Origin: Methylophaga thalassica MP
Lineage (GTDB): Bacteria; Pseudomonadota; Gammaproteobacteria; Nitrosococcales; Methylophagaceae
Assembly: GCF_000214595.1 (NCBI RefSeq)
Contig: NZ_AFIG01000003.1
Coordinates: 434,001 to 498,000, forward strand
Direction: 5' to 3'
Length of the DNA: 64,000 nucleotides
The position numbers were made by a program, and so were the translations under genes. Below the pieces are notes generated by a model. That model had not been told where the DNA came from. It made no database searches and saw only the letters and a program-made list of their open reading frames with translations. This document shows, one piece after another, positions 1-64,000 of the stretch; the stretch's first letter is position 1; each line of letters opens with the position of its first letter.

Positions 1-545
1 TTGCCCCTAAAGAATTAATCACACAAATCTGGCAATGGCTAAAGTTTAATCAAGTTGATGAACATCGCATCAAAGCTCTGCAAAGCAATTCTCCTCTGGG
101 CCAGATTCTGGCTGCCGGACTGCTGAACCGTAATAGTTCACGGGAAATCACCAAAGAGAGTATTGAGGACATTGGTCGTCATGTCACTGTAGCTTTAGAA
201 CGAAATCTCAACACGTTAGGAACCATTGCAGCAATCTCCCCGCTACTTGGCTTACTGGGTACTGTACTTGGCATGATTAAAGTGTTTACCGTGATTACCA
301 CCGCAGGTGTAGGCAACCCTGAAGTGCTCGCTGGCGGTATATCAGAAGCCTTAATCACCACGGCTACCGGCCTTGTGGTTGCCATTCCAAGCTTAATTTT
401 TTACCGTTATTTCCGCGGTAAAATCAATATGCTCGTGGTTGGGATGGAAGAACAAGCCATGCAGTTAATCGAGATTCTGCATGGTGATCGTCAGTATGAT
501 CCAGATGAGGAAGCAAGACGTGAATCTATCACCAAAACGATCTGA
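1..545 (+). CDS. exbB: ExbB/TolQ/MotA-family proton channel subunit (5' partial)
   Basis: The reading frame is open from base 3, so the start lies outside the window. The visible 180 residues cover the last two membrane helices of an ExbB/TolQ-type protein: a Gly-rich helix containing SPLLGLLGTVLGM and a second one containing EALITTATGLVVAIPSL, both typical of the family. Such proteins form the inner-membrane proton channel that, with ExbD, energises envelope processes using proton-motive force. The gene overlaps exbD by 41 bases and is followed by msbA and lpxK, an arrangement common in gammaproteobacteria, where the pair sits in the lipid A operon rather than with a TonB receptor. Its specific client here is unknown. 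Confidence 0.9.
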   Translation, partial: APKELITQIWQWLKFNQVDEHRIKALQSNSPLGQILAAGLLNRNSSREITKESIEDIGRHVTVALERNLNTLGTIAAISPLLGLLGTVLGMIKVFTVITTAGVGNPEVLAGGISEALITTATGLVVAIPSLIFYRYFRGKINMLVVGMEEQAMQLIEILHGDRQYDPDEEARRESITKTI

Positions 546-939
546 GGAACCAGATGTCAATCTGACACCGATGATTGACGTCGTTTTCCTGCTTTTATTG
601 TTTTTTATGGTTTCCACCAGTTTCATTCGTGAAAGTTCACTAAAAGTTGATTTGCCCGAAGCGACCGGTGAAGCAATGACGGAACAGGCTGAGCCTGTTG
701 ATATCGTGATCAAGGCAGATGGTAAAGTGCTGGTAAATGATCAGGAACTCGCTACAGTCACATCTGAAGCCTTGGCCGCTGTATTAAAACGCGTGGTGGG
801 CGAACAAAAAGATCCTCATGTCATTATCAGTGCTGATGCCAAAGCTGAATATCAACTTATCGTCACAGCCATGGATACAGCACAACAATTAGGCTATACC
901 AAACTGACCCTGGCAACACGTCAAACAACTGCGGAATAA
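505..939 (+). CDS. exbD: ExbD/TolR-family proton channel subunit
   Basis: A 144-residue protein with a short cytoplasmic tail, one membrane helix (about residues 26-42, FLLLLFFMVSTSF) and a periplasmic domain, the standard ExbD layout. The motif LTPMIDVVF places an aspartate at residue 25, equivalent to the essential proton-coupling Asp of ExbD. I chose the ATG at 505 because it gives the usual N-terminal length; ATGs at 481 and 496 are in frame and possible. It overlaps the end of exbB and is followed after three bases by msbA, so the genes are probably co-transcribed and translationally coupled. Confidence 0.9.
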   Translation: MRKQDVNLSPKRSEEPDVNLTPMIDVVFLLLLFFMVSTSFIRESSLKVDLPEATGEAMTEQAEPVDIVIKADGKVLVNDQELATVTSEALAAVLKRVVGEQKDPHVIISADAKAEYQLIVTAMDTAQQLGYTKLTLATRQTTAE

Positions 940-942
940 TCA

Positions 943-2697
943 ATGAGTCAAACACCTGTCAGCCTGACAGCAGTCCAGTTATACAAACGTCTATTAAGTT
1001 ACGTTAAGCCATACTGGCTGGCTTTTGTAATATCCATTATTGCTATGATTGCTTTCGCCGGCACAGAAACCGGGATGGCGGCGTTAATGAAACCTCTGCT
1101 CGATGGTAGTTTTGTGGAAAAAGATCCCACCACTATCAAGTACGTGCCGCTGATGCTGATCGGCTTATTTTTAATCCGTGGCGTGGCTAACTTTCTGACC
1201 ACCTATGGCCTTGGCTGGATTGCCCGCAATGTTATCAAGACCTTGCGCGAAGAAATGTTTGAAAAACTCATTACCTTACCGGCCAGTTTCTACGATAGAA
1301 ATAACTCTGGTCAGCTCATGTCGAAATTGCTTTATGACGTTGAACAAGTCGCCGGAGCGGCGACCGATGCGATTTTGACGGTTATCCGCGATACCTTAAC
1401 GATTATTGGTCTGATTGCCTGGATGATTTATCTGAACGGTTTTTTATCTCTGATCATTTTAGTGACCGTGCCCTTTGTTGCCATCCTTGTTTATTTTGTC
1501 AGTATTCGTTTTCGTCGGATCAGTAAAGAAATTCAGGGCTCGATGGGCAATGTCAGTCATGTCTGTGGCGAAATCATTGAAGCACACCGTGAAGTCAAAA
1601 CATTTGGCAGTCAGGCTTATGAAACAGAACGGTTTGATCGCATAAACCGAAAAAATCGTGGCCAACAAATGAAAAAAATTGCCACCGATGCTTCCAGTGA
1701 ACCTGTCATTCAACTGATTACCGTCTTAGGGCTTGCCGTGGTGATCTATCTGGCCACCTTACCAGAAGTCCTGAACTCGATTACTGTCGGTAGCTTTATT
1801 TCCTTTATCACGGCGATGTTTATGCTGCTTACACCACTTAAACGTCTGACAAAAGTGAACTCTAAATTACAGGCAGGTATTGCCGCTGCAGAAAGTATTT
1901 TCACCTTACTGGATGAAGAGCCAGAGCATGACACCGGTACACTGACCATGGATCGTGCCAAGGGAGAAATTGAATATCGTCATGTCAGCTTTAGCTATGA
2001 TGAAGGCAAAGGCAGTGTGCTGAATGATATTTGTTTTATGGCTAAGCCGGGTCAAACTATCGCTTTTGTTGGTCATTCTGGCAGTGGTAAGACCACCTTG
2101 GTCAGTTTACTCGCTCGTTTCTACAATATTGAAAAAGGTCAAATTCTGATTGATGGCGTAGATATCAGTCAACTCACGCTAAAAGATTTACGTAAACAAT
2201 TATCACTGGTCAATCAGCAGGTTGTATTATTCAATGACACCATAGCTAACAATATTAGTTATGGCCAAGCGGGTGAAGTGAGTGAAGAAGCCATTATAAA
2301 AGCTGCAAAATCGGCTCATGCCTGGGAATTCATTCAAAAATTACCGCAAGGCTTACAAACAGAAGTGGGCGAAAACGGTGTACTTCTGTCGGGGGGGCAG
2401 CGACAACGTCTGGCCATTGCCCGAGCACTGTTACGTAATTCACCCATCCTGATTCTTGATGAAGCCACGTCAGCACTTGATACCGAAGCAGAACGTCATA
2501 TCCAGGCAGCCTTTGAAGAGCTGATGCGTGAACGCACTACCCTGGTCATCGCGCATCGTTTATCCACCATTGAAAAAGCCGACAAAATTATTGTTATGCA
2601 TGATGGCGAAATTCTTGAAACCGGTACTCATCAGGAATTACTGGCAAACGGGAAACATTACGCAGAGTTATACCGTCTACAATTTCAGGATGACTAA
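943..2697 (+). CDS. msbA: Lipid A export ATP-binding/permease protein MsbA
   Basis: A 584-residue half-transporter that flips lipid A-core from the inner to the outer leaflet of the inner membrane. The N-terminal half (about residues 20-320) carries the six-helix ABC exporter domain. The C-terminal ATPase has Walker A GHSGSGKT (377-384), the signature LSGGQ (482-486), Walker B LILDEA (Asp506, Glu507) and an H-loop histidine near 537. Length and gene context (exbBD before, lpxK immediately after) support MsbA over a generic multidrug exporter. All catalytic residues are present. Confidence 0.95.
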   Translation: MSQTPVSLTAVQLYKRLLSYVKPYWLAFVISIIAMIAFAGTETGMAALMKPLLDGSFVEKDPTTIKYVPLMLIGLFLIRGVANFLTTYGLGWIARNVIKTLREEMFEKLITLPASFYDRNNSGQLMSKLLYDVEQVAGAATDAILTVIRDTLTIIGLIAWMIYLNGFLSLIILVTVPFVAILVYFVSIRFRRISKEIQGSMGNVSHVCGEIIEAHREVKTFGSQAYETERFDRINRKNRGQQMKKIATDASSEPVIQLITVLGLAVVIYLATLPEVLNSITVGSFISFITAMFMLLTPLKRLTKVNSKLQAGIAAAESIFTLLDEEPEHDTGTLTMDRAKGEIEYRHVSFSYDEGKGSVLNDICFMAKPGQTIAFVGHSGSGKTTLVSLLARFYNIEKGQILIDGVDISQLTLKDLRKQLSLVNQQVVLFNDTIANNISYGQAGEVSEEAIIKAAKSAHAWEFIQKLPQGLQTEVGENGVLLSGGQRQRLAIARALLRNSPILILDEATSALDTEAERHIQAAFEELMRERTTLVIAHRLSTIEKADKIIVMHDGEILETGTHQELLANGKHYAELYRLQFQDD

Positions 2698-2702
2698 GCA
2701 TA

Positions 2703-3689
2703 ATGCGCTGGCTAACTGACAGTTGGTATCAGTCATCAACTCAATATTGGTTCTTATTACCTCTGAGTTGGCTGTATCGGCTTGTTGTTATCATGCGGAA
2801 ATGGGCCTACCGCTCAGGCATCTTCACCACACACAAAATGCCCGTACCGGTAATTGTAGTGGGAAATATTACTGTGGGCGGCACCGGAAAGACGCCATTT
2901 GTTATCTGGCTGGCTGAGCAGCTTTTAGCCGCAGGCTATAAACCTGGCATTATCAGCCGAGGTTATGGTGGTAATAGTCGTAAATATCCACTCGATGTTG
3001 ATAAAAACAGTGATGCAAAACATTGTGGAGATGAACCGTTACTGATAGCAAGACGCACAGCTTGTCCGGTGGTGGTTGATCCGGATCGGCCACAAGCGGC
3101 TATTCATCTATTGAGCCAATACCATTGTGATGTGATTATTTCAGATGATGGTTTGCAACACTATGCTTTAGAACGTGATATGGAAATTATCATTGTTGAT
3201 AGTGTCAGACGGTTCGGCAATAAACATTGTCTGCCTGCAGGGCCGCTGCGTGAACCGCTTTCCCGGCTTAACAACGTTGATTTCATTATCTACAACGGCA
3301 AGAGTGACGAGCATAATACTATTTCAATGCAGTTAAGCGGCTCAGCGTGGACAAATCTGCTGGATCCCAGCCTCAAACAAGCATTGAACAGTTTCAGTCA
3401 CAGTGAAGTCCATGCTGTCGCGGGAATTGGTCACCCCAAACGTTTTTTTGACTCATTAGCCGCAGCTGAGATTATTGTTCATCCTCATGCCTTTGCTGAT
3501 CATCATGACTATCTACCGACAGATCTGGAATTTTATGATGACTTGCCCATTCTAATGACCGAGAAAGATGCCGTAAAATGTCAGTCTTTTGCTCATAAAA
3601 ATATGTGGTATCTACCCGTTGAAGCCACCATTGATAGCTCAGTATTCCCCGCTATTCACCAAACATTAAAGGAACTTTCTAATGGATAA
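2703..3689 (+). CDS. lpxK: Tetraacyldisaccharide 4'-kinase LpxK
   Basis: A 328-residue lipid A biosynthesis kinase that phosphorylates the 4' position of tetraacyldisaccharide-1-phosphate at the inner membrane. An N-terminal hydrophobic/aromatic helix anchors it. The Walker A segment [12 protein letters not shown] lies at residues 54-65, and the DDGLQH motif typical of LpxK starts near residue 148. It begins five bases after msbA ends and overlaps ycaR by eight bases, so msbA-lpxK-ycaR-kdsB reads as one LPS operon. Confidence 0.95.
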
Positions 3690-3861
3690 TGCACTTTTAG
3701 AGATACTTGCCTGCCCGGCCTGTAAAGGTAAATTGCACTATAAAAAAGAGGCTCAGGAATTATTTTGTTCAGCCTGTCGCCTTGCTTATCCTGTGAAAGA
3801 TGATATCCCTGTCATGCTGATAGAAGAAGCACGTCAGGTGCCTGCGGATGAAGAGGTATAA
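3682..3861 (+). CDS. ycaR: Trm112/UPF0434-family small zinc-ribbon protein
   Basis: A 59-residue protein with paired cysteines CPAC (residues 11-14) and CSAC (29-32), forming the zinc-ribbon-like fold of the Trm112/YcaR family. In E. coli the homologue ycaR likewise lies between lpxK and kdsB. Trm112 proteins activate methyltransferases in eukaryotes and archaea; the bacterial role is not settled. The start overlaps the lpxK stop by eight bases and the stop codon directly abuts the kdsB ATG, implying translational coupling. Confidence 0.88.
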
Positions 3862-4614
3862 ATGAGCTTTAGCATTGTTATTCCTGCACGATATGCGTCA
3901 ACGCGTTTACCTGGTAAACCTTTACTGGACATCGCCGGTAAACCCATGATTCAGCACGTGTATGAACGTGCCTTAGAAAGTGATGCAGATAACGTTATCA
4001 TTGCCACCGATGATGAACGCATTGCTGAAGCAGCCACAGCTTTTGATGCCGATGTTTGTATGACCTCTGACAATCACCGTTCCGGCACAGACAGGCTAGC
4101 AGAGGTTATCAAGCTGAGACAGTTTAAGGATGATGAGATTGTCATTAATGTGCAAGGTGATGAACCCTGCTTGCCCGCTTTATTAATTAATCAGGTAGCG
4201 GCCGATCTTGCTCAACATGCCGATGCAGATATGGCATCACTGTTCAGTCGAATTCATCAGGAAAAACAGGTGTTTGATCCTAATGTGGTCAAAGTCGTCA
4301 TGGACAGTCAGGGCTATGCTTTATATTTCAGCCGCGCGCCGATTCCTTGGATGCGTGATCATTTTCATACAACCCCGTTGCCTCCAGAACTCCCCCACTA
4401 CCGTCATATTGGTTTATATGGATATCGGGCTGCTTTTCTGAAAAACTACGCTGAAATGACGCCCTGTTTGCTAGAAACAGAAGAATCTTTAGAGCAATTG
4501 CGGGTATTGTTTCACGGTAAAAGAATACACATGTCAGAAGCTTTAATCAGTGCCGGACATGGGGTAGATACAGAAGCAGACTTACTTGAAGTCAGACGTT
4601 TACTGGCAGAGTAG
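3862..4614 (+). CDS. kdsB: 3-deoxy-manno-octulosonate cytidylyltransferase (CMP-Kdo synthetase)
   Basis: A 250-residue cytoplasmic enzyme that activates Kdo with CTP for attachment to lipid A. The nucleotide-binding motif ARYASTRLPGKPL is at residues 9-21 and VINVQGDEP at 94-102, both diagnostic of KdsB; the length matches the family. It is the last gene of the LPS operon and its 3' end overlaps the convergent small minus-strand gene by 15 bases. Confidence 0.95.
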   Translation: MSFSIVIPARYASTRLPGKPLLDIAGKPMIQHVYERALESDADNVIIATDDERIAEAATAFDADVCMTSDNHRSGTDRLAEVIKLRQFKDDEIVINVQGDEPCLPALLINQVAADLAQHADADMASLFSRIHQEKQVFDPNVVKVVMDSQGYALYFSRAPIPWMRDHFHTTPLPPELPHYRHIGLYGYRAAFLKNYAEMTPCLLETEESLEQLRVLFHGKRIHMSEALISAGHGVDTEADLLEVRRLLAE

Positions 4615-4875
4615 CTTATCCAAGCCTGCCGCAATGAGTTCGGCATGTAAATTTCCCTCACCATCAAATACAGGCAAGGTATATGTCACGGGGACTGGCC
4701 TGTGGCCCTCGCCGTATTGATTCGGCTGGATATTATGGCCCGACTCTAATACTTGCAGGATTAACTCAGCCCCATCCAGCAGCTCAATAATCTCGCAACG
4801 ATGTTGTTGATAAGAAACCTGCTGGCCAATTAAGGCCAGCAGTTCTTCGTGCAGAATATTACTCTTGCGTGGCAT
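4600..4875 (-). CDS. Conserved-looking hypothetical protein downstream of rne
   Basis: A 91-residue soluble protein that I do not recognise. It starts inside the last codons of rne (17-base overlap) and ends inside kdsB on the other strand (15-base overlap). The composition is ordinary and not repetitive, with a plausible mixed alpha/beta pattern: an N-terminal helix ([11 protein letters not shown]), a strand pair around [19 protein letters not shown], then a polar stretch with [16 protein letters not shown] longer upstream start would run further into rne and add a very basic tail that is only the antisense-frame reading of the rne end. The short start is more likely, with expression coupled to rne. 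Confidence 0.6.
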
Positions 4876-7339
4876 TCGTCTCACTCGCTTCAGATTTGGC
4901 CTTCGTTTTCTTTTCAGAACCATTATCATCCGAAGTCGAACTTTTTTCTACCACTGCTTTTTTGTCTTCAGCGTGTTTTTCCGCTTGTTTTTCAACCGGC
5001 TTATCACTTGCTTCTGCTTTTTCTACCGGTTTAGCTGAATCACCCTCTTTTGCCGCATTAGCCGCTGCCGCTTCTGCTTTGTCCTTATCACTTGGACGAC
5101 GACGTCTGTTTGTAGGTCCTGATGAGCGAGGTCGGCGAGGCTTGTTGGCTGGTACTTTATTGCCATCTATTTCCGGTTCTTTATCCGATTTAATGACGTT
5201 GCCATTCACTTCAGGCTCTGGCTCAGGAATAGCATTTCCATTCACCTCTGGTGGCGGTGGTGGCGCTATATTGCCTTTATCCACCTCAGCAGGATTGACT
5301 GCATTGTTGTCAGTTGAACCGTTTTCAGCGCGCGCTGGACGACGACGGCGACCACCGCGACGTGAACGACGACCATTACTATTACGAGGCTGTTTATCAT
5401 CGTTATTGTCTGATGCCGACTCCTCTTTCACTGGTGGAGTAGGCATGTCAGCCTTTTTCTGTTCAGTGTTATCGACGTTTTTATCATTCCTGCGTCGCGG
5501 ATTCTTACGTTCACCATTTTTTTCAGCAGACTCTTGATTATTCGCTGCATTATTTTTGGGACGGCTACGTCCACGACGATTCTGCGAACGTTGTTCCTGT
5601 GAGCTTTTTTCTTTTTTAGTATCCACTATGGACTTTTCTTCCTTTTCTGGCTCACTTTTTCCTGTCAACACATTCAACAGACGTTTAAGCAGGCTTGGTT
5701 TTTGTTCAGGCTCTTTCTCACGAACAATCACAGGAGCAGGTGCTGCAGGCGAAATGCCTTTCACAGCAGGTTGTTCCATGACAGGTTTGTCACGTAAAAC
5801 AACTGGTACTTCCTGTTCTGGCGGAGAAATTAATTGATGACTGACTTCATTGCGCTCGCTGCCATCCTTAATGCGCTCGATATCATAATGAGGCGTATCC
5901 AGATGCGGGTTCGGAATTAGAACCAACTTCACACCGTGTCGCTTCTCAATGATATCGACCTGTGTGCGCTTATCATTAAGAATGAATGTCGCCACAGGAA
6001 CAGGTAGCTGAACGATTAATTGCGTGACTTTGTCTTTGGTGGCTTCTTCTTCAATGAGTCGTAATACCGCTAAGCCCAGTGATTCAACACCACGAACATG
6101 ACCCAGACCCGCACAGCGAGGACAGATTTCCTGATGCGCATCACCTAAAGCTGGACGTAAACGCTGACGGGACATTTCCAACAGACCAAAGCGAGAGATG
6201 CGGCCAACCTGAACACGGGCACGATCTGCTTTCAAATGTTCACGTAAACGGTTTTCGACTTCACGCTGATTACGGCTTGGCCCCATATCAATGAAATCAA
6301 TTACCACCAAACCGCCTAGGTCACGCAACCTTAACTGACGGGCAATTTCTTCTGCCGCTTCAAGATTAGTGTTTAGAGCTGTTTCCTCAATATCACCGCC
6401 TTTGTTAGCGCGTGCTGAGTTCACATCGATAGAAATCAACGCTTCGGTCGGATCAATCACTAGTGCACCACCAGACGGCAGACGAACTTCATGACGGAAA
6501 GCACTCTCAATCTGGCTTTCAACCTGATAGCGGGTAAATAGCGGAACTTTGTCTTGATATAGCTTAAATTTACTCAGCTCATGCGGCATTACCATACGCA
6601 TGAAGTCATAGCCTGTTTGGTAAACTTCAGGCGAATCAACCAGAATCTCACCGATATCTTTACGCAGATAATCACGTAGTGCGCGGATGATAATGTTGCT
6701 TTCCTGGTAAACAAGGAATGGCGCGCTACGATCTTTTACAGCCACATCAATCGCCGTCCACAACTGGATAAGGTATTCAAGATCCCACTGTAGTTCTTCA
6801 GGTTGCTTACCCACACCGGCGGTACGCACAATCATGCCCATACCGTCTGGCACTTCAAGTGAGCGCAGGGCTTCTTGCAGCTCTGCACGGTCATCACCTT
6901 CGATACGACGAGAAATACCACCAGCACGAGGGCTGTTTGGCATTAAGACTAAATAGCGACCAGCCAGGCTGATGAAGGTAGTCAGCGCAGCACCTTTATT
7001 ACCACGCTCTTCTTTTTCAATTTGGACAACCAGTTCCTGGCCAACAGAAAGCACGTCCTGAACATTCAGACGACCATTAGTATCGTCATTGTCATCACGC
7101 TTTTTGAAGTAGGTTTTTGAAATTTCTTTCAGTGGTAAGAAGCCTTGTCTTTCTGCACCATAGTCAACAAAGACAGCTTCTAAACTCGGTTCTACACGAG
7201 TGATTTTTCCCTTATAAATATTACCTTTCTTTTGTTCTCTGGAAGGTGTATCGATATCCAGATCAAACAGGCGTTGGCCATCGACCATTGCCACACGCAA
7301 CTCTTCTTCGTGCGTTGCGTTAATTAAAATTCGTTTCAT
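4859..7339 (-). CDS. rne: Ribonuclease E
   Basis: An 826-residue endoribonuclease and degradosome scaffold for mRNA decay and rRNA/tRNA maturation. The N-terminal catalytic half carries the S1 RNA-binding domain (about 39-120), the catalytic aspartates in SIDVNSA (Asp305) and VIDFIDM (Asp348), and the Zn-link CPRCAGLGH (Cys406, Cys409). After about residue 500 it becomes a low-complexity, disordered tail of alternating basic (RRGGRRRRP) and acidic/Pro-rich blocks, expected for RNA and partner binding. The tail includes near-repeats of PEVNGN and PEIDGN. The gene is divergent from rluC, as in E. coli, with a 557-base gap that could hold an autoregulatory leader. Confidence 0.95.
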
Positions 7340-7896
7340 GCACTAACCTCAATGTTGAGGTCCGCATATCCTGCCGCACACCACCGTAGCGGACGCGTTA
7401 GCCAATCGGGCTTTACAGAGCGACGATGTCTGTTATTCAGTAATTAATTGTAAATCGTATTGTTTCTTCATGTGCCCTCCCATCAAGGCATGCATGATCC
7501 ATCTTTGTATCTTTTTCGTGTTGCAATAAGGTTCTGCAACTTTCATTGGTTTCTCAGCTTAAGTTAAGCTTTATGTATCTGAACCGTTCTTCTTATATTA
7601 ATTACTTTAAATTGTCGTCCTGCCTGATGCGTCTTTCTACTCGTTTTGATGGCAATCAAGACATGGGAACCTGATATTCTTACAAGGACTCCCTATGAGT
7701 CCGCCTGCTGAACCCCTGTTCAGCCAAGATATATTTGTTTACCGGGCGCCGCATCAACCTCATTTGTGGAGGGCGCGACGCAAAAATCAGTCAACGTGGG
7801 CAAAAGTAGGTATACTGACCTCATTTTACGCACGGACCAACGATCGAATATAGCAGTCTATTGCCATCTCAGCAACTGAAAAATTAAACCTATTCT
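7340..7896. other. 557-base divergent rne/rluC intergenic region
   Basis: No convincing coding sequence. It should contain the promoters of rne (minus) and rluC (plus). Several inverted repeats are visible: GTTGCA...TGCAAC at 7520-7540, AGCTTAA-G-TTAAGCT at 7556-7570, and a hairpin pair at 7686-7724 listed separately. In E. coli the rne mRNA has a leader of several hundred bases that RNase E itself cleaves to limit its own expression. The length and structure here are consistent with that, but I cannot align it to the known element by eye. Confidence 0.55.
7686..7724 (-). promoter_or_regulatory. Tandem hairpins in probable rne leader
   Basis: Two adjacent perfect stem-loops: GGACTC/GAGTCC (7686-7691 with 7697-7702) and GCTGAAC/GTTCAGC (7707-7713 with 7718-7724). 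Read on the minus strand, their loops are ATAGG and AGGG, so both present an AGG-type sequence. They lie about 350-385 bases upstream of the rne start and could be part of its 5' leader; the rluC side cannot be excluded. Confidence 0.4.
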
Positions 7897-8853
7897 ATGG
7901 CAGCTCACAAACCACAGTCACAAAAAGTGCAATTTATCGAAATAAGTGCTTCTCAAGCCGGGCAACGTATCGATAATTTTTTACTCACTCTTGAAAAAGG
8001 AGTGCCCAAAAGTCGCATTTATCGAGCTATCCGTAAAGGTGAAGTTCGGGTCAATAAAGGACGCATCAAACAAACCTATAAAATCGAAGCCGGTGACGTC
8101 ATTCGTGTGCCACCACTGCAAGTTTCTGAAAAAACAGCACCGACCGAGATTAATGAATCACTTCAGCAGCAATTACTGGCCAGTATCATTTTTGAAGATG
8201 ATGCCATGCTGGTGTTGAATAAACCCTCAGGACTTGCTGTACACGCCGGAACCCAAATTCAGGTTGGTGTCATTGAAGCTTTTCGGCTAATTAAACCCGA
8301 ATTGGAATTTATCGAATTAGTTCACCGTCTGGATCGTGATACATCGGGCTGTTTACTAATAGCGAAAAGTCGTGAAAGCCTGCTCAATCTTCAGCAACAG
8401 ATGCTTTCGGATCAAATCGATAAACGCTACCTGACATTACTCAAAGGTGAAATGAATAGCGGTGAAGTCTATATAGAGCAACCTTTACAAAAAAACACCG
8501 TGTCTTCCGGTGAACGTATGGTTAAAGTCGACCCAGAAGGTAAATCGGCAAAGACACTATTCATAAAAAGACAAAGTTATAGCATCGCTCAACTGAGCGA
8601 AGTCAAACTGTTTACTGGAAGAACACATCAAATTCGTGTTCACTCTGCCTGGTCTGGTCATCCGGTAGCAGGCGATGATAAATATGGCGACCGTGAATTT
8701 AATAAACAAATGAAAACGTTTGGACTTAAACGTTTATTTCTACATGCCTGGCGACTGGGTATTCACCACCCTATCACTCAGGAACCACTCTCACTTGAAG
8801 CACCACTTCCAGAGAAATTGCAGCAGGTCATAAAACAGCTGGAGCAAGCATGA
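7897..8853 (+). CDS. rluC: 23S rRNA pseudouridine synthase RluC
   Basis: A 318-residue pseudouridine synthase of the RluA family. An N-terminal S4 RNA-binding domain (about 18-75, RIDNFLLTLEKGVPKSRIYR) precedes the catalytic domain with the signature HRLDRDTSG; the catalytic aspartate is Asp146. RluC modifies three uridines of 23S rRNA in E. coli, where it is likewise divergent from rne, which supports RluC over RluD. It overlaps the next gene by four bases (ATGA). Confidence 0.9.
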   Translation: MAAHKPQSQKVQFIEISASQAGQRIDNFLLTLEKGVPKSRIYRAIRKGEVRVNKGRIKQTYKIEAGDVIRVPPLQVSEKTAPTEINESLQQQLLASIIFEDDAMLVLNKPSGLAVHAGTQIQVGVIEAFRLIKPELEFIELVHRLDRDTSGCLLIAKSRESLLNLQQQMLSDQIDKRYLTLLKGEMNSGEVYIEQPLQKNTVSSGERMVKVDPEGKSAKTLFIKRQSYSIAQLSEVKLFTGRTHQIRVHSAWSGHPVAGDDKYGDREFNKQMKTFGLKRLFLHAWRLGIHHPITQEPLSLEAPLPEKLQQVIKQLEQA

Positions 8854-9512
8854 GTCCTTACCAACTCATTGTGTTCGACTGGGATGGGACCTTAATGGAT
8901 TCAACAGGTCATATCACGGCTTGTATGCATCAAGCCATTGCCACATTATCACTTGAGCCATTGAGCGACAGCCAGGTGAGTCATATTATCGGGCTGGGAT
9001 TAAACGAAGCGGTTCAAACGCTCTACCCTGATGCGGATACCACGACTTGGAATGCATTAGCTGATTGTTATCGACAAACCTGGATCAGCACCCCAGAATC
9101 GACACCGCTGTTTGAACATGCGGAAAACCTGCTTAAGCAACTTAATGAGCAAGAGATATTTTTGGGTGTAGCCACAGGAAAAAGCCGTCGGGGTCTGGAC
9201 AGAGCCCTAAAGGAAACGGGGCTGGGTGAGTTATTTATCTCAACCCGATGCGCGGATGAATGTCATTCCAAACCCCATCCTCAGATGTTAATGGAACTGA
9301 TGGATTTTGTCGGTGTTGATGCCGAACAAACACTGATGATTGGTGATACAGAATTCGACTTAATGATGGCTCATAATGCCGGCGCGCATAGTTTAGGTAT
9401 CACACATGGTGCCCACTCAGAAACAACACTAAAAGCAGCTAAGCCAAAAGCTATTGTCCATAATCTTTATCAAGTCGAGAAATGGTTAACTCGTCCTGAC
9501 ACAGAGTTTTGA
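8850..9512 (+). CDS. HAD-family hydrolase, phosphoglycolate phosphatase-like
   Basis: A 220-residue haloacid-dehalogenase phosphatase. Motif I is DWDGTLMDS (nucleophile Asp10, acid/base Asp12), motif II is VATGKS, and motif IV is GDTEFD near residue 168. The helical cap between motifs I and II is of the Gph/PGP type. The substrate cannot be read from the sequence. Homologues are commonly found directly after rluC in gammaproteobacteria, and the four-base overlap with rluC points to coupled translation. Confidence 0.85.
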   Translation: MSPYQLIVFDWDGTLMDSTGHITACMHQAIATLSLEPLSDSQVSHIIGLGLNEAVQTLYPDADTTTWNALADCYRQTWISTPESTPLFEHAENLLKQLNEQEIFLGVATGKSRRGLDRALKETGLGELFISTRCADECHSKPHPQMLMELMDFVGVDAEQTLMIGDTEFDLMMAHNAGAHSLGITHGAHSETTLKAAKPKAIVHNLYQVEKWLTRPDTEF

Positions 9513-9552
9513 TATGATGGCATACTTATGTTTTTTTCAGGAATAGATCAAT

Positions 9553-10536
9553 ATGGCAACATTCGGCGATTTCCCATCTAATAATAATTCGGAAAATAAG
9601 GGCAACGACAAGGAAGATCATAGCTGGGAGCGTAATGTTCTGAGAGATTTAGCTTTTGCAGCCATCAGAGAACAACGTAATAAACGTCGCTGGGGTTATG
9701 TCTTTAAAGGTCTGCTTTTCCTCTACCTTATCGCTTTTTTAATACTGAGCTACTCACCAAGTAAACTCTCTTCAGCCACTGGTCCTCATACCGCCATGGT
9801 CGAAATCAGTGGACCTATTGCCAGTGACTCAGAAGCCAATGCTGACAATATTGTGACCGGTATTCGTAATGCCTTCGAAGACCAGTCAGCGAAAGGCTTG
9901 ATCCTACGAATGAATACGCCGGGCGGCAGCCCTGTACAATCTGGCATTGTGAATGACGAAATTCAACGTCTGAAAAAAACACGTCCTGATTTTCCAGTTT
10001 ATGCTGTGATCCAGGATGTCTGTGCTTCTGGTGGTTATTACATCGCTGTAGCGGCCGATAAAATTTATGCAGATAAAGCCAGTATTGTGGGTTCAATTGG
10101 CGTCAGAATGGATGGTTTTGGCTTCACCGATTTGATTGATAAAGTGGGCGTTGAACGCCGTTCTTTAACGGCTGGAGAACATAAAGCCTTTTTAGATCCA
10201 TTCCTGCCGATGAAAGAATCGGATCTCAAACATGCTCACCAAATGCTGGATACCATTCATCAACAATTTATTGACGTAGTAAAAGCAGGTCGTGGAGACA
10301 GACTGGCGAAGGATGATAATCTATTTTCAGGTTTGTTCTGGTCAGGTGAGCAAGCGGTCAATCTTGGTTTGATTGACGGTTTAGCCAATACCAGTACGGT
10401 TGCACGTGATATGTTAGGTGCCGAAGATATTGTTGATTACACCCCACGTCCCAACTATCTTGACCAGTTTGCAGGAAAGCTCGGCGCATCAATTTCTCAA
10501 TTTGTCAGTGAGAAGGCATCATGGAGTGTGAACTGA
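9553..10536 (+). CDS. sppA: S49-family membrane peptidase (SppA-like)
   Basis: A 327-residue inner-membrane serine protease of the SppA/SohB family that degrades cleaved signal peptides. A cytoplasmic N-terminus rich in charged residues precedes one membrane helix (about 50-70). The catalytic Ser159 lies in CASGGYY and the general-base Lys211 in GEHKAF, consistent with the Ser-Lys dyad of S49. It is the short, single-domain form rather than the 67-kDa E. coli SppA. It is followed closely by a 49-residue gene and an HDOD gene. Confidence 0.88.
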   Translation: MATFGDFPSNNNSENKGNDKEDHSWERNVLRDLAFAAIREQRNKRRWGYVFKGLLFLYLIAFLILSYSPSKLSSATGPHTAMVEISGPIASDSEANADNIVTGIRNAFEDQSAKGLILRMNTPGGSPVQSGIVNDEIQRLKKTRPDFPVYAVIQDVCASGGYYIAVAADKIYADKASIVGSIGVRMDGFGFTDLIDKVGVERRSLTAGEHKAFLDPFLPMKESDLKHAHQMLDTIHQQFIDVVKAGRGDRLAKDDNLFSGLFWSGEQAVNLGLIDGLANTSTVARDMLGAEDIVDYTPRPNYLDQFAGKLGASISQFVSEKASWSVN

Positions 10537-10537
10537 T

Positions 10538-10687
10538 ATGGCAGATACCATTGAATTAACCGAAGCCCAACGACAAGAACGTGATGAGCGTTTTCGTTAT
10601 GTTGATCTGACGCATCCGCTAATGAAGGCGTTGTATGAAATGCAGCTGGACTTAGACTTAGAGAACGAGCAGGAGGAGCAAATATGA
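10538..10687 (+). CDS. Small charged protein of 49 residues
   Basis: An ATG at 10538, just after the sppA stop, opens a 49-codon frame whose TGA overlaps the next ATG (ATGA at 10684-10687). The predicted product is soluble and very rich in Glu, Asp, Gln and Arg, with a likely long helix (TEAQRQERDERFRY, then MKALYEMQLDLDLENEQEEQ). The tight spacing on both sides argues for a real, translationally coupled gene. I do not recognise a family. Confidence 0.6.
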   Translation: MADTIELTEAQRQERDERFRYVDLTHPLMKALYEMQLDLDLENEQEEQI

Positions 10688-11535
10688 CGCTTTCCGCCGA
10701 ATCCCTAGTCAATAAATCACTGGAACTGGTTTCTCCTCCCACTACCTACACTCAACTCAACGAGCTAATGGAAGATCCAGACAGTAGTATTGATGATATC
10801 AGTGCTGTCATTAATACCGATCCAGCCTTAGCCACACGTTTATTAAAGATTGTGAATAGCCCTTTTTACGGCTTTCCATCGCAAATCAATACCATTTCAC
10901 GTGCCATCACCATCATTGGTACTCGTGAGTTGACCAACCTCATTCTGGCCACATCCGTACTCAATTCCTTCAAGGGAATTCCGACGTCACTCATTAATAT
11001 GAATGAGTTCTGGCGTCATAGTTTTGCCAGTGCTATTGCCAGTAAAATGTTGGCGGAAGAATGTGGTCAACGTGCAAGCGAACGCTTTTTTATTGCTGGA
11101 CTTCTGCATAATATTGGTAGCTTAGTGATATATCAAACGGTGCCTGAACTGGCACGCGAAGCGATTAATAGTGCGGAGTTTGGTCATGAAGTGATTTATG
11201 AAGCAGAACAACGTGCGATGGGCTTTGATCATACCCATGTGGGTGAAGCTCTCACCAAAGCATGGCGACTGCCAAAATCACTGCAGGAAGTAGCACGCTA
11301 CCATCACTCACCGTCGCAAGCTGATGAGTATATGATTGATGCAGCAGTTGTACATATTGCTGACATCTTGGTATCTTCCGTGCCCTTCGGACACAGTGGT
11401 GATAGCCATGTTCCCCCATTAGACCCAGCAGCATGGGACTTACTGGGTTTAAATGAATATCAGATTCCGGATTTGCTGAGACAAGTTGCCAAGCAAATCG
11501 AACGTTTGGAATCGGTTATGATGACTGAACATTAA
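10684..11535 (+). CDS. HDOD-domain protein
   Basis: A 283-residue protein that is almost entirely an HDOD domain, a catalytically degenerate relative of HD phosphohydrolases. Hallmarks are INTDPALATRLLKIVNSPFYG (about 41-61) and the later segments RFFIAGLLHNIG and HTHVGEALTKAWRLP. HDOD proteins act in signalling, for example in c-di-GMP, motility or stress control. There is no output domain attached, so it probably works by protein contacts. It is coupled to the preceding 49-residue gene. Confidence 0.85.
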   Translation: MTLSAESLVNKSLELVSPPTTYTQLNELMEDPDSSIDDISAVINTDPALATRLLKIVNSPFYGFPSQINTISRAITIIGTRELTNLILATSVLNSFKGIPTSLINMNEFWRHSFASAIASKMLAEECGQRASERFFIAGLLHNIGSLVIYQTVPELAREAINSAEFGHEVIYEAEQRAMGFDHTHVGEALTKAWRLPKSLQEVARYHHSPSQADEYMIDAAVVHIADILVSSVPFGHSGDSHVPPLDPAAWDLLGLNEYQIPDLLRQVAKQIERLESVMMTEH

Positions 11536-11572
11536 ATTTCGAAATAAGACTAATCTATTCAAGAGGCTTACA

Positions 11573-12220
11573 ATGAGAACGGTTCTTCTCGGTGCACCAG
11601 GCTCCGGTAAAGGTACACAAGGTGTTGTGTTATCAAAGAAATTCAATATCCCTCAAATCTCAACAGGTGACTTACTGCGTGCCGCAGTGAAAGCTGGCAC
11701 AGAATTAGGTAAACAAGCTAAAAGTGCGATGGATGCCGGTGCCCTGGTTTCTGATGATATCGTTATCGGTCTGATCCGTGAGCGTTTATCAGAAGAAGAT
11801 GCTTTAGATGGCTACATTCTTGATGGTTTCCCACGTAATATCGCTCAGGCTGAAGCGTTAGACAGTATGCTTGAGCAATTAGGCCAGCCATTACAAGGGG
11901 TTGTGTTACTGGACGTACCATTTGAAGAATTGATGCAACGTTTAACAGGTCGTCGCACCTGTAAAGACTGTGGTGCTATCTACAATATTCACTTGTCACC
12001 GCCTAAAAAAGAAGGCCAATGTGATAGCTGTGGTGGTGAATTATTTCAACGCGCTGACGACAACGAAGAAACCATTGGTAATCGTCTGAAAGTCTATGAA
12101 GAGCAAACAGCGCCATTGATTGGTTATTATCAGAGACAACACAAACTGCACGCTATCCCAGGCACAGGTGACATCGATGAAATCACCAATGCCGTTGGCG
12201 CTGTCTTCGACACTATCTAA
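11573..12220 (+). CDS. adk: Adenylate kinase (zinc-lid type)
   Basis: A 215-residue nucleotide monophosphate kinase converting AMP and ATP to two ADP. The P-loop GAPGSGKGT is at residues 7-15 and the ISTGDLLR AMP-binding motif follows. The LID domain carries four cysteines (Cys130, Cys133, Cys150, Cys153), the structural zinc site common in Gram-positive enzymes; E. coli Adk uses a polar Cys-free lid instead. A strong terminator follows at 12237-12260, so it ends a transcription unit. Confidence 0.95.
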   Translation: MRTVLLGAPGSGKGTQGVVLSKKFNIPQISTGDLLRAAVKAGTELGKQAKSAMDAGALVSDDIVIGLIRERLSEEDALDGYILDGFPRNIAQAEALDSMLEQLGQPLQGVVLLDVPFEELMQRLTGRRTCKDCGAIYNIHLSPPKKEGQCDSCGGELFQRADDNEETIGNRLKVYEEQTAPLIGYYQRQHKLHAIPGTGDIDEITNAVGAVFDTI

Positions 12221-12236
12221 CTGCAAGCATCATATA

Positions 12237-12260
12237 CCGGCCCACATTTGGGCCGGTTTT
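12237..12260 (+). terminator. Rho-independent terminator after adk
   Basis: Perfect 7-bp GC stem CCGGCCC (12237-12243) and GGGCCGG (12250-12256) with a six-base loop, followed by TTTTACTTT. It ends just before the ATG of the next gene at 12266, so that gene has either leaderless-like translation or read-through expression. Confidence 0.85.
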
Positions 12261-12265
12261 ACTTT

Positions 12266-13126
12266 ATGGCCAATATTTTAGCTGTTGGGATCGCCACCAT
12301 TGATATTATCAATCGTGTGAGTCGCTATCCAAAAGAAGATGACGAAGTTCGGGCTGTCAGTCAGACCATTCGGCGCGGTGGTAATGCCACCAATACACTG
12401 GTTGTACTCAGTCAGTTAGGTCACCAATGTGCTTGGTCTGGTGTAATAATAGACGAGAGCGATGCTGCCATTGTCAAAAATGAACTAGCTGAGCATCAGA
12501 TTGACTTTAACCACTGCAAAGTCATTTCTCAGGGCAAATTACCCACCTCTTATATTAATGTCAGCGAAAGTACCGGAAGCCGAACGATTGTGCATTACCG
12601 GGACTGCCCAGAACTGGATTTTGCGTTTTTTTCGCAACTCGATTTAAACACATTTCACTGGGTGCACTTTGAAGGCCGAAATGTAGCTGAATTAAAGCAA
12701 ATGCTGAGTTGGTTAAAAACACACTACCCTCATTTACCTTGCTCTTTGGAAATTGAGAAACCGCGTGAAGGAATAGAGCAGCTGTTTTCTTTAGCGGATG
12801 TACTTCTGTTCTCAAAACCTTATGCAATCAGTCAGGGGTTTAGCTCAGCACAACACTTTCTTCAGAGTTTAACAAAGGAAAATATCATGACCTGCAGCTG
12901 GGGAGAGGCAGGCGCCTGGCTTAAGGCCAATGATAAAATCATTCACTGCCCCGCCTTCCCTCCGCCAGAGGTAGTTGATACGCTGGCTGCTGGTGATACA
13001 TTTAATGCAGGCATTATTTCAGGATTGGCTAAGCAGCTTTCTCACCAAGAGACTCTTGAGTATGCATGTCGTCTGGCCGGACACAAATGCGGCCAGGATG
13101 GACTGACTAATTTAACGATACCATGA
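12266..13126 (+). CDS. Ketohexokinase-like PfkB sugar kinase
   Basis: A 286-residue ribokinase/PfkB-family kinase. The resemblance is strongest to animal ketohexokinase (fructokinase). Shared landmarks as I remember the human protein are YPKEDDEVRAVSQ near the start, RRGGNATN, ESTGSRTI, HFEGRN, EIEKPRE, the adenine-site FPPPEVVDTL and CRLAGHKCG near the C-terminus. The catalytic base is Asp244 in DTLAAGDTF; the first residue of the usual GAGD is Ala, a small change. It probably phosphorylates a ketose or related sugar. The ATG at 12266 follows directly after the adk terminator with no clear ribosome site; an in-frame TTG at 12248 lies inside the terminator. It overlaps the Rieske gene by four bases. 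Confidence 0.8.
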   Translation: MANILAVGIATIDIINRVSRYPKEDDEVRAVSQTIRRGGNATNTLVVLSQLGHQCAWSGVIIDESDAAIVKNELAEHQIDFNHCKVISQGKLPTSYINVSESTGSRTIVHYRDCPELDFAFFSQLDLNTFHWVHFEGRNVAELKQMLSWLKTHYPHLPCSLEIEKPREGIEQLFSLADVLLFSKPYAISQGFSSAQHFLQSLTKENIMTCSWGEAGAWLKANDKIIHCPAFPPPEVVDTLAAGDTFNAGIISGLAKQLSHQETLEYACRLAGHKCGQDGLTNLTIP

Positions 13127-13470
13127 CAGAAATCTATCTATGCAATCAAAATGAGCTTGAGGAATATCAAACCCGCGGCTTCGATATTGAACTAGGCGGT
13201 GATAAAACATTGGATTTTTTCCTGCTAAAACAGGATGGCGAAGTTCGAGCCTATTTAAACTTTTGTCCTCATCTGGGTATTCCGCTTAATTGGCAACCTG
13301 ATCAGTTTATGTCGCTGGAAGGTACCCATATTCAATGTTCAACACATGGTGCCCTGTTTCAACTGGAAGATGGTTACTGCTTTTCCGGGCCATGCCGAGG
13401 CGAGAGTTTGACCCCACTGAATATCAAGGTTTCAGCCACTGGGGATGTTTACCTGATCTCTTCTAGCTGA
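13123..13470 (+). CDS. Rieske [2Fe-2S] ferredoxin-like protein
   Basis: A 115-residue stand-alone Rieske protein. The cluster ligands are visible as CPH (Cys48, His50) and CSTH (Cys72, His75), the Rieske/NirD-like spacing. It has no signal peptide or membrane anchor, so it is a cytoplasmic electron carrier or a redox/assembly partner. It is coupled by a four-base overlap to the ketohexokinase-like gene and lies 34 bases before a permease. Why a sugar kinase, a Rieske protein and a permease share an operon is unclear. Confidence 0.85.
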   Translation: MTEIYLCNQNELEEYQTRGFDIELGGDKTLDFFLLKQDGEVRAYLNFCPHLGIPLNWQPDQFMSLEGTHIQCSTHGALFQLEDGYCFSGPCRGESLTPLNIKVSATGDVYLISSS

Positions 13471-13504
13471 TAGGGTGAACAATTATCTTGTCTCGGAGAT
13501 AATT

Positions 13505-14713
13505 GTGGAATTATTGGAAAAATGGTCTGAAGCCTCAATTACTAGCCTGAGTTTTTTCTGGATGGCGCTATGGGCATTTATTTTTGGCTATATCCTCAGC
13601 AGTATCATTCAGGTGATGGTCTCCAGAAAAGAAATGCGTGACCTAATGGGAGGCGATGACCTCAGATCCATATCAACAGGTACCTTGTTCGGTTTTATCT
13701 CTAGCTCATGTAGTTTTGCCGCATTATCGACCACCCGGGCCTTATTCCAGAAAGGGGCTACTTTTGCTGCCTCCATGGCCTATATGCTTGCTTCCACTAA
13801 CCTTGTTATTGAACTCGGCTTTGTCATCGCCATTTTTCTCGGCTGGCAATTTGTTATTGGGGAATATATAGGTGCCGTTTTATTAATCCTGATTGCCTGG
13901 TTGTTTATTTATTTGACCAATCCTGAGTCCCTGATAAAACAGGCACGCGAAAATAAACCTGATGAGATGAATGCCAACGAATCAGACGGATATAAGTGGT
14001 CACGTTTATTCAGTAAAGAAATTTGGCAAAAAATCAGCCAAAAATATGTCATGGAATGGCAAATGGTATGGAAGGACGTACTGATTGGTTTTACTGTGGC
14101 AGGCATTATCTCTGCGTTTGTCCCTGACGCTTTTTTTAAATGGTTATTTATCGGTGCAGGCACAGAAAATCCAGACTTTTGGTCAGTATTACAGCAAACA
14201 TTAGTGGGTCCAATAGCCGCTTTTTTCACCTTTATAGGCTCTATGGGTAATATTCCACTTGCAGCTGTGTTGTATGGTCAGGGTGTAGCTTTTGCCGGTG
14301 TGATGGCATTCATCTTCTCAGATATGGTTGTTTTGCCTGTACTTCGCATCAATGCGAAATATTATGGTTGGAAAATGGCATTATTTATTTTAATGATGCT
14401 GTTCACCTGTTTAGTGATTACCTCTCTGTTACTGCATTATGGTTTCCAGGTATTCGATTTACTTCCCAATCTACAGAACTGGTCATCACCGGCGGAACAA
14501 GATCACTTTAAACTTAACTACAATTTCTTTTTGAATATTGGTTTCTTACTTATTTCAGCCTATCTTTTTTTGACATGGAGAAACGCGCAATCCAGTCATC
14601 ATCATGACCATAACAAAACCATGTCATGGACTGACATTGTGATGAATTCACTAACGATACTGTCAGGGGTTTGGTTAGCAGGCGGCGTATTAGTGAAATT
14701 AGTGCTGAATTAA
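13505..14713 (+). CDS. YraQ/ArsP-type permease
   Basis: A polytopic membrane protein of about 402 residues with 8-10 predicted helices. The segment FGFISSSCSFAALSTTRALFQKGA is the hallmark of the DUF318/YraQ/ArsP permeases, and the second half repeats the pattern (SMGNIPLAAVLYGQG). Some family members export organoarsenicals; the substrate here is unknown. The cytoplasmic His-rich stretch SSHHHDHNK near the C-terminus could bind metal. I chose the GTG at 13505 because GGAG sits six bases upstream; a GTG at 13475 is in frame but lacks a good ribosome site. The 3' end overlaps tmcA by four bases. Confidence 0.75.
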   Translation: MELLEKWSEASITSLSFFWMALWAFIFGYILSSIIQVMVSRKEMRDLMGGDDLRSISTGTLFGFISSSCSFAALSTTRALFQKGATFAASMAYMLASTNLVIELGFVIAIFLGWQFVIGEYIGAVLLILIAWLFIYLTNPESLIKQARENKPDEMNANESDGYKWSRLFSKEIWQKISQKYVMEWQMVWKDVLIGFTVAGIISAFVPDAFFKWLFIGAGTENPDFWSVLQQTLVGPIAAFFTFIGSMGNIPLAAVLYGQGVAFAGVMAFIFSDMVVLPVLRINAKYYGWKMALFILMMLFTCLVITSLLLHYGFQVFDLLPNLQNWSSPAEQDHFKLNYNFFLNIGFLLISAYLFLTWRNAQSSHHHDHNKTMSWTDIVMNSLTILSGVWLAGGVLVKLVLN

Positions 14714-16734
14714 TCTGTTTCAGCGCTAAGTATATGTCTCACTGCTTCTCTTAGCTCATTAACGATATGTTTACGTCCTGTCAGCTTGAGTTGTTCAGCA
14801 ACAGCATCAAATGATCTGCCCTGCAAAATCAGCATAATCAATAGATGCTGTTGCTTTAATTGCAGTTGCTTAAAACATGGCTGAGAAAGCTGATCGCCAA
14901 GCCACTGCCACAATGCCCATTCCGAAGACTCATAAGGGCGTTGTTTAAAAGCAAAACTGTTTACTTGCTGCTGATAATCAAGCATCAACGTTTCATCATC
15001 AAAAGACTGACTGATTTGCATGACTGCTTCCGCATCCAGTTCTTGCCACTGCCTTTCCAGTAAAAAAGTCCACTGCTGGGCTAGCGTTTGATGTGCCCTT
15101 TTGACCAGCTTTTCTCCATCAGCATTGATGGCTTTTAACATCATCACCGATAGACTGCCAGAGACCTCGTCCCGGTGTTGGCCGATACGCACAATTTTAA
15201 ACCCGGCTTTTGACCAGAAACGGAGTAACTCGACCGACAGTGCAAAGCTGACACCGACCGTATCAGCACCATCTACACTAGCAAGATAATGCTGTAATAA
15301 AAGCTGACCCCAGCCTCGTTGTTGGCAATCAGGATGCACAGCGATACGGCTTATTCGCTGATAATGGTATTGCCCAGCATCCTCAATTCCGGCGTGCACT
15401 AGTAAGGATTGCGGTAATAAATGTCCTTTTAGACGACGCGTACCATCATAAACTTGTTGTGCTAACTCACCGTCCAGAGCTGACTCAGTAATCGTCCATA
15501 GTGTGGCAACGACATTCCCCTGGAAACGCAAAACACTGACCTGCATATCAGGATGATCCAATAACATCTGCACATCAGCTGGACGTGTTCGGTAATGGGC
15601 CAGTGCCATCAAACCAAATACCTGCCTGAGTAAACGTTCATCATTCAACAATTGCTGTTGTTCAAGCGTTTCAAAAATCAGCTGGTTTTCCTCAGCAGCA
15701 GAGATTGCTTGTCCATCAACTGGCTCAGCATCTAACAGCAATGCGGCAAAACTAAATTGCTCAACCACATCATTCTCAGCCCAGCGAACGGGTTTCTCCA
15801 ACACATATGCCCGCCAGCCTGGAGCTAATCTATCCAAGGTTTTATAAAAACGCAGCACAAAGCCGCGTCCGGTCCCTTCATAACCATGGATAGTGGAGCT
15901 GAATACTAAGCGGGAATAGTTGATCAGATATTGCTCCAGCATACTGGCTGGAATGGCCGCGGCTTCATCAATGATCAACAAATCGGTGGCTGGTTGGCTC
16001 AGCAAAATAGCATCGGGTGCCATAAACTCAATGATGGCATCATGCCAGCGAACAGATGTTTTACCCAGTTTACTCTCTGCTAATTGCTGATGAGCATGTA
16101 GCAGTAAAGTTTGGATACTTGCCGGACTGGGTGCCGTCAACAGAATATGTTGCTTACCTGATTTCAGAAGTTCAGCAGCGGCCATTCCTAATAAAGCCGT
16201 TTTGCCCCGTCCCCGATCTGCCGTTAACACTAATGGACGGCGACGATGCCCGTTAACAACTTTCGTCACAGCAGCAATCGCTTCACCTTGTTCTTCCGTC
16301 GGCGTCGGAATAAGGGGAGATGGAGGATTTGCAGCTTGCAGAGGAATTAAATCAGGTAACGTTTGCTGCTGATTAAAGCATTGAATCGCGGGAAAGGTAG
16401 TGGCGATAGCCAGAAACCGTGTCAGCCAGCGCGTCGGTTTTAATGCCGTATTGAGCAGGACCAACACTGTACCACCGGCTTTGACACAGCCGATAAGAGC
16501 ACCAAATGCATCAGCGTCAAACTGCGCTGTTACCTGAAAAATGAGCAGCTCACACTCTTGCCCTAAATGCTGATGCGCCTTTTTAACCGATACTGCTTCA
16601 TCTGAAGCAGTATTGTCAGTTAGCCAAAAGCAAGTAGACGGGGGTACTGATTGATAAAAAATCTGTGCCTGTTTATTAAGCCAATCAAAATCGCCTTGTA
16701 ATATCCAACAGTGACGCTGTGGCAAAGACATCAT
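14710..16734 (-). CDS. tmcA: tRNA(Met) cytidine acetyltransferase TmcA
   Basis: A 674-residue enzyme that makes N4-acetylcytidine at the wobble base of elongator tRNA-Met using acetyl-CoA and ATP. An N-terminal Rossmann region precedes the helicase-like ATPase with Walker A ADRGRGKT (172-179) and DEAAAIP as Walker B. A GNAT acetyltransferase domain follows with the acetyl-CoA loop HPDCQQRGWGQ. Length and domain order match E. coli TmcA. It is the last gene of a metH-slyX-tmcA run, 14 bases after slyX. Confidence 0.93.
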   Translation of the reverse strand: MMSLPQRHCWILQGDFDWLNKQAQIFYQSVPPSTCFWLTDNTASDEAVSVKKAHQHLGQECELLIFQVTAQFDADAFGALIGCVKAGGTVLVLLNTALKPTRWLTRFLAIATTFPAIQCFNQQQTLPDLIPLQAANPPSPLIPTPTEEQGEAIAAVTKVVNGHRRRPLVLTADRGRGKTALLGMAAAELLKSGKQHILLTAPSPASIQTLLLHAHQQLAESKLGKTSVRWHDAIIEFMAPDAILLSQPATDLLIIDEAAAIPASMLEQYLINYSRLVFSSTIHGYEGTGRGFVLRFYKTLDRLAPGWRAYVLEKPVRWAENDVVEQFSFAALLLDAEPVDGQAISAAEENQLIFETLEQQQLLNDERLLRQVFGLMALAHYRTRPADVQMLLDHPDMQVSVLRFQGNVVATLWTITESALDGELAQQVYDGTRRLKGHLLPQSLLVHAGIEDAGQYHYQRISRIAVHPDCQQRGWGQLLLQHYLASVDGADTVGVSFALSVELLRFWSKAGFKIVRIGQHRDEVSGSLSVMMLKAINADGEKLVKRAHQTLAQQWTFLLERQWQELDAEAVMQISQSFDDETLMLDYQQQVNSFAFKQRPYESSEWALWQWLGDQLSQPCFKQLQLKQQHLLIMLILQGRSFDAVAEQLKLTGRKHIVNELREAVRHILSAETD

Positions 16735-16748
16735 TTATCATTTAAAGC

Positions 16749-16952
16749 TTAATAGTGCGGTGGCGGTGGCTCATCGCTCGGCCGCATGAGTTGCATCTGT
16801 TGCATGCTTTCCATTTGCGCTTTGAAAGCAGCCATACGTTGTTCCAGCCGATCAATCTGTTTTTGTTGATTGATGACTACCTGATTTAACTCTTCCAGCA
16901 AACCGTCCTGAAAAGCTAAACGGGTTTGAAGATCAATAATGTCATTATTCAT
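16749..16952 (-). CDS. slyX: SlyX-family coiled-coil protein
   Basis: A 67-residue protein made almost entirely of a coiled coil (LQTRLAFQDGLLEELNQVV, then QKQIDRLEQRM) with a Pro-rich end PPPPHY, the typical SlyX layout. Its function is unknown; it is common in gammaproteobacteria. The start codon overlaps the metH stop by one base, indicating coupling. Confidence 0.88.
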   Translation of the reverse strand: MNNDIIDLQTRLAFQDGLLEELNQVVINQQKQIDRLEQRMAAFKAQMESMQQMQLMRPSDEPPPPHY

Positions 16953-19900
16953 TAATCATCTCCGTCATAAGATAAGGCAGGCCCCAACCAACGCTCTGCT
17001 GTTTGCTTATCCCAGCCTTTACGCTGAGCATAGTCTTCCACCTGATCCTGATCGATTTTGCCCAGACCAAAATAACGTGATTCAGGATGTGCAAAATAGA
17101 AACCACTGACAGCGGCTGTCGGCAACATGGCATAGCTTTCAGTAATAGTCATGCCGGCATGTGTGACAGGATCAATCAGATCCCATAACAGCCCTTTTTC
17201 AGTATGGTCCGGACAGGCCGGATAACCTGGCGCAGGACGAATGCCTTGGTACTTCTCGTCAATCAGCGCTTCATTATCTAATTGCTCTTGTTTGGCATAC
17301 CCCCAGAACTCTTTACGCACCCGTTCATGCATACGTTCAGCAAAGGCTTCTGCCAGACGATCCGCCAGCGCTTTCAGCATAATGCTGTGGTAATCATCAT
17401 GATCTTCTTCAAAACGGGCGACGTGTTCATCAATGCCAATACCCGCAGTGACCGCAAAAGCGCCGATATAATCATTCACGCCGGTTTCTTTTGGTGCGAT
17501 AAAATCAGCTAAAGCAGCATTAGGGCGACCAGGTGGACGTTCGGTTTGTTGACGTAAGCTATGCAGCGTCATCAACACTTCATCACGATTATCATCACGA
17601 TAGACTTCAATATCATCGTCATTGATGCTGTTGGCTGCGAACAGACCGATCACCGCTTTCGCTGTCAGCCATTTTTCATCGACAATTTGCTGCAACATTT
17701 TTTTCGCATCTTCAAATAAGTGCGTGGCATGTTCACCCACCACTTCATCAGTCAAGATACGTGGGAATTTACCCGCCAGTTCCCATGATTGGAAAAATGG
17801 CGTCCAGTCAATACGCTCAACTAATTCAGCCAATGGATAGTCATCAAACACTTCCAAACCTAATTTAGCGGGTTTGGTAGGTTGATAAGCGGCCCAGTCA
17901 ATCTTGGTTTTATTCGCTCGTGCTTCAGCAATACTTAATTGACGGCGACTGCTCTTACGTCCTTTATGTCTTGAACGCTTCTCTTCATAATCTTTTTTCA
18001 GATCCGCAATAAAGGCATCACGTGTGTCTTTGGTGACTAAACGCTGGGCCACACCCACCGCACGTGACGCATCTTTTACATAAATACTGCAGCCATGATA
18101 GTTCGGTTCGATTTTCACAGCCGTATGGATTAATGAGGTCGTTGCACCGCCAATCATTAACGGCGTCTCCATACCCAGTCGCTCCATTTCTTTAGCGACG
18201 TGCACCATTTCATCCAGTGATGGCGTAATCAGGCCAGACAAGCCAATAATGTCGACATTTTCTTCTCGTGCTGTATCCAGAATTTTCTGTGCTGGCACCA
18301 TGACACCGAGATCAATGACTTCGAAGTTATTACATTGCAGCACCACGCCAACGATATTTTTACCAATATCATGTACGTCACCTTTGACCGTGGCCATCAG
18401 GATCTTGCCGTTATTTTTGCTGGTGTCACCCTCTTCTTTCGCCGCTTCGATAAAGGGCATCAAATAGGCGACGGCTTTTTTCATCACGCGGGCAGACTTG
18501 ACCACCTGAGGTAAAAACATCTTACCTTCACCAAATAAGTCACCAACCACATTCATGCCATCCATTAATGGCCCTTCAATCACTTCCAATGGTTTGGCAT
18601 ATTGCTGACGGGCTTCTTCCGTATCGTCTTCAACGTAATCAGCAATGCCTTTAACCAAAGCATGTTCCAGACGTTTTATCACCGGCAGTTCACGCCAGGC
18701 CAGGTCTTCCTGCTTAGCAACACTGCCGCCTTCACCTTTGTATTTTTCTGCCAGTTCCAGCAGGCGGTCAGTGGAATCGTCACGACGGTTTTGCACGACG
18801 TCTTCTACGGCTTCACGCAATTCTTCTGGCAAATCATCATAAATCGCCAACTGGCCGGCATTGACAATACCCATATCCATACCGGCTTTAATGGCGTGGT
18901 AAAGGAAAACCGCATGAATCGCTTCACGAACCGGATTATTACCACGGAATGAGAAGGAGACATTCGACACACCACCACTGATCAGCGCATGTGGCAGACT
19001 CTGTTTAATATCATGCACCGCCTCGATAAAATCGACGGCATAGTTATTGTGTTCTTCAATACCTGTAGCCACGGCAAAAATATTCGGATCGAAAATGATG
19101 TCTTCTGGTGGGAAATGCACTTTTTCAGTTAACACTTCATAAGAGCGTCTGCAGATTTCCAGTTTACGTTGGCGGGTATCAGCCTGACCAACTTCGTCAA
19201 ACGCCATTACAATCACTGCCGCACCATAGCGACGAACCAGCTTGGCCTGTTCGATGAATTTTTCTTCGCCTTCTTTCAAGCTAATGGAGTTAACAATGCC
19301 TTTACCCTGAATGCATTTCAGACCGGCCTCAATAACTTCCCATTTGGATGAGTCAATCATCACAGGAACACGACTGATATCTGGCTCAGCAGCCAGTAAA
19401 TTGAGGAAGGTGACCATAGCCTCTTTCGAGTCCAACATGCCTTCATCCATGTTGATATCGATGATTTGAGCACCATTCTCCACTTGCTGACGAGCGACTT
19501 CTAAAGCGGTGTCGTAGTCACCTTCTTTAATCAACTTGGCAAAGCGGGCGGAACCCGTGACGTTGGTTCGTTCACCGACGTTCACAAACAGGCTGTCAGG
19601 AGTGATATTCAGTGGTTCTAAACCACTTAAACGGCAATGATGTAAATTAGCTTTTGGCTGACGTGGTTTAATGCCTGCCACTGCATCGGCAATGGCTTTA
19701 ATATGTGCAGGTGCGGTACCACAGCAGCCACCAACAATATTCAAGAAACCAGATTGTGCCCATTCTTTAATTTGCGCCGCCATGACTTCTGGTGACTCAT
19801 CATATTCACCAAACTCATTTGGCAAACCCGCATTTGGGTGAGCACTGACGTGGCAAGTTACCACATTGGATAATTCTTCTACGTATTGACGTAATTGCTC

Positions 19901-20650
19901 TGCACCCAACGCACAGTTCAGACCAATACTCAGCGGCTGGATATGTGCCAGTGAGTTCCAGAATGCTTCGGCGGTTTGACCAGAAAGCGTACGGCCACTG
20001 GCATCAGTGATGGTGCCAGAAATCATGACCGGAATATGCACATTGTTCTGCTCGCAGAACTGATCAATCGCAAACAGAGCGGCTTTGGCATTTAATGTGT
20101 CAAAAACGGTTTCCACCAGCAATAAATCCGCACCGCCATCAACCAAACCACGAATGGCTTCCAGATACGCTTCAACCAGTTCATCAAAACTGACATTACG
20201 AAAGCCAGGGTTATTTACGTCAGGAGAAATACTGGCCGTGCGGTTAGTTGGGCCTAACACCCCAGTGACAAAACGCGGTTTATCCGGATTTTTCGCTGTA
20301 AACTCAGCAGCCACTTCTTTGGCAAGTTCAGCGGAGACTTTGTTTAACTCATACACCAGATCTTCCATCTGGTAATCAGCCATGGCAATAGAAGTGCCGT
20401 TAAAGGTATTGGTTTCGACAATATCCGCACCCGCTTCAAAATAAGCGCGGTGGATATCGCGAATAATCTGCGGTTGGGTCAGAGACAAAAGATCGTTATT
20501 GCCTTTAACATCACAAGGATGATCAGCAAATCGCGCTCCACGGAAATCTTTCTCTTCCAACTTGTAGCTTTGAATCAACGTGCCCATGCCACCATCAAGA
20601 ATCAGGATACGTTGTTCGAGTAAGGATTTAATTTGTTGAAGCACAGTCAT
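16952..20650 (-). CDS. metH: Cobalamin-dependent methionine synthase
   Basis: A 1232-residue, four-module enzyme transferring the methyl group of 5-methyl-tetrahydrofolate to homocysteine through cobalamin. The homocysteine domain has the zinc cysteines in GGCCGT (Cys309, Cys310). The pterin domain follows ([13 protein letters not shown]). The cobalamin domain has DVHDIGKNI with the axial His760, and the C-terminal AdoMet reactivation domain contains [12 protein letters not shown]. Length matches E. coli (1227). In this organism it also links the methylotrophic folate one-carbon pool to methionine. No cobalamin riboswitch is seen in the short leader. Confidence 0.96.
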
Positions 20651-20676
20651 TTAAAGCAGATTTCCCATCTGGTAAA

Positions 20677-20705
20677 GCGATTATAAAAATCGCACGATTA
20701 TACCA
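20677..20705 (-). promoter_or_regulatory. Extended -10 promoter and leader hairpin of metH
   Basis: On the minus strand the sequence TGGTATAAT (20697-20705) is a perfect extended -10 element. Transcription would begin near 20689, giving a leader of about 40 bases. It is followed at once by a small inverted repeat GCGATT/AATCGC (20677-20693). No clear -35 is present, as expected for an extended -10 promoter. Confidence 0.55.
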
Positions 20706-20744
20706 GATACTCACCATGACTTTTTAACTCTGATCGATGTAGTT

Positions 20745-20766
20745 CAGCCAGCATTGCTGCTGGCTG
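20745..20766 (-). terminator. Stem-loop after chemoreceptor gene
   Basis: Perfect 9-bp stem CAGCCAGCA (20745-20753) and TGCTGGCTG (20758-20766) with a four-base loop, ten bases past the chemoreceptor stop codon. No T-run follows on either strand, so it may be a Rho-dependent end or an mRNA-stabilising hairpin rather than a classical terminator. Confidence 0.45.
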
Positions 20767-20775
20767 ATTAACGAT

Positions 20776-22884
20776 TTACACCTTGAATGACGATAAGCCG
20801 GTTTGCAACTCATTGGCTGTGGCATCCAAATCGCTACCGACCTGACTCAATTGTTTTGCGCCTTCCGCCGTTTGCTGAACCAGATCAGAAATACGGGTTA
20901 AGTTCTCACTGACGTTTTCACAGACATTACTCTGCTCTTCAGTGGCTGAAGCAATCTGTAAAGTCATTTCAGAGACTTCATCAATGGCGGTTTTAATTTT
21001 CATTAAGGCACTGGCAGCTGAATGCGCTAATTCCACGCTATGCTCTACCTGCTGACCGCTTTTCTTCATCGCTTCAGAGGCTTCTTTATTACCCTGATTC
21101 AATAATGAAAGACGATTCTGGATTTCTACAGTCGCTGACTGCGAACGGTTAGCCAATGCACGTACTTCATCTGCCACTACAGCAAAACCACGTCCTTTTT
21201 CACCTGCTCTGGCAGCTTCAATCGCGGCATTCAATGCTAATAAATTGGTTTGTTCGGCGATGCCCTGAATTTCAACCAAAATCTCGGCAATAGCGCCGCT
21301 GTTTTTGACCAGTTGATCCAACGCTGCTTCAGAAAGTTGAACACTGTTTTTCACATCACTGATTGACTGTGCATTCTGACTGACAAGATCGGCACCGGCT
21401 TCGGTTGATTGGTGTGCATCACTGACAAGTGTCGCTGTACGCTCAGCATTACCGGCAATTTGCTGAGCTGAGGCCGACATTTCAGTAACTGCAGACACCA
21501 TCTGATCTAATAAACTGCTTTGCTCATTCATCTGCTCACTGGTTTGCTGACTAATTTGCTTACCTTGTGCGGACAATTCACTTATGCGGTTACCGATAGG
21601 CAGCATCTTTTTAATGAGCGTCTGTAACTTCTCAATAAATGTATTTAATAAACCAGCCAATTTGCTGGTTTCATCCTGGCGAGTGATATTAATGCGTTGA
21701 GTGAGATCACCTTCTCCACCGGCCAATTTACCCACAATGCCCGTCATATCATGTAAGGGTTTCACGCTACTTTTCGCGACGAACCAGACAATAACCATTC
21801 CGATGATCGCGAATAAGATGCCGAGTAACGTTGTCTGGGTGATAAATCGTGACTGCTGTTTATCCATGAATGACTGCTGCTTCTCAATATCAGCATAGAT
21901 AACCGCTTCAGGCACTGAAATATAGACAATCCATGGCTTATCAGCTTTAGCTAGAGTGAACGGTTTTAAAACTCTCAATGCAGAGTCGTCAGCAAATATT
22001 TTGCCCTCACCCGAAGCAGATACGGCTTTAATTTTTTCGACCAGATCAGCATCGATAGACTTCAGGTTTTTGCCCACTAATTCAGGATGCTCGCTATCAG
22101 CAACGATGACACCCTTGGGGCTTAATAACAGCATCTGACCAGCGCCATCATAAAGCCGTTTATCAACATCTATGACTTTGGATTGCAGGAAGTCAGCACT
22201 GATATCCACACCCGTCATGCCAATAAACTGTCCGTTGTTGTTAATGGGGACGACCATACTGGTCAATAAAACATCCTTACCATTAATAGGATAAATATAA
22301 GGGTCAATAACACAATTTTTGTTGGAATCCTTCGGGCATAGGTAATATTCGCCAGCTCTGACACCATTTTCGTCACGGCTCTGGTCTTCAAGTCCAACCA
22401 GATTCTCAATAGTAAACCCCTCATCATTACCGTGAATGACATAAGGTAGGAAACGACCATTTTCATCACTACCCGTTGTTGAACGATATAAACCATCAGA
22501 AAAATCGAGTTGATTCGGTTCAAAAGCGACATAGGTCCCTAAGAAATTAGGGCTCAGATTTAAGGTCTTTTTCAGGATATCAAGTGCTAGTTGACGTTTA
22601 TCAATGCTATTCGAGGCATCGGCGAGTGTCTGCATAGACATCGATGTGGTAGTGGCTACATTTAACGCTTTTTCAAGAGGCACAAGCAGACTGGCACTGG
22701 TATCACTGGCCAGCAGATCCAGATAGTTTTCTGCCTGCTCTTTTGTTATTTCACTGCTGTAATCTGCTAGTGAATCGTTAATTTTGCCAAAGTTGTATAC
22801 CACAACAAGTGCCGTTACCAACACAACAGACAGCAGACTCAGCCCAGCCCAAACGCTAAAGCGTTGCTGAATAGATAAATTCAT
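20776..22884 (-). CDS. Methyl-accepting chemotaxis protein with Cache sensor
   Basis: A 702-residue transmembrane chemoreceptor. Helix one (about 12-34) and helix two (about 345-370) flank a periplasmic double-Cache-like sensor of some 300 residues. A HAMP domain follows (about 370-425) and then the signalling hairpin, whose tip contains [21 protein letters not shown]. There is no C-terminal CheR/CheB tethering pentapeptide. The ligand is unknown; small amines, amino acids or organic acids are common for Cache receptors. It is a single gene with no other chemotaxis genes in the window. Confidence 0.9.
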
Positions 22885-23145
22885 TTTAACTCCGTAGAAA
22901 TACAGCCACCCGTCAAAACTGTATCCTGTTTGTTAGCTGATGAATAAAGCTAAAGCGCCACTATAAAAATGTACACAAACAGACGACAAACTCAGGCTAC
23001 TGTTCTCCATTAAACAGTGCTCAAACGTGTTCTATAAGTTATGACAAGTCACCAAAGAAATGATGATGTGCAAAATATGACAGAAAGCGAAATAGAAAAC
23101 AATGTTTAATGAGAGGAAACATGGATTCAGTCACATATCACTTTC

Positions 23146-24855
23146 TCAATACAGTCTCATGCCGACTTTTTTCACGGTATCGCCATCGACTTCATTCACT
23201 ACCCAATGAATGCCATGCCAATCAATATCATCCCCCACTACAGGGTGTCCACCTACACGGCGGGCAATAAATTCCCCTAGACTGACGCCGACTTCCTGAG
23301 GACTGATGGTTAAGCCATAGGCCTTAGCCACATCCACTAACATAGCATCGCCATTGAGTACAAACGAACCAAAAAAGGCTAACTGTTTCTGGTTAAGTTG
23401 ATTATCGCCATTGAATAACTCATTCAGATTATCTAAATCTTCTTCGCGACTAATCACACATAAAATGTCGCCTAATTTTAAGCGGGTACTACCTTTAGGA
23501 TGAATCATCTCTTCATTACGGAATAATGCAGAAATCATTGCCCCTGATGGAAAGCGTAATAACCGAATAGGTTGCTCATCAAGGCGATGATTTTCTACTT
23601 TATAGACAAACATTTCATAATCACGCTCGGGCAAAATCCCCAGAGATCCACGCTGTCTTGGGCTGGCTTTTTTAGGGATCTGTACCCGCATCCATTTTGC
23701 CATCGGCAATAATGTTCCGCCCTGAATTAATAGCGACAGCAGGACCACAGCAAACGCCACATTGAAATACATTGACGAATTCTCTACTCCGCCGATAACA
23801 GGGAAAATCGCTAACACAATCGGTACAGCACCACGCAATCCAACCCAGGAAATGAAGCCGATTTCTCGCCAGCGGAACTTAAAGAACGGTTTTACTGAGA
23901 GCACGACAGCCAGCGGTCTGGCAACAAAAATAAGGGCTAAGGCAATAACCAGTGACGGTAAAGCATATTTCATCAATTCAGTTGGCGTGACCAACATACC
24001 CAGCACCAGGAATAAGCCAATTTGACTTAACCAGGCCAGGCCGTCATACACAGGTAAAATGTGTTGTAACTGACGCGTGTTTTCACTGCCTATCATTAAG
24101 CCGCAAAGATAGATCGCCAGAAAACCACTGCCCCCCACCCAGGAAGCCATCCCAAAAATAGTAAACCCCAGTGCTAAAGCCAGCAGAGAATACAGGCCTG
24201 GTACCAACTCTAATTTGTTCAATAAACGTTTGACTAACCAACCGCCTAAAAGACCAATACCAATGCCAAAACCAAATTGTTGCAGGAAAAATAAGACATT
24301 GCCTAAAACCGTATTTTCATCACTGATCAATAACTGAATAAACATCAAGGTGAGGAAAATAGCCATCGGATCGTTAGTACCGGATTCAATTTCAAGGGTA
24401 GCACCAACCCGCTCGTTGATATTAATCCCTTGGCCACGCAACATGGAAAATACAGCGGCCGCATCGGTTGATCCGACAATAGCACCAATCAACAGCCCTT
24501 CAACCAATGTCAGATCAAAAATCCACATTGCGATTAAACCAACGACGCCACTGGTAATAAACACGCCGACTGTAGCCATAGATAAGGCAGGTTTAAAACC
24601 AACACGGAATGTTTTCAGGCGAGTACGCATCCCACCATCAAGCAAAATCATCGCTAATGCCAGATGACCGATGACAAAGGCCACAGAATAATTATCAAAC
24701 TGAATACCTAAAACACCGTCTTCCCCAGCCAACATACCTAAAGCCAGGAAGATAATCAGCAGAGGCAGACCAAATAATGACGATAAGCGGCTGGCCAGAA
24801 TGCTGAGAGCAATCAGGGAACCACTTAACAGAAACAACATACTTATCGAATTCAT
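23146..24855 (-). CDS. CPA1-family K+/H+ antiporter (NhaP2/CvrA-like)
   Basis: A 569-residue antiporter. The first 390 residues form 12-13 membrane helices of the Na+/H+ exchanger fold, with the ion-site motifs GSTDAAAVF and ESGTNDPMAI. A TrkA-C regulatory domain follows (about 400-480) and then a CorC/HlyC-type domain near the end (GEFIARRVGGHPVVGDDI). This three-domain layout is that of NhaP2/CvrA, which exchanges potassium for protons and helps in osmotic or volume control, sensible for a marine organism. It is a single gene. Confidence 0.88.
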   Translation of the reverse strand: MNSISMLFLLSGSLIALSILASRLSSLFGLPLLIIFLALGMLAGEDGVLGIQFDNYSVAFVIGHLALAMILLDGGMRTRLKTFRVGFKPALSMATVGVFITSGVVGLIAMWIFDLTLVEGLLIGAIVGSTDAAAVFSMLRGQGININERVGATLEIESGTNDPMAIFLTLMFIQLLISDENTVLGNVLFFLQQFGFGIGIGLLGGWLVKRLLNKLELVPGLYSLLALALGFTIFGMASWVGGSGFLAIYLCGLMIGSENTRQLQHILPVYDGLAWLSQIGLFLVLGMLVTPTELMKYALPSLVIALALIFVARPLAVVLSVKPFFKFRWREIGFISWVGLRGAVPIVLAIFPVIGGVENSSMYFNVAFAVVLLSLLIQGGTLLPMAKWMRVQIPKKASPRQRGSLGILPERDYEMFVYKVENHRLDEQPIRLLRFPSGAMISALFRNEEMIHPKGSTRLKLGDILCVISREEDLDNLNELFNGDNQLNQKQLAFFGSFVLNGDAMLVDVAKAYGLTISPQEVGVSLGEFIARRVGGHPVVGDDIDWHGIHWVVNEVDGDTVKKVGMRLY

Positions 24856-24930
24856 AGGGGCGCTTTTAAATATGAGCTATGTCATAAACATAGCAACAAA
24901 TGCTCGGAAGAGCACGAAATGACAGTGAAT

Positions 24931-25407
24931 TTATCGCGGTGATGAGGGATTTTTTAAACTAAATGTCCCGGCCTCTTCAATATCAATAAAAGGTAAAAGG
25001 CTGCCGACATCCAGACGCGCCTTAAATCGATAATCAAATGAATCTTTGTTATTACTCATCAATTGACTGATTAACTTCGCACCGCCAATCAAGTCTGGCA
25101 CAGCCCTGATTGTAAACTCCTCCGTGCCGTAACCTGCGACCCGAGGCAAGTCAGGTTCAGCACCACTTAAAATACGATAGCCATCAACTTCAACGGAATA
25201 GCTCATACCTTTCAATGGCAGTGCACTCCGGTTGGGATTAATGACTTTTAAGCCAACAAGAAATGTCGGTGTTGAAGCTGTTGATTGAGGCGCCAGAGTA
25301 AAGGAGGTGATATTGACCTGCGGCTGTTCGAACTGAGGAGACAATGTAGCGCATGCTGATAAGGTATAAGTCATGATAAAAAGAATGACCCAACGAAAGT
25401 GTCGCAT
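24931..25407 (-). CDS. LEA14-like (WHy domain) lipoprotein
   Basis: A 158-residue lipoprotein. The signal peptide ends in the lipobox LSAC (Cys19). The rest matches the LEA type 2/WHy-domain pattern: VGLKVINPNRSALPLKGMSY is the usual strand with an NP motif, followed by EVDGYRILSG. In plants and bacteria such domains are associated with desiccation or osmotic stress; the bacterial lipoproteins have no fixed function. It lies downstream of nothing in particular and is probably monocistronic. Confidence 0.8.
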   Translation of the reverse strand: MRHFRWVILFIMTYTLSACATLSPQFEQPQVNITSFTLAPQSTASTPTFLVGLKVINPNRSALPLKGMSYSVEVDGYRILSGAEPDLPRVAGYGTEEFTIRAVPDLIGGAKLISQLMSNNKDSFDYRFKARLDVGSLLPFIDIEEAGTFSLKNPSSPR

Positions 25408-25507
25408 TGAATGCTCCTGTGATGATTTAGAATCGAGTAACCCACAACAAATGATGCCCTCAGAGGCTTAATTCAAGCTTATCAGACAGATTAAATTGAA
25501 AGGTCAC

Positions 25508-25544
25508 AAAAAAAGCGCCGCACTTTCTTTCAAAAGCACGGCGC
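25508..25544 (-). terminator. Rho-independent terminator of small exported-protein gene
   Basis: A 12-bp stem (25515-25526 with 25533-25544, two wobble pairs) is followed on the minus strand by a run of seven T (25508-25514). It lies about 40 bases after the stop of the 89-residue protein. Confidence 0.9.
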
Positions 25545-25586
25545 CTGTTAAAGCTTATGGACGCAGTGTCCATTCAGAAATTCAGA

Positions 25587-25856
25587 TTATTGACCGCGTT
25601 CCTGAACTTCTTCATTTTCATCCATCTCATATGCCGGATGCGGTGAGTTAGCAGAATCCTCTGCTTCCTCCATATTTTCTTTATATTCTTCGCTATGTTT
25701 TTTATCTTTAATGGTATCCAGCTCTTCACCCATTTCATGCGCCGGATGTTTTGCTCCCTCATGGGACGACTCATGTTCATTTGCGAAGGCTGCACCTGAG
25801 CTAAATAAAACCAGCATGACAACGGATAATAAAGTTGTTAGTTGTGTTTTTAACAT
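25587..25856 (-). CDS. Small secreted acidic/His-rich protein
   Basis: An 89-residue protein with a clear signal peptide (cleavage after AAFA, about residue 25). The mature part is highly acidic with many histidines and carries two related segments: HPAHEMGEE and HPAYEMDEN. The composition suggests binding of metal ions or cationic ligands in the periplasm, but there is no family I recognise. A strong ribosome site (AAGGAG) precedes the ATG and a strong terminator follows, so it is a well-expressed single gene. The leader contains an inverted repeat CCTGAAC/GTTCAGG (25901-25926). Confidence 0.75.
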   Translation of the reverse strand: MLKTQLTTLLSVVMLVLFSSGAAFANEHESSHEGAKHPAHEMGEELDTIKDKKHSEEYKENMEEAEDSANSPHPAYEMDENEEVQERGQ

Positions 25857-26081
25857 GATTTTCTCCTTTGTTTGACTCCATCAAACATCGGTAAGAAGAA
25901 CCTGAACAAATACCTATGTGTTCAGGACTGACTCCTACCCTAACGAATTCTTGAGTAAAATTCAAATCACGAAAAGATATTTTTCCTTTAATAATCAACA
26001 ACTAAAATCATCACACCAGATCAGGCATAATCCCGAGCATCACGTCAGATAATCCTTAATGCTCACTCGGGAAATCACTGA

Positions 26082-27779
26082 TTATCCTGCCGCCACGTTC
26101 TCAGCTCTCTCAGGTTTAGTAACGTTGATAAACCGATTCACGCCATTCAACAAGGCTTTTATTGCCGAGGTGGTGATATTCTGATCCTGACCAACACCAA
26201 ACACGGTGGCATGCTCACCGACCTTAACCTCAACATAACTGACTGCCGTCGCATCAGACCCGGCGCTCATCCCATGCTCGTGATAATCAGCAACGGTAAC
26301 CGTTTCACCAATATGCTCAGATATCGCTTTTGCCACCGCATCCAATGGGCCATTTCCCTGACCTTTTAATTCAATACGTTGTTGCTGATATTTCACCACC
26401 ACATGGCTCAACACCTGATGACTTTCTTCATCGACAATATGGCTTCCCATGTATTGATATGGGCTATTCACCTGAATATATTCTTTATCAAACAAGGTCG
26501 CGATATTGTCAGCATTAATTTCACGCCCACTACTATCACTGACTTTCTGTACCACTTTGCTGAATTCAATCTGCAAACGTCGTGGCAATTCAAATCCGGC
26601 ATGCTGCTGTAACAAGAAACTCACCCCCCCTTTGCCCGACTGACTATTTACCCGAACCACCGCATCATAACTACGATTCACATCCGCTGGATCAATTGGC
26701 AAATAAGGCACTTGCCAGTAATCATCGGCTTTTTGCACAGCCAACCCTTTTTTAATCGCATCTTGGTGTGAACCTGAAAATGCGGTAAACACCAATTCTC
26801 CTGCATACGGGTGGCGAGGATGTACAGGTAATTGTGTGGTTTCTTCAAACAACTGACGAATCTGATCCATCTGGGTGAAATCAACACCGGGATGGATCCC
26901 TTGTGAGTACAAGTTCATTGCCAAAGTGATCAAGTCCACATTACCGGTACGTTCACCGTTACCAAATAAACAGCCTTCCACACGATCAGCACCTGCCATT
27001 ACCGCTAATTCAGCTGCTGCCACAGCTGTACCGCGATCATTATGTGGATGCACACTCAATATAATGCTGTCGCGATTGTTTAAATGGCGATGCATCCATT
27101 CCACCTGATCGGCATAAGTATTCGGCGTAGCCATCTCCACGGTTGCCGGCAAGTTAATAATCATCTTATGTTCTGGAGTCGGCTGCCAGATCGCCGTCAC
27201 CGCATCACAGACTTCTTTGGCAAATTCAATTTCAGCACTGGAAAATGTCTCCGGTGAATATTGATAAATCCACTCAGTTTCCGGCTGTTTTGCCGTCATT
27301 TCTTTGACCCAGCGTGTTCCACGCTCAGCAATCTCTTTCACCCCAGCCTTGTCTGTGCGATAGACAATCTCACGAAATGCCGGTGCAATCGGATTGTACA
27401 TATGCAAAATAGCACGCTTTGCGCCTTTTAAGGATTCCACTGTTCGGGCAATTAAGTCTTCTCTGGCTTGAGTTAACACTTCAATGGTGACATCATCAGG
27501 AATACGATTTTCTTCAATCAGCCGGCGTACGAAATTAAAGTCCGTCTCCGAAGCTGATGGAAAGCCAACTTCAATTTCTTTGAAGCCCATATCCACCAAG
27601 GCCAGAAAAAACCGCATTTTAGTGTCGACAGACATCGGATCAATCAAAGCCTGATTACCATCACGTAAATCGGTGCTCATCCAGATGGGGGCTTTATCCA
27701 GTACCACATTAGGCCACTGCCGATCCGGCAATTGGATAGCATCAAAGCGGCGATACTTCTGAGCGGGCTGACTAATCAT
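26082..27779 (-). CDS. leuA: 2-isopropylmalate synthase
   Basis: A 565-residue enzyme condensing acetyl-CoA with 2-oxoisovalerate, the first committed step of leucine synthesis. The N-terminal TIM barrel has the signature [17 protein letters not shown] and the metal-binding HPHNDRGTA. The C-terminal LeuA dimer/regulatory domain (about 430-560) gives leucine feedback inhibition. Overall length matches the long LeuA2 (yeast-like) type rather than the short E. coli type with its leuBCD operon, and no leuB/C/D is nearby. I chose the ATG at 27779, preceded by AGGAG; an ATG seven codons upstream lacks this. The leader is strongly structured (see next entry). Confidence 0.93.
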
Positions 27780-27845
27780 GTCTGACTCCTGACAATACAC
27801 ATTAATGACACAAAAGATGCTGAAACAAATTTGCCTGACTCACCA

Positions 27846-27954
27846 TATCAATCGGGTTAATTGATACTTTTCCGATGTACCGTTCATGACTTTTGATCAT
27901 GTCCGTACATCGTGCCAGCCGCGCTTTTGGCGCATGGCTATCAGTTCCAGCCAT
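27846..27954 (-). promoter_or_regulatory. Highly structured leuA leader with four hairpins
   Basis: Four inverted repeats follow one another in the 5' region of leuA. In minus-strand order they are: ATGGCT/AGCCAT (27934-27954); GCGC-N5-GCGC (27921-27933); a long hairpin CGATGTAC/GTACATCG with an inner CATGA/TCATG stem (27873-27912); and TATCAAT/ATTGATA (27846-27866). The last one lies 66 bases before the leuA ATG. No T-run follows any of them, so control at translation or by antitermination is more likely than a simple attenuator. I cannot match it to a named leader family. Confidence 0.55.
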
Positions 27955-28090
27955 GTGAAATAGTATAAAGAAGTGTTAATAGAATTAAATTGCTAAGCTT
28001 GCACAAAACCAATAAATAAAAGAATAATATTGCTTATATTTATTAAATATTGAAATATATAACCACAATATAAATTACCAGGAATATTTC

Positions 28091-28561
28091 ATGTCTGAGC
28101 AACTTGATAAATACGATGTCATGATCTTGCAAAAATTACAGACTGACGGACGTATCACCAACCAGGAATTAGCCGAAGCCATCAAACTTTCACCCTCGCC
28201 CTGTCTGCGCCGGGTTAAACAAATGGAAGAAAAAGGCTTAATTGATGGTTACGTTGCTTTGCTCAACGCCAAAAAATTAGGCCTGACCTTAATGGCGTTT
28301 ATTGGTATCAGTATGGATAAACATACACCGGAACGATTCGAAGCACTTGAGTCAACCCTCGCCGGTTGCCCTGAAGTCCTTGAGTGTCATCTGATCACCG
28401 GCCAATCGGCAGATTATTTATTAAAAGTCATTGTGAAAGATATGGATGCCTATCAACAATTTCTGCTCAATAAATTAACTCGAATTGAGGGTGTCACCGG
28501 TGTTCACACTTCCTTTGTGATGAAGTCGCCAATTAAAACCACGGCTTTGCCTGTTAGCTGA
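28091..28561 (+). CDS. Lrp/AsnC-family transcriptional regulator
   Basis: A 156-residue regulator. An N-terminal helix-turn-helix (ITNQELAEAIKLSPSPCLRRVKQMEEKGLI region, about 18-47) is followed by a RAM effector-binding domain with the typical C-terminal half. It resembles Lrp itself in length and motif, and sits divergently from leuA with an AT-rich promoter region (28000-28080). Control of leuA and its own gene in response to leucine or another amino acid is a fair inference from position, not proved by the sequence. Confidence 0.88.
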   Translation: MSEQLDKYDVMILQKLQTDGRITNQELAEAIKLSPSPCLRRVKQMEEKGLIDGYVALLNAKKLGLTLMAFIGISMDKHTPERFEALESTLAGCPEVLECHLITGQSADYLLKVIVKDMDAYQQFLLNKLTRIEGVTGVHTSFVMKSPIKTTALPVS

Positions 28562-28582
28562 TGCCACTGATGCATCAGCTAA
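28554..28582. terminator. Stem-loop between lrp and rarD
   Basis: Perfect 11-bp stem TTAGCTGATGC (28554-28564) and GCATCAGCTAA (28572-28582), loop of seven. It contains the lrp stop codon and lies just before the convergent rarD stop. It has no T-run but is symmetric and probably ends both transcripts. Confidence 0.5.
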
Positions 28583-28589
28583 AGTTAAG

Positions 28590-29471
28590 TTATACAGCAG
28601 GTCGTTTCTGCTTTTGCAGCTGCCACATGCCTGCCATAAACAGCAGCATCGCTAACCAAACAATAATAAACGTCACTAATCTGGCTTGGGGAAAGTGCTC
28701 ATCCAATACATACACACCAATCAAAAATTGTATGGTTGGATTGATATACATAATAAAACCGACAATCGATAAATTGATACGTCGGGTTGCCATAGCAAAT
28801 AAAACCAAAGGTAATGCCGTCAAAAAGCCTGAGCTAATCAACAACACAGTTGTCGTTGTATCCTCGCCAAATTGTAATATTGACGGCTCAGCTTTGGCCT
28901 GCCAGCCAATCCACAGCATAACAAAAGGCATTAACCACAAAGCTTCTATGGTGAGTCCGTTAATACCATCAATCGGATGAACTTTACGGATAAGTCCGTA
29001 GAAGGCAAAAGCAAATGACAAAATTACGCCCACCCATGGCAAGCTGCCAAATGACCACAGTTCCCAAAGCACTGCCAGAAACGCAATCCCCCCTGCGATG
29101 GCTTGCAACGGATGCAAAGACTCTTTTAGTAAGAGTCGCCCCATCAGCAAGCTGACCAAAGGCATGATGAAATAGCCTAAACTGGCCTCAAGCACCCGAT
29201 GTTGACCAACGGCCCAGATATACACCAACCAGTTAATGGCAATAAATACCGCTGATGCGCCCAGCCACAATAAGGTCGTTTTATTATGCAATGCTTCCCA
29301 TAGGTGCTTACCGCGCTTTAGCAACAAGCCCACTGTTAAAGTCGCCACCAGTGACCAGATAATCCGATGCGCGGTCACTTCGATTGGTGACACGTGGCTC
29401 AGGTAACTGAAAAAGAGTGGAAAAGTACCCCAGATGGTATAAGCCAGAATGGCTAAGATTAGACCTTGCAT
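28590..29471 (-). CDS. rarD: RarD-type EamA permease
   Basis: A 293-residue inner-membrane protein with ten predicted helices in two EamA halves. The N-terminal sequence AILAYTIWGTFPLFFSYLSHVSPIE and the internal NWLVYIWAVGQHRVLEASLGYFI are the characteristic RarD segments. RarD proteins are drug/metabolite transporters named for chloramphenicol sensitivity; their natural substrate is not known. It is convergent with lrp. Confidence 0.88.
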   Translation of the reverse strand: MQGLILAILAYTIWGTFPLFFSYLSHVSPIEVTAHRIIWSLVATLTVGLLLKRGKHLWEALHNKTTLLWLGASAVFIAINWLVYIWAVGQHRVLEASLGYFIMPLVSLLMGRLLLKESLHPLQAIAGGIAFLAVLWELWSFGSLPWVGVILSFAFAFYGLIRKVHPIDGINGLTIEALWLMPFVMLWIGWQAKAEPSILQFGEDTTTTVLLISSGFLTALPLVLFAMATRRINLSIVGFIMYINPTIQFLIGVYVLDEHFPQARLVTFIIVWLAMLLFMAGMWQLQKQKRPAV

Positions 29472-29568
29472 GGTGTTCTCAGAAATTTAAATACATATGG
29501 TATCAGTGACACAAACGGCTATAAACTTTTATCAGCTAGCTTCCCTTATCAGAGAGTTACGGTGCATA

Positions 29569-29871
29569 TTAATGGTGCTGGTAAACCGATAATTGTATTT
29601 TCCCGTTATGAATGACAATGCCTTCTGCGCGAAGGCACTGTATCTGCATAGCGTATTTATCGCTGCCTTCAGGAAAAGATGAACGCCCCTGGGCATTAAT
29701 GACTCTATGCCAGGGCAATAACGTATTTGCCGGTAAATTTTTCAGTACCGTCCCGACATAACGAGCATATCCTGGATAGCCACAACGCTTAGCAATTTGT
29801 CCGTATGTCATCACTTTTCCGAAAGGTATATCGGCAACGGTTTGCCATATCATGGTATCAAGTTCGTTCAT
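29569..29871 (-). CDS. Alkyltransferase-like protein (ATL, Trp-for-Cys)
   Basis: A 100-residue protein corresponding to the DNA-binding domain of O6-methylguanine-DNA methyltransferase. The active-site motif PCHR is changed to PWHRVI, so it cannot accept alkyl groups. Such ATL proteins bind alkylated guanine and hand it to nucleotide-excision repair. The helix-turn-helix with the conserved YGQIAKRCGYPG and the arginine finger in ARYVG are present. I chose the ATG at 29871; a TTG at 29916 is also in frame. Confidence 0.88.
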   Translation of the reverse strand: MNELDTMIWQTVADIPFGKVMTYGQIAKRCGYPGYARYVGTVLKNLPANTLLPWHRVINAQGRSSFPEGSDKYAMQIQCLRAEGIVIHNGKIQLSVYQHH

Positions 29872-29959
29872 TGTGCTGAGTATAGACGTTGATTCATTTA
29901 TTTTGTCGATAAACAAGGGACTTTTTTGTGTTATTCAGCCAAGCGATAAGGCTAAAAAA

Positions 29960-29975
29960 TGTGATAAATTTCACA
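29960..29975 (+). promoter_or_regulatory. CRP-type operator upstream of metalloprotease gene
   Basis: TGTGA-TAAATT-TCACA is a perfect match to the CRP half-sites with the standard six-base spacer. It lies 46-61 bases upstream of the preferred start codon of the metalloprotease, close to the expected promoter. Whether this organism has a CRP/Vfr protein cannot be seen in the window. Confidence 0.6.
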
Positions 29976-30020
29976 TTAGCTAGAACGCTACTTTATCAAC
30001 TCAAGACAAGGATGACTTTA

Positions 30021-30734
30021 GTGAAAACATTCACCGCCCTACTCTGTTTATTTTTATTATCAACAGCCAATGCTTACACCCTATCTTATGGCCCAATACA
30101 GAAATGGGGAGACCCCACACTCGGAACTGGTGCAACGATCAGTTACAGCTTTATGATGGGTGGAGAACAATGCGATACATCTACTTGCTCTGCGTTAGAT
30201 AGCTTTATGCCATTGGGGTTTCAGCAAGAAATCAAAAAAGCATTTAATACCTGGAGCAGTGTCGCCAACCTCAATTTTATTGAAGTTGCAGACGATGGCG
30301 CTAACTTTAATACATTAACCACCTCAGGCGATATCCGCATCGGTGGTGAAACGATTGATGGCCCAAGTGGCGTATTAGCTCATGCTTTTTATCCCGATAC
30401 CCATTGGTATTTTTCTGCTGGAGGTGACCTGCATTTTGATACATCAGAAACATGGAGTATTGATAATCTGGTTGATGGCATCAGCATCTTCTGGGTAGCT
30501 TTACACGAAATTGGCCACTCCCTGGGCTTGGGTCATTCAAACGAATCTAACGCTATCATGGGGCCTTATTACAACCCTGTTCTGACAGGTCTTCAAGCTG
30601 ATGATATCGCTGGTATTCAATATCTCTATGGTGCCAATATTTCAGCCGTCCCAGTTCCGTCAGCATTCTGGTTATTAAGTTCAGCCTTGGTAGGCTTGTG
30701 TGGATTAAGAAGAAAAACATCTTCTAAAAATTAA
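30021..30734 (+). CDS. Secreted matrixin-like metalloprotease with PEP-CTERM signal
   Basis: A 237-residue exported zinc protease. A signal peptide (to about residue 19, STANA) is followed by a metzincin/matrixin domain with the zinc motif HEIGHSLGLGH (His162, Glu163, His166, His172). The C-terminal tail VPVPSAFWLLSSALVGLCGLRRK has the three parts of a PEP-CTERM sorting signal: a VPxP motif, one helix and a basic end. It should be handled by an exosortase, which is not in this window. I prefer the GTG at 30021, spaced correctly from AAGGA; the ATG at 30012 sits on top of that site. A terminator follows. Confidence 0.82.
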   Translation: MKTFTALLCLFLLSTANAYTLSYGPIQKWGDPTLGTGATISYSFMMGGEQCDTSTCSALDSFMPLGFQQEIKKAFNTWSSVANLNFIEVADDGANFNTLTTSGDIRIGGETIDGPSGVLAHAFYPDTHWYFSAGGDLHFDTSETWSIDNLVDGISIFWVALHEIGHSLGLGHSNESNAIMGPYYNPVLTGLQADDIAGIQYLYGANISAVPVPSAFWLLSSALVGLCGLRRKTSSKN

Positions 30735-30742
30735 TATGAATC

Positions 30743-30771
30743 AGCCTCTCACTCTATGTGGGTGAGAGGCT
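30743..30771 (+). terminator. Terminator after metalloprotease gene
   Basis: Perfect 10-bp stem AGCCTCTCAC (30743-30752) and GTGAGAGGCT (30762-30771), loop of nine. A weak T-rich stretch follows (ATCTTTATTT). It lies just past the protease stop and before the convergent GGDEF-EAL gene. Confidence 0.7.
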
Positions 30772-30813
30772 CAACATCTTTATTTGCCAATACCACAGTA
30801 TCTCGAACGGCCA

Positions 30814-33165
30814 TCAAGCTAAGCTCTGCTTTGAATTATTCAAGTATTTCTCAAACTCATCTGCTGGCATCGGTTTATTAAAATAAAATCCCTGAAGTTG
30901 CGGGCATTGATATTTTCTTAAAAACTCAAGTTGCTCAATGGTTTCAACGCCTTCTGCAATCACATTAAGCCCTAATCTATCAGCCATGTTAATGATCGCC
31001 TCCGTGATGGCACTATTGCTCTGATTTTCCGGCAGTCCATGGATAAATGATCGATCAATCTTGACGCTATCGACAGGGAAAATTTCTAAGCTACTGAATG
31101 ATGAATAGCCCACACCTAGATCATCAATAGCCAATCCGACTCCAAGCTCTTTCAAGGCCCTGAGAACTTTGTTAGCGTTAACCGCATCCTCGACCACGAC
31201 ACGCTCGGTAATTTCAACCACTAAATACTCTGCTGGCATCTGAGTTTCGGACAGTATCTTGAGAATATCATCCAAAAGTCTTTCGTCATTAAATTGTTTC
31301 GGCGATAAATTAACCGCAATGGGTAATAATCTATTGCCATTTTTTAGCCATTGCATATTTTGACGACAAGCCGTTTCTATAACCCATTTACCGATGGGAA
31401 TAATCAACCCGGTATCTTCTGCAATACTGATAAAGTCAACGGGTTCAACCAAGCCTAAATTAGGATGATGCCAGCGGATAAGTGCCTCCATACCTATAAT
31501 TTCAACGCTTTGTGAATCCAGCTTGGCCTGGTAAAACATCTCGAACTCATGGTTATGTAGGGCGTTCTTTAAGTCGGCTTCCAATGCTCTGCGCTCAAAA
31601 GATTGTTTGTGAAGCTCTGCTGAATAACGCTGAATTCCATTTTTACCTGACTCTTTTGCAGCATACATAGCGGCATCCGCATGTTTAGTCAGCTCATCTT
31701 CATTATCACCATGCTCCGGATAACAGCTGATACCAATACTTGCGGTAATGTGAATGACTTGGTCTTTGAGCATAAATGGGGCAGCAATAGCATTCAGAAT
31801 TCGGCCAGCAACCACATCTACATGTTTATGTTCTTCCTCACCAGATACTTCGGGTAGTAGAACAATAAATTCATCACCACCAATACGACTGGCTACGTCA
31901 CTGTCACGAATACTCAAGTTTAATCTTTCAGCCACTTGTCTGAGTAATTCATCGCCAGCATCATGACCCAAATTATCATTCACCGCCTTGAAGCCATCTA
32001 AATCCATGAATAACAGCGAGAACTGACGATCATAGCGCTTAGCTTCATTAATCTGATGTTGTACCATTTTGCAGAACATCGCACGATTGGGAAGTTGAGT
32101 AAGCTCGTCATGCAAAGCCATAAACTCAATCTGGCGCGTGCGTTCGTCCAGCGCCTCTTCCATAGCTTTAAAAGCACGTTTAATGGCGATGCTAAACAAT
32201 ATGATAGTGAGCAAAATAATAAGCAGTGCCCCGACGACATTGATCCACAGCTCGTTTATGGCACTTTTATAAAGGCGAGTGATGTTCTCAACCGACACTA
32301 ATACACCGGATATCTGCCCAGTAATATCTTCAAACGGGCTTACACCGATACCATATTTCTCCTCTTTATCATTAATGAAATTATTTGCTGTAGAGATAAA
32401 TCCAGCATCTAGGTCGACTTTAGGCAAAAGAGTCTCCATCAGCGATGAATCGGTTGAATAAATCAGCTGGTAATGACTAAACGCCTGACCTTGGATATCA
32501 GCCTCACTGAAAGTAATAAAGTCATCCACTAATAAAATGGCAAGATCATTACCCGTGGCCTCTTTTAATTCGTGAAAGATATGGTCGATTTCTTCGGCTA
32601 ACTCAATATAACCTATGAATTCCTGTGACTCTCCTAGATAAACCGGCTGAACACAACGGAGAGAATAAAAATTCATGCCCATTTCAATGCCACAGGCAAG
32701 TTTCTGTGTTCTGGCAGATTTAAGATAGGTAGTGCGAGATAAACGGTCACCAAACTGGTCGGGCTTGTGAGCTCTCAAAATAACATCGCCATTGGGACCG
32801 ATAAAATAGGCGTGGGTGATTTTTGTTTGATTTTTTAAGCGCTCAAAATCATCTTCAAATTCAGTATAGATCGCATCGCGCTGCCCTGATTGCATTTTTT
32901 CGAGCAATGTTTGATTACCGGAAAGTGCAGTAATTGCTCTGGCCAGACCTACCGCATCTGCTTCAAGAAATTGCCTAAACAGTTTAACTGTCGTTTCGTG
33001 CGTATCGGATACTTCAGTATTGACGTGTTCTATATGGTGTTTAAAAAAAATCAGACTGCTAGCAATACCAACAGAGATCATCAGAGTAAACAAAAATAAT
33101 TCCAAACGTGTTCTTGTGGTTAATGCTTTGACCCGTCTGCTTAATTTAAATGGCCTTACAAACAT
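30814..33165 (-). CDS. Membrane GGDEF-EAL c-di-GMP enzyme
   Basis: A 783-residue protein with two membrane helices (about 24-44 and 305-330) around a periplasmic sensor of about 260 residues that looks like a double-Cache/CHASE4-type domain. The cytoplasmic part has a GGDEF domain with an intact GGDEF motif (429-433) and an EAL domain beginning EALIRW (Glu560). Both active sites look complete, so it may make and break c-di-GMP, or one domain may regulate the other. The PilZ protein at 37.5 kb is a possible reader of the signal, though not linked in an operon. Confidence 0.92.
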   Translation of the reverse strand: MFVRPFKLSRRVKALTTRTRLELFLFTLMISVGIASSLIFFKHHIEHVNTEVSDTHETTVKLFRQFLEADAVGLARAITALSGNQTLLEKMQSGQRDAIYTEFEDDFERLKNQTKITHAYFIGPNGDVILRAHKPDQFGDRLSRTTYLKSARTQKLACGIEMGMNFYSLRCVQPVYLGESQEFIGYIELAEEIDHIFHELKEATGNDLAILLVDDFITFSEADIQGQAFSHYQLIYSTDSSLMETLLPKVDLDAGFISTANNFINDKEEKYGIGVSPFEDITGQISGVLVSVENITRLYKSAINELWINVVGALLIILLTIILFSIAIKRAFKAMEEALDERTRQIEFMALHDELTQLPNRAMFCKMVQHQINEAKRYDRQFSLLFMDLDGFKAVNDNLGHDAGDELLRQVAERLNLSIRDSDVASRIGGDEFIVLLPEVSGEEEHKHVDVVAGRILNAIAAPFMLKDQVIHITASIGISCYPEHGDNEDELTKHADAAMYAAKESGKNGIQRYSAELHKQSFERRALEADLKNALHNHEFEMFYQAKLDSQSVEIIGMEALIRWHHPNLGLVEPVDFISIAEDTGLIIPIGKWVIETACRQNMQWLKNGNRLLPIAVNLSPKQFNDERLLDDILKILSETQMPAEYLVVEITERVVVEDAVNANKVLRALKELGVGLAIDDLGVGYSSFSSLEIFPVDSVKIDRSFIHGLPENQSNSAITEAIINMADRLGLNVIAEGVETIEQLEFLRKYQCPQLQGFYFNKPMPADEFEKYLNNSKQSLA

Positions 33166-33359
33166 CGTTGTTTACTCCATCAACAAACAAATTAGTGTCC
33201 TTGAACTGATTTGTATAATCACATGTTTATATTAGCGCTTTGCTTCATTTGAGTAGTAAATTAATTGTGCAGTGATATGAGTGTGAAAATAGTACTGTCG
33301 TTATAAAAAGCTTTGTCATTATTCGCTTGGAATCGACTATCAGGAGCAAATTAGACATA

Positions 33360-33388
33360 AAAAAAGGGGCGAATCCTCGCCCCTTTTT
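33360..33388 (-). terminator. Terminator of lipoprotein operon
   Basis: Stem GGGGCGA (33366-33372) and TCGCCCC (33377-33383), loop ATCC, with A-run before and T-run after, so it can work on both strands. It follows the stop of the minus-strand lipoprotein gene at 33416. Confidence 0.88.
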
Positions 33389-33415
33389 GCTGATTGAAAA
33401 TGACGACCACAATGT

Positions 33416-33922
33416 CTAGTTCAATTTCTTCATCTCACTACGCATTGAGTCAGGCACATCTTCCAACAAAACAATAGATATACCGTCAGCTGAGCTATTG
33501 TTATGCGTCATTTTTTCACCAGATGCTTGTTTAACCTGTTCAGGCGACAAGGTATACATAGCCCCCGTCATTGGGTCGACAATAAACCAGCCAATTAAAC
33601 CACCAAATAGGATATTACCGCCGATATACCAACCATTTGCATTAGCTTTAACAGGGATAGTTTGCGTTGCAAACCCAGGCTTGCTGATTTCAACTGTAAA
33701 ACTTTTTTTACCCCAGTAACTACCATCACTTTTCTGTAAAGTGACATTGGTCGGTGTAGTTCCTTTAAAGACTTCAATACCTCTTTCATCAGTAATCTTG
33801 ATAGTGGCGTCTGATGGTGAACTGCTAACAGGCATCACCTGAGTCTTATCACCCATAATCGTGGCACAGCCACCCAGTAACATGACCGATGATAATAAAA
33901 CCGCACTCAATATTTTTTTCAT
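33416..33922 (-). CDS. Lipoprotein with PEGA-like domain
   Basis: A 168-residue lipoprotein. The signal peptide ends in LGGC (Cys19). A beta-rich segment follows (PSDATIKITDERGIEVFKG, then PTNVTLQKSDG and FTVEISKPGF), the pattern of PEGA-type surface domains. A Gly-rich hydrophobic segment comes next (GWYIGGNILFGGLIGWFIVDP), and this ending is familiar from a group of uncharacterised outer-membrane lipoproteins. The ATG at 33922 has a good GGAG site; a longer frame upstream lacks one. It is probably co-transcribed with the next lipoprotein gene upstream. Confidence 0.8.
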   Translation of the reverse strand: MKKILSAVLLSSVMLLGGCATIMGDKTQVMPVSSSPSDATIKITDERGIEVFKGTTPTNVTLQKSDGSYWGKKSFTVEISKPGFATQTIPVKANANGWYIGGNILFGGLIGWFIVDPMTGAMYTLSPEQVKQASGEKMTHNNSSADGISIVLLEDVPDSMRSEMKKLN

Positions 33923-34023
33923 TATTACTCCATAAATTCCATTCTTAAAGATGCTGAGAAATGAGCCGAACGGAAAACTCACAACTTAAAATAAACAATC
34001 GCTAGGTATCACTTATCAATGAT

Positions 34024-34575
34024 TTATTCAGCGAGAGAAATCGCCTGTGTATCAATATTTAGTGTGTTTAACTTTTCTAATAAGATTTCAATGTTATGTT
34101 TAGCAGAACCTTCATTAGCTAAACGCAAACGCTCGACGCCCACAAACGCATCACCCACGCCAGCCGTGAATGGGGCACTAATTTTTTCGTCCATTACGAT
34201 GGATTGATCTTGTTTGTTTCTGAGGATATAGCGAATTTCTGTGGTGACAGTAAAGTTCATACCAAAGATAGGTTGATCTACATTGACTAACTGAACTTCC
34301 ATTTCATATTGAGCGTCTTCAGCTAACAATCCCTGAGCATTAAGACTTTGTTTCAACGCCTCTTTAAAATCATCATTGCTGATTTCAGATGACCATAGTG
34401 GGTTCGTCTCCTGTCCACCGATAACATTCTCAACACCAATATTTTGTTGAATCTGCTCTGGATAAGACGTTGATGCTTTTTTCATAACAGCCATATTTTC
34501 AACTTTGGCGCCTGAGGCACAACCAAATAAACCTGAAAAAATCGCCGCAATAACCGCGAGTTTTATAATCCTCAT
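34024..34575 (-). CDS. Lipoprotein of unknown function
   Basis: A 183-residue lipoprotein with signal peptide and lipobox FGC (Cys19). The mature protein has an alternating alpha/beta pattern. The segment YEMEVQLVNVDQPIFGMNFTV followed by a strand pair (RYILRNKQDQSIVMDEKI) is reminiscent of envelope proteins that assemble in the periplasm, but I recognise no named family. It lies about 100 bases upstream of the other lipoprotein on the same strand. A consensus CRP-type palindrome lies 173 bases before its start. Confidence 0.7.
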   Translation of the reverse strand: MRIIKLAVIAAIFSGLFGCASGAKVENMAVMKKASTSYPEQIQQNIGVENVIGGQETNPLWSSEISNDDFKEALKQSLNAQGLLAEDAQYEMEVQLVNVDQPIFGMNFTVTTEIRYILRNKQDQSIVMDEKISAPFTAGVGDAFVGVERLRLANEGSAKHNIEILLEKLNTLNIDTQAISLAE

Positions 34576-34932
34576 TTATCACTCCTAATCAAATAATTTA
34601 GATATTCAGGCAGCACAAAACATCAGCGAAGGAAACGCCGACGATGAATCATTGAAATAAGGAGACAAACAGGGAATTAATGCAGAGTATTTACTCGCTA
34701 TCCATAGCTAAAATCTATTTCTATTCTATATGACACTGCTTCTGAAGTGTGAAATATTTCACATTTTTTCAGAGTGCGCAATCAAATTTTGCTTTTTTTC
34801 GATTACTGTTTTCAATTAGTCAAAGATAAAAAATGGCATACAGATAAGGTCTAAACGCAAAAAATAAACCTAGAGCAATATTATAGTGCTGAGTAAATAT
34901 AGAATTAGGTGGTCAGAGACGTTTGGCTGCTT
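34576..34932. other. AT-rich intergenic region with a CRP-type palindrome
   Basis: About 360 bases without a supportable gene. It is AT-rich and should contain the promoter of the minus-strand lipoprotein gene at 34575. The only strong element is the 16-bp palindrome at 34748-34763, listed separately. Confidence 0.6.
34748..34763. promoter_or_regulatory. CRP-type palindrome TGTGAAATATTTCACA
   Basis: A perfect 16-base palindrome that fits the CRP consensus TGTGA-N6-TCACA. It lies 173 bases upstream of the minus-strand lipoprotein gene. Its half-sites are identical to those of the box at 29960-29975, suggesting the same regulator. Confidence 0.55.
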
Positions 34933-34965
34933 AAAAAAAAGGCCAGCCTTAATCAGGCTGACCTT
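34933..34965 (-). terminator. Terminator of 143-residue exported-protein gene
   Basis: An 11-bp stem AAGGCCAGCCT/AGGCTGACCTT (34939-34949 with 34955-34965, one mismatch) with eight T on the minus strand (34933-34940), seven bases past the stop codon. Confidence 0.9.
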
Positions 34966-34971
34966 CCTCGA

Positions 34972-35403
34972 TTATTGACAACTGACTTGATAGCCATCTT
35001 TGACTCGCTTAAAGCTGTAAGTGTTGTCATTACCTTTCTGTTCATAGTTCAACTCGTCATTAACTAATTCCAGATTCTCATAATGAATTTGCTTACCAAT
35101 CTGATCAGAAGAATTTCCATTCATATCCTGAAAAGCCGCAATGACCGTATGTAACTCTTTGCCCTCCATCTTCCACTGACCTCGCTCTTTTTGCACCCAG
35201 GAAAGATTTTCACCGTCACAGACCAGAAACAATGCGGCGTAACTCTGATCCGCTTCACGTTTGACCAACCATTTCATAGTTTCACCGTCATGATCGGTTT
35301 CGGCATACCAGGTGCCAATTAAATCATCGAATGCTACTTCCGCAAGAGCCATGCTTGATATAGATAGACCAGCCAGTACAGCCAACATTGTTTTTAATTT
35401 CAT
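34972..35403 (-). CDS. Exported lipocalin-like protein of unknown function
   Basis: A 143-residue protein with a cleavable signal peptide (SSMALA, cleavage after about residue 21). The mature part begins with DDLIGTWYAE, similar to the G-x-W motif at the start of lipocalin-like barrels, and continues as alternating beta strands. Two cysteines (in VCDG and the last residues SCQ) could form a disulfide. A good ribosome site and terminator mark it as a single gene. I do not recognise a specific family. Confidence 0.7.
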   Translation of the reverse strand: MKLKTMLAVLAGLSISSMALAEVAFDDLIGTWYAETDHDGETMKWLVKREADQSYAALFLVCDGENLSWVQKERGQWKMEGKELHTVIAAFQDMNGNSSDQIGKQIHYENLELVNDELNYEQKGNDNTYSFKRVKDGYQVSCQ

Positions 35404-35983
35404 GGGGAATCACCCTCCTTAGATGTCTGCATTGATATAGGAGGATTCATTACTTCATCGATATTCATAACACCCACCTAACTCGTCCGACAACACTAAT
35501 CTTGCTGGTAAGACAGAACAAGATGTCCTAGTGATAATTGTGACTGACTCCTAATGCGGTGATGTAGTGATATCGCAAAAGCCTCCGTTTTTGATATCAG
35601 CTTGCTGGGAAAACAGAAAAATTTTGCCGTTATTTCGGGAGGAGAAAACCGTCTTTAAGTCAGAGAAAAGCGGTCAATCATTATGGGCTCAGCAATTCAG
35701 TCATATCGGATAAAAACAATATCGATTGCTTATTAATCAACGAGATAATGGGATCAAGCCAAAAGGAATACCGACCTAGAAAAGCAGAATAATGGCGAAA
35801 CGTTCGAAGATAAATCATTCGGGGAAGGCTTTTCATATTAACACTAATTAAGCAGTTGTGGAGTGGCTTGCGGTTGATATGAATAGCATTGGGAAAATAA
35901 TCGTTGCTCACTCTTTGCAGTAATGATTTCTTGCACCATAATCAACCTCAGGTCTCCAACTAACCAAAGAGGATCTCGAACCA
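35404..35983. other. 580-base intergenic region upstream of phoH
   Basis: No convincing gene. A 76-codon minus-strand frame (35681-35911) lacks a ribosome site and has unusual composition, so I leave it out. The region holds a spaced direct repeat (see next entry), and the phoH ribosome site AGAGGA at about 35968. Confidence 0.5.
35501..35620 (+). repeat. 20-base direct repeat spaced exactly 100 bases
   Basis: CTTGCTGGTAAGACAGAACA at 35501-35520 and CTTGCTGGGAAAACAGAAAA at 35601-35620 agree at 16 of 20 positions. The copies start exactly 100 bases apart in non-coding DNA between two divergent genes. It could be a pair of protein-binding sites or a remnant of a duplication. Confidence 0.5.
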
Positions 35984-37393
35984 ATGATCAAACGTCCCGC
36001 CGAAGGTAAACGTCTGTTTATTCTGGACACCAACGTGTTAATGCATGACCCAACGGCTTTATTCCGTTTTGATGAGCATGATATCTATTTACCGATGGTG
36101 GTATTAGAAGAACTTGACCGCGGTAAAAAAGGCTTATCTGAAGTGTCCCGCAATGTCCGTCAAGTTAGCCGGTTCCTCGATGATTTATTGTTACAGGCTG
36201 AAGATAATGAAGCCATTAGCAAAGGCATACCTCTGCCCAGCGTGAATAGCGGCGATATGCCTAATGCCAGTGGTCGCCTGTTTTTCCAGACCACACAAAT
36301 GGAGCAGGAGTTACCCAAAGAGCTGCCGAGTCATCAAGGTGACAACGCCATTTTAAGTGTGGCAATTGCATTACAGGCAGCGATTAAAGATCACACGATT
36401 ATTCTCGTTTCAAAAGACATTAACTTACGCATCAAAGCCACCGTTTTAGGTATCTGTGCCGAAGACTACTACAACGATAAAGTCCTGGATGATGTGGATC
36501 TGCTCTATCGCGGTGCAAGCGAACTGAATGCGGACTTTTGGGATGACTTAAATCGTCTGGAATCGTGGACGGCTGATGGTCAGACCTTTTATGAAGTTGA
36601 AGGCGATGTGGTTAAAGACTGGTATCCCAATCAGCTCATTTACTCGCCCGGTGAAGATCACAATATTGAAGCGGTAGTGCGCTCGGTCACTGAAACCAGT
36701 GCTGATATTCAGCTTATCAACGATTACCGTAAAGATAATCATGCCATCTGGGGAATTACAGCACGCAATCGCGAACAAAATTTCGCACTGAATTTATTAA
36801 TGGATCCTGACGTTGATTTCGTCAGCTTACTGGGTCAGGCTGGTACCGGTAAAACATTACTGACATTGGCAGCAGCATTAACACAAACTGTCGAACACAA
36901 ACGTTACAGTGAAATCATCATGACACGAGTTACCGTGCCTGTCGGTGAAGACATTGGTTTCTTACCGGGTACCGAAGAAGAGAAAATGACGCCTTGGATG
37001 GGCGCATTAATGGATAACCTTGAGGTATTAAATAAAACAGAAGGGGGTGAATGGGGTCGTCAGGCTACCAACGATCTATTACAGCGCTGGATCAAAATCC
37101 GTTCATTAAACTTTATGCGCGGCCGCACATTCCTGAACCGCTTTTTAATTATTGATGAAGCGCAAAACTTAACCTCAAAACAGATGAAGACCTTAATTAC
37201 CCGTGCAGGCCCAGGCACTAAAATTGTCTGCCTAGGTAACATCGCTCAAATTGACACGCCGTACTTGAGTGAGACGACTTCAGGTCTGACTTATGTGGTT
37301 GATCACTTTAAATATTGGCAGCACAGTGGTCACATTACGTTACTCAGAGGTGAACGTTCAAGACTGGCTGATTATGCCTCCGAAAACCTTTAA
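35984..37393 (+). CDS. PIN-PhoH fusion ATPase
   Basis: A 469-residue protein with an N-terminal PIN ribonuclease domain (about 10-150; FILDTNVLMHD and VVLEELDRGKKG provide its acidic residues) fused to a C-terminal PhoH ATPase. Walker A GQAGTGKT is at 284-291 and FLIIDEAQNL is Walker B. This PhoH2 layout occurs in many bacteria and combines RNA-helicase-like and RNase activities in the characterised mycobacterial example. The E. coli PhoH lacks the PIN domain. It is a probable RNA-processing or stress enzyme, and no toxin-antitoxin partner is visible upstream. Confidence 0.9.
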   Translation: MIKRPAEGKRLFILDTNVLMHDPTALFRFDEHDIYLPMVVLEELDRGKKGLSEVSRNVRQVSRFLDDLLLQAEDNEAISKGIPLPSVNSGDMPNASGRLFFQTTQMEQELPKELPSHQGDNAILSVAIALQAAIKDHTIILVSKDINLRIKATVLGICAEDYYNDKVLDDVDLLYRGASELNADFWDDLNRLESWTADGQTFYEVEGDVVKDWYPNQLIYSPGEDHNIEAVVRSVTETSADIQLINDYRKDNHAIWGITARNREQNFALNLLMDPDVDFVSLLGQAGTGKTLLTLAAALTQTVEHKRYSEIIMTRVTVPVGEDIGFLPGTEEEKMTPWMGALMDNLEVLNKTEGGEWGRQATNDLLQRWIKIRSLNFMRGRTFLNRFLIIDEAQNLTSKQMKTLITRAGPGTKIVCLGNIAQIDTPYLSETTSGLTYVVDHFKYWQHSGHITLLRGERSRLADYASENL

Positions 37394-37456
37394 TGCTGGC
37401 AACTTAATCGGAACATGATATAAAGAATCCTATATTCAAGCCGATTAAGTGGCATT
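37392..37456 (+). other. Long interrupted inverted repeat after phoH
   Basis: The 65-base interval begins at the phoH stop and can fold into one long interrupted stem: AATGC (37392-37396) with GCATT (37452-37456), ACTTAATCGG (37402-37411) with CCGATTAAGT (37441-37450), and GATATA near TATATTC inside. It has no T-run, and lies between phoH and the PilZ gene. It may be a terminator, an attenuator or an RNA-processing site. Confidence 0.45.
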
Positions 37457-37484
37457 AGGTTTTCAAGGATAACGGTAGAGAGTG

Positions 37485-38099
37485 ATGCAACATTCAGGTT
37501 CAGACAGACGTGAATTTTTTCGAATCAATGACTCGGTGGTGATTGAGTTCAAACCAGTAGAAAAAACACACGTTGGTGAAGTCGCAAAACGTATTTCACA
37601 ATCATCAGATAATGATGGTGATTCTGAACGGGCACAATTACGCACAATGCAAAACGTGTTTTCACATTTACTGGACCAAATCAGCCAGCATGATCGTGAA
37701 ATGGCACGTGCCCTACGATTATTGGATGACAAAGTAAATCTGATAGCGCAGCGAATCGAGCGTCATAACAATCCGATCAATCCTGACAAACTGACAGACG
37801 TTAACTTAAGTGGGGGTGGCGTCGCCTTATTAGTGGCCACCCCTATTCCACCAAGAGATTATGTTGAACTGTTTATGCAGTTAGTGCCATCAGCCAGCAC
37901 CATTCATACTCTGGCGACGGTGATTGGCTGTGACAAAATCGAACAAGCACCGGCTGAAACACCTTATTTATTACGTATGGCCTTCACTCATATGGATGAA
38001 ATGGATCGCAATGTCCTTATTCGCCACACCTTAAAACGCCAGGCCGAACGTTTACGCGAAGGTGAGCTCACAGGCGCTATGACCCTTATCGAGTCTTGA
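37485..38099 (+). CDS. PilZ-domain protein
   Basis: A 204-residue cytoplasmic protein. The N-terminus SDRREFFRI and the later NLSGGGVALLV match the two c-di-GMP contact motifs of PilZ domains (R-x3-R and [D/N]-x-S-x2-G), though the gap between them is unusually long. Between them lies a helical, coiled-coil-like insert (residues about 40-90). It probably senses c-di-GMP. A GTG three bases upstream (37482) is also possible. The 3' end overlaps the convergent RND gene by 14 bases. Confidence 0.78.
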   Translation: MQHSGSDRREFFRINDSVVIEFKPVEKTHVGEVAKRISQSSDNDGDSERAQLRTMQNVFSHLLDQISQHDREMARALRLLDDKVNLIAQRIERHNNPINPDKLTDVNLSGGGVALLVATPIPPRDYVELFMQLVPSASTIHTLATVIGCDKIEQAPAETPYLLRMAFTHMDEMDRNVLIRHTLKRQAERLREGELTGAMTLIES

Positions 38100-41000
38100 T
38101 ATAGCTGTAATACAGCAACGGAATGACCAATAAGGTTAATAAGGTCGACACCAGAATTCCGAATAACAAGGCAATAGCCAAGCCATTAAATATGGGGTCA
38201 TCGAGAATAAAGACCGCCCCTACCATCGCAGCCAGCGCAGTCAGAATAATGGGCTTGGCACGGGTTGCAGCAGCGGCAATCACTGCCTTCTCAGCCGTCA
38301 TGCCTTCAGCCATCGCATGACGAATAAAGTCGACTAACAAAATAGAGTTACGCACGATAATCCCCGCCATTGCAATCATGCCAATCATCGATGTTGCTGT
38401 AAAAGGTGCGCCTAATAAAGCATGCCCAGGCATGACGCCAATCACGGTCAGCGGAATCGGCACCATAATAATCAACGGTAATAAATAAGATCGAAACTGC
38501 GCCACAATCAGCAGATAAATCAGAATAATGCCCACGGCATAAGCTAACCCCATATCACGAAACGTTTCATAGGTAATTTGCCATTCCCCATCCCATTTCA
38601 GTGAATCTTGTAGCGCCAGACTTGGCACTGAAACCAAATATTGCTGAATCGGCATATTCTCTAATTGCTGATACACCGAAAACATTCCATATAATGGACT
38701 ATCGACCTTGCCAGCCATATCCGCTGTGACGTAAGTCACGGCTTGTAAGTCCTTGTGGTAAAGCGTTTGCTGATGTTCACCATCCACCACATTGACGACA
38801 TCAGATAAACGAATCAGCTCACCTTGTTGATTGATGAGCTTCATATTCAATACGGCATCAAGATTCGCTTTATCCTCGATTGACCATTGCAACCGCAATG
38901 GTATTGCATATTTCACATTATCATCGTGCAGATACCCTACGTCCTCACCAGTCAGCGCTAACTGAATAGCTTCAACAATCTGTTGCTGACTCAGGCCAAA
39001 TAAGCTCGCTTTATTTCTATCTACATTAATGATCTGTCTGTCGGCTTTCGCCTCAATGCTGCTATCAATATCGACAATGCCATCGGTTTGCTCGAACACC
39101 TTAACAAGTTGTGATGCCTGATTTTGTCGCTGTTGTTCATTCAAGCCATACAACTCCGCCACAATGGGTGATAACACAGGTGGCCCCGCCGGCACTTCAA
39201 CGACCTTGATACGCGCATCCCATTTCTTAGCAATCGCTGTCAGTGGTTCTCTTAGCTTTAGTGCTAAGGCATGGCTATGTTCATCACGCTGATGTTTATC
39301 TCTGAGGTTGATTTGAATATCTGCCTGATGCCAGGCCTCACGCAAATAATACTGACGCACCAGACCATTAAAATTAATCGGCGAAGCTGTGCCGACATAG
39401 GCCTGATAATCGGTCACATCGGCAACGGTCGACAGATAATCTGTCAACGCACGGGTGACTGCTGCTGTTTTTTCTAATGGCGAGCCTTCAGGCATATCAA
39501 TCACAATCTGTACTTCAGACTTATTATCAAACGGCAGCATTTTCAGAATAACCAGTTTCACTGCTGCCAGACCAACAGACACAACGACCAGCATAATAAG
39601 TCCACCCCACAGTAATTTTCGGCGGCGGGCAGCATTTTCATGTAATAGAAAGGGGCTCAAAATACGCTGAAAAACGGCGTTATATTGGGACTCAGCGACT
39701 TTCTCATGGTTGGCCGAACGAGAATGTGAAAGCATCTTCAACACCATCCATGGTGTCACGATATAGGCCACCATTAATGACAGCAGCATGCCCATACTGG
39801 CATTAATCGGAATCGGGCTCATATACGGGCCCATCAAACCGCTGACAAAGGCCATGGGTAATAAGGCGGCAATCACGGCTAAAGTCGCCAATATGGTTGG
39901 CTGGCCTACCTCATCGACAGCGATGGGAATCGCTTGTTTTAAGGTTAATTTTCCTTGTTGAATATGACGATGAATATTCTCCACCACCACAATCGCATCA
40001 TCCACCAAAATGCCAATAGAAAAAATTAAGGCGAATAACGACACCCGATTTAAAGTAAAACCCCATGCCCACGAAGCAAATAACATCAGTAATAAGGTAA
40101 TCACCACCGCTACGCCAACGATAATGGCCTCTCGCCAGCCCAGTGCAAATAACACCAATAAAACCACAGCCACCGTGACAAAAATAAGTTTATGGATCAG
40201 CGTATCGGCTTTTTGATCCGCCGTTTCACCATAATTACGCGTGACGGTCACCTGCACATCATCGGCAATCATCACACCTTTTAATGCTGTTACCTGCTGC
40301 AGAACGGCATCGGCAATATCGGCGGCATTGGTTCCAGGCTGTTTGGCAATGGCGATGGTGACGGCATCATATTCACCCTGAGCTCTAATCTGTTTGTCTG
40401 AAGCAGCAGGTCCGGTTCCAAACCACACATACTGACGGGGTTGCTCTGGACCAAGAGCAATATCAGCCACATCAGTTAAATACACCGGTTGGTCATTAAA
40501 TACACCGACAATTAATGACTTCAGCGTGTCAGCGGAAACAATAAACTGACCCGCTTGAACACTAGTCATTTGATTATTCTGTACTGTCGTCCCAGCTTCA
40601 GCAGATTGGTTAGCGGCTGACAATGCCTGACTTAAACGATGACTATCAATGTGATAAGCCGCCATTGCCTCTGGATCTAAGGTGATATTCACTACGGTAT
40701 CAGCGCCGCCAACAGTATAAATATCCCGTGTTCCATCAACCCGCTTCAGTTCCACTTCCAAGGACTGTGCCAACTGTTTCAACTGATTTGAATCCTGCTG
40801 GCCCTGACGCCATAAGGTCAGCGTCAGAATAGGCACATCATCAATGCCTTTGGGTTTAATAATAGGTTGTGACACACCTAAGTTTTTAGGCAGCCAATCC
40901 AGATTGGAATATATTTTATTGTACAAACGTACAATCGCATCGGTACGATTCTCACCGACTTCAAACTGGGCAGTGATGATAGCCAACTCTGGCTTCGATA

Positions 41001-41277
41001 CTGAATACACATGTTTCAGACCAGAAATTTCACTCACCACCTGCTCCGCCGGTGTCGCTATCAAACTCTCCACTTCCTTGGCTGACGCACCAGGGTAAGC
41101 AATGAAAATATCTGCCATGGTGACATCAATCTGCGGTTCTTCTTCACGCGGCGTCACCATCAATGCAAACAACCCCAGCAATAAAGCCAGCAATGCCATT
41201 AACGGCGTCAGTGCATTGTCCTGAAATAACGCGGCAATACGGCCGGATATTCCCAATGTTGGCTTAATATCAGTCAT
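38086..41277 (-). CDS. RND-family efflux permease
   Basis: A 1063-residue inner-membrane proton-driven exporter of the AcrB/RND superfamily with twelve helices and two large periplasmic loops. Features include PREEEPQIDV after the first helix and GILVDDAIVVVENIHRH in helix 4 (family aspartates). The GLRTRAxP-like end is replaced by ATRAKPIILTALAAMVGA. It looks like a hydrophobe/amphiphile-type permease rather than a metal exporter. It overlaps the membrane-fusion protein gene by eight bases and the pair is co-transcribed. No outer-membrane TolC-type gene is present nearby. Confidence 0.9.
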   Translation of the reverse strand: MTDIKPTLGISGRIAALFQDNALTPLMALLALLLGLFALMVTPREEEPQIDVTMADIFIAYPGASAKEVESLIATPAEQVVSEISGLKHVYSVSKPELAIITAQFEVGENRTDAIVRLYNKIYSNLDWLPKNLGVSQPIIKPKGIDDVPILTLTLWRQGQQDSNQLKQLAQSLEVELKRVDGTRDIYTVGGADTVVNITLDPEAMAAYHIDSHRLSQALSAANQSAEAGTTVQNNQMTSVQAGQFIVSADTLKSLIVGVFNDQPVYLTDVADIALGPEQPRQYVWFGTGPAASDKQIRAQGEYDAVTIAIAKQPGTNAADIADAVLQQVTALKGVMIADDVQVTVTRNYGETADQKADTLIHKLIFVTVAVVLLVLFALGWREAIIVGVAVVITLLLMLFASWAWGFTLNRVSLFALIFSIGILVDDAIVVVENIHRHIQQGKLTLKQAIPIAVDEVGQPTILATLAVIAALLPMAFVSGLMGPYMSPIPINASMGMLLSLMVAYIVTPWMVLKMLSHSRSANHEKVAESQYNAVFQRILSPFLLHENAARRRKLLWGGLIMLVVVSVGLAAVKLVILKMLPFDNKSEVQIVIDMPEGSPLEKTAAVTRALTDYLSTVADVTDYQAYVGTASPINFNGLVRQYYLREAWHQADIQINLRDKHQRDEHSHALALKLREPLTAIAKKWDARIKVVEVPAGPPVLSPIVAELYGLNEQQRQNQASQLVKVFEQTDGIVDIDSSIEAKADRQIINVDRNKASLFGLSQQQIVEAIQLALTGEDVGYLHDDNVKYAIPLRLQWSIEDKANLDAVLNMKLINQQGELIRLSDVVNVVDGEHQQTLYHKDLQAVTYVTADMAGKVDSPLYGMFSVYQQLENMPIQQYLVSVPSLALQDSLKWDGEWQITYETFRDMGLAYAVGIILIYLLIVAQFRSYLLPLIIMVPIPLTVIGVMPGHALLGAPFTATSMIGMIAMAGIIVRNSILLVDFIRHAMAEGMTAEKAVIAAAATRAKPIILTALAAMVGAVFILDDPIFNGLAIALLFGILVSTLLTLLVIPLLYYSYIKTR

Positions 41278-42343
41278 GTTGTTGCTGCAAATACAATAAA
41301 GCCCTATCTGGCTGAGTAATCACTTGTTCTCCGGCATCGATACCGGATAAGACTTCAACCCAGCCATCATCGTATTCCGTCCCAACTCTGAGTTGTCGGA
41401 ATACAACCCGTTGCTGCGCGAGCACATAAACCCCATCCACTTCAGCCCGTTTTAACAGCGCCTGTTTTGGAATCACCAACACCGGCTGCTCACTGCCATA
41501 AGCGGTGACTTTTGTCGTCATGCCAGGGAAAATCTCATTGAGATTTTGTGGTAAATCCAAACGGATATGAAAACTGTGAGTCTGCGTATCAGCAGCTGGA
41601 ATTAAGGTTTTATCAAGGTGTGTTAAGTGTTCGCCTGTAGGTAAAAGCACATCCAGCTTGGCCGCCATCACTTCAGTTAACTGTTTCTGTGGCACGGTAA
41701 ACACCACGCGTAAATCATCCAGTGATAAACCGGACATCAATGCCTGTCCAGGTGTTGCCATCTCGCCAACTTCAATCCAGCGCTTGGTCATCACACCCGC
41801 ATAAGGTGCTCGCACTTCGGTATAGGAGAGCTCAACTTTAGCCTGCTCGACTTCCGCTTGCCGCGCTTTTATTTGGGCATTTAATACATTGACCCGAGCT
41901 GCCGTCGCCGCTTTATCGGCTTCCGCTTTATCTAAAGCGGAACGGGTCACTTGTTTACGTTGGTACAAATCATTAATGCGTTTGGCTTCAGCAGCGGCTT
42001 CAGTATATCTGGCCTGAACTTCTTTTAACTGCGCCTGTTCGGCCAGCAGATTCGCTTCTGCCTGCCATAGACGGGTTTTAATTTCTTCATCATTAAACCG
42101 TAAAATCAGCGCACCTTTTTCCACCCGGTCATTTACGTCATAAAAGATCTCAGCCACTTGCGCTGAAACGCGAGAAGAGACAGTCGCCTGATTAACGGCT
42201 TCAATACTGCCATCAAAAGTCCATTGCTGAGCGTAGTTTTTGAACACCGCCTCGGCGTGGGGTGGCGCTTCCGCCTGAACAGTAAAACTCACAGGAAAAA
42301 GCAGTATGAAAAAGACGATCCATCTAGTAAATGAATGTTCCAT
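41270..42343 (-). CDS. RND membrane-fusion (periplasmic adaptor) protein
   Basis: A 357-residue adaptor with a signal peptide (to about residue 24, VQAEA). It has the standard order: a barrel-sandwich strand region, a helical hairpin (about 75-150, very rich in Ala, Gln and Glu: AEANLLAEQAQLKEVQARY), then beta-barrel and membrane-proximal domains. It links the RND pump to an outer-membrane channel. It is first in the two-gene operon. A 16-base palindrome at 42362-42377 lies 19 bases upstream of its start. Confidence 0.9.
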   Translation of the reverse strand: MEHSFTRWIVFFILLFPVSFTVQAEAPPHAEAVFKNYAQQWTFDGSIEAVNQATVSSRVSAQVAEIFYDVNDRVEKGALILRFNDEEIKTRLWQAEANLLAEQAQLKEVQARYTEAAAEAKRINDLYQRKQVTRSALDKAEADKAATAARVNVLNAQIKARQAEVEQAKVELSYTEVRAPYAGVMTKRWIEVGEMATPGQALMSGLSLDDLRVVFTVPQKQLTEVMAAKLDVLLPTGEHLTHLDKTLIPAADTQTHSFHIRLDLPQNLNEIFPGMTTKVTAYGSEQPVLVIPKQALLKRAEVDGVYVLAQQRVVFRQLRVGTEYDDGWVEVLSGIDAGEQVITQPDRALLYLQQQHD

Positions 42344-42361
42344 GGTAATCTCAACATCAAT

Positions 42362-42377
42362 ATTAGCATTTGCTAAT
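42362..42377. promoter_or_regulatory. Palindromic operator between MFP and GST genes
   Basis: ATTAGCA-TT-TGCTAAT, a perfect palindrome with 7-base arms, sits in the 96-base gap between two divergent genes and 19 bases from the adaptor start. It is a likely repressor site (TetR, MarR or ArsR type would fit). No regulator gene is adjacent. Confidence 0.5.
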
Positions 42378-42439
42378 TTACATTTATCACCGCTGATTGT
42401 CTATACTGAGTTTTTGTTCAAGCTGGAAATAATCTGTTC

Positions 42440-43087
42440 ATGAAGTATCCCACTTTATATAGCTTTCGCCGTTGTCCTTACGCTATGAGGGCCCGGCTTG
42501 CACTAGCCGCCAGCGGAATAAAAACCGAACTTCGTGAAGTGGTATTAAAAGATAAACCCGCAGAATTAGTGGCTGTTTCCCCCAAAGCGACCGTACCTGT
42601 TTTACAAACTGAAACTGGCAGAGTGATTGATGAAAGTATTGATATCATGCGTTGGGCACTGGATAAACGCGATCCATTAAACTGGTATCAAACGCTCGAT
42701 CGCCGTCAACAAATCCAATGCGATGAACTGATTGCCAATAATGATGGTGACTTTAAGTACTACCTTGATCGCTATAAATATGCTGACCGTTACCCAGAAC
42801 ATCCAGAAAGCTATTACCGTGAGCAAGGTGAAAAAACCTTACAAAATCTGGAATCGTTATTAGAAGAAAATGGTTGCCTGCTGAGTGAAAAATGGACGAT
42901 GGCAGATATCGCGCTGCTGCCCTTCGTTCGTCAGTTTGCTTTAGTTGATAAAGACTGGTTTAACACAGCACCTTATCCTCTCGTCAGAGACTGGTTAAAT
43001 CACTTCCTACAAAGTGAGTTGTTTGCCAGTGTGATGACAAAATACGAACAATGGCATGCCGATCAGCCACAAATATTGTTTCCATAA
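42440..43087 (+). CDS. Glutathione S-transferase-family protein
   Basis: A 215-residue protein with an N-terminal thioredoxin-like domain and a C-terminal helical domain. The motif SFRRCPYAMRARLAL places a cysteine at residue 12, so it may act through Cys like the Grx2/omega-type transferases rather than Tyr or Ser. The cis-proline motif KATVPVL and ESIDIMRWAL match GST folds. It lies divergently from the RND operon and may take part in detoxification with it. Confidence 0.85.
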   Translation: MKYPTLYSFRRCPYAMRARLALAASGIKTELREVVLKDKPAELVAVSPKATVPVLQTETGRVIDESIDIMRWALDKRDPLNWYQTLDRRQQIQCDELIANNDGDFKYYLDRYKYADRYPEHPESYYREQGEKTLQNLESLLEENGCLLSEKWTMADIALLPFVRQFALVDKDWFNTAPYPLVRDWLNHFLQSELFASVMTKYEQWHADQPQILFP

Positions 43088-43412
43088 TGTCGGAACATAG
43101 CTTATAGAGTCAGCTTCTGCCGTGGCTCTATATAGCGCTGATAAAGCATATTGAATCACAGAAACGTCGCATTCAAACCCTCGACATGACACCTCAGATA
43201 AACGCCATATTCAACAAAGTGTCTATCCATCTTAGAATCAACACCAACAACAAACAAAGTATTGATTAAACTAAAAAAATCCGTTAAATATTCATTCACA
43301 CACAAACACTGACTAAGCTTGATTCAGTCTTTTTATCGCACAAAAAGGACGTTCTAACGCAACACCCAACTGACATTAATCATCTTTAGAGTTTTTTGAG
43401 GGGGAATCTCTA
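43088..43412. other. 325-base intergenic region
   Basis: No supportable gene. An 8-bp imperfect stem TAGAGTCA...TGGCTCTA (43104-43129) just after the GST stop may help end that transcript, but no T-run follows. The rest is AT-rich and should carry the promoter of the lipoprotein gene starting at 43413. Confidence 0.5.
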
Positions 43413-43943
43413 ATGAATACAAGGAATTTGGTAGGTTTTGTCGTTCTCAGTTCATCTCTATTATTAAGCGCATGCGGCGATGGTCAGAAAAGCCAGATTG
43501 ATGAAGCTTTAGCCACTAAGTTCGATACCAATCTGTGTTTTAAAGAACTCAAACAGTTCCCTTATGTAGCACGACCTAAGCCACGCGATTGGCTCCAACC
43601 AATGGTAGATGATGGCCTTCTGGATATGGAGGAACGGAAATCAAAAACGAATTCGGGCTCAGAATACATCTACACCATGACCGAAAAAGCATTGAAATAC
43701 TCCACTAATGAAGGTCATTTCTGTTATGGCACGCAACGCTATGAAGATGTTGAAGGTTTGCCTGATACCGACGATGGCTTCAAACCAGGCATGCAAATTC
43801 CAGTAAAAGTGATTGTTAACCGTGAAATCACCGCGGATTGGGCCGAAGCCGATGTGCTTAAAAACAAAGTCCAAACGGGAGAATTCATTTTGCCTGCGGT
43901 GTTGATATTCAAACAAGACGGCTCTATCAGCGTTTTTAAATAA
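43413..43943 (+). CDS. Lipoprotein of unknown function
   Basis: A 176-residue lipoprotein; the signal peptide ends in LSAC (Cys21). The remainder is soluble, with two more cysteines (NLCFKEL and HFCYG) that might form a disulfide. The segment DWLQPMVDDGLLDMEERKSKTNSGSEYIYTMTEKA resembles a winged-helix-like wing, seen in some lipoproteins, but this is only a resemblance. Two more envelope-protein genes follow on the same strand, 30 and 839 bases on, and may be co-transcribed with it. Confidence 0.75.
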   Translation: MNTRNLVGFVVLSSSLLLSACGDGQKSQIDEALATKFDTNLCFKELKQFPYVARPKPRDWLQPMVDDGLLDMEERKSKTNSGSEYIYTMTEKALKYSTNEGHFCYGTQRYEDVEGLPDTDDGFKPGMQIPVKVIVNREITADWAEADVLKNKVQTGEFILPAVLIFKQDGSISVFK

Positions 43944-43973
43944 TCCATCAGACTCGTTATAGGTAGCTAGCTC

Positions 43974-44768
43974 ATGAGTGAATTTATCGATAAGTTGATG
44001 AGTAAAGATCGCCCCCTCTGGCAACGTCTTTTGCTATGGCTTGTGATCATTTTTCTTTTATTCAACACCGTTGGCGTCGCCCTCTTTTTTGTGTTTGAAA
44101 TATTCGGCAGATATTTCGGCAAACTCTTTGTGTTAATACTGGCAGGTGCCACGCTCGCCATTCCAATCTGGCGCTGGCACTTAAAGAACGTTCTGCAAAC
44201 CTGGGGCAATCCATCCGTATCCGTCTTTACCCGCCGAGAATATCCAGCAACTGGTGGCTATCTGTTTGATGTTCAGCCTGCCAGAGCGACACGTACGCCA
44301 GCCATTTTTCTATTTGCTGTGGGTGTGTTTTTCCTGTTCAGCTTTATTCTGATTTCATCCGTATGGTTTTATATTCTGTCGCTGATCTTTATCGGCGTCG
44401 GCTGTAGCTTTGTTTTACCCGGAGCACGTTACCGAAAACCAGCACGGGTATCCGTTTCCAAACAAGGTATCGAAGGTAATGACTTTAGCCTGCCACTAGC
44501 CTCTATCGCAGAAATTAAGGTCATTCATAACGGCTTGGTTGTAGCAGAAGATCCTATTATGCCTGGACCCAATGGCGTCCCCGTTTCTTCGATGTTAGGC
44601 CGACACTGGGGACATCGACAGGCAGAACGCGATTATTGTGTGGAAATAAGAGCCGAGGGTAACAGTGAGCCTTATATTCTTGCAGGCGGTCTGACTCTGG
44701 AATCTGCCACAGCCTTAGTGAGCGATATCATCAAAACCAAAGATGAGATGAGCACCCCCCTATCTTGA
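43974..44768 (+). CDS. Membrane protein of unknown function
   Basis: A 264-residue protein with four predicted helices: two near the N-terminus (about 20-62) and two near the middle (about 105-148). Between them is a short soluble loop, and a C-terminal soluble domain of about 110 residues follows. The protein resembles DUF3592-like membrane proteins in layout, but I cannot name a family. It lies between two exported-protein genes on the same strand. Confidence 0.7.
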   Translation: MSEFIDKLMSKDRPLWQRLLLWLVIIFLLFNTVGVALFFVFEIFGRYFGKLFVLILAGATLAIPIWRWHLKNVLQTWGNPSVSVFTRREYPATGGYLFDVQPARATRTPAIFLFAVGVFFLFSFILISSVWFYILSLIFIGVGCSFVLPGARYRKPARVSVSKQGIEGNDFSLPLASIAEIKVIHNGLVVAEDPIMPGPNGVPVSSMLGRHWGHRQAERDYCVEIRAEGNSEPYILAGGLTLESATALVSDIIKTKDEMSTPLS

Positions 44769-44782
44769 GAAGGGAGCTGGCC

Positions 44783-45229
44783 ATGCTAAAACACAACCTT
44801 CTTTTTTATTTCATTACAGTATCGCTGATGTCAGTGGTATATGCTGAAGACGCTGCTAATGACAATATCCAATCTCGTTCCGACTCTGCCATTATCGCCT
44901 GGGCACATGAACAGCATGGTCATAATGTCTACGAACCCGTACAAGTATTTTATGGTGACTTTACTGGGGATGGTATGGATGACGCGCTCGCCTGGATTCT
45001 CTATCCCAGTGGCGGTAATAGTGATTTCCTTGATGTCGCCTTATTCCGTTATGAAAATGGTCAGCTCAGATATTATCGCAGTATTGATAATGTGTTTGGT
45101 GGTAATCCACGTAATGTCGTGATTACGCCAGGACAGATTACACTCACCACCACCATGCATAAACCGGATGAACCACGTTGCTGTCCGACAGGTGAACGGC
45201 AATGGGTGATTAATACAGAAAAAGAGTAG
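44783..45229 (+). CDS. Exported protein of unknown function
   Basis: A 148-residue protein with a signal peptide (MSVVYAEDA, cleavage after about residue 22). The mature part contains FYGDFTGDGMDDALAWI, an Asp/Gly-rich loop like the calcium-binding turns of FG-GAP/VCBS repeats, and CC near the end. I chose the ATG at 44783, which has GGGAG upstream; an in-frame TTG at 44765 overlaps the previous gene. The product probably acts in the periplasm. Confidence 0.72.
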   Translation: MLKHNLLFYFITVSLMSVVYAEDAANDNIQSRSDSAIIAWAHEQHGHNVYEPVQVFYGDFTGDGMDDALAWILYPSGGNSDFLDVALFRYENGQLRYYRSIDNVFGGNPRNVVITPGQITLTTTMHKPDEPRCCPTGERQWVINTEKE

Positions 45230-45245
45230 GCTTTATTCATAACAA

Positions 45246-45278
45246 TAAAAAAGTGGCTTACCATAAGAATAAGCCACT
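45246..45278 (-). terminator. Terminator of the Amt-like gene
   Basis: Perfect 9-bp stem AGTGGCTTA (45252-45260) and TAAGCCACT (45270-45278), with a T-run on the minus strand (TTTTTTATTG). It lies about 30 bases after the stop codon of the Amt-like gene, which ends at 45311. Confidence 0.85.
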
Positions 45279-45310
45279 AAACGCTCTAACGAGCTAGAGA
45301 AAGAAACCCC

Positions 45311-46675
45311 TTATTTTGCTTCTACCTCAGGTGACACATCTGAATCCAGGCCCCAATGGACTTTATCCAGACCAATCGCCTGTTCTTCATCGGTAATACG
45401 CATACCTATCGTTCTTTCCAGAATAAATGACAGGATAAACGCGGTCACAATACCGGTACCCAAACACACCACAATCCCGACGACTTGCATCAGCACACCG
45501 ATTTCACCGTGTTGGAAAGCATAGGCACCTTCAGTGATGCCGACATAACCACCACGTGGCGTACCGATATGCAGTAAGCCAGTCATAATCAGACCGTAGG
45601 AACCGACACCAGCAAATAATGGCAATAATTTATGCTCATCGATCTCCCGTCTTTGCAGGAATTCATAGATAACATAAGCCACCAGCGGTGAACCAAAAGC
45701 CACCAGGAACATCTGCCAGGGAATATAGACATCAAAACCCGATGCGCCCGACACATAACCGGCAAATGGGCCTAACAGTAAATAACTGTATTTACGTTTT
45801 GAGTAAGCCAGGATAGCGCCCATTAATGTCCCGCCAGCCCAGGCTGCCGCGTAGTTGTTAAACGCTAAACCAACACTGGTATCAGCCATAGTGACACTGA
45901 CCGCATGAGCGCCCGGATCAAAGAAAAACAGGCAAGACAGGATAACCATCGGCAAGCTGCCAAACACACTAAATACACCCACCGTCACTAAAGCGAGACT
46001 GGGAACACGATACTCTTCTACTTTTGAATGCGCAGAGAACATACCGGGTCTGGCACCTAGTTTATTCACAAATACCATGGCCATACCGGCAGGGAAAAGA
46101 TACACAAAGCCCACACCAAAGAAGTCATGAAATCCCATATTGGTGAGTGGGCCGACAGAGCCCCATGTCCACCAGCTCAATACAGAAGACACTAAAGTCG
46201 CGACACATGACGTAATGTAATACGCCGATGACTTCATTCTTTCAGACACCGCGAAGTGTAATAAGACATTGATAATCCCGGCAAAACACGCCAGGAAGAA
46301 AATAAAGATCTGGAAGTTATTCAGGCCCGGAAAAACTGCCGGATCCACATTTTGAGCAAGCTCATTAGCTAAAATGCCACCTGCCCACCAATCCTTAATA
46401 CTATCGGTTAATGTGTAATCGACCATCACATAGTACTGGGCAGCCCAGAATGCAAAGCCGATTACAAAATAGGTGGTAAAGCCGATAAAAAAACCGACTA
46501 ATTTTTCTATAGTTGCATTAAATGCATTACGCCTCCTAACACCGCCTGCATCAATTAAGAGCAGTCCTATTACGACAAAAATTGCCCCAACGGTGCCAGA
46601 GGCGTAAACAAGGTTTTGCACAAGAGATGCCAGCGACACCTGCTCTGCAAACTGTGTAGTTATATCAAACGACAT
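45311..46675 (-). CDS. Amt/MEP/Rh-family transporter lacking the pore histidines
   Basis: A 454-residue, 11-helix protein of the ammonium transporter family. The C-terminus (ERTIGMRITDEEQAIGLDKVHWG) and the segments WTWGSVGPLTNMGFHDFFG and LIMTGLL align with AmtB. However, the twin pore histidines are gone. Counting from the conserved Asp (Asp184, AmtB Asp160) the first position is Tyr192. Aligning on IMTG, the second is Phe354. The GWFGFN segment is also not conserved. It may carry a methylated amine, act as a sensor, or have another substrate. It stands next to the trimethylamine cluster and has a NarL-type box upstream. Confidence 0.85.
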   Translation of the reverse strand: MSFDITTQFAEQVSLASLVQNLVYASGTVGAIFVVIGLLLIDAGGVRRRNAFNATIEKLVGFFIGFTTYFVIGFAFWAAQYYVMVDYTLTDSIKDWWAGGILANELAQNVDPAVFPGLNNFQIFIFFLACFAGIINVLLHFAVSERMKSSAYYITSCVATLVSSVLSWWTWGSVGPLTNMGFHDFFGVGFVYLFPAGMAMVFVNKLGARPGMFSAHSKVEEYRVPSLALVTVGVFSVFGSLPMVILSCLFFFDPGAHAVSVTMADTSVGLAFNNYAAAWAGGTLMGAILAYSKRKYSYLLLGPFAGYVSGASGFDVYIPWQMFLVAFGSPLVAYVIYEFLQRREIDEHKLLPLFAGVGSYGLIMTGLLHIGTPRGGYVGITEGAYAFQHGEIGVLMQVVGIVVCLGTGIVTAFILSFILERTIGMRITDEEQAIGLDKVHWGLDSDVSPEVEAK

Positions 46676-47117
46676 GGTTTTCAGTCCTCATAGTAAATGT
46701 GCCTGTTAATTCAGTCACATACAGAGGAATCTATTCCCTGCCTTTTTATCCGTCTATTCTTCCTAGAAATTAACACTTAAGTGGTACATGCCTATAAATA
46801 CGTGGTTTTTAGGTGTTTTCACCGTTAGATGACAACATTAATCAGCCCGCCCAGATTCTCACTGATCTCATCTAGTCTATGTAATGGCTTAGACTTAAGG
46901 CCGTTACTCCGTAGCCATACACGCTAAATAATATTGCGTTGAAAAAACCTGTATTTCTTCAAATGCTTGTTGCTTTACTATCTTAAAGCCAGTGTTTATC
47001 GCTTATTCACAGGACCTGTACTTCTTTTTGATTAAGCCTTCTTAATAATTGTTGCCGTGCAGTCATGTCGATTTAATAGCTTGTGTGTTTTTACACAAAA
47101 CTATTTGGAGACAAGAT
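46676..47117. other. 442-base divergent Amt-like/cupin intergenic region
   Basis: No convincing gene. It separates the divergent Amt-like and cupin genes. It contains a NarL-type inverted heptamer (46771-46786) and a small stem-loop TTGTGT/ACACAA (47081-47098) twenty bases before the cupin ATG. The cupin ribosome site TTTGGAG is at about 47104-47110. Confidence 0.6.
46771..46786. promoter_or_regulatory. NarL-type 7-2-7 inverted heptamer upstream of Amt-like gene
   Basis: On the minus strand the sequence is TACCACT-TA-AGTGTTA. The first half matches the NarL/NarP heptamer consensus TACYNMT fully, and the second matches its inverse AKNRGTA at six of seven positions, with the two-base spacer of a 7-2-7 site. 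It lies 96-111 bases upstream of the Amt-like start. The NarL-type regulator is encoded 0.7 kb away. Confidence 0.6.
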
Positions 47118-47459
47118 ATGAAATATATTCAACAAGCTGTAAAAGACCCACAACCATCAATGGGTGTTGACGGTGTAAACGCCACATTTGGCGATACAGT
47201 GATTTCAGACAGCAAAGATAAAACTATTTGTGCTGGCTTCTTTCATTTAAATAAAAGTGATAAACCGCTGGTTTATACCTACGATTATGAAGAAATGAAG
47301 TATGTGGCTGAAGGTGAATTTATTATCAGCGACGAATCAGGCAAACAAGTCCACGCCAAAGTGGGTGACGTATTGTATTTTGGCAATGGCGAAACCATTA
47401 CCTTCACCACACCGACCAGAGGTGTTGGTTTCTTTGTGGGTCAACGCAAACCACTCTAA
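47118..47459 (+). CDS. EutQ-like cupin protein
   Basis: A 113-residue single-domain cupin, similar to the C-terminal domain of EutQ. The pattern YDYEEMKYVAEGEFIISDESG, then AKVGDVLYFGNGETITF and GVGFFVGQ, is the EutQ-type jelly roll; the usual cupin metal histidines are not evident. The ATG at 47118 has GGAG upstream. It is flanked by the Amt-like gene and the two-component genes, so a role in amine metabolism is plausible but only by position. Confidence 0.78.
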   Translation: MKYIQQAVKDPQPSMGVDGVNATFGDTVISDSKDKTICAGFFHLNKSDKPLVYTYDYEEMKYVAEGEFIISDESGKQVHAKVGDVLYFGNGETITFTTPTRGVGFFVGQRKPL

Positions 47460-47486
47460 ACCAAAGCGTTTTAAAAGGCTCAAGAA

Positions 47487-47517
47487 TCGGTAGGCTTATC
47501 GCCTACCGATTTTTTTA
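47487..47517 (+). terminator. Terminator of cupin gene
   Basis: Perfect 9-bp stem TCGGTAGGC (47487-47495) and GCCTACCGA (47501-47509) followed by eight T (47510-47517). It ends the cupin transcript just at the 3' end of the convergent response-regulator gene. Confidence 0.92.
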
Positions 47518-48153
47518 TCTATTCTGATGACGCCAGACAGCCGCTTCAAGTCGACTCGTTAAATTGAGTTTGCGTAGGATGTTTTTAATATGCACTTTCA
47601 CGGTGGTGTCGCTTATCCCCAGCTTTCTGGCAATATTTTTATTGTTCATCCCCTCAGCCAGACAATCCAGAATTTCTGTTTCTCTGTCAGTCAGACTCAC
47701 ATCTGATGCGGTCGTTCTGGTATCCGGCTCGATCAGCGCTTTTTTGAGTACTTCTGTCAGGCTATCCTGTAATACCGTCACACCTAAAGCTGCCTTCACC
47801 AGATTGGAACGTAAATCTTCCGGCTCCATGTCCTTGAGCAGATAACCATCCGCCCCTGATTTTAAGGCTTCCAGTAAATCTTCTTCAGCATCTGACACAG
47901 TGAGCACCACATAACGTGATTTCAAATCCATTTGTTTCAGCCTTCTCAGTGTTTCCAGGCCATCAATGCCCTTCATATTTAAGTCCAGCAACACTAAGTC
48001 CGGGTTTAACTGTTGAGCCAGTTCAATACCCTCCAGCCCGGATGCCGCTTCCCCCACCACCTCGAAGTTAGGTTCATCGGAAATAATCTGACCTACTCCC
48101 TTTCTGAATAAGGGGTGATCATCGATAATTAATATTCTTATTATAGTGTTCAT
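47515..48153 (-). CDS. NarL/FixJ-family response regulator
   Basis: A 212-residue regulator. The receiver domain has the acidic pair Asp11-Asp12 and the phospho-acceptor Asp57 in LLDLNMKG. A LuxR-type helix-turn-helix follows (SLTDRETEILDCLAEGMNNKNIARKLGISDTTVKVHIKNI, about 145-185). It matches NarL/NarP closely in length and layout. It starts 25 bases after the histidine-kinase gene ends and forms a pair with it. Candidate DNA sites of the NarL kind lie upstream of dmmD and of the Amt-like gene. Confidence 0.92.
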   Translation of the reverse strand: MNTIIRILIIDDHPLFRKGVGQIISDEPNFEVVGEAASGLEGIELAQQLNPDLVLLDLNMKGIDGLETLRRLKQMDLKSRYVVLTVSDAEEDLLEALKSGADGYLLKDMEPEDLRSNLVKAALGVTVLQDSLTEVLKKALIEPDTRTTASDVSLTDRETEILDCLAEGMNNKNIARKLGISDTTVKVHIKNILRKLNLTSRLEAAVWRHQNR

Positions 48154-48178
48154 TTCTCTCTCTTAATTTTATGACGAG

Positions 48179-50002
48179 TTATTCGGTCAGTTTGGGTACA
48201 AACTTCAGGCGTACCCGTGTCCCTCCGTAACGTCTGGCCATGACATCAATGTCTCCACCTAGAGTCTTAGCTCGTTCTTTCATGATTGCCTGCCCGTGAT
48301 GATCATAGGTGGAAGATAGTTTGCTCATCCCCACCCCATCGTCATCGATGGTTAACTCTAATTCCCCCTTGTTATTCACTAACATCAAAATTGACACATG
48401 CTTGGCGCCAGAATGGCGGACGATATTCGATAAGGCTTCGCGCACAACATGCAGAATATGAAACTCTTCATTGACCGTTAGCCGGCAATTCACCAAGCGA
48501 TTATCTAAAGTAATAGCGAGACTGGAGCGCTGTGAAAATTCATCAATAGTGGCCTGAATGGCATACCCCAGTCCGCGTAAGTCCATGTGAACCCGGAACG
48601 TGGTTAACAACTCTCTTAGCTCACGATAGGCATTATCTAAGCCTTCCCTGAGTTCGGTGGTCACTTCTCGCTGCTTATCATCAATCACATTGGATTGCAG
48701 TCTGGCCATCTGTATTTTCATAAATGACAATGACTGAGCCAGTGAATCATGCAACTCACGGGCAATCGCCGCACGCTCTTCGAGGATCGCCAGACGTCGC
48801 CCTTCTTCATCATGACTCTGAAACTTAGTGACCATACTGAGTAATTTCGCCGTGATTTCCAGCACTTTAATTTCAGCATCTTCAAGAAAGCGACCTTTTT
48901 GCATTTCTACCACCAGCACACCGACCTCATTGCGACTCCCCGAAAAACTGAGTCCCAAACACTCCACTTCTTCTGATTCGGCATTAAGCGACAGAAATGA
49001 GGCCGTGCCCGACATGATCAGTTCATCAAATACTTTGTCTGATATCGGGTTAGGCTCGTGATGTGAATAAATCACTTGTTCGGTAGAAATGACTGCGGCA
49101 TCGTCAGTATAAATAAGAGCGGTGTTGGTAAAGCCCATGGTTCGCTCCAGTGAATACAGCATCTTAAGTAATGTTTTTTCACTCAATACATCTTCAGATA
49201 CGGTTTCAATAAAGCGTAATAAAAAACTTTGGGCACGGGTTAATACACGAATGTGCTCACTGGTTCGGTGTGCCCAGGCGACTTCCGTCTCAAAGCTTTC
49301 CATTTTGGCGGATAACTCTGAAACCCGATGCTCCAGCAAAGCAAACTCATCATCCACATCCAGTTCACTGTTTTCACTATTTTTGGCGTAGATAAAGGCC
49401 AGAAGTCTATCCAGCCTTTCAACCAGGACCTTTCTGGTACTTAGCACCAACAGCAAAATACAGCTCAGCACAAACACCAGACTGACCGATTCCAGCAACG
49501 TTAATACGGCTCGTTTGATTTCGATATCTTTATGCAGGGCCTGTTCAAGGTTTTTATAGGCCGAGGCTAAACGGTCTGCTCCGCGTAACTGCACCGCTGC
49601 GCGAAGATTTAGTGTGGCCAATTGAGAAAAGTTGGCTTGTTCTGACTCTATCAGCCTGACCGCTTCGGCGATGTCATCATTCTTCTGACGTAACATCCAT
49701 AGCACCGCAGGATCTTGTGTATCGAGAAAATGGGACTGCATATTGTGGAACAGTCGTTGTGACTGCTGACTGTCCTTCAAATCAATATGAACTAATTGAT
49801 TTTCCCAATAATATTTCTGCTCGTTGACCTTGGCTAGAGCTATTTGCACAGAAGGCATATAATCCAAAAGGAAGAAAATCCCAGCCTGCATCAATGAGAT
49901 AGTCGCAGCAATACATATCAGCAAAACCACCCACTTTGTATAGAGTGTGCGTCGAGAAAAAATGCAGAAAATTTCGCTAAGACGCTGTTTTAATCTCATC
50001 AT
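48179..50002 (-). CDS. NarX/NarQ-like sensor histidine kinase
   Basis: A 607-residue membrane kinase. Helices near residues 24-46 and 165-187 enclose a periplasmic domain of about 115 residues. A HAMP-like linker and a GAF-like domain (about 255-390) follow. The HisKA_3 phospho-acceptor His418 lies in ARELHDSLAQ, and the catalytic ATPase has the DDDGVGM loop. The architecture is that of NarX, but I do not see the nitrate-binding P-box in the periplasmic part, so the signal is probably different. It pairs with the NarL-type regulator and is divergent from the PAS protein gene. Confidence 0.88.
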   Translation of the reverse strand: MMRLKQRLSEIFCIFSRRTLYTKWVVLLICIAATISLMQAGIFFLLDYMPSVQIALAKVNEQKYYWENQLVHIDLKDSQQSQRLFHNMQSHFLDTQDPAVLWMLRQKNDDIAEAVRLIESEQANFSQLATLNLRAAVQLRGADRLASAYKNLEQALHKDIEIKRAVLTLLESVSLVFVLSCILLLVLSTRKVLVERLDRLLAFIYAKNSENSELDVDDEFALLEHRVSELSAKMESFETEVAWAHRTSEHIRVLTRAQSFLLRFIETVSEDVLSEKTLLKMLYSLERTMGFTNTALIYTDDAAVISTEQVIYSHHEPNPISDKVFDELIMSGTASFLSLNAESEEVECLGLSFSGSRNEVGVLVVEMQKGRFLEDAEIKVLEITAKLLSMVTKFQSHDEEGRRLAILEERAAIARELHDSLAQSLSFMKIQMARLQSNVIDDKQREVTTELREGLDNAYRELRELLTTFRVHMDLRGLGYAIQATIDEFSQRSSLAITLDNRLVNCRLTVNEEFHILHVVREALSNIVRHSGAKHVSILMLVNNKGELELTIDDDGVGMSKLSSTYDHHGQAIMKERAKTLGGDIDVMARRYGGTRVRLKFVPKLTE

Positions 50003-50050
50003 GCTGCAAACTTTTCATCAAAAGCTGGGCAATAAAATAAGGATATAAAC

Positions 50051-51433
50051 ATGAATATCATCTTGTTCAGTCTGGTCATGTTAAGCAGTATTTTTGTACT
50101 GGTACTGGGTTTCTGGTGGGATAGCACCGCCCCATTTAAAGTACATATATCCACGCTCGCTGCAGTGCTTGCTATGTTTTTATCCGCCACATTAGCCATG
50201 ACGCTCTATCCTCGTTTAAAACGTCGTCCTCAACCTCAATCCCCCATCGCCTTTGATGATGTTATCTGGGGCCAGGATCTCTCCAGCAAGCTATCTACAC
50301 CTGCTGCTGTTATTGATGGTTATAACATTAAATTCGCCAACAATGCCTTTCTAAAAGAGCTTGGAATGAACGGCATGCGCGATATGATTACCGACCTACC
50401 GCTCACCAATCTGATTCACCCCAGCTCACACCAACAAATGACAGACTTTATCAGCCGTCAGCATAATCAACGTTCCAGCGAGACCATGATGTTACGCATG
50501 CTGTATGTGGATGGCACAACCATCCCGGCTCAGATATCACTGTCTCCTCTCAACTCTTTGCAGCAACATGGTCAGTTCTTGTTGCAGTTCACCACCACGT
50601 CATCATCCGAACCGACCTCAACCAAACTGGATGTGGATCACACCTACCGTTATCTTATCGATCGACTTGATCAAATCGTGTTTCAAATGAATGTTGATCA
50701 AAAAATCATTTTTCTCAATCCTGCCTGGGAGCGCATGCTCGACTACACGCCGCAGGAGTGCATGCAAAAAACCTTATTCCAATTCATTCACCCGGAAGAT
50801 CTGCCACTGGCAGAAGCTCGGATAAATGCCCTGACTGAAGGCAAACGCCACCATAGTCAGTTCGAATTACGACTCATTGCAAAAAATGGACGCTCGCAAT
50901 GGTTTGAAATGCGTGCTTCCACCACATCCCGACTCAAGAGTGAACGCAGCAGCGTGATGGGCACACTCACAGATATCAGTCGTATCAAGCAAACATCTGC
51001 CGACCTTAAAGCCAGTGCCCGACTCGCTAACGATATGATCATGCCGAATGTGCCTTGCATGTTATATCGCTGTAAAAATGATCGTAACTGGACTTTTGAC
51101 TATGTCAGCGACGGCTGCCTGGAAGTAACCGAATACCAGCCTTATGAAATTACCAACTCCCTCCATTTCAACTATATGCAGCTGATTTATCCTGATGATC
51201 AGCAGCGTGTTTGGGAATATGTCCAACAACAAGTTAATCAACAGCGCAGCTTTCAAATCATTTACCGCATCCAGACGCGTAGTAATAAAATCAAATGGGT
51301 CATGGAACGAGGTAAAGGCGTCTTTTCAGGAACAGATGAGTTATTAACTCTGGAAGGCATCATCATTGATATCAGTAGTGAGAATTATCAATCAATGATG
51401 GATGGACTGGAACAGATGACTTCAGAGCAATAA
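50051..51433 (+). CDS. Membrane protein with PAS domains but no output domain
   Basis: A 460-residue protein with two N-terminal helices (about 3-22 and 35-53) and then about three PAS domains. PAS1 is about 75-190, PAS2 about 205-325 (IVFQMNVDQKIIFLNPAWERML followed by a PAC motif WFEMRASTTSRLKSERSSVMGTLTDIS), and PAS3 about 340-445. No kinase, GGDEF, EAL or DNA-binding domain is attached. It is divergent from the histidine kinase with a 48-base gap, so it may be an accessory sensor for that kinase. Confidence 0.85.
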   Translation: MNIILFSLVMLSSIFVLVLGFWWDSTAPFKVHISTLAAVLAMFLSATLAMTLYPRLKRRPQPQSPIAFDDVIWGQDLSSKLSTPAAVIDGYNIKFANNAFLKELGMNGMRDMITDLPLTNLIHPSSHQQMTDFISRQHNQRSSETMMLRMLYVDGTTIPAQISLSPLNSLQQHGQFLLQFTTTSSSEPTSTKLDVDHTYRYLIDRLDQIVFQMNVDQKIIFLNPAWERMLDYTPQECMQKTLFQFIHPEDLPLAEARINALTEGKRHHSQFELRLIAKNGRSQWFEMRASTTSRLKSERSSVMGTLTDISRIKQTSADLKASARLANDMIMPNVPCMLYRCKNDRNWTFDYVSDGCLEVTEYQPYEITNSLHFNYMQLIYPDDQQRVWEYVQQQVNQQRSFQIIYRIQTRSNKIKWVMERGKGVFSGTDELLTLEGIIIDISSENYQSMMDGLEQMTSEQ

Positions 51434-51457
51434 CAGAGAGTCATCCTTGACCCTCTG
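51434..51457. terminator. Convergent stem-loop between PAS and porin genes
   Basis: CAGAGAGTCA (51434-51443) pairs with TGACCCTCTG (51448-51457), ten pairs with one mismatch and a four-base loop. It lies directly after the PAS gene stop and 18 bases from the porin stop. It has no T-run on either strand, so the call is tentative. Confidence 0.4.
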
Positions 51458-51475
51458 CTGCCGCTTATGAAACGC

Positions 51476-52258
51476 TTAAAACGATCGTGATATATAGCCG
51501 ATAAACTGATTATCGCCACGGTTATCACCATCTACACCTGTCCACCAGTCTTTATCCGCATCAGTATCGGTGTAGTTAATCCCCACCGTCCAACCTTCTG
51601 ACTGACCGATAGTCAGGTCTTTACTCAAACCAATCATATAGTCGGTGTAATTGAAATCACTGTAGTTTTTCACATCCAGGTGACCTACATGCAAATTCAG
51701 ATTCACTTCCCACGGTAATTGGTAGGCGAAGTTCAACTCGATATATTCAGTGCCTTTGGTATCACCATTAGCATAACCATCAATACCGGCTGATTTATTA
51801 TTCACACCACCCCAGTCGGTTAATGTCCGGCTGTATTTTGCAGTAAACCATTTCCAGGTCGCAGCAAGATAGGCTTCGGTGGTATCAATATTTTCACCGT
51901 TATACTTTTTGTGATCAGGGTAATAAAACTGCAGCAACCCGACATCAATCCCAATATCATCTGTTAATTGGTGGTAATAACCACCATAAAAATCCACTTC
52001 CAGACTGTTACCGGAGTTGTCGTCCTCTTCTAGCGTCGAGCCCCATATTCCCGCATAGAGCCCATTATCATGAGCATAGTCAAAACCACCTTGTAACGCA
52101 GGTCTTTCATCACTATAAGTAATGCCACGAAATACATATTGGCTAAAAATTCCGACGTTGGAACTAAAACTATGTGGTGATGTTTCTTCTGCCAGGGTGT
52201 TAGTTGCTGAGAACGTTGATGCTGCCGCCATTGCCACCATCAAAACTGTTTTTTTCAT
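51476..52258 (-). CDS. TorF-family (CHP02001) outer-membrane porin
   Basis: A 260-residue outer-membrane protein with a signal peptide (STFSATNTLAEE, cleavage about residue 23). It is built of amphipathic strands with alternating Tyr and Gly and ends in Phe (ISRSF), the usual C-terminal signal for barrel insertion. The start NVGIFSQYVFRGITYSDERPALQGG is typical of the TorF/Gcw_chp family. It lies 40 bases after dmmC on the same strand and is probably co-transcribed, so it may let methylated amines through the outer membrane. A single NarL-type heptamer TACCCCT occurs at 52283-52289. Confidence 0.85.
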   Translation of the reverse strand: MKKTVLMVAMAAASTFSATNTLAEETSPHSFSSNVGIFSQYVFRGITYSDERPALQGGFDYAHDNGLYAGIWGSTLEEDDNSGNSLEVDFYGGYYHQLTDDIGIDVGLLQFYYPDHKKYNGENIDTTEAYLAATWKWFTAKYSRTLTDWGGVNNKSAGIDGYANGDTKGTEYIELNFAYQLPWEVNLNLHVGHLDVKNYSDFNYTDYMIGLSKDLTIGQSEGWTVGINYTDTDADKDWWTGVDGDNRGDNQFIGYISRSF

Positions 52259-52298
52259 CTTCCCTTCCTTTAACTAAATGATTACCCCTAATCTAGTG

Positions 52299-53339
52299 TT
52301 ATTCCGGATGCGTTCCTTTTTCCAAAAAGGCGCCATCATCAAGTGGTTCGAGCCAATCCAGTACCGGTTGTTTAAAGCTATTCAAGCCTTTGTATTCCGC
52401 CAGATCCGGATGCAGGCTGCGTAATACGCGGTTTAAACGTTTTGCCCAACGTGGGTAGGTCGCCAAGTCTGCCAGACTCACCATATAAGTACGGATGCTG
52501 AAGGCAATCGCATTACTGCGTGGCAGTCTGAACAAGGCTTGCAGCTCTACCCGTAAAAAGACTTTGTCACCGGCATTTTCTTTGGTGGCCGACACGTTAT
52601 CAGTGCCCCAGACATCATAGGTTTCTGATGACGTATCGAGTCGTGGGTTAACACACATACGCCAGTTAGTCCGACGAACCGGGCTACCGTATTGCAGATG
52701 TAAGAGGTATTTCAACGCACGATCAAAAATACCCATTTCAGGCGCATGAGGCACAGGTGCGTGCCATTCTTTAAATGACATGCCGGCATCAAATGCGACC
52801 GACCAATCTGCCTGTCCGGTTACCATGCCGAGATCGGCATAGAGATCATTATCACGTTGATCCATGATGACCCAGTCACCCTGAACCTGGCGCATCACGT
52901 ATTCGAACGGCTCCATCGGTAAGGTGGATACGTCACCAAACACAAAGCGATCTTCAATACCCAGTGGTTTATTGACCCAGTGCCAGTTATCACCATCAAT
53001 GGTTAACTGAAACTCAGACGGATAACTTTCAGAAAGCGATGTCATCACTAATTCCAGTGTGTCCCATTGAGCATCCATCATGTGTGGTAAAGCGACACAG
53101 CGTGTGTGATCTTCACTTAATACAATGGCGCGCTCTTTACATTCGGCCACATAGTGTTCGTCGACATCAATCGGGTGTTCAAACACAGAACCAGGCGCAC
53201 CCGGGGTGTGCTGCTCAATGTTGACGCTATACATATACTCGTCTTCTTCAAACGGGTAAGGAAAACGGCGTACTGATTCCGGCGAGTTTCTAAACGTGAA
53301 ATCACCACGAAATGTTTCTTCATTAAATGCCATATTCAT
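52299..53339 (-). CDS. dmmC: Dimethylamine monooxygenase heme subunit DmmC (DUF3445)
   Basis: A 346-residue protein of the DUF3445 family, the PAS-like heme-binding oxidative N-demethylase subunit. Typical segments include NSPESVRRFPYPFEEDEYMYSV near the start, HMMDAQWDTLELV, and QALFRLPRSNAIAFSIRTYMVSL in the last third. In the characterised enzyme it binds O2 and oxidises dimethylamine to methylamine, releasing formaldehyde. It is the last of four dmm genes and starts ten bases after dmmB, preceded by a GAGGA ribosome site. Confidence 0.88.
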   Translation of the reverse strand: MNMAFNEETFRGDFTFRNSPESVRRFPYPFEEDEYMYSVNIEQHTPGAPGSVFEHPIDVDEHYVAECKERAIVLSEDHTRCVALPHMMDAQWDTLELVMTSLSESYPSEFQLTIDGDNWHWVNKPLGIEDRFVFGDVSTLPMEPFEYVMRQVQGDWVIMDQRDNDLYADLGMVTGQADWSVAFDAGMSFKEWHAPVPHAPEMGIFDRALKYLLHLQYGSPVRRTNWRMCVNPRLDTSSETYDVWGTDNVSATKENAGDKVFLRVELQALFRLPRSNAIAFSIRTYMVSLADLATYPRWAKRLNRVLRSLHPDLAEYKGLNSFKQPVLDWLEPLDDGAFLEKGTHPE

Positions 53340-53349
53340 CGTTTATTCC

Positions 53350-54303
53350 TCACAAATTGATGACCATGCGTGTACAGTTGGCACGCGAGACACAAGGTAA
53401 AATTTTCTTAGCAGCGACACGCTCAGCGTCGGACAGGTATTCATCGTGATGAACTAAGTCACCGTCACATTCGACGACTTCCACCTCACAACGACCACAG
53501 GCACCGCCACGGCACATATAAGGCGCATCGATACCCGCTTCCTCCAGCGCTTCCAGCATGCTGAGGTCACTAGGCACAACGACCTCGGTATTGGATTGCA
53601 ATAAGCTGACAGTGAATGGCGCACCACTAGCTGGTGCTAAGAACTTCTCACTATGTACAGACGTTTCTGGCCAGCCCAGCTCGGAAGCGATCAGTTCCAA
53701 ACCGTTTACCATTGGATCCGGACCGCACACATACACATGCGAACCCAGTGGCTGTTTGCTCAATAATTCAGTGATATTGAGTCGGCCGGTTTCATTTTCA
53801 GGATAGAAAAATGCTTTATCACCGCATAAAGCTTCAATTTCTTTGCGGAAAGCCGCATGTTCAGCACTGCGATAAGCATAATGTAATTCGTAGTCATGAC
53901 CGAGACGATTTAAATCGGTAATCTGTGACAAGAAAGGCGTAATACCAATACCACCGGCCACCAGAATGTGTTTTTTCGCCAGACGGTGAATCGAGAATAA
54001 ATTGGTAGGCATCGATATTTCTAATAAGGTGCCTGGTTCCACTTTCTCATGCATAAACACTGAACCACCACGTGATTTTTCCTGCTTACGCACCGCAATC
54101 TGATAGGCACTGTTATCGTTGGTTGGGCCCATTAAGGAATAGGCGTTACGATGGGTCCGGCCATCGATATCCATCGATACAACCACATGGCTGCCGCCAG
54201 AGAAATAAGGCAGTGGGCTGCCATCTTCGGCTACCATCGTAAAATGTTTGATTTGTTCAGCCACTTGCTCAACGGAAGTGACTTTGACTTTTAAAGCACT
54301 CAT
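53350..54303 (-). CDS. dmmB: Dimethylamine monooxygenase reductase subunit DmmB
   Basis: A 317-residue flavin and [2Fe-2S] reductase of the phthalate dioxygenase reductase type. It has a flavin-binding barrel (RNAYSLMGP), a nucleotide-binding domain (AGGIGITPFLSQI) and a C-terminal plant-type ferredoxin domain with ligands in CRGGACGRC (Cys264, Cys269, Cys272) and Cys303. It delivers electrons from NAD(P)H to the heme subunit. The ATG overlaps the dmmA stop by four bases. Confidence 0.9.
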   Translation of the reverse strand: MSALKVKVTSVEQVAEQIKHFTMVAEDGSPLPYFSGGSHVVVSMDIDGRTHRNAYSLMGPTNDNSAYQIAVRKQEKSRGGSVFMHEKVEPGTLLEISMPTNLFSIHRLAKKHILVAGGIGITPFLSQITDLNRLGHDYELHYAYRSAEHAAFRKEIEALCGDKAFFYPENETGRLNITELLSKQPLGSHVYVCGPDPMVNGLELIASELGWPETSVHSEKFLAPASGAPFTVSLLQSNTEVVVPSDLSMLEALEEAGIDAPYMCRGGACGRCEVEVVECDGDLVHHDEYLSDAERVAAKKILPCVSRANCTRMVINL

Positions 54304-54908
54304 GGGTAAACCTCCTGTGCTGGTGGAATCTCGCCGGGTGTTTCACCATCGACCATAAAGCCCATATAGGCACCCCAATGACGGGAGAAATGATCACGAA
54401 CGAATAAATTCAGGCCACAGTTCACACATTGATGAATGTTGTGGTGAACGTCCTCATTAATCGTTTCACAATGCACGCAGAACACACGTCTGGCTAAAGA
54501 ACCTGTCTGTTCTTTAAAAATATTCCGGTCATCGACGCCATATTCAGTCAGCAACTTGGCGACTGGCCAAATCAGTTTTTCTTCACCAGCAACGTAGAAC
54601 TGTGTGCCCATATAGCAATTGTCCAGCTCAGTGTTCAACGCCGCCGTTAAGGCTTCCTGTGAGTCGCAGACAGTAATTGACTCACCTGACATCTCTTCAA
54701 CGATGCTCACATACTTGTTACTTGCTGCATCATCAGCCAGATAAAACACGGATACAGGTTGTTTTGGCACCATTTGCTGAAATAACTTCAGCAAGGCTTT
54801 ACCACCACCTTCACCGCCAACGATCACCACATGATGTGTCGCTTTTTTTTGCCAGACCAAGGTGCCGTAAATAGGTTTGGTTGTAATTGAGTAACCTTTT
54901 TCCATCAT
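54300..54908 (-). CDS. dmmA: Dimethylamine monooxygenase subunit DmmA
   Basis: A 202-residue protein matching the DmmA family. An N-terminal half with Rossmann-like patterns (HHVVIVGGEGGGKALLKLF) precedes a small C-terminal cysteine-rich domain with CVHC and CVNC pairs (Cys144, Cys147, Cys161, Cys164), probably a zinc site. It is a small accessory subunit of the heme-dependent dimethylamine demethylase complex. It begins twelve bases after dmmD and overlaps dmmB by four bases, so the set dmmDABC is one unit. Confidence 0.85.
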   Translation of the reverse strand: MMEKGYSITTKPIYGTLVWQKKATHHVVIVGGEGGGKALLKLFQQMVPKQPVSVFYLADDAASNKYVSIVEEMSGESITVCDSQEALTAALNTELDNCYMGTQFYVAGEEKLIWPVAKLLTEYGVDDRNIFKEQTGSLARRVFCVHCETINEDVHHNIHQCVNCGLNLFVRDHFSRHWGAYMGFMVDGETPGEIPPAQEVYP

Positions 54909-54920
54909 CTATTCCTCAAT

Positions 54921-56054
54921 TTACTCAGGGTGAGTGCGAACACGCATAGGATCATAAAAAGGCATCTTGACGATGGTCGCTTTGACCTCATCACCGTCGG
55001 TCACTGTTACTGTGGTGCCAAGTTGGCTGTATTCCGGTTTGATATGTGCCATCGCCAGTGACTTCATCAGATATTGGCTGTAGCTGGAGCTGGTCACCAC
55101 ACCGACTTCTTTGCCATCAATGAATAATTTAGAACCGACCTCTACCGCTTGCTTTGAGCGACATTCCAGACCGATTTGTTTAAAGCGTTCTCTGCCTTTT
55201 AACTTCAGCACTGCTTCTTTACCGATGTAATCACCGGGTTTATCTTCATCGACACACCAGTCCATATTGACTTCCCACGGTGTGGTATCGCCTTCAGGCA
55301 TATCAAATGGGAAGAACAGTAAGGCGGCTTCAACGCGTGTCAGATCCAGTGAGTCCCATGATGCCGGGATGCAGCCATAGGGCTGACCTTTTTCCAGAAT
55401 CATGTCCCACAGGTACACAGCATCAGCCGCGGAACAATAGACTTCGTAGCCGCGTTCACCGGAATAACCACCGCGAGCGAGGATCACTTCACGACCGAAT
55501 AAGGTCGTCTTGATATGTTTGAAATAAGGTAATCCGGCGAGGTCGAAATCCAGTTCCGGATCCAGAATATCGATAGAACGAGGGCCCTGCAGCGACAGGA
55601 TATGAACATCATAATCCTGTTCAACTGTGACATCCTCACCTTTAGCGAGTTCGGCTAAGGTTTGTTGTGTGGCGCCACTGCCATGAGATAAACGGTAATG
55701 TTCTTTATCATCACAAATGACCATGATGTCATCGACCAGCGCACCTTCTTCATTAACTTCACCGGCAAGTCGGGAAGTACCTGGTTCGAGCTTAGTGACA
55801 TCAATCGTCACCAGCTTGTCGATAATTTTTAATGCGGCTGGCCCAGATACATTAACAATATTGAGACCAGACACATCATAAAGACCTGCCCGGGTACGGA
55901 CCGCAACAACCTCATCATTCACATCCGAATGGTAGCTCCATGGAATGGGCATGCCATTCCATGTTTCGCCATCCAGTGTTGACCCAAGTTCTTTATGGCG
56001 AACATTGAGTACTGAGTTCCGTGTGGTAGTTTCTTTGGGCAGTGGATTATTCAT
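54921..56054 (-). CDS. dmmD: GcvT-like folate subunit DmmD
   Basis: A 377-residue protein of the aminomethyltransferase (GcvT) family, similar to the tetrahydrofolate-binding subunits of demethylases. The typical segments GLYDVSGLNIVNVSGPAALKIIDKL and ARGGYSGERGYEVYC are present. In the dimethylamine enzyme it is expected to trap the formaldehyde released by the heme subunit as methylene-tetrahydrofolate, feeding the one-carbon pool. It is the first gene of the dmm operon. A NarL-type 7-2-7 site lies 83-98 bases upstream of its start. Confidence 0.87.
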   Translation of the reverse strand: MNNPLPKETTTRNSVLNVRHKELGSTLDGETWNGMPIPWSYHSDVNDEVVAVRTRAGLYDVSGLNIVNVSGPAALKIIDKLVTIDVTKLEPGTSRLAGEVNEEGALVDDIMVICDDKEHYRLSHGSGATQQTLAELAKGEDVTVEQDYDVHILSLQGPRSIDILDPELDFDLAGLPYFKHIKTTLFGREVILARGGYSGERGYEVYCSAADAVYLWDMILEKGQPYGCIPASWDSLDLTRVEAALLFFPFDMPEGDTTPWEVNMDWCVDEDKPGDYIGKEAVLKLKGRERFKQIGLECRSKQAVEVGSKLFIDGKEVGVVTSSSYSQYLMKSLAMAHIKPEYSQLGTTVTVTDGDEVKATIVKMPFYDPMRVRTHPE

Positions 56055-56136
56055 GGTCTAACTCCGGTTACATAGAACGAATTCAATGTAAAAAACTTAC
56101 CGAAATCAGCCGCATATAAAAATTCTCATGATGGAG

Positions 56137-56152
56137 TACTCCTTAATGGGTA
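56137..56152. promoter_or_regulatory. Perfect NarL-type 7-2-7 operator upstream of dmmD
   Basis: TACTCCT-TA-ATGGGTA: both halves match the NarL/NarP heptamer consensus TACYNMT and its inverse AKNRGTA, with a two-base spacer. On the minus strand it reads TACCCAT-TA-AGGAGTA, and TACCCAT is a classical NarL heptamer. It shares the central TA with the site in front of the Amt-like gene. It lies 83-98 bases upstream of dmmD in a gap of 168 bases. The first half overlaps a 10-base palindrome GGAGTACTCC. Confidence 0.65.
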
Positions 56153-56222
56153 AAAACCATCTGATTTTTTATGCTCTACCTTTTATAATCCATTGATAAG
56201 AAAGAAAATAATTAAGAAAAAT

Positions 56223-56696
56223 TTACTCTGCGTGCAAAGACTTTAGTGTCTGAATCATCTCAATAATCACTAATGCCGCTTCACGGCCTTTGATAATCAT
56301 GCGATCTTTTGCTTGTTGCTCATCTTCTGTGGTCAGAATCGCATTGGCCAGCGGAATTCCTGTGCCAATCTGAATATCAGTACAGGCACGTGCTGACTCA
56401 TTGGCCACAATCTCAAAATGATAGGTTTCACCACGAATGATGCAGCCTAATGCGACCAGACCATCACAATTACCTTTTAATGCCAGTTCATGTAAAACCA
56501 TCGGAATTTCCAATGCACCCGGCACAGACAATACCTGAATGTCCCGTTCCTGAACGTTGCTGGCTTTTAACTGGTCAACACAGGCATTTAACAGTGCCGT
56601 GCAAATCTCAGAGTTAAACCGCGAGACAACGATACCTACTCGAAAGCCATTGCCGTCAATATCGTCGCGAACACCTGCCCCATGTATATCTGCCAA
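56223..56696 (-). CDS. ribH: 6,7-dimethyl-8-ribityllumazine synthase
   Basis: A 157-residue enzyme making the lumazine precursor of riboflavin. The signature segments VVSRFN, GALEIP and IRGETYHFE (catalytic His93) are present, and the LTTE segment and C-terminal helices match the family. It is somewhat divergent in the middle (RACTDIQIGTGIPLANA). It stands alone, without ribA, ribB, ribD or ribE, between etfA and dmmD. Both flanking systems need flavins: TMADH and DmmB use flavin, and ETF uses FAD. It could be an extra copy dedicated to supplying flavin during growth on methylated amines. Confidence 0.9.
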   Translation of the reverse strand: MADIHGAGVRDDIDGNGFRVGIVVSRFNSEICTALLNACVDQLKASNVQERDIQVLSVPGALEIPMVLHELALKGNCDGLVALGCIIRGETYHFEIVANESARACTDIQIGTGIPLANAILTTEDEQQAKDRMIIKGREAALVIIEMIQTLKSLHAE

Positions 56697-56721
56697 ATCT
56701 GTTTCCTCATATAAATAAATA

Positions 56722-56752
56722 GCATCGGGTAAGTCAGAGTCTTACCCGATGC
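56722..56752 (-). terminator. Strong stem-loop between etfA and ribH
   Basis: Perfect 12-bp stem GCATCGGGTAAG (56722-56733) and CTTACCCGATGC (56741-56752) with a seven-base loop, followed on the minus strand by TATTTATTTAT. It lies 14 bases after the etfA stop and 26 bases before the ribH start. It is probably a partial terminator that sets a lower ribH level. Confidence 0.75.
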
Positions 56753-56766
56753 CGAATAAAATAACG

Positions 56767-57726
56767 TTATTCAAAGTGTGTGCGCAATTCTTCTTCAATA
56801 TCGAAGATATCCGCCACAATGCCGTACTTGGCAATATTAAATATCGATGCGCCCGGATCGGTGTTCACCGCCACGATACTAGGCACATGTTTCATCCCTG
56901 CCATATGTTGAATTGAGCCGGAAATTCCCATCGCCACATAAAGCTTGCAAGCACCGACTACCTTGCCAGATTGCCCTACCTGACGTGACTTTGGCAACCA
57001 GCCTGAGTCAGCAATCGGACGCGAGCAGCATAATGTTGCTCCCGCCAGCTCAGATAATTCACGGAAGGTATCCACATTATTTTCTTCTGCGATACCGCGG
57101 CCGATAGACATAATAAAGTCCACACCCGTAATATCAATATCATCTGCGCCTTCCGGTTCAACATAACGCAAATTTTGACTACGACTGGTCAGCGAAGTCA
57201 TATCCAAAGATGAAATCGCCGGTGACCCTGCGTCTTCCGCTTGTTTAAACACACTTGGACGAATCGTCAGCAGCACACAATCTTTGCCGGGAAAATCCAC
57301 TTCCACATTCACTTTTTGATTGTAGGCAGCACGGGTTGCAACTAGATCGTCACCATCATAAGCCAGCCCGAACACATCACTGGCAAAACCATAATTGCCT
57401 TTACGAGCCAGCGTTGGTGCGTAACCCAGGCTATCCACAGAATGCGGCATCAATACCACAGATGGCGCGTATTGTTCCATCAATTCAGAGACAACGGCTT
57501 CCTGAATATCGGCATCAAAATCTTCTGTTGCCGTTTTCACCGCCACGACTCCATCAACCCCTGCGAGCGATAATGCACTGGTGTAGTTGTCGGCGTTTTG
57601 CCCTGTCACCGCCACAATGACCTTGTCATCCGCCTGACGTAATTCCTGGGCAGCTGAGATCACTTCCAGAGAATTCGGGCGTAATTCATTCTGGCGGGTT
57701 TCCGCCATCACCAAAATCGTTTTCAT
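56767..57726 (-). CDS. etfA: Electron transfer flavoprotein alpha subunit
   Basis: A 319-residue protein. The N-terminal half is a nucleotide-binding-like fold (KTILVMAE), and the C-terminal FAD domain contains CSRPIADSGWLPKSRQVGQ, MGISGSIQHMAG and VAVNTDPGASIFNIA. With EtfB it accepts electrons from trimethylamine dehydrogenase, as in Methylophilus, where the two proteins form a well-known complex. It overlaps the etfB end by one base. Confidence 0.93.
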   Translation of the reverse strand: MKTILVMAETRQNELRPNSLEVISAAQELRQADDKVIVAVTGQNADNYTSALSLAGVDGVVAVKTATEDFDADIQEAVVSELMEQYAPSVVLMPHSVDSLGYAPTLARKGNYGFASDVFGLAYDGDDLVATRAAYNQKVNVEVDFPGKDCVLLTIRPSVFKQAEDAGSPAISSLDMTSLTSRSQNLRYVEPEGADDIDITGVDFIMSIGRGIAEENNVDTFRELSELAGATLCCSRPIADSGWLPKSRQVGQSGKVVGACKLYVAMGISGSIQHMAGMKHVPSIVAVNTDPGASIFNIAKYGIVADIFDIEEELRTHFE

Positions 57727-58523
57727 TAGAGTTCTCCTCTGTATTCTTTAATTATCTCAGCCAGTTTTGCAGCCTGTTCTGCGGGTGTACCCTCAATCAT
57801 GGTCGCCATACCTTTTTCAGGAATGTACATACGACGTACCCGTGCAAAACTCGCATCGGCACCGACATCCTCGGCACTTAATCCCAAATCACTCAGGCTG
57901 ATTTCTTCGATGGGTTTGGCAGCTGCTTGTTTGATACCGCGTAAAGAGGCATAACGCGGTGTATTAATCCCCAGTTGAATAGTCAGCACCGCAGGGCAGC
58001 TGATCTCTACTTCCTGTGCCATCCCACCTTCCAGCTCACGACTGACCACGGCTTTATTGCTGCCGGGTGTATAGTCCAATCCAGCCACCACGGCGGCATG
58101 AGGCCAGTTCAGATAAGACGATAAAGAAATACCAGTCGAGGCATTTGCATCATCTGACGACTGCACTCCGGCAAAAATCATGTCCGGTTTTTCTTGTTCA
58201 GCGACCGCGGCCAGAATGCGGCCCACGGTAATCGAGTCCGACCCTTCCATCTCATCAGACCACACGCGTATTGCTCTGTCTGCGCCTTTAGCCAGACATT
58301 TACGCAGACTTTCCTCAACCCGATCGGGACCAACAGACACCACCACCACTTCCACTTCTGAATCCGAGGCTTCTTTAATGTTCATGGCCTCTTCCAGGGA
58401 AAAATCGTCCCATTCATTCAGGTCATAAAGCAGAAAGTCCTCATCGACGTCCAATTGGTCGTCACGAATTTCAAAGTCATCGTCAAGTGAAGCGACTTCT
58501 TTGACTGCAACTAAAATTTTCAT
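57726..58523 (-). CDS. etfB: Electron transfer flavoprotein beta subunit
   Basis: A 265-residue protein of the EtfB family, with the AMP-binding type fold (KILVAVKEV at the start, IFAGVQSSDDANASTGISLSSYL in the middle). It partners EtfA and lies directly upstream of it, the usual order. A good AGGAG ribosome site precedes the ATG. It follows the LRV protein gene after 47 bases and belongs to the same probable operon as tmd. Confidence 0.93.
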   Translation of the reverse strand: MKILVAVKEVASLDDDFEIRDDQLDVDEDFLLYDLNEWDDFSLEEAMNIKEASDSEVEVVVVSVGPDRVEESLRKCLAKGADRAIRVWSDEMEGSDSITVGRILAAVAEQEKPDMIFAGVQSSDDANASTGISLSSYLNWPHAAVVAGLDYTPGSNKAVVSRELEGGMAQEVEISCPAVLTIQLGINTPRYASLRGIKQAAAKPIEEISLSDLGLSAEDVGADASFARVRRMYIPEKGMATMIEGTPAEQAAKLAEIIKEYRGEL

Positions 58524-58570
58524 GCTATTTCTCCTAAATTGCTGTCTACATCAGCTTTATTTGCAGTGAG

Positions 58571-59929
58571 TTACTGCTGGTATTGCCTGGAAAACCAGGT
58601 AAAAAGGCTGAACCGAACCGCCGGGTCCGGATCGTCATATAAGGTCCATTTGTCATCAGCACTAAGTGCTCTGCTTTGGATAAGCATCATGCGATTCAGG
58701 TAATACGGATCATCCAGCAGAGGCAGTAAGGTCTGACGAGTCGCCATATTGTTGAGAATGACCGCCCGCCTGACATCAGCACTGATTGAATAGCTCAAGC
58801 GCTGTAGTACTTTCTGCGGTGTTTTTGGGTTGGCAGCGACACCACCCAGCACGTCGATATCGTCCATCTCGGCAAGGATGATTAAGGTGCTGGCCGGCGT
58901 ATTGGGCTGGTTTGCTACCGCAGCACGTACCCAGACTTCTTGATCATTAGCCAGTTGGCTCAGTAATGCCGAATTGGTTTTCGGATTTCTGGCCACAGCA
59001 CGGCGAACCTCTTTATGCTCATCCTGAGCTAAGCTGTACAACTGTGATTCTGTGAGTTTTGGGTTGAGTGCCAACCATTGTCTGACCCAGTGATCCGTAT
59101 CTGCCAGCAAACAATTCATCATCTCTGGCGTCAGGTCTTCTCTGGCGGCTACCACGCGTCTGACATATTCCGACTGATCTTCAACCAGCTCTTCTAAAAC
59201 CCATACCGGCAGATTTTTATGACTCGCTGCGGCTCGCCTGACGGAATAATCCTTATCCAAAGCCAGACGGGCGCTGAGTCGTTTATCGATATGTGGATTG
59301 GTCGCTAAATGACGCAGGATCAGACTGCTTTCCAGTTTCGCGGCAATAGTAAAAATAGCGGTCGGACACGCTTTATGAGCAACAACAGCGGCCTGAACAA
59401 ACTCATTACCACGCGCATATAACGTCATTAATAAATCACCCAATGTCGCTGGATGACTGGCAAGTTCAGCATCAAATTGATCAGCAAACTTTTCTGCAAC
59501 CAAGGCTAAAGTCTTGCTATCCGCATTCGGATTTTTCACCACAGCTCTCACCAAATCTGTTGCCGTAGTGGTATGTAAAATCTGCCACAACACATCCGCA
59601 CTGGTGTGAGCATGTTTGGCAATCAGTGTAATAAAGCTGATGTCCACTTCATCACGGTATAAATTGCTTAAGGTCTGGGTTTGAGTCGCCGGGTTTTTAT
59701 CCAGGCGTAAACGCACGGCATCATCTTCAAGGCCAGCCAGCAAAGCCAGTACATCGGCAGGAGTATGCTGCCAGCGTGCCAGTTTAAGTACATCACGACG
59801 CTGTGCCGTTATCAGCTCTGCCAGCAATTTTTTGTCATGAAAATCTGCCAGACCATACACCGCAGCCGCGCTGTAAATATCGCCACTGTCGAGCGCGACT
59901 GAGATTAACTCAGCCGCAGAGCCCGGCAT
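58571..59929 (-). CDS. Leucine-rich-variant (LRV/HEAT-like) repeat protein
   Basis: A protein of about 452 residues made of some 14-16 repeats of about 24 residues with the pattern L-x2-L-A-x-D-x4-V-R-x2-V-A-x-N-P-x-T-P-x3-L. Examples are VRRAVARNPKTNSALLSQLA and VRAAVANQPNTPASTLIIL. This is the leucine-rich-variant type, related to HEAT repeats, and it forms a curved solenoid for protein binding. No N-terminal Cys cluster (present in the Azotobacter LRV protein) is seen. The ATG at 59929 follows the upstream stop by seven bases; in-frame ATGs further upstream (such as 59956) would overlap it. Its place between the Fe-S oxidoreductase and etfB suggests a chaperone or assembly role. Confidence 0.72.
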   Translation of the reverse strand: MPGSAAELISVALDSGDIYSAAAVYGLADFHDKKLLAELITAQRRDVLKLARWQHTPADVLALLAGLEDDAVRLRLDKNPATQTQTLSNLYRDEVDISFITLIAKHAHTSADVLWQILHTTTATDLVRAVVKNPNADSKTLALVAEKFADQFDAELASHPATLGDLLMTLYARGNEFVQAAVVAHKACPTAIFTIAAKLESSLILRHLATNPHIDKRLSARLALDKDYSVRRAAASHKNLPVWVLEELVEDQSEYVRRVVAAREDLTPEMMNCLLADTDHWVRQWLALNPKLTESQLYSLAQDEHKEVRRAVARNPKTNSALLSQLANDQEVWVRAAVANQPNTPASTLIILAEMDDIDVLGGVAANPKTPQKVLQRLSYSISADVRRAVILNNMATRQTLLPLLDDPYYLNRMMLIQSRALSADDKWTLYDDPDPAVRFSLFTWFSRQYQQ

Positions 59930-59936
59930 CGAATCA

Positions 59937-62069
59937 TTAAGCTGCGTCTGCATCTTCATCAACAGACTCATCGTCAAATTCAACACACTCAGTGATCAGC
60001 TCAATCAGCTCTTTCACCTCAAACTTGCCTTCATAACCGGCAGTTTTACGTGCGTCTTCAAACATGGTGAGATCTTTTGGACACGACACGATAAACACGT
60101 CCAGATCCTCAATCTCACCAGCTTCATGTATCCGGTTTTCAGAAGGTTTTTGGATGCCGACCGGATCAGGAATCCAGATACGCCCACCACCGGCACCACA
60201 GCAGAATGAGTTATCACGATTACGTGCCATTTCCACCAGATCACAACCTAGCATTTTGATAATGTCACGAGGGGCGTCATAGCCTTTGTTATAACGGCCT
60301 AAGTGGCATGAATCATGGAAAGTCACCGTCAGATCCAGCTGTTTTTTCAGCTTCAATTTGCCTTGTTCTAACAACTGTTTAATCACCGTGGTGTAGTGGT
60401 TAATTTCAAACTCACCACCAAAATCCGGATATTCATTACGGATGGTGTTAAATGAATGTGGATCGGTGGTCACAATCGATTTGAAATCACATTGTTCTAA
60501 AGTGCTGATATTTGAGGTTGCCAAAAATTCATACAGCCCCTCCTCACCGACACGGCGGATATCATTACCGGCATTCATTTCGGCTTCGTATAACAAACCA
60601 AAATCCACACCAGCCTGACGCATTAATCTGGCAAACGATTTCGTCACTACCTGATTACGTGGGTCGAAAGAGGCGTAGTCGCCGACAAACCACATCACAT
60701 CCACCGGCTCTTTACGGGCATCTTTAATCGCGAAAGGTAAATCCTTGGTCCATTTCGCCCGTTTACGTTTGGACTCGCCCATCGAGTTACCGTTTTTATG
60801 CACGGATTGCAGCGTTTTTTGCAGAATCGGCTCCATATTGCCTTCATCCACTAATTTGCGACGCATCTGCACAATAATCGGCACATGCTCAACCGCCACC
60901 GGGCAAATTTCTACACAGGCCAGACAGGTACGACATGACCACAGCGTTTCCATAAACACCTGACCGATATCTTTACCATGCACATCCAACTCGGCTTCGT
61001 CCGGTAACTCTTTTTTCTGTAAGGTGTTATTGGCAAACTCACGCAATGACAGAATCACATCACGTGGTGATAAAGGTGCGCCTACCGCATTGGCCGGACA
61101 GGCTTCATGGCAGCGACCACATTTGGTACAGGCATCCAGGTTCAGTAAGTTTTTCCAGGTCAGATCGGTAATGGTTTTAACCCCAATCTCTTCCTGCTCT
61201 TCTGGCACCATCGGTAAACGACGACCGACCATCGGGTCACGAAACATCAATGACGCAGATGCCGTAAAGATATGTTTCACTTTGGTAAAAGGAATCAGCG
61301 CCACAAAGGTCAAGGCAATAAAGCCATGGAACCACCAGAGTCCGGTACGGAAATGCCCTGCCGCTTCCGGCCCCATCCCCATTCCATGTAAGGCATTGGC
61401 AATCAGTGCGCCCATCGGTGACCACCAGCGGTAGTCCCAGACAGTAGGATCATTCATCAGCCAAATCAGACGCGAGGCTTCAAGCAAAAAGCCCGTGATC
61501 AGAATGATGATAAAGCCCCATAAAAATGCCCAGTCTTCACGACGATAAGCACTGCGGTCGTAGTCAGGATCGGTAGGTTCACGATCGGGACGTTTGTAAT
61601 CCAGTTTAGGTAATTTCAGCCATTTTCGGCGATACATCATGTATAAAACGCCAGCGATAACGGCTGTTCCGGCAATGTCGAGTACCAATGAAAACCACAG
61701 GTAAAAGTCGCCATACCAGAATTTAAAGCCAAATAATGGCTCTAAAATATCGTATTCAAGTGTGATGGTGGCTGTGCCGAGAAACAGCAAAACAAAGCCA
61801 AAAAATATTCCTGCATGCGCTTTGCCAGCCGCCCTGTCACGACGTTTAATCGTACGGTGCGTCAGCATGGTTTTCAGCATCTCACCGAATCTCGCCAGAA
61901 ACTCGCCCCAGGCTGCATCAGGTTTACCACGACGGTATTTTCTTACCTGCACGTAACAACCATAAAGAAATACAGCGATTGCGGAATAACCAAACGCATA
62001 AAAAAGGTAAATGGATGAGGTCTGAAAACCTTGAAATAAAATCCTAGTAATCTCTTGTGCTTCGTTCAT
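59937..62069 (-). CDS. Membrane Fe-S oxidoreductase, EtfD/DgcB type
   Basis: A 710-residue protein. The first 270 residues contain five or six helices with a NarI/cytochrome-b-like layout. Then come two [4Fe-4S] motifs, CTKCGRCHEACP (Cys314, 317, 320, 324) and CRTCLACVEICP (Cys379, 382, 385, 389), and a C-terminal CCG domain pair ending in FCCGAGGG. The family includes EtfD of mycobacteria and DgcB of dimethylglycine catabolism, which pass electrons from ETF or flavin dehydrogenases to the quinone pool. Here it is the likely acceptor for ETF reduced by trimethylamine dehydrogenase, replacing a classical ETF-quinone oxidoreductase. Confidence 0.85.
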   Translation of the reverse strand: MNEAQEITRILFQGFQTSSIYLFYAFGYSAIAVFLYGCYVQVRKYRRGKPDAAWGEFLARFGEMLKTMLTHRTIKRRDRAAGKAHAGIFFGFVLLFLGTATITLEYDILEPLFGFKFWYGDFYLWFSLVLDIAGTAVIAGVLYMMYRRKWLKLPKLDYKRPDREPTDPDYDRSAYRREDWAFLWGFIIILITGFLLEASRLIWLMNDPTVWDYRWWSPMGALIANALHGMGMGPEAAGHFRTGLWWFHGFIALTFVALIPFTKVKHIFTASASLMFRDPMVGRRLPMVPEEQEEIGVKTITDLTWKNLLNLDACTKCGRCHEACPANAVGAPLSPRDVILSLREFANNTLQKKELPDEAELDVHGKDIGQVFMETLWSCRTCLACVEICPVAVEHVPIIVQMRRKLVDEGNMEPILQKTLQSVHKNGNSMGESKRKRAKWTKDLPFAIKDARKEPVDVMWFVGDYASFDPRNQVVTKSFARLMRQAGVDFGLLYEAEMNAGNDIRRVGEEGLYEFLATSNISTLEQCDFKSIVTTDPHSFNTIRNEYPDFGGEFEINHYTTVIKQLLEQGKLKLKKQLDLTVTFHDSCHLGRYNKGYDAPRDIIKMLGCDLVEMARNRDNSFCCGAGGGRIWIPDPVGIQKPSENRIHEAGEIEDLDVFIVSCPKDLTMFEDARKTAGYEGKFEVKELIELITECVEFDDESVDEDADAA

Positions 62070-62118
62070 GACACACCTGCAAGCTTTTTTGGAATAGGAA
62101 TAAGTGATTGCTGAGGTT

Positions 62119-62159
62119 GGAAAAGCGTGCTGCCGTTATCGACAGCACACTCCTTTTCC
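62119..62159 (-). other. Intercistronic hairpin directly after tmd
   Basis: GGAAAAG (62119-62125) with CTTTTCC (62153-62159) and GTGCTG (62127-62132) with CAGCAC (62143-62148) form a 13-pair, slightly bulged stem. It begins four bases after the tmd stop codon on the minus strand. No T-run follows. It may stabilise the 3' end of the tmd message and lower expression of the genes behind it. Confidence 0.55.
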
Positions 62160-62162
62160 GGT

Positions 62163-64000
<1,838 letters not shown>

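What the first reader, a model, noticed from the sequence alone, without database searches (positions are those of the whole stretch)
56137..56152. Perfect NarL-type inverted heptamer pair upstream of dmmD
TACTCCT-TA-ATGGGTA fulfils the NarL/NarP 7-2-7 consensus in both halves. A NarX/NarL-type two-component system lies 4-8 kb away, but the kinase has no visible nitrate P-box and there are no nitrate respiration genes in the window. The pair may therefore have been recruited to regulate methylated-amine use, a role I do not know for this regulator family.
Basis: partly seen in the sequence, partly recalled or inferred. Interest (0 to 1): 0.75.

Follow-up and report, generated by a model that had tools for sequence, protein, structure and literature searches.

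The report
NarL-like switch for methylated-amine genes
A short DNA sequence that looks like a nitrate-response box is part of a larger conserved promoter element that marks genes for eating methylated amines in several groups of methylotrophic bacteria, and it is probably read by a neighbouring signalling system that databases label as the nitrate regulator.

Summary
The box is real: TACTCCTTAATGGGTA at 56137-56152 fits TACYYMT-NN-AKRRGTA exactly and is the only perfect copy in the 3.26 Mb genome, but that number is chance level (reversed-pattern control also 1). Conservation is what matters. All 16 dmmD-bearing genomes among 24 of the genus carry upstream a 34-bp element (two overlapping NarL-like inverted repeats) at a fixed distance from a -10 hexamer; the perfect 7-2-7 is in only 3 of 16. 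A model trained on dmmD sites alone gave 35 further hits, 33 of them before TMA dehydrogenase, folE2, permease, cupin, globin or FMO genes. The column-shuffled control gave 28, best E 0.016. The linked PAS-kinase-regulator module forms one clade in Gamma-, Beta- and Alphaproteobacterial methylotrophs, lacks the nitrate P-box, and has no narG beside it; outside Methylophaga 19 of 26 of its loci show the element, both Hyphomicrobium loci do not. Recruitment to amine use is well supported, but binding is untested and three genomes keep the element without this regulator. Listed papers gave no such regulator; the known one, TmaR, is AraC-type.

The parts
56137..56152 (-). Site I: perfect NarL-type 7-2-7 (the finding); TACCCATTAAGGAGTA on the dmmD strand, centre about -57.5 of the predicted promoter
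   Evidence: the corresponding block is at 16 of 16 dmmD promoters
56123..56138 (-). Site II: second, imperfect 7-2-7 (TACTCCATCATGAGAA, 2 mismatches), overlapping site I by 2 bp; centre about -43.5, over the expected -35 position
56119..56152 (-). Whole 34-bp element TACCCATTAAGGAGTACTCCATCATGAGAATTTT
   Evidence: Mean pairwise identity 0.775 in the element against 0.271 in the 80 bp upstream, 13 distinct promoters
56094..56099 (-). Predicted -10 hexamer TAAGTT, 53 bp from the start of the element
   Evidence: TAnnnT at this offset in 32 of 39 elements, at most 5 of 39 at any other offset tested
54921..56054 (-). dmmD (GCV_T aminomethyltransferase family), first gene behind the element
   Evidence: Pfam GCV_T
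54300..54908 (-). dmmA
   Evidence: DmmA-like Pfam and NCBIfam NF041259 over cut-off
53350..54303 (-). dmmB (ferredoxin reductase type)
   Evidence: Pfam; name by position
52299..53339 (-). dmmC (HODM alpha-like)
   Evidence: Pfam PF11927; name by position
47515..48153 (-). NarL-like response regulator, probable reader of the element
   Evidence: NF007935 287 bits, cut-off 250; amine clade 100/98
48179..50002 (-). NarX-like sensor kinase without P-box
   Evidence: NF007896 217.7 bits, cut-off 578 not met; P-box absent
50051..51433 (+). Divergent double-PAS protein with no other Pfam domain found; constant partner of the kinase-regulator pair
   Evidence: Pfam PAS; PAS gene at 32 of 33 loci of the amine clade, the missing one cut by a contig end
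47019..47052 (+). Second copy of the element, before the cupin gene
   Evidence: Plain consensus 2 mismatches at 47019-47034; 31.5 bits with a matrix that includes it; not found by R1 here, but R1 found it before the cupin of G018 and G019
47072..47077 (+). Predicted -10 (TTTAAT) of the cupin gene, same 53-bp offset
47118..47459 (+). EutQ-like cupin, 113 aa
   Evidence: Pfam EutQ and Cupin_3 over cut-off

Best explanation
The box is site I of a double activator element. A three-gene module beside it (PAS protein, NarX-like kinase without a nitrate pocket, NarL-like regulator) senses a signal of methylated-amine use. The phosphorylated regulator binds as dimers to two overlapping 7-2-7-like sites centred near -57.5 and -43.5 and activates a promoter that has a -10 but no good -35. 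The same element switches on dmmDABC, trimethylamine dehydrogenase, a permease, a cupin and extra folate and flavin synthesis genes. Shown by computation: the element, its fixed promoter geometry, the genes behind it, and its association with the module. Inferred: direct binding, activation rather than repression, phosphorylation dependence, and the nature of the signal.
For: Element at 16 of 16 dmmD promoters. Identity 0.775 in the element against 0.271 upstream. TAnnnT at one offset in 32 of 39 elements. R1, trained on dmmD sites only: 33 of 35 other hits before amine or cofactor genes; 23 other hits at E<=0.1 against 5 for the column-shuffled model. 17 of 23 genus genomes hit at E<=0.1 against 1 of 35 relatives outside the genus. 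5 of 5 Methylophilaceae genomes hit at the module's locus, and there the best match of the rival regulator RR2 is the linked regulator itself. Amine-clade loci outside Methylophaga 19 of 26 with element, other loci 0 of 47. P-box in 0 of 32 PAS loci against 39 of 48 others; narG 0 of 32 against 11 of 48; amine-cluster genes 29 of 32 against 0 of 48. Regulator clade 100/98. Half-sites match TACYYMT at means of 5.3 to 6.2 of 7 positions, random 2.6. Recognition helix TVKVHIKN against NarL TVKVHVKH. E. coli NarL activates from single sites at about -42.5 to -44.5 (passages).
Against: No binding or expression data. G022 (same species), G005 and G001 keep the element but have no orthologue of this regulator. 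Seven of 26 amine-clade loci outside Methylophaga, both Hyphomicrobium loci among them, show no element at 14 bits, and whole-genome R1 searches found nothing in three amine-clade genomes (Hyphomicrobium, Pseudogemmobacter, PBA) and only E>0.2 in a fourth (Ferrovum). Site II departs from the NarL consensus. The plain consensus is not enriched in the genome. R1 hits between E 0.02 and 0.1 lie in the range that the shuffled model also reaches. Many promoters and loci compared are close relatives, so counts are not independent.
Confidence: 0.76

Rival explanations
1. The element is real but in Methylophaga is bound mainly by another regulator, most likely the second, distant NarL-like regulator (RR2) beside tmm/tdm, with the linked module acting on something else or sharing the site.
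For: RR2 is present in G022, G005 and G001, which lack the linked regulator yet keep the dmmD element; RR2 keeps the K, V and K of the recognition helix (TVKVYVK); variant elements stand before tdm and tmm.
Against: RR2 lies far from NarL in the tree and its own elements differ (GAGGATT for GAGAATT at tmm).
Confidence: 0.12
2. It is an ordinary nitrate-responsive NarXL pair that ties amine use to nitrate.
For: The NCBIfam NarL equivalog score is over cut-off; the box meets the NarL consensus.
Against: No P-box in any of 32 PAS-type kinases while 39 of 48 other loci have it; kinase far under the NarX and NarQ cut-offs; narG over cut-off in only 2 of 24 genus genomes, each with a different NarL beside a narG copy; napA over cut-off in 0 of 24. 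The narG-linked NarL of G007 scores below the model's cut-off (223.8), so the label is not decisive.
Confidence: 0.04
3. The sites are repressor sites covering the -35 region, or the conserved block serves another promoter function such as an unusual sigma factor.
For: Site II sits over the -35 position and no -35 consensus was found on the dmmD strand.
Against: Absence of a -35 with inverted repeats at -43.5 and -57.5 is a usual layout of an activated promoter (general knowledge); NarL sites at about -42.5 to -44.5 activate in E. coli (passages).
Confidence: 0.06
4. Chance match to a degenerate consensus.
For: The genome-wide count is at control level.
Against: Conservation and fixed geometry across genera and two classes.
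Confidence: 0.01

Closest known systems
E. coli NarX-NarL and its 7-2-7 sites
   Same: Regulator family, K/V/K of the recognition helix (roles recalled), half-site sequence, single site near -43.5 as at napF and yeaR (passage)
   Different: Kinase lacks the P-box; PAS partner protein; two overlapping sites; targets are amine and cofactor genes; no narG or napA over cut-off in this genome
TmaR and TmoR of Ruegeria pomeroyi (PMC13390433; abstract, Results and Discussion read)
   Same: Coordinate control of tmm, tdm, dmmDABC and the methylamine genes
   Different: TmaR is AraC-type; a term search of the paper found no mention of Methylophaga, NarL or two-component
NarXL of Methylophaga nitratireducenticrescens (PMC11526790; passages)
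   Same: Same genus, NarL family
   Different: In G007, probably this species, the narG-linked NarL is 46% identical to the window regulator with helix TVKIHVQG; the paper ties its NarXL to denitrification genes
FlhSR and MxaYX of Paracoccus (recalled, not read)
   Same: Two-component control of C1 oxidation
   Different: Not compared here

Membership tests
NarL response regulator (NCBIfam NF007935) | Score over 250 bits | tested here: met
   287.2 bits; but the narG-linked NarL of G007 scores 223.8 and a Thiobacillus NarL 321.3, so the model does not separate function
NarL response regulator (NCBIfam NF007935) | Groups with nitrate-linked NarL in a tree | tested here: not met
   Separate amine clade, 34 rows, 100/98; E. 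coli NarL and the 47 other loci outside (midpoint root, some long branches)
NarL response regulator (NCBIfam NF007935) | Nitrate respiration genes to control | tested here: not met
   No narG or napA over cut-off in G000; expression not testable
NarX/NarQ nitrate sensor kinase | P-box with G-x-x-R (PMC8199190 passages) | tested here: not met
   Absent in 28 of 28 aligned kinases and by pattern in 32 of 32 PAS loci; the same pattern finds it in E. coli NarX
NarX/NarQ nitrate sensor kinase | Equivalog score | tested here: not met
   217.7 of 578 (NarX) and 215.7 of 553 (NarQ); the narG-linked kinase of G007 also fails (246.8 and 295.9)
NarX/NarQ nitrate sensor kinase | Helical periplasmic sensor, GAF-like, HisKA_3 and ATPase domain order | tested here: inconclusive
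   HisKA_3 and HATPase_c; model helical at 19-204 with a mixed domain at about 275-370, pLDDT 76.5, pTM 0.38; no NarX or NarQ sensor among the 50 fold hits shown
NarL 7-2-7 DNA site | TACYYMT-NN-AKRRGTA | tested here: met
   Perfect in the window; perfect in only 3 of 16 orthologous promoters
NarL 7-2-7 DNA site | Bound by NarL-type regulator | not testable with these tools
   Needs binding assay
TmaR regulon | AraC-type regulator controls dmm and mgd | not tested
   No TmaR homologue search was made

The most novel reading that the evidence does not exclude
Methylotrophs of three proteobacterial classes share a dedicated methylated-amine signalling module, PAS protein plus kinase plus NarL-type regulator, which arose from nitrate NarXL by losing the nitrate pocket and gaining a PAS partner. 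In at least two of the classes it drives a whole regulon, catabolism plus transport plus folate and flavin supply, through one double 7-2-7 element. In Methylophaga a second, distantly related PAS-kinase-regulator set works the same way on the TMAO branch (tmm, tdm).
Probability: 0.45. Interest if true: 0.72.

Novelty: new variant of a known kind. Interest (0 to 1): 0.62.

Why it matters
How methylotrophs outside the roseobacters switch on methylated-amine use is open as far as my searches show; the one published master regulator I found (TmaR) is of another family. This gives a promoter element, a target list and a candidate regulator testable in culturable strains such as Methylophaga sulfidovorans, Methylovorus or Methylophilus methylotrophus. 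It also warns that automatic annotation as NarL can mislabel a methylamine regulator, and it suggests co-control of folate and flavin synthesis genes with the enzymes that need them.

Tried and rejected
Plain NarL-consensus counts in the genome: no excess. Riboswitch or other RNA family at 44000-64000: none at gathering threshold. Sigma-70 scan of 55900-56800: no promoter on the dmmD strand by consensus. One of the 14 places with up to 1 mismatch (C1:521715-521730) lies about 50 bp before the ORF at C1:520423-521664 beside genes that look like N-methylglutamate genes, but neither R1 nor the broad matrix supports it, so I do not count it; the other 12 were not annotated. Fold search with the kinase gave general kinase cores in the 50 rows shown. 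A first look at dmmD upstreams missed minus-strand loci because they were not turned; corrected. R1 hits not explained: G010:C18 (inside or near a ribosomal protein gene) and G018:C8:29386, the reverse strand of the cupin element. R2 hits were not annotated; one, G019:C5:620484, lies some 3 kb from the amine module. Literature: nine searches on this question and one on NarL sites. In the listings (8 to 20 titles of up to 1,011 matches) I saw no paper on NarL-type or two-component control of dmm or TMA dehydrogenase genes. I did not open the Paracoccus aminophilus (PMC3925955, PMC4543880) or M. thiooxydans (PMC6548844) papers that were listed; most subscription papers are not held.

Full report
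THE OBSERVATION. The 16-mer TACTCCTTAATGGGTA is at 56137-56152 and fits TACYYMT-NN-AKRRGTA (recalled consensus) perfectly. In the 64-kb window 0.01 such matches are expected. In the 3,261,960-base genome it is the only perfect place, but the reversed control pattern also has one; at up to one mismatch there are 14 places against 32 for the control. Abundance is therefore not evidence. A second 7-2-7 with two mismatches overlaps it at 56123-56138.

SETTING. On the minus strand the element precedes dmmD, dmmA, dmmB and dmmC (54921-56054 down to 52299). Then follow a Gcw_chp protein, a divergent PAS protein (50051-51433), a NarX-like kinase (48179-50002), a NarL-like regulator (47515-48153) and an ammonium-transporter-family gene. 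ribH, ETF genes, an Fe-S protein and an OYE-type protein that I take for trimethylamine dehydrogenase (TMADH below; name by family and context, not by a curated model) lie upstream. The genus is Methylophaga by inference: the G021 contig has the length of a Methylophaga sulfidovorans DSM 11578 contig whose regulator is 94% identical to the window's.

FOOTPRINT. dmmD orthologues (67-100%) occur in 16 of the 24 genomes searched. All 16 carry the same element 92 to 139 bases before the start of the dmmD match. The strict 7-2-7 is perfect in 3 of 16, has one mismatch in 2, two in 9 and more in 2. Over 13 distinct promoters mean pairwise identity is 0.775 in the 34-bp element, 0.271 in the 80 bp upstream, 0.391 in the spacer and 0.782 in the -10 hexamer. 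The four half-sites match TACYYMT at means of 6.0, 6.2, 5.4 and 5.3 of 7 (random 2.6). In 39 elements (15 Methylophaga dmmD, 19 from loci of other genera, 3 cupin, 1 folE2, 1 TMADH) TAnnnT stands at offset 53 in 32 of 39, and at no other offset from 30 to 74 in more than 5. Some of these promoters are near-identical, so they are not 39 independent cases. With the -10 hexamer at -12 to -7, site II is centred at -43.5 and site I at -57.5, and there is no consensus -35. E. coli napF and yeaR have NarL sites at -40 to -49 and -38 to -47, and an ogt derivative at -44.5 (passages of PMC4549865 and PMC9314961).

GENOME SCANS. Model R1 was built from the 13 dmmD elements only. In 24 genomes it gave 51 hits at E<=1: the 16 dmmD sites and 35 others. 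By the gene behind them the 35 are: folE2 14, TMADH 8 (two of them, in G000 and G021, only when read on the opposite strand), permease-type transporter 5, bacterial globin 3, EutQ-like cupin 2, FMO/Tmm 1, a reverse-strand duplicate of a cupin site 1, off-target in a ribosomal gene 1. The families were checked with Pfam on one member each; the rest go by BLAST to those or by the start of the protein. At E<=0.1 there are 23 others, neither of the two unexplained hits among them. The column-shuffled control R2 gave 28 hits, best E 0.016, 5 at E<=0.1 (not annotated); 12 of the 35 other R1 hits lie below that best E. In the window's own genome R1 at E<=10 gives three places: dmmD, folE2 and TMADH; it misses the cupin copy. 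Among 58 relatives 17 of 23 in the genus and 1 of 35 outside hit at E<=0.1. In 11 further genomes, all 5 Methylophilaceae hit at E 8.9e-9 to 5.5e-3 at the dmm or module loci. The other 6, of which 4 belong to the amine clade (Hyphomicrobium, Pseudogemmobacter, PBA, Ferrovum) and 2 are controls, had nothing below E 0.2.

THE MODULE. An orthologue of the regulator (68-100%) is in 12 of 24 genomes, all with dmmD, on the same contig in 11 of 12. G012 has PAS and kinase genes at a contig edge. G022 and G005 have the dmmD element but no orthologue in the genome, and G001 has none either, its dmm contig ending after dmmC. 32 of the 80 have the PAS gene next to the pair; these 32 have no P-box kinase, no narG within the fetched flank, and in 29 of 32 amine-cluster genes (dmm, TMADH, its Fe-S partner, etfA, gmaS or mgd) at 40% identity or more. 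Of the other 48, 39 have a P-box kinase, 11 have narG and none has those genes. The 9 with neither PAS nor P-box have no kinase ORF or a short one in the locus (8), or are L173 (Pseudogemmobacter), which falls in the amine clade and whose contig ends just before the kinase. In the tree of 89 regulators the amine clade (34 rows including L173 and the window) has support 100/98; E. coli NarL and NarP and the narG-linked NarL of G007 and G015 are outside (midpoint root, and the places of several long rows are unsure). It spans Methylophaga, Methylobacillus, Novimethylophilus, Methylovorus, Methylophilus, Methylotenera, Hyphomicrobium, Pseudogemmobacter, and at its base Burkholderiaceae PBA, Cupriavidus, Ferrovum and one other betaproteobacterial row. 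With a matrix made from Methylophaga dmmD sites alone, 19 of 26 amine-clade loci outside Methylophaga hold the element at 14 bits or more and 0 of the 47 others do (maximum 11.5). The seven misses are L157, L161, L168, L173, L180, L181 and L189. The element is thus shown in Gamma- and Betaproteobacteria, not in Alpha.

REGULATOR AND KINASE. Best solved relative of the regulator is E. coli NarL (1a04, E 1.6e-66); the helix reads TVKVHIKN against TVKVHVKH, so K188, V189 and K192 (base contacts recalled, Maris 2002 not read) are kept. The kinase matches solved structures only from residue 388 on. Its region behind the first membrane helix has none of the P-box motif A-I-N-x-A-G-S-L-R-M-Q-S-Y-R-L (PMC8199190 passages) in 28 of 28 aligned kinases. 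The AlphaFold model is helical through the sensor (pLDDT 76.5, pTM 0.38).

NO NITRATE LINK. narG passes its cut-off in 2 of 24 genus genomes, G007 and G015; in both, a narG copy stands next to another NarL (46-48% identical). napA passes in 0 of 24. Weak hits to both families, an 891-aa one at C1:50186 among them, may be assimilatory enzymes; I did not pursue them. NCBIfam would call the amine regulators NarL (275-287 bits in the window and three others) but scores the narG-linked G007 NarL at 223.8, under the cut-off of 250.

SECOND SYSTEM. In G000 a second PAS, kinase and regulator set lies between tdm and tmm (names by family and context; C3, locus L081). Related but different elements stand before tdm in 7 of 8 loci looked at (none was seen in the first 520 bases of the G005 locus) and before tmm in 5 of 5 loci where the start was found, out of 9 tried (found by a simple pattern and by eye). 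This regulator is far from the first in the tree but keeps K, V and K. It could explain why G022, G005 and G001 keep the dmmD element; this is inference. In 5 Methylophilaceae genomes its best match (41-42%) is the linked regulator itself, so there it is not available as reader of the element.

LITERATURE. The regulator known for this pathway is AraC-type TmaR in Ruegeria pomeroyi (PMC13390433: abstract, Results and Discussion read; term search). Among the papers listed by my searches I saw none on a NarL-type regulator of amine genes.

VERDICT.

Noticed in passing
G000:C3:176000-194000 (locus L081, 6101-12898): A second PAS-kinase-regulator set between a tdm-like and an FMO/tmm gene, with variant elements before both.
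   Followed up: partly
window 47118-47459: A 113-aa EutQ-like cupin between the regulator and the ammonium transporter gene has its own copy of the element; its function in amine use is unknown.
   Followed up: partly
G000:C1:505976-508011 (outside the window): folE2 and ribBA stand behind an element copy, and ribH lies before dmmD: folate and flavin synthesis genes seem to be co-controlled with the enzymes that use them.
   Followed up: yes
G022 against the window, 45311-52258: G022, of the same species, lacks the Gcw, PAS, kinase, regulator and amt block beside dmmC; the next genes (43413-45229) follow directly. ETF genes before ribH are missing too.
   Followed up: partly
NCBIfam NF007935: The NarL equivalog model accepts the amine-clade regulators tried (4 of 4) and rejects a narG-linked NarL of Methylophaga.
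   Followed up: yes
G018 and G012, loci L127 and L128: A bacterial globin gene stands behind an element copy, next to a helix-turn-helix regulator gene.
   Followed up: no
G019:C5:635745 and 635972: Two element copies 227 bp apart before folE2.
   Followed up: no
L185 (Betaproteobacteria MAG) and L180, L181, L189: More distant module copies with larger PAS proteins (641-820 aa); three of the four lie beside amine-cluster genes, L185 with an element at 26 bits.
   Followed up: no
G005:C1:1627478-1628458: The tdm-like match in G005 has an open frame of only 337 aa where others have 775, so the gene may be broken there.
   Followed up: no
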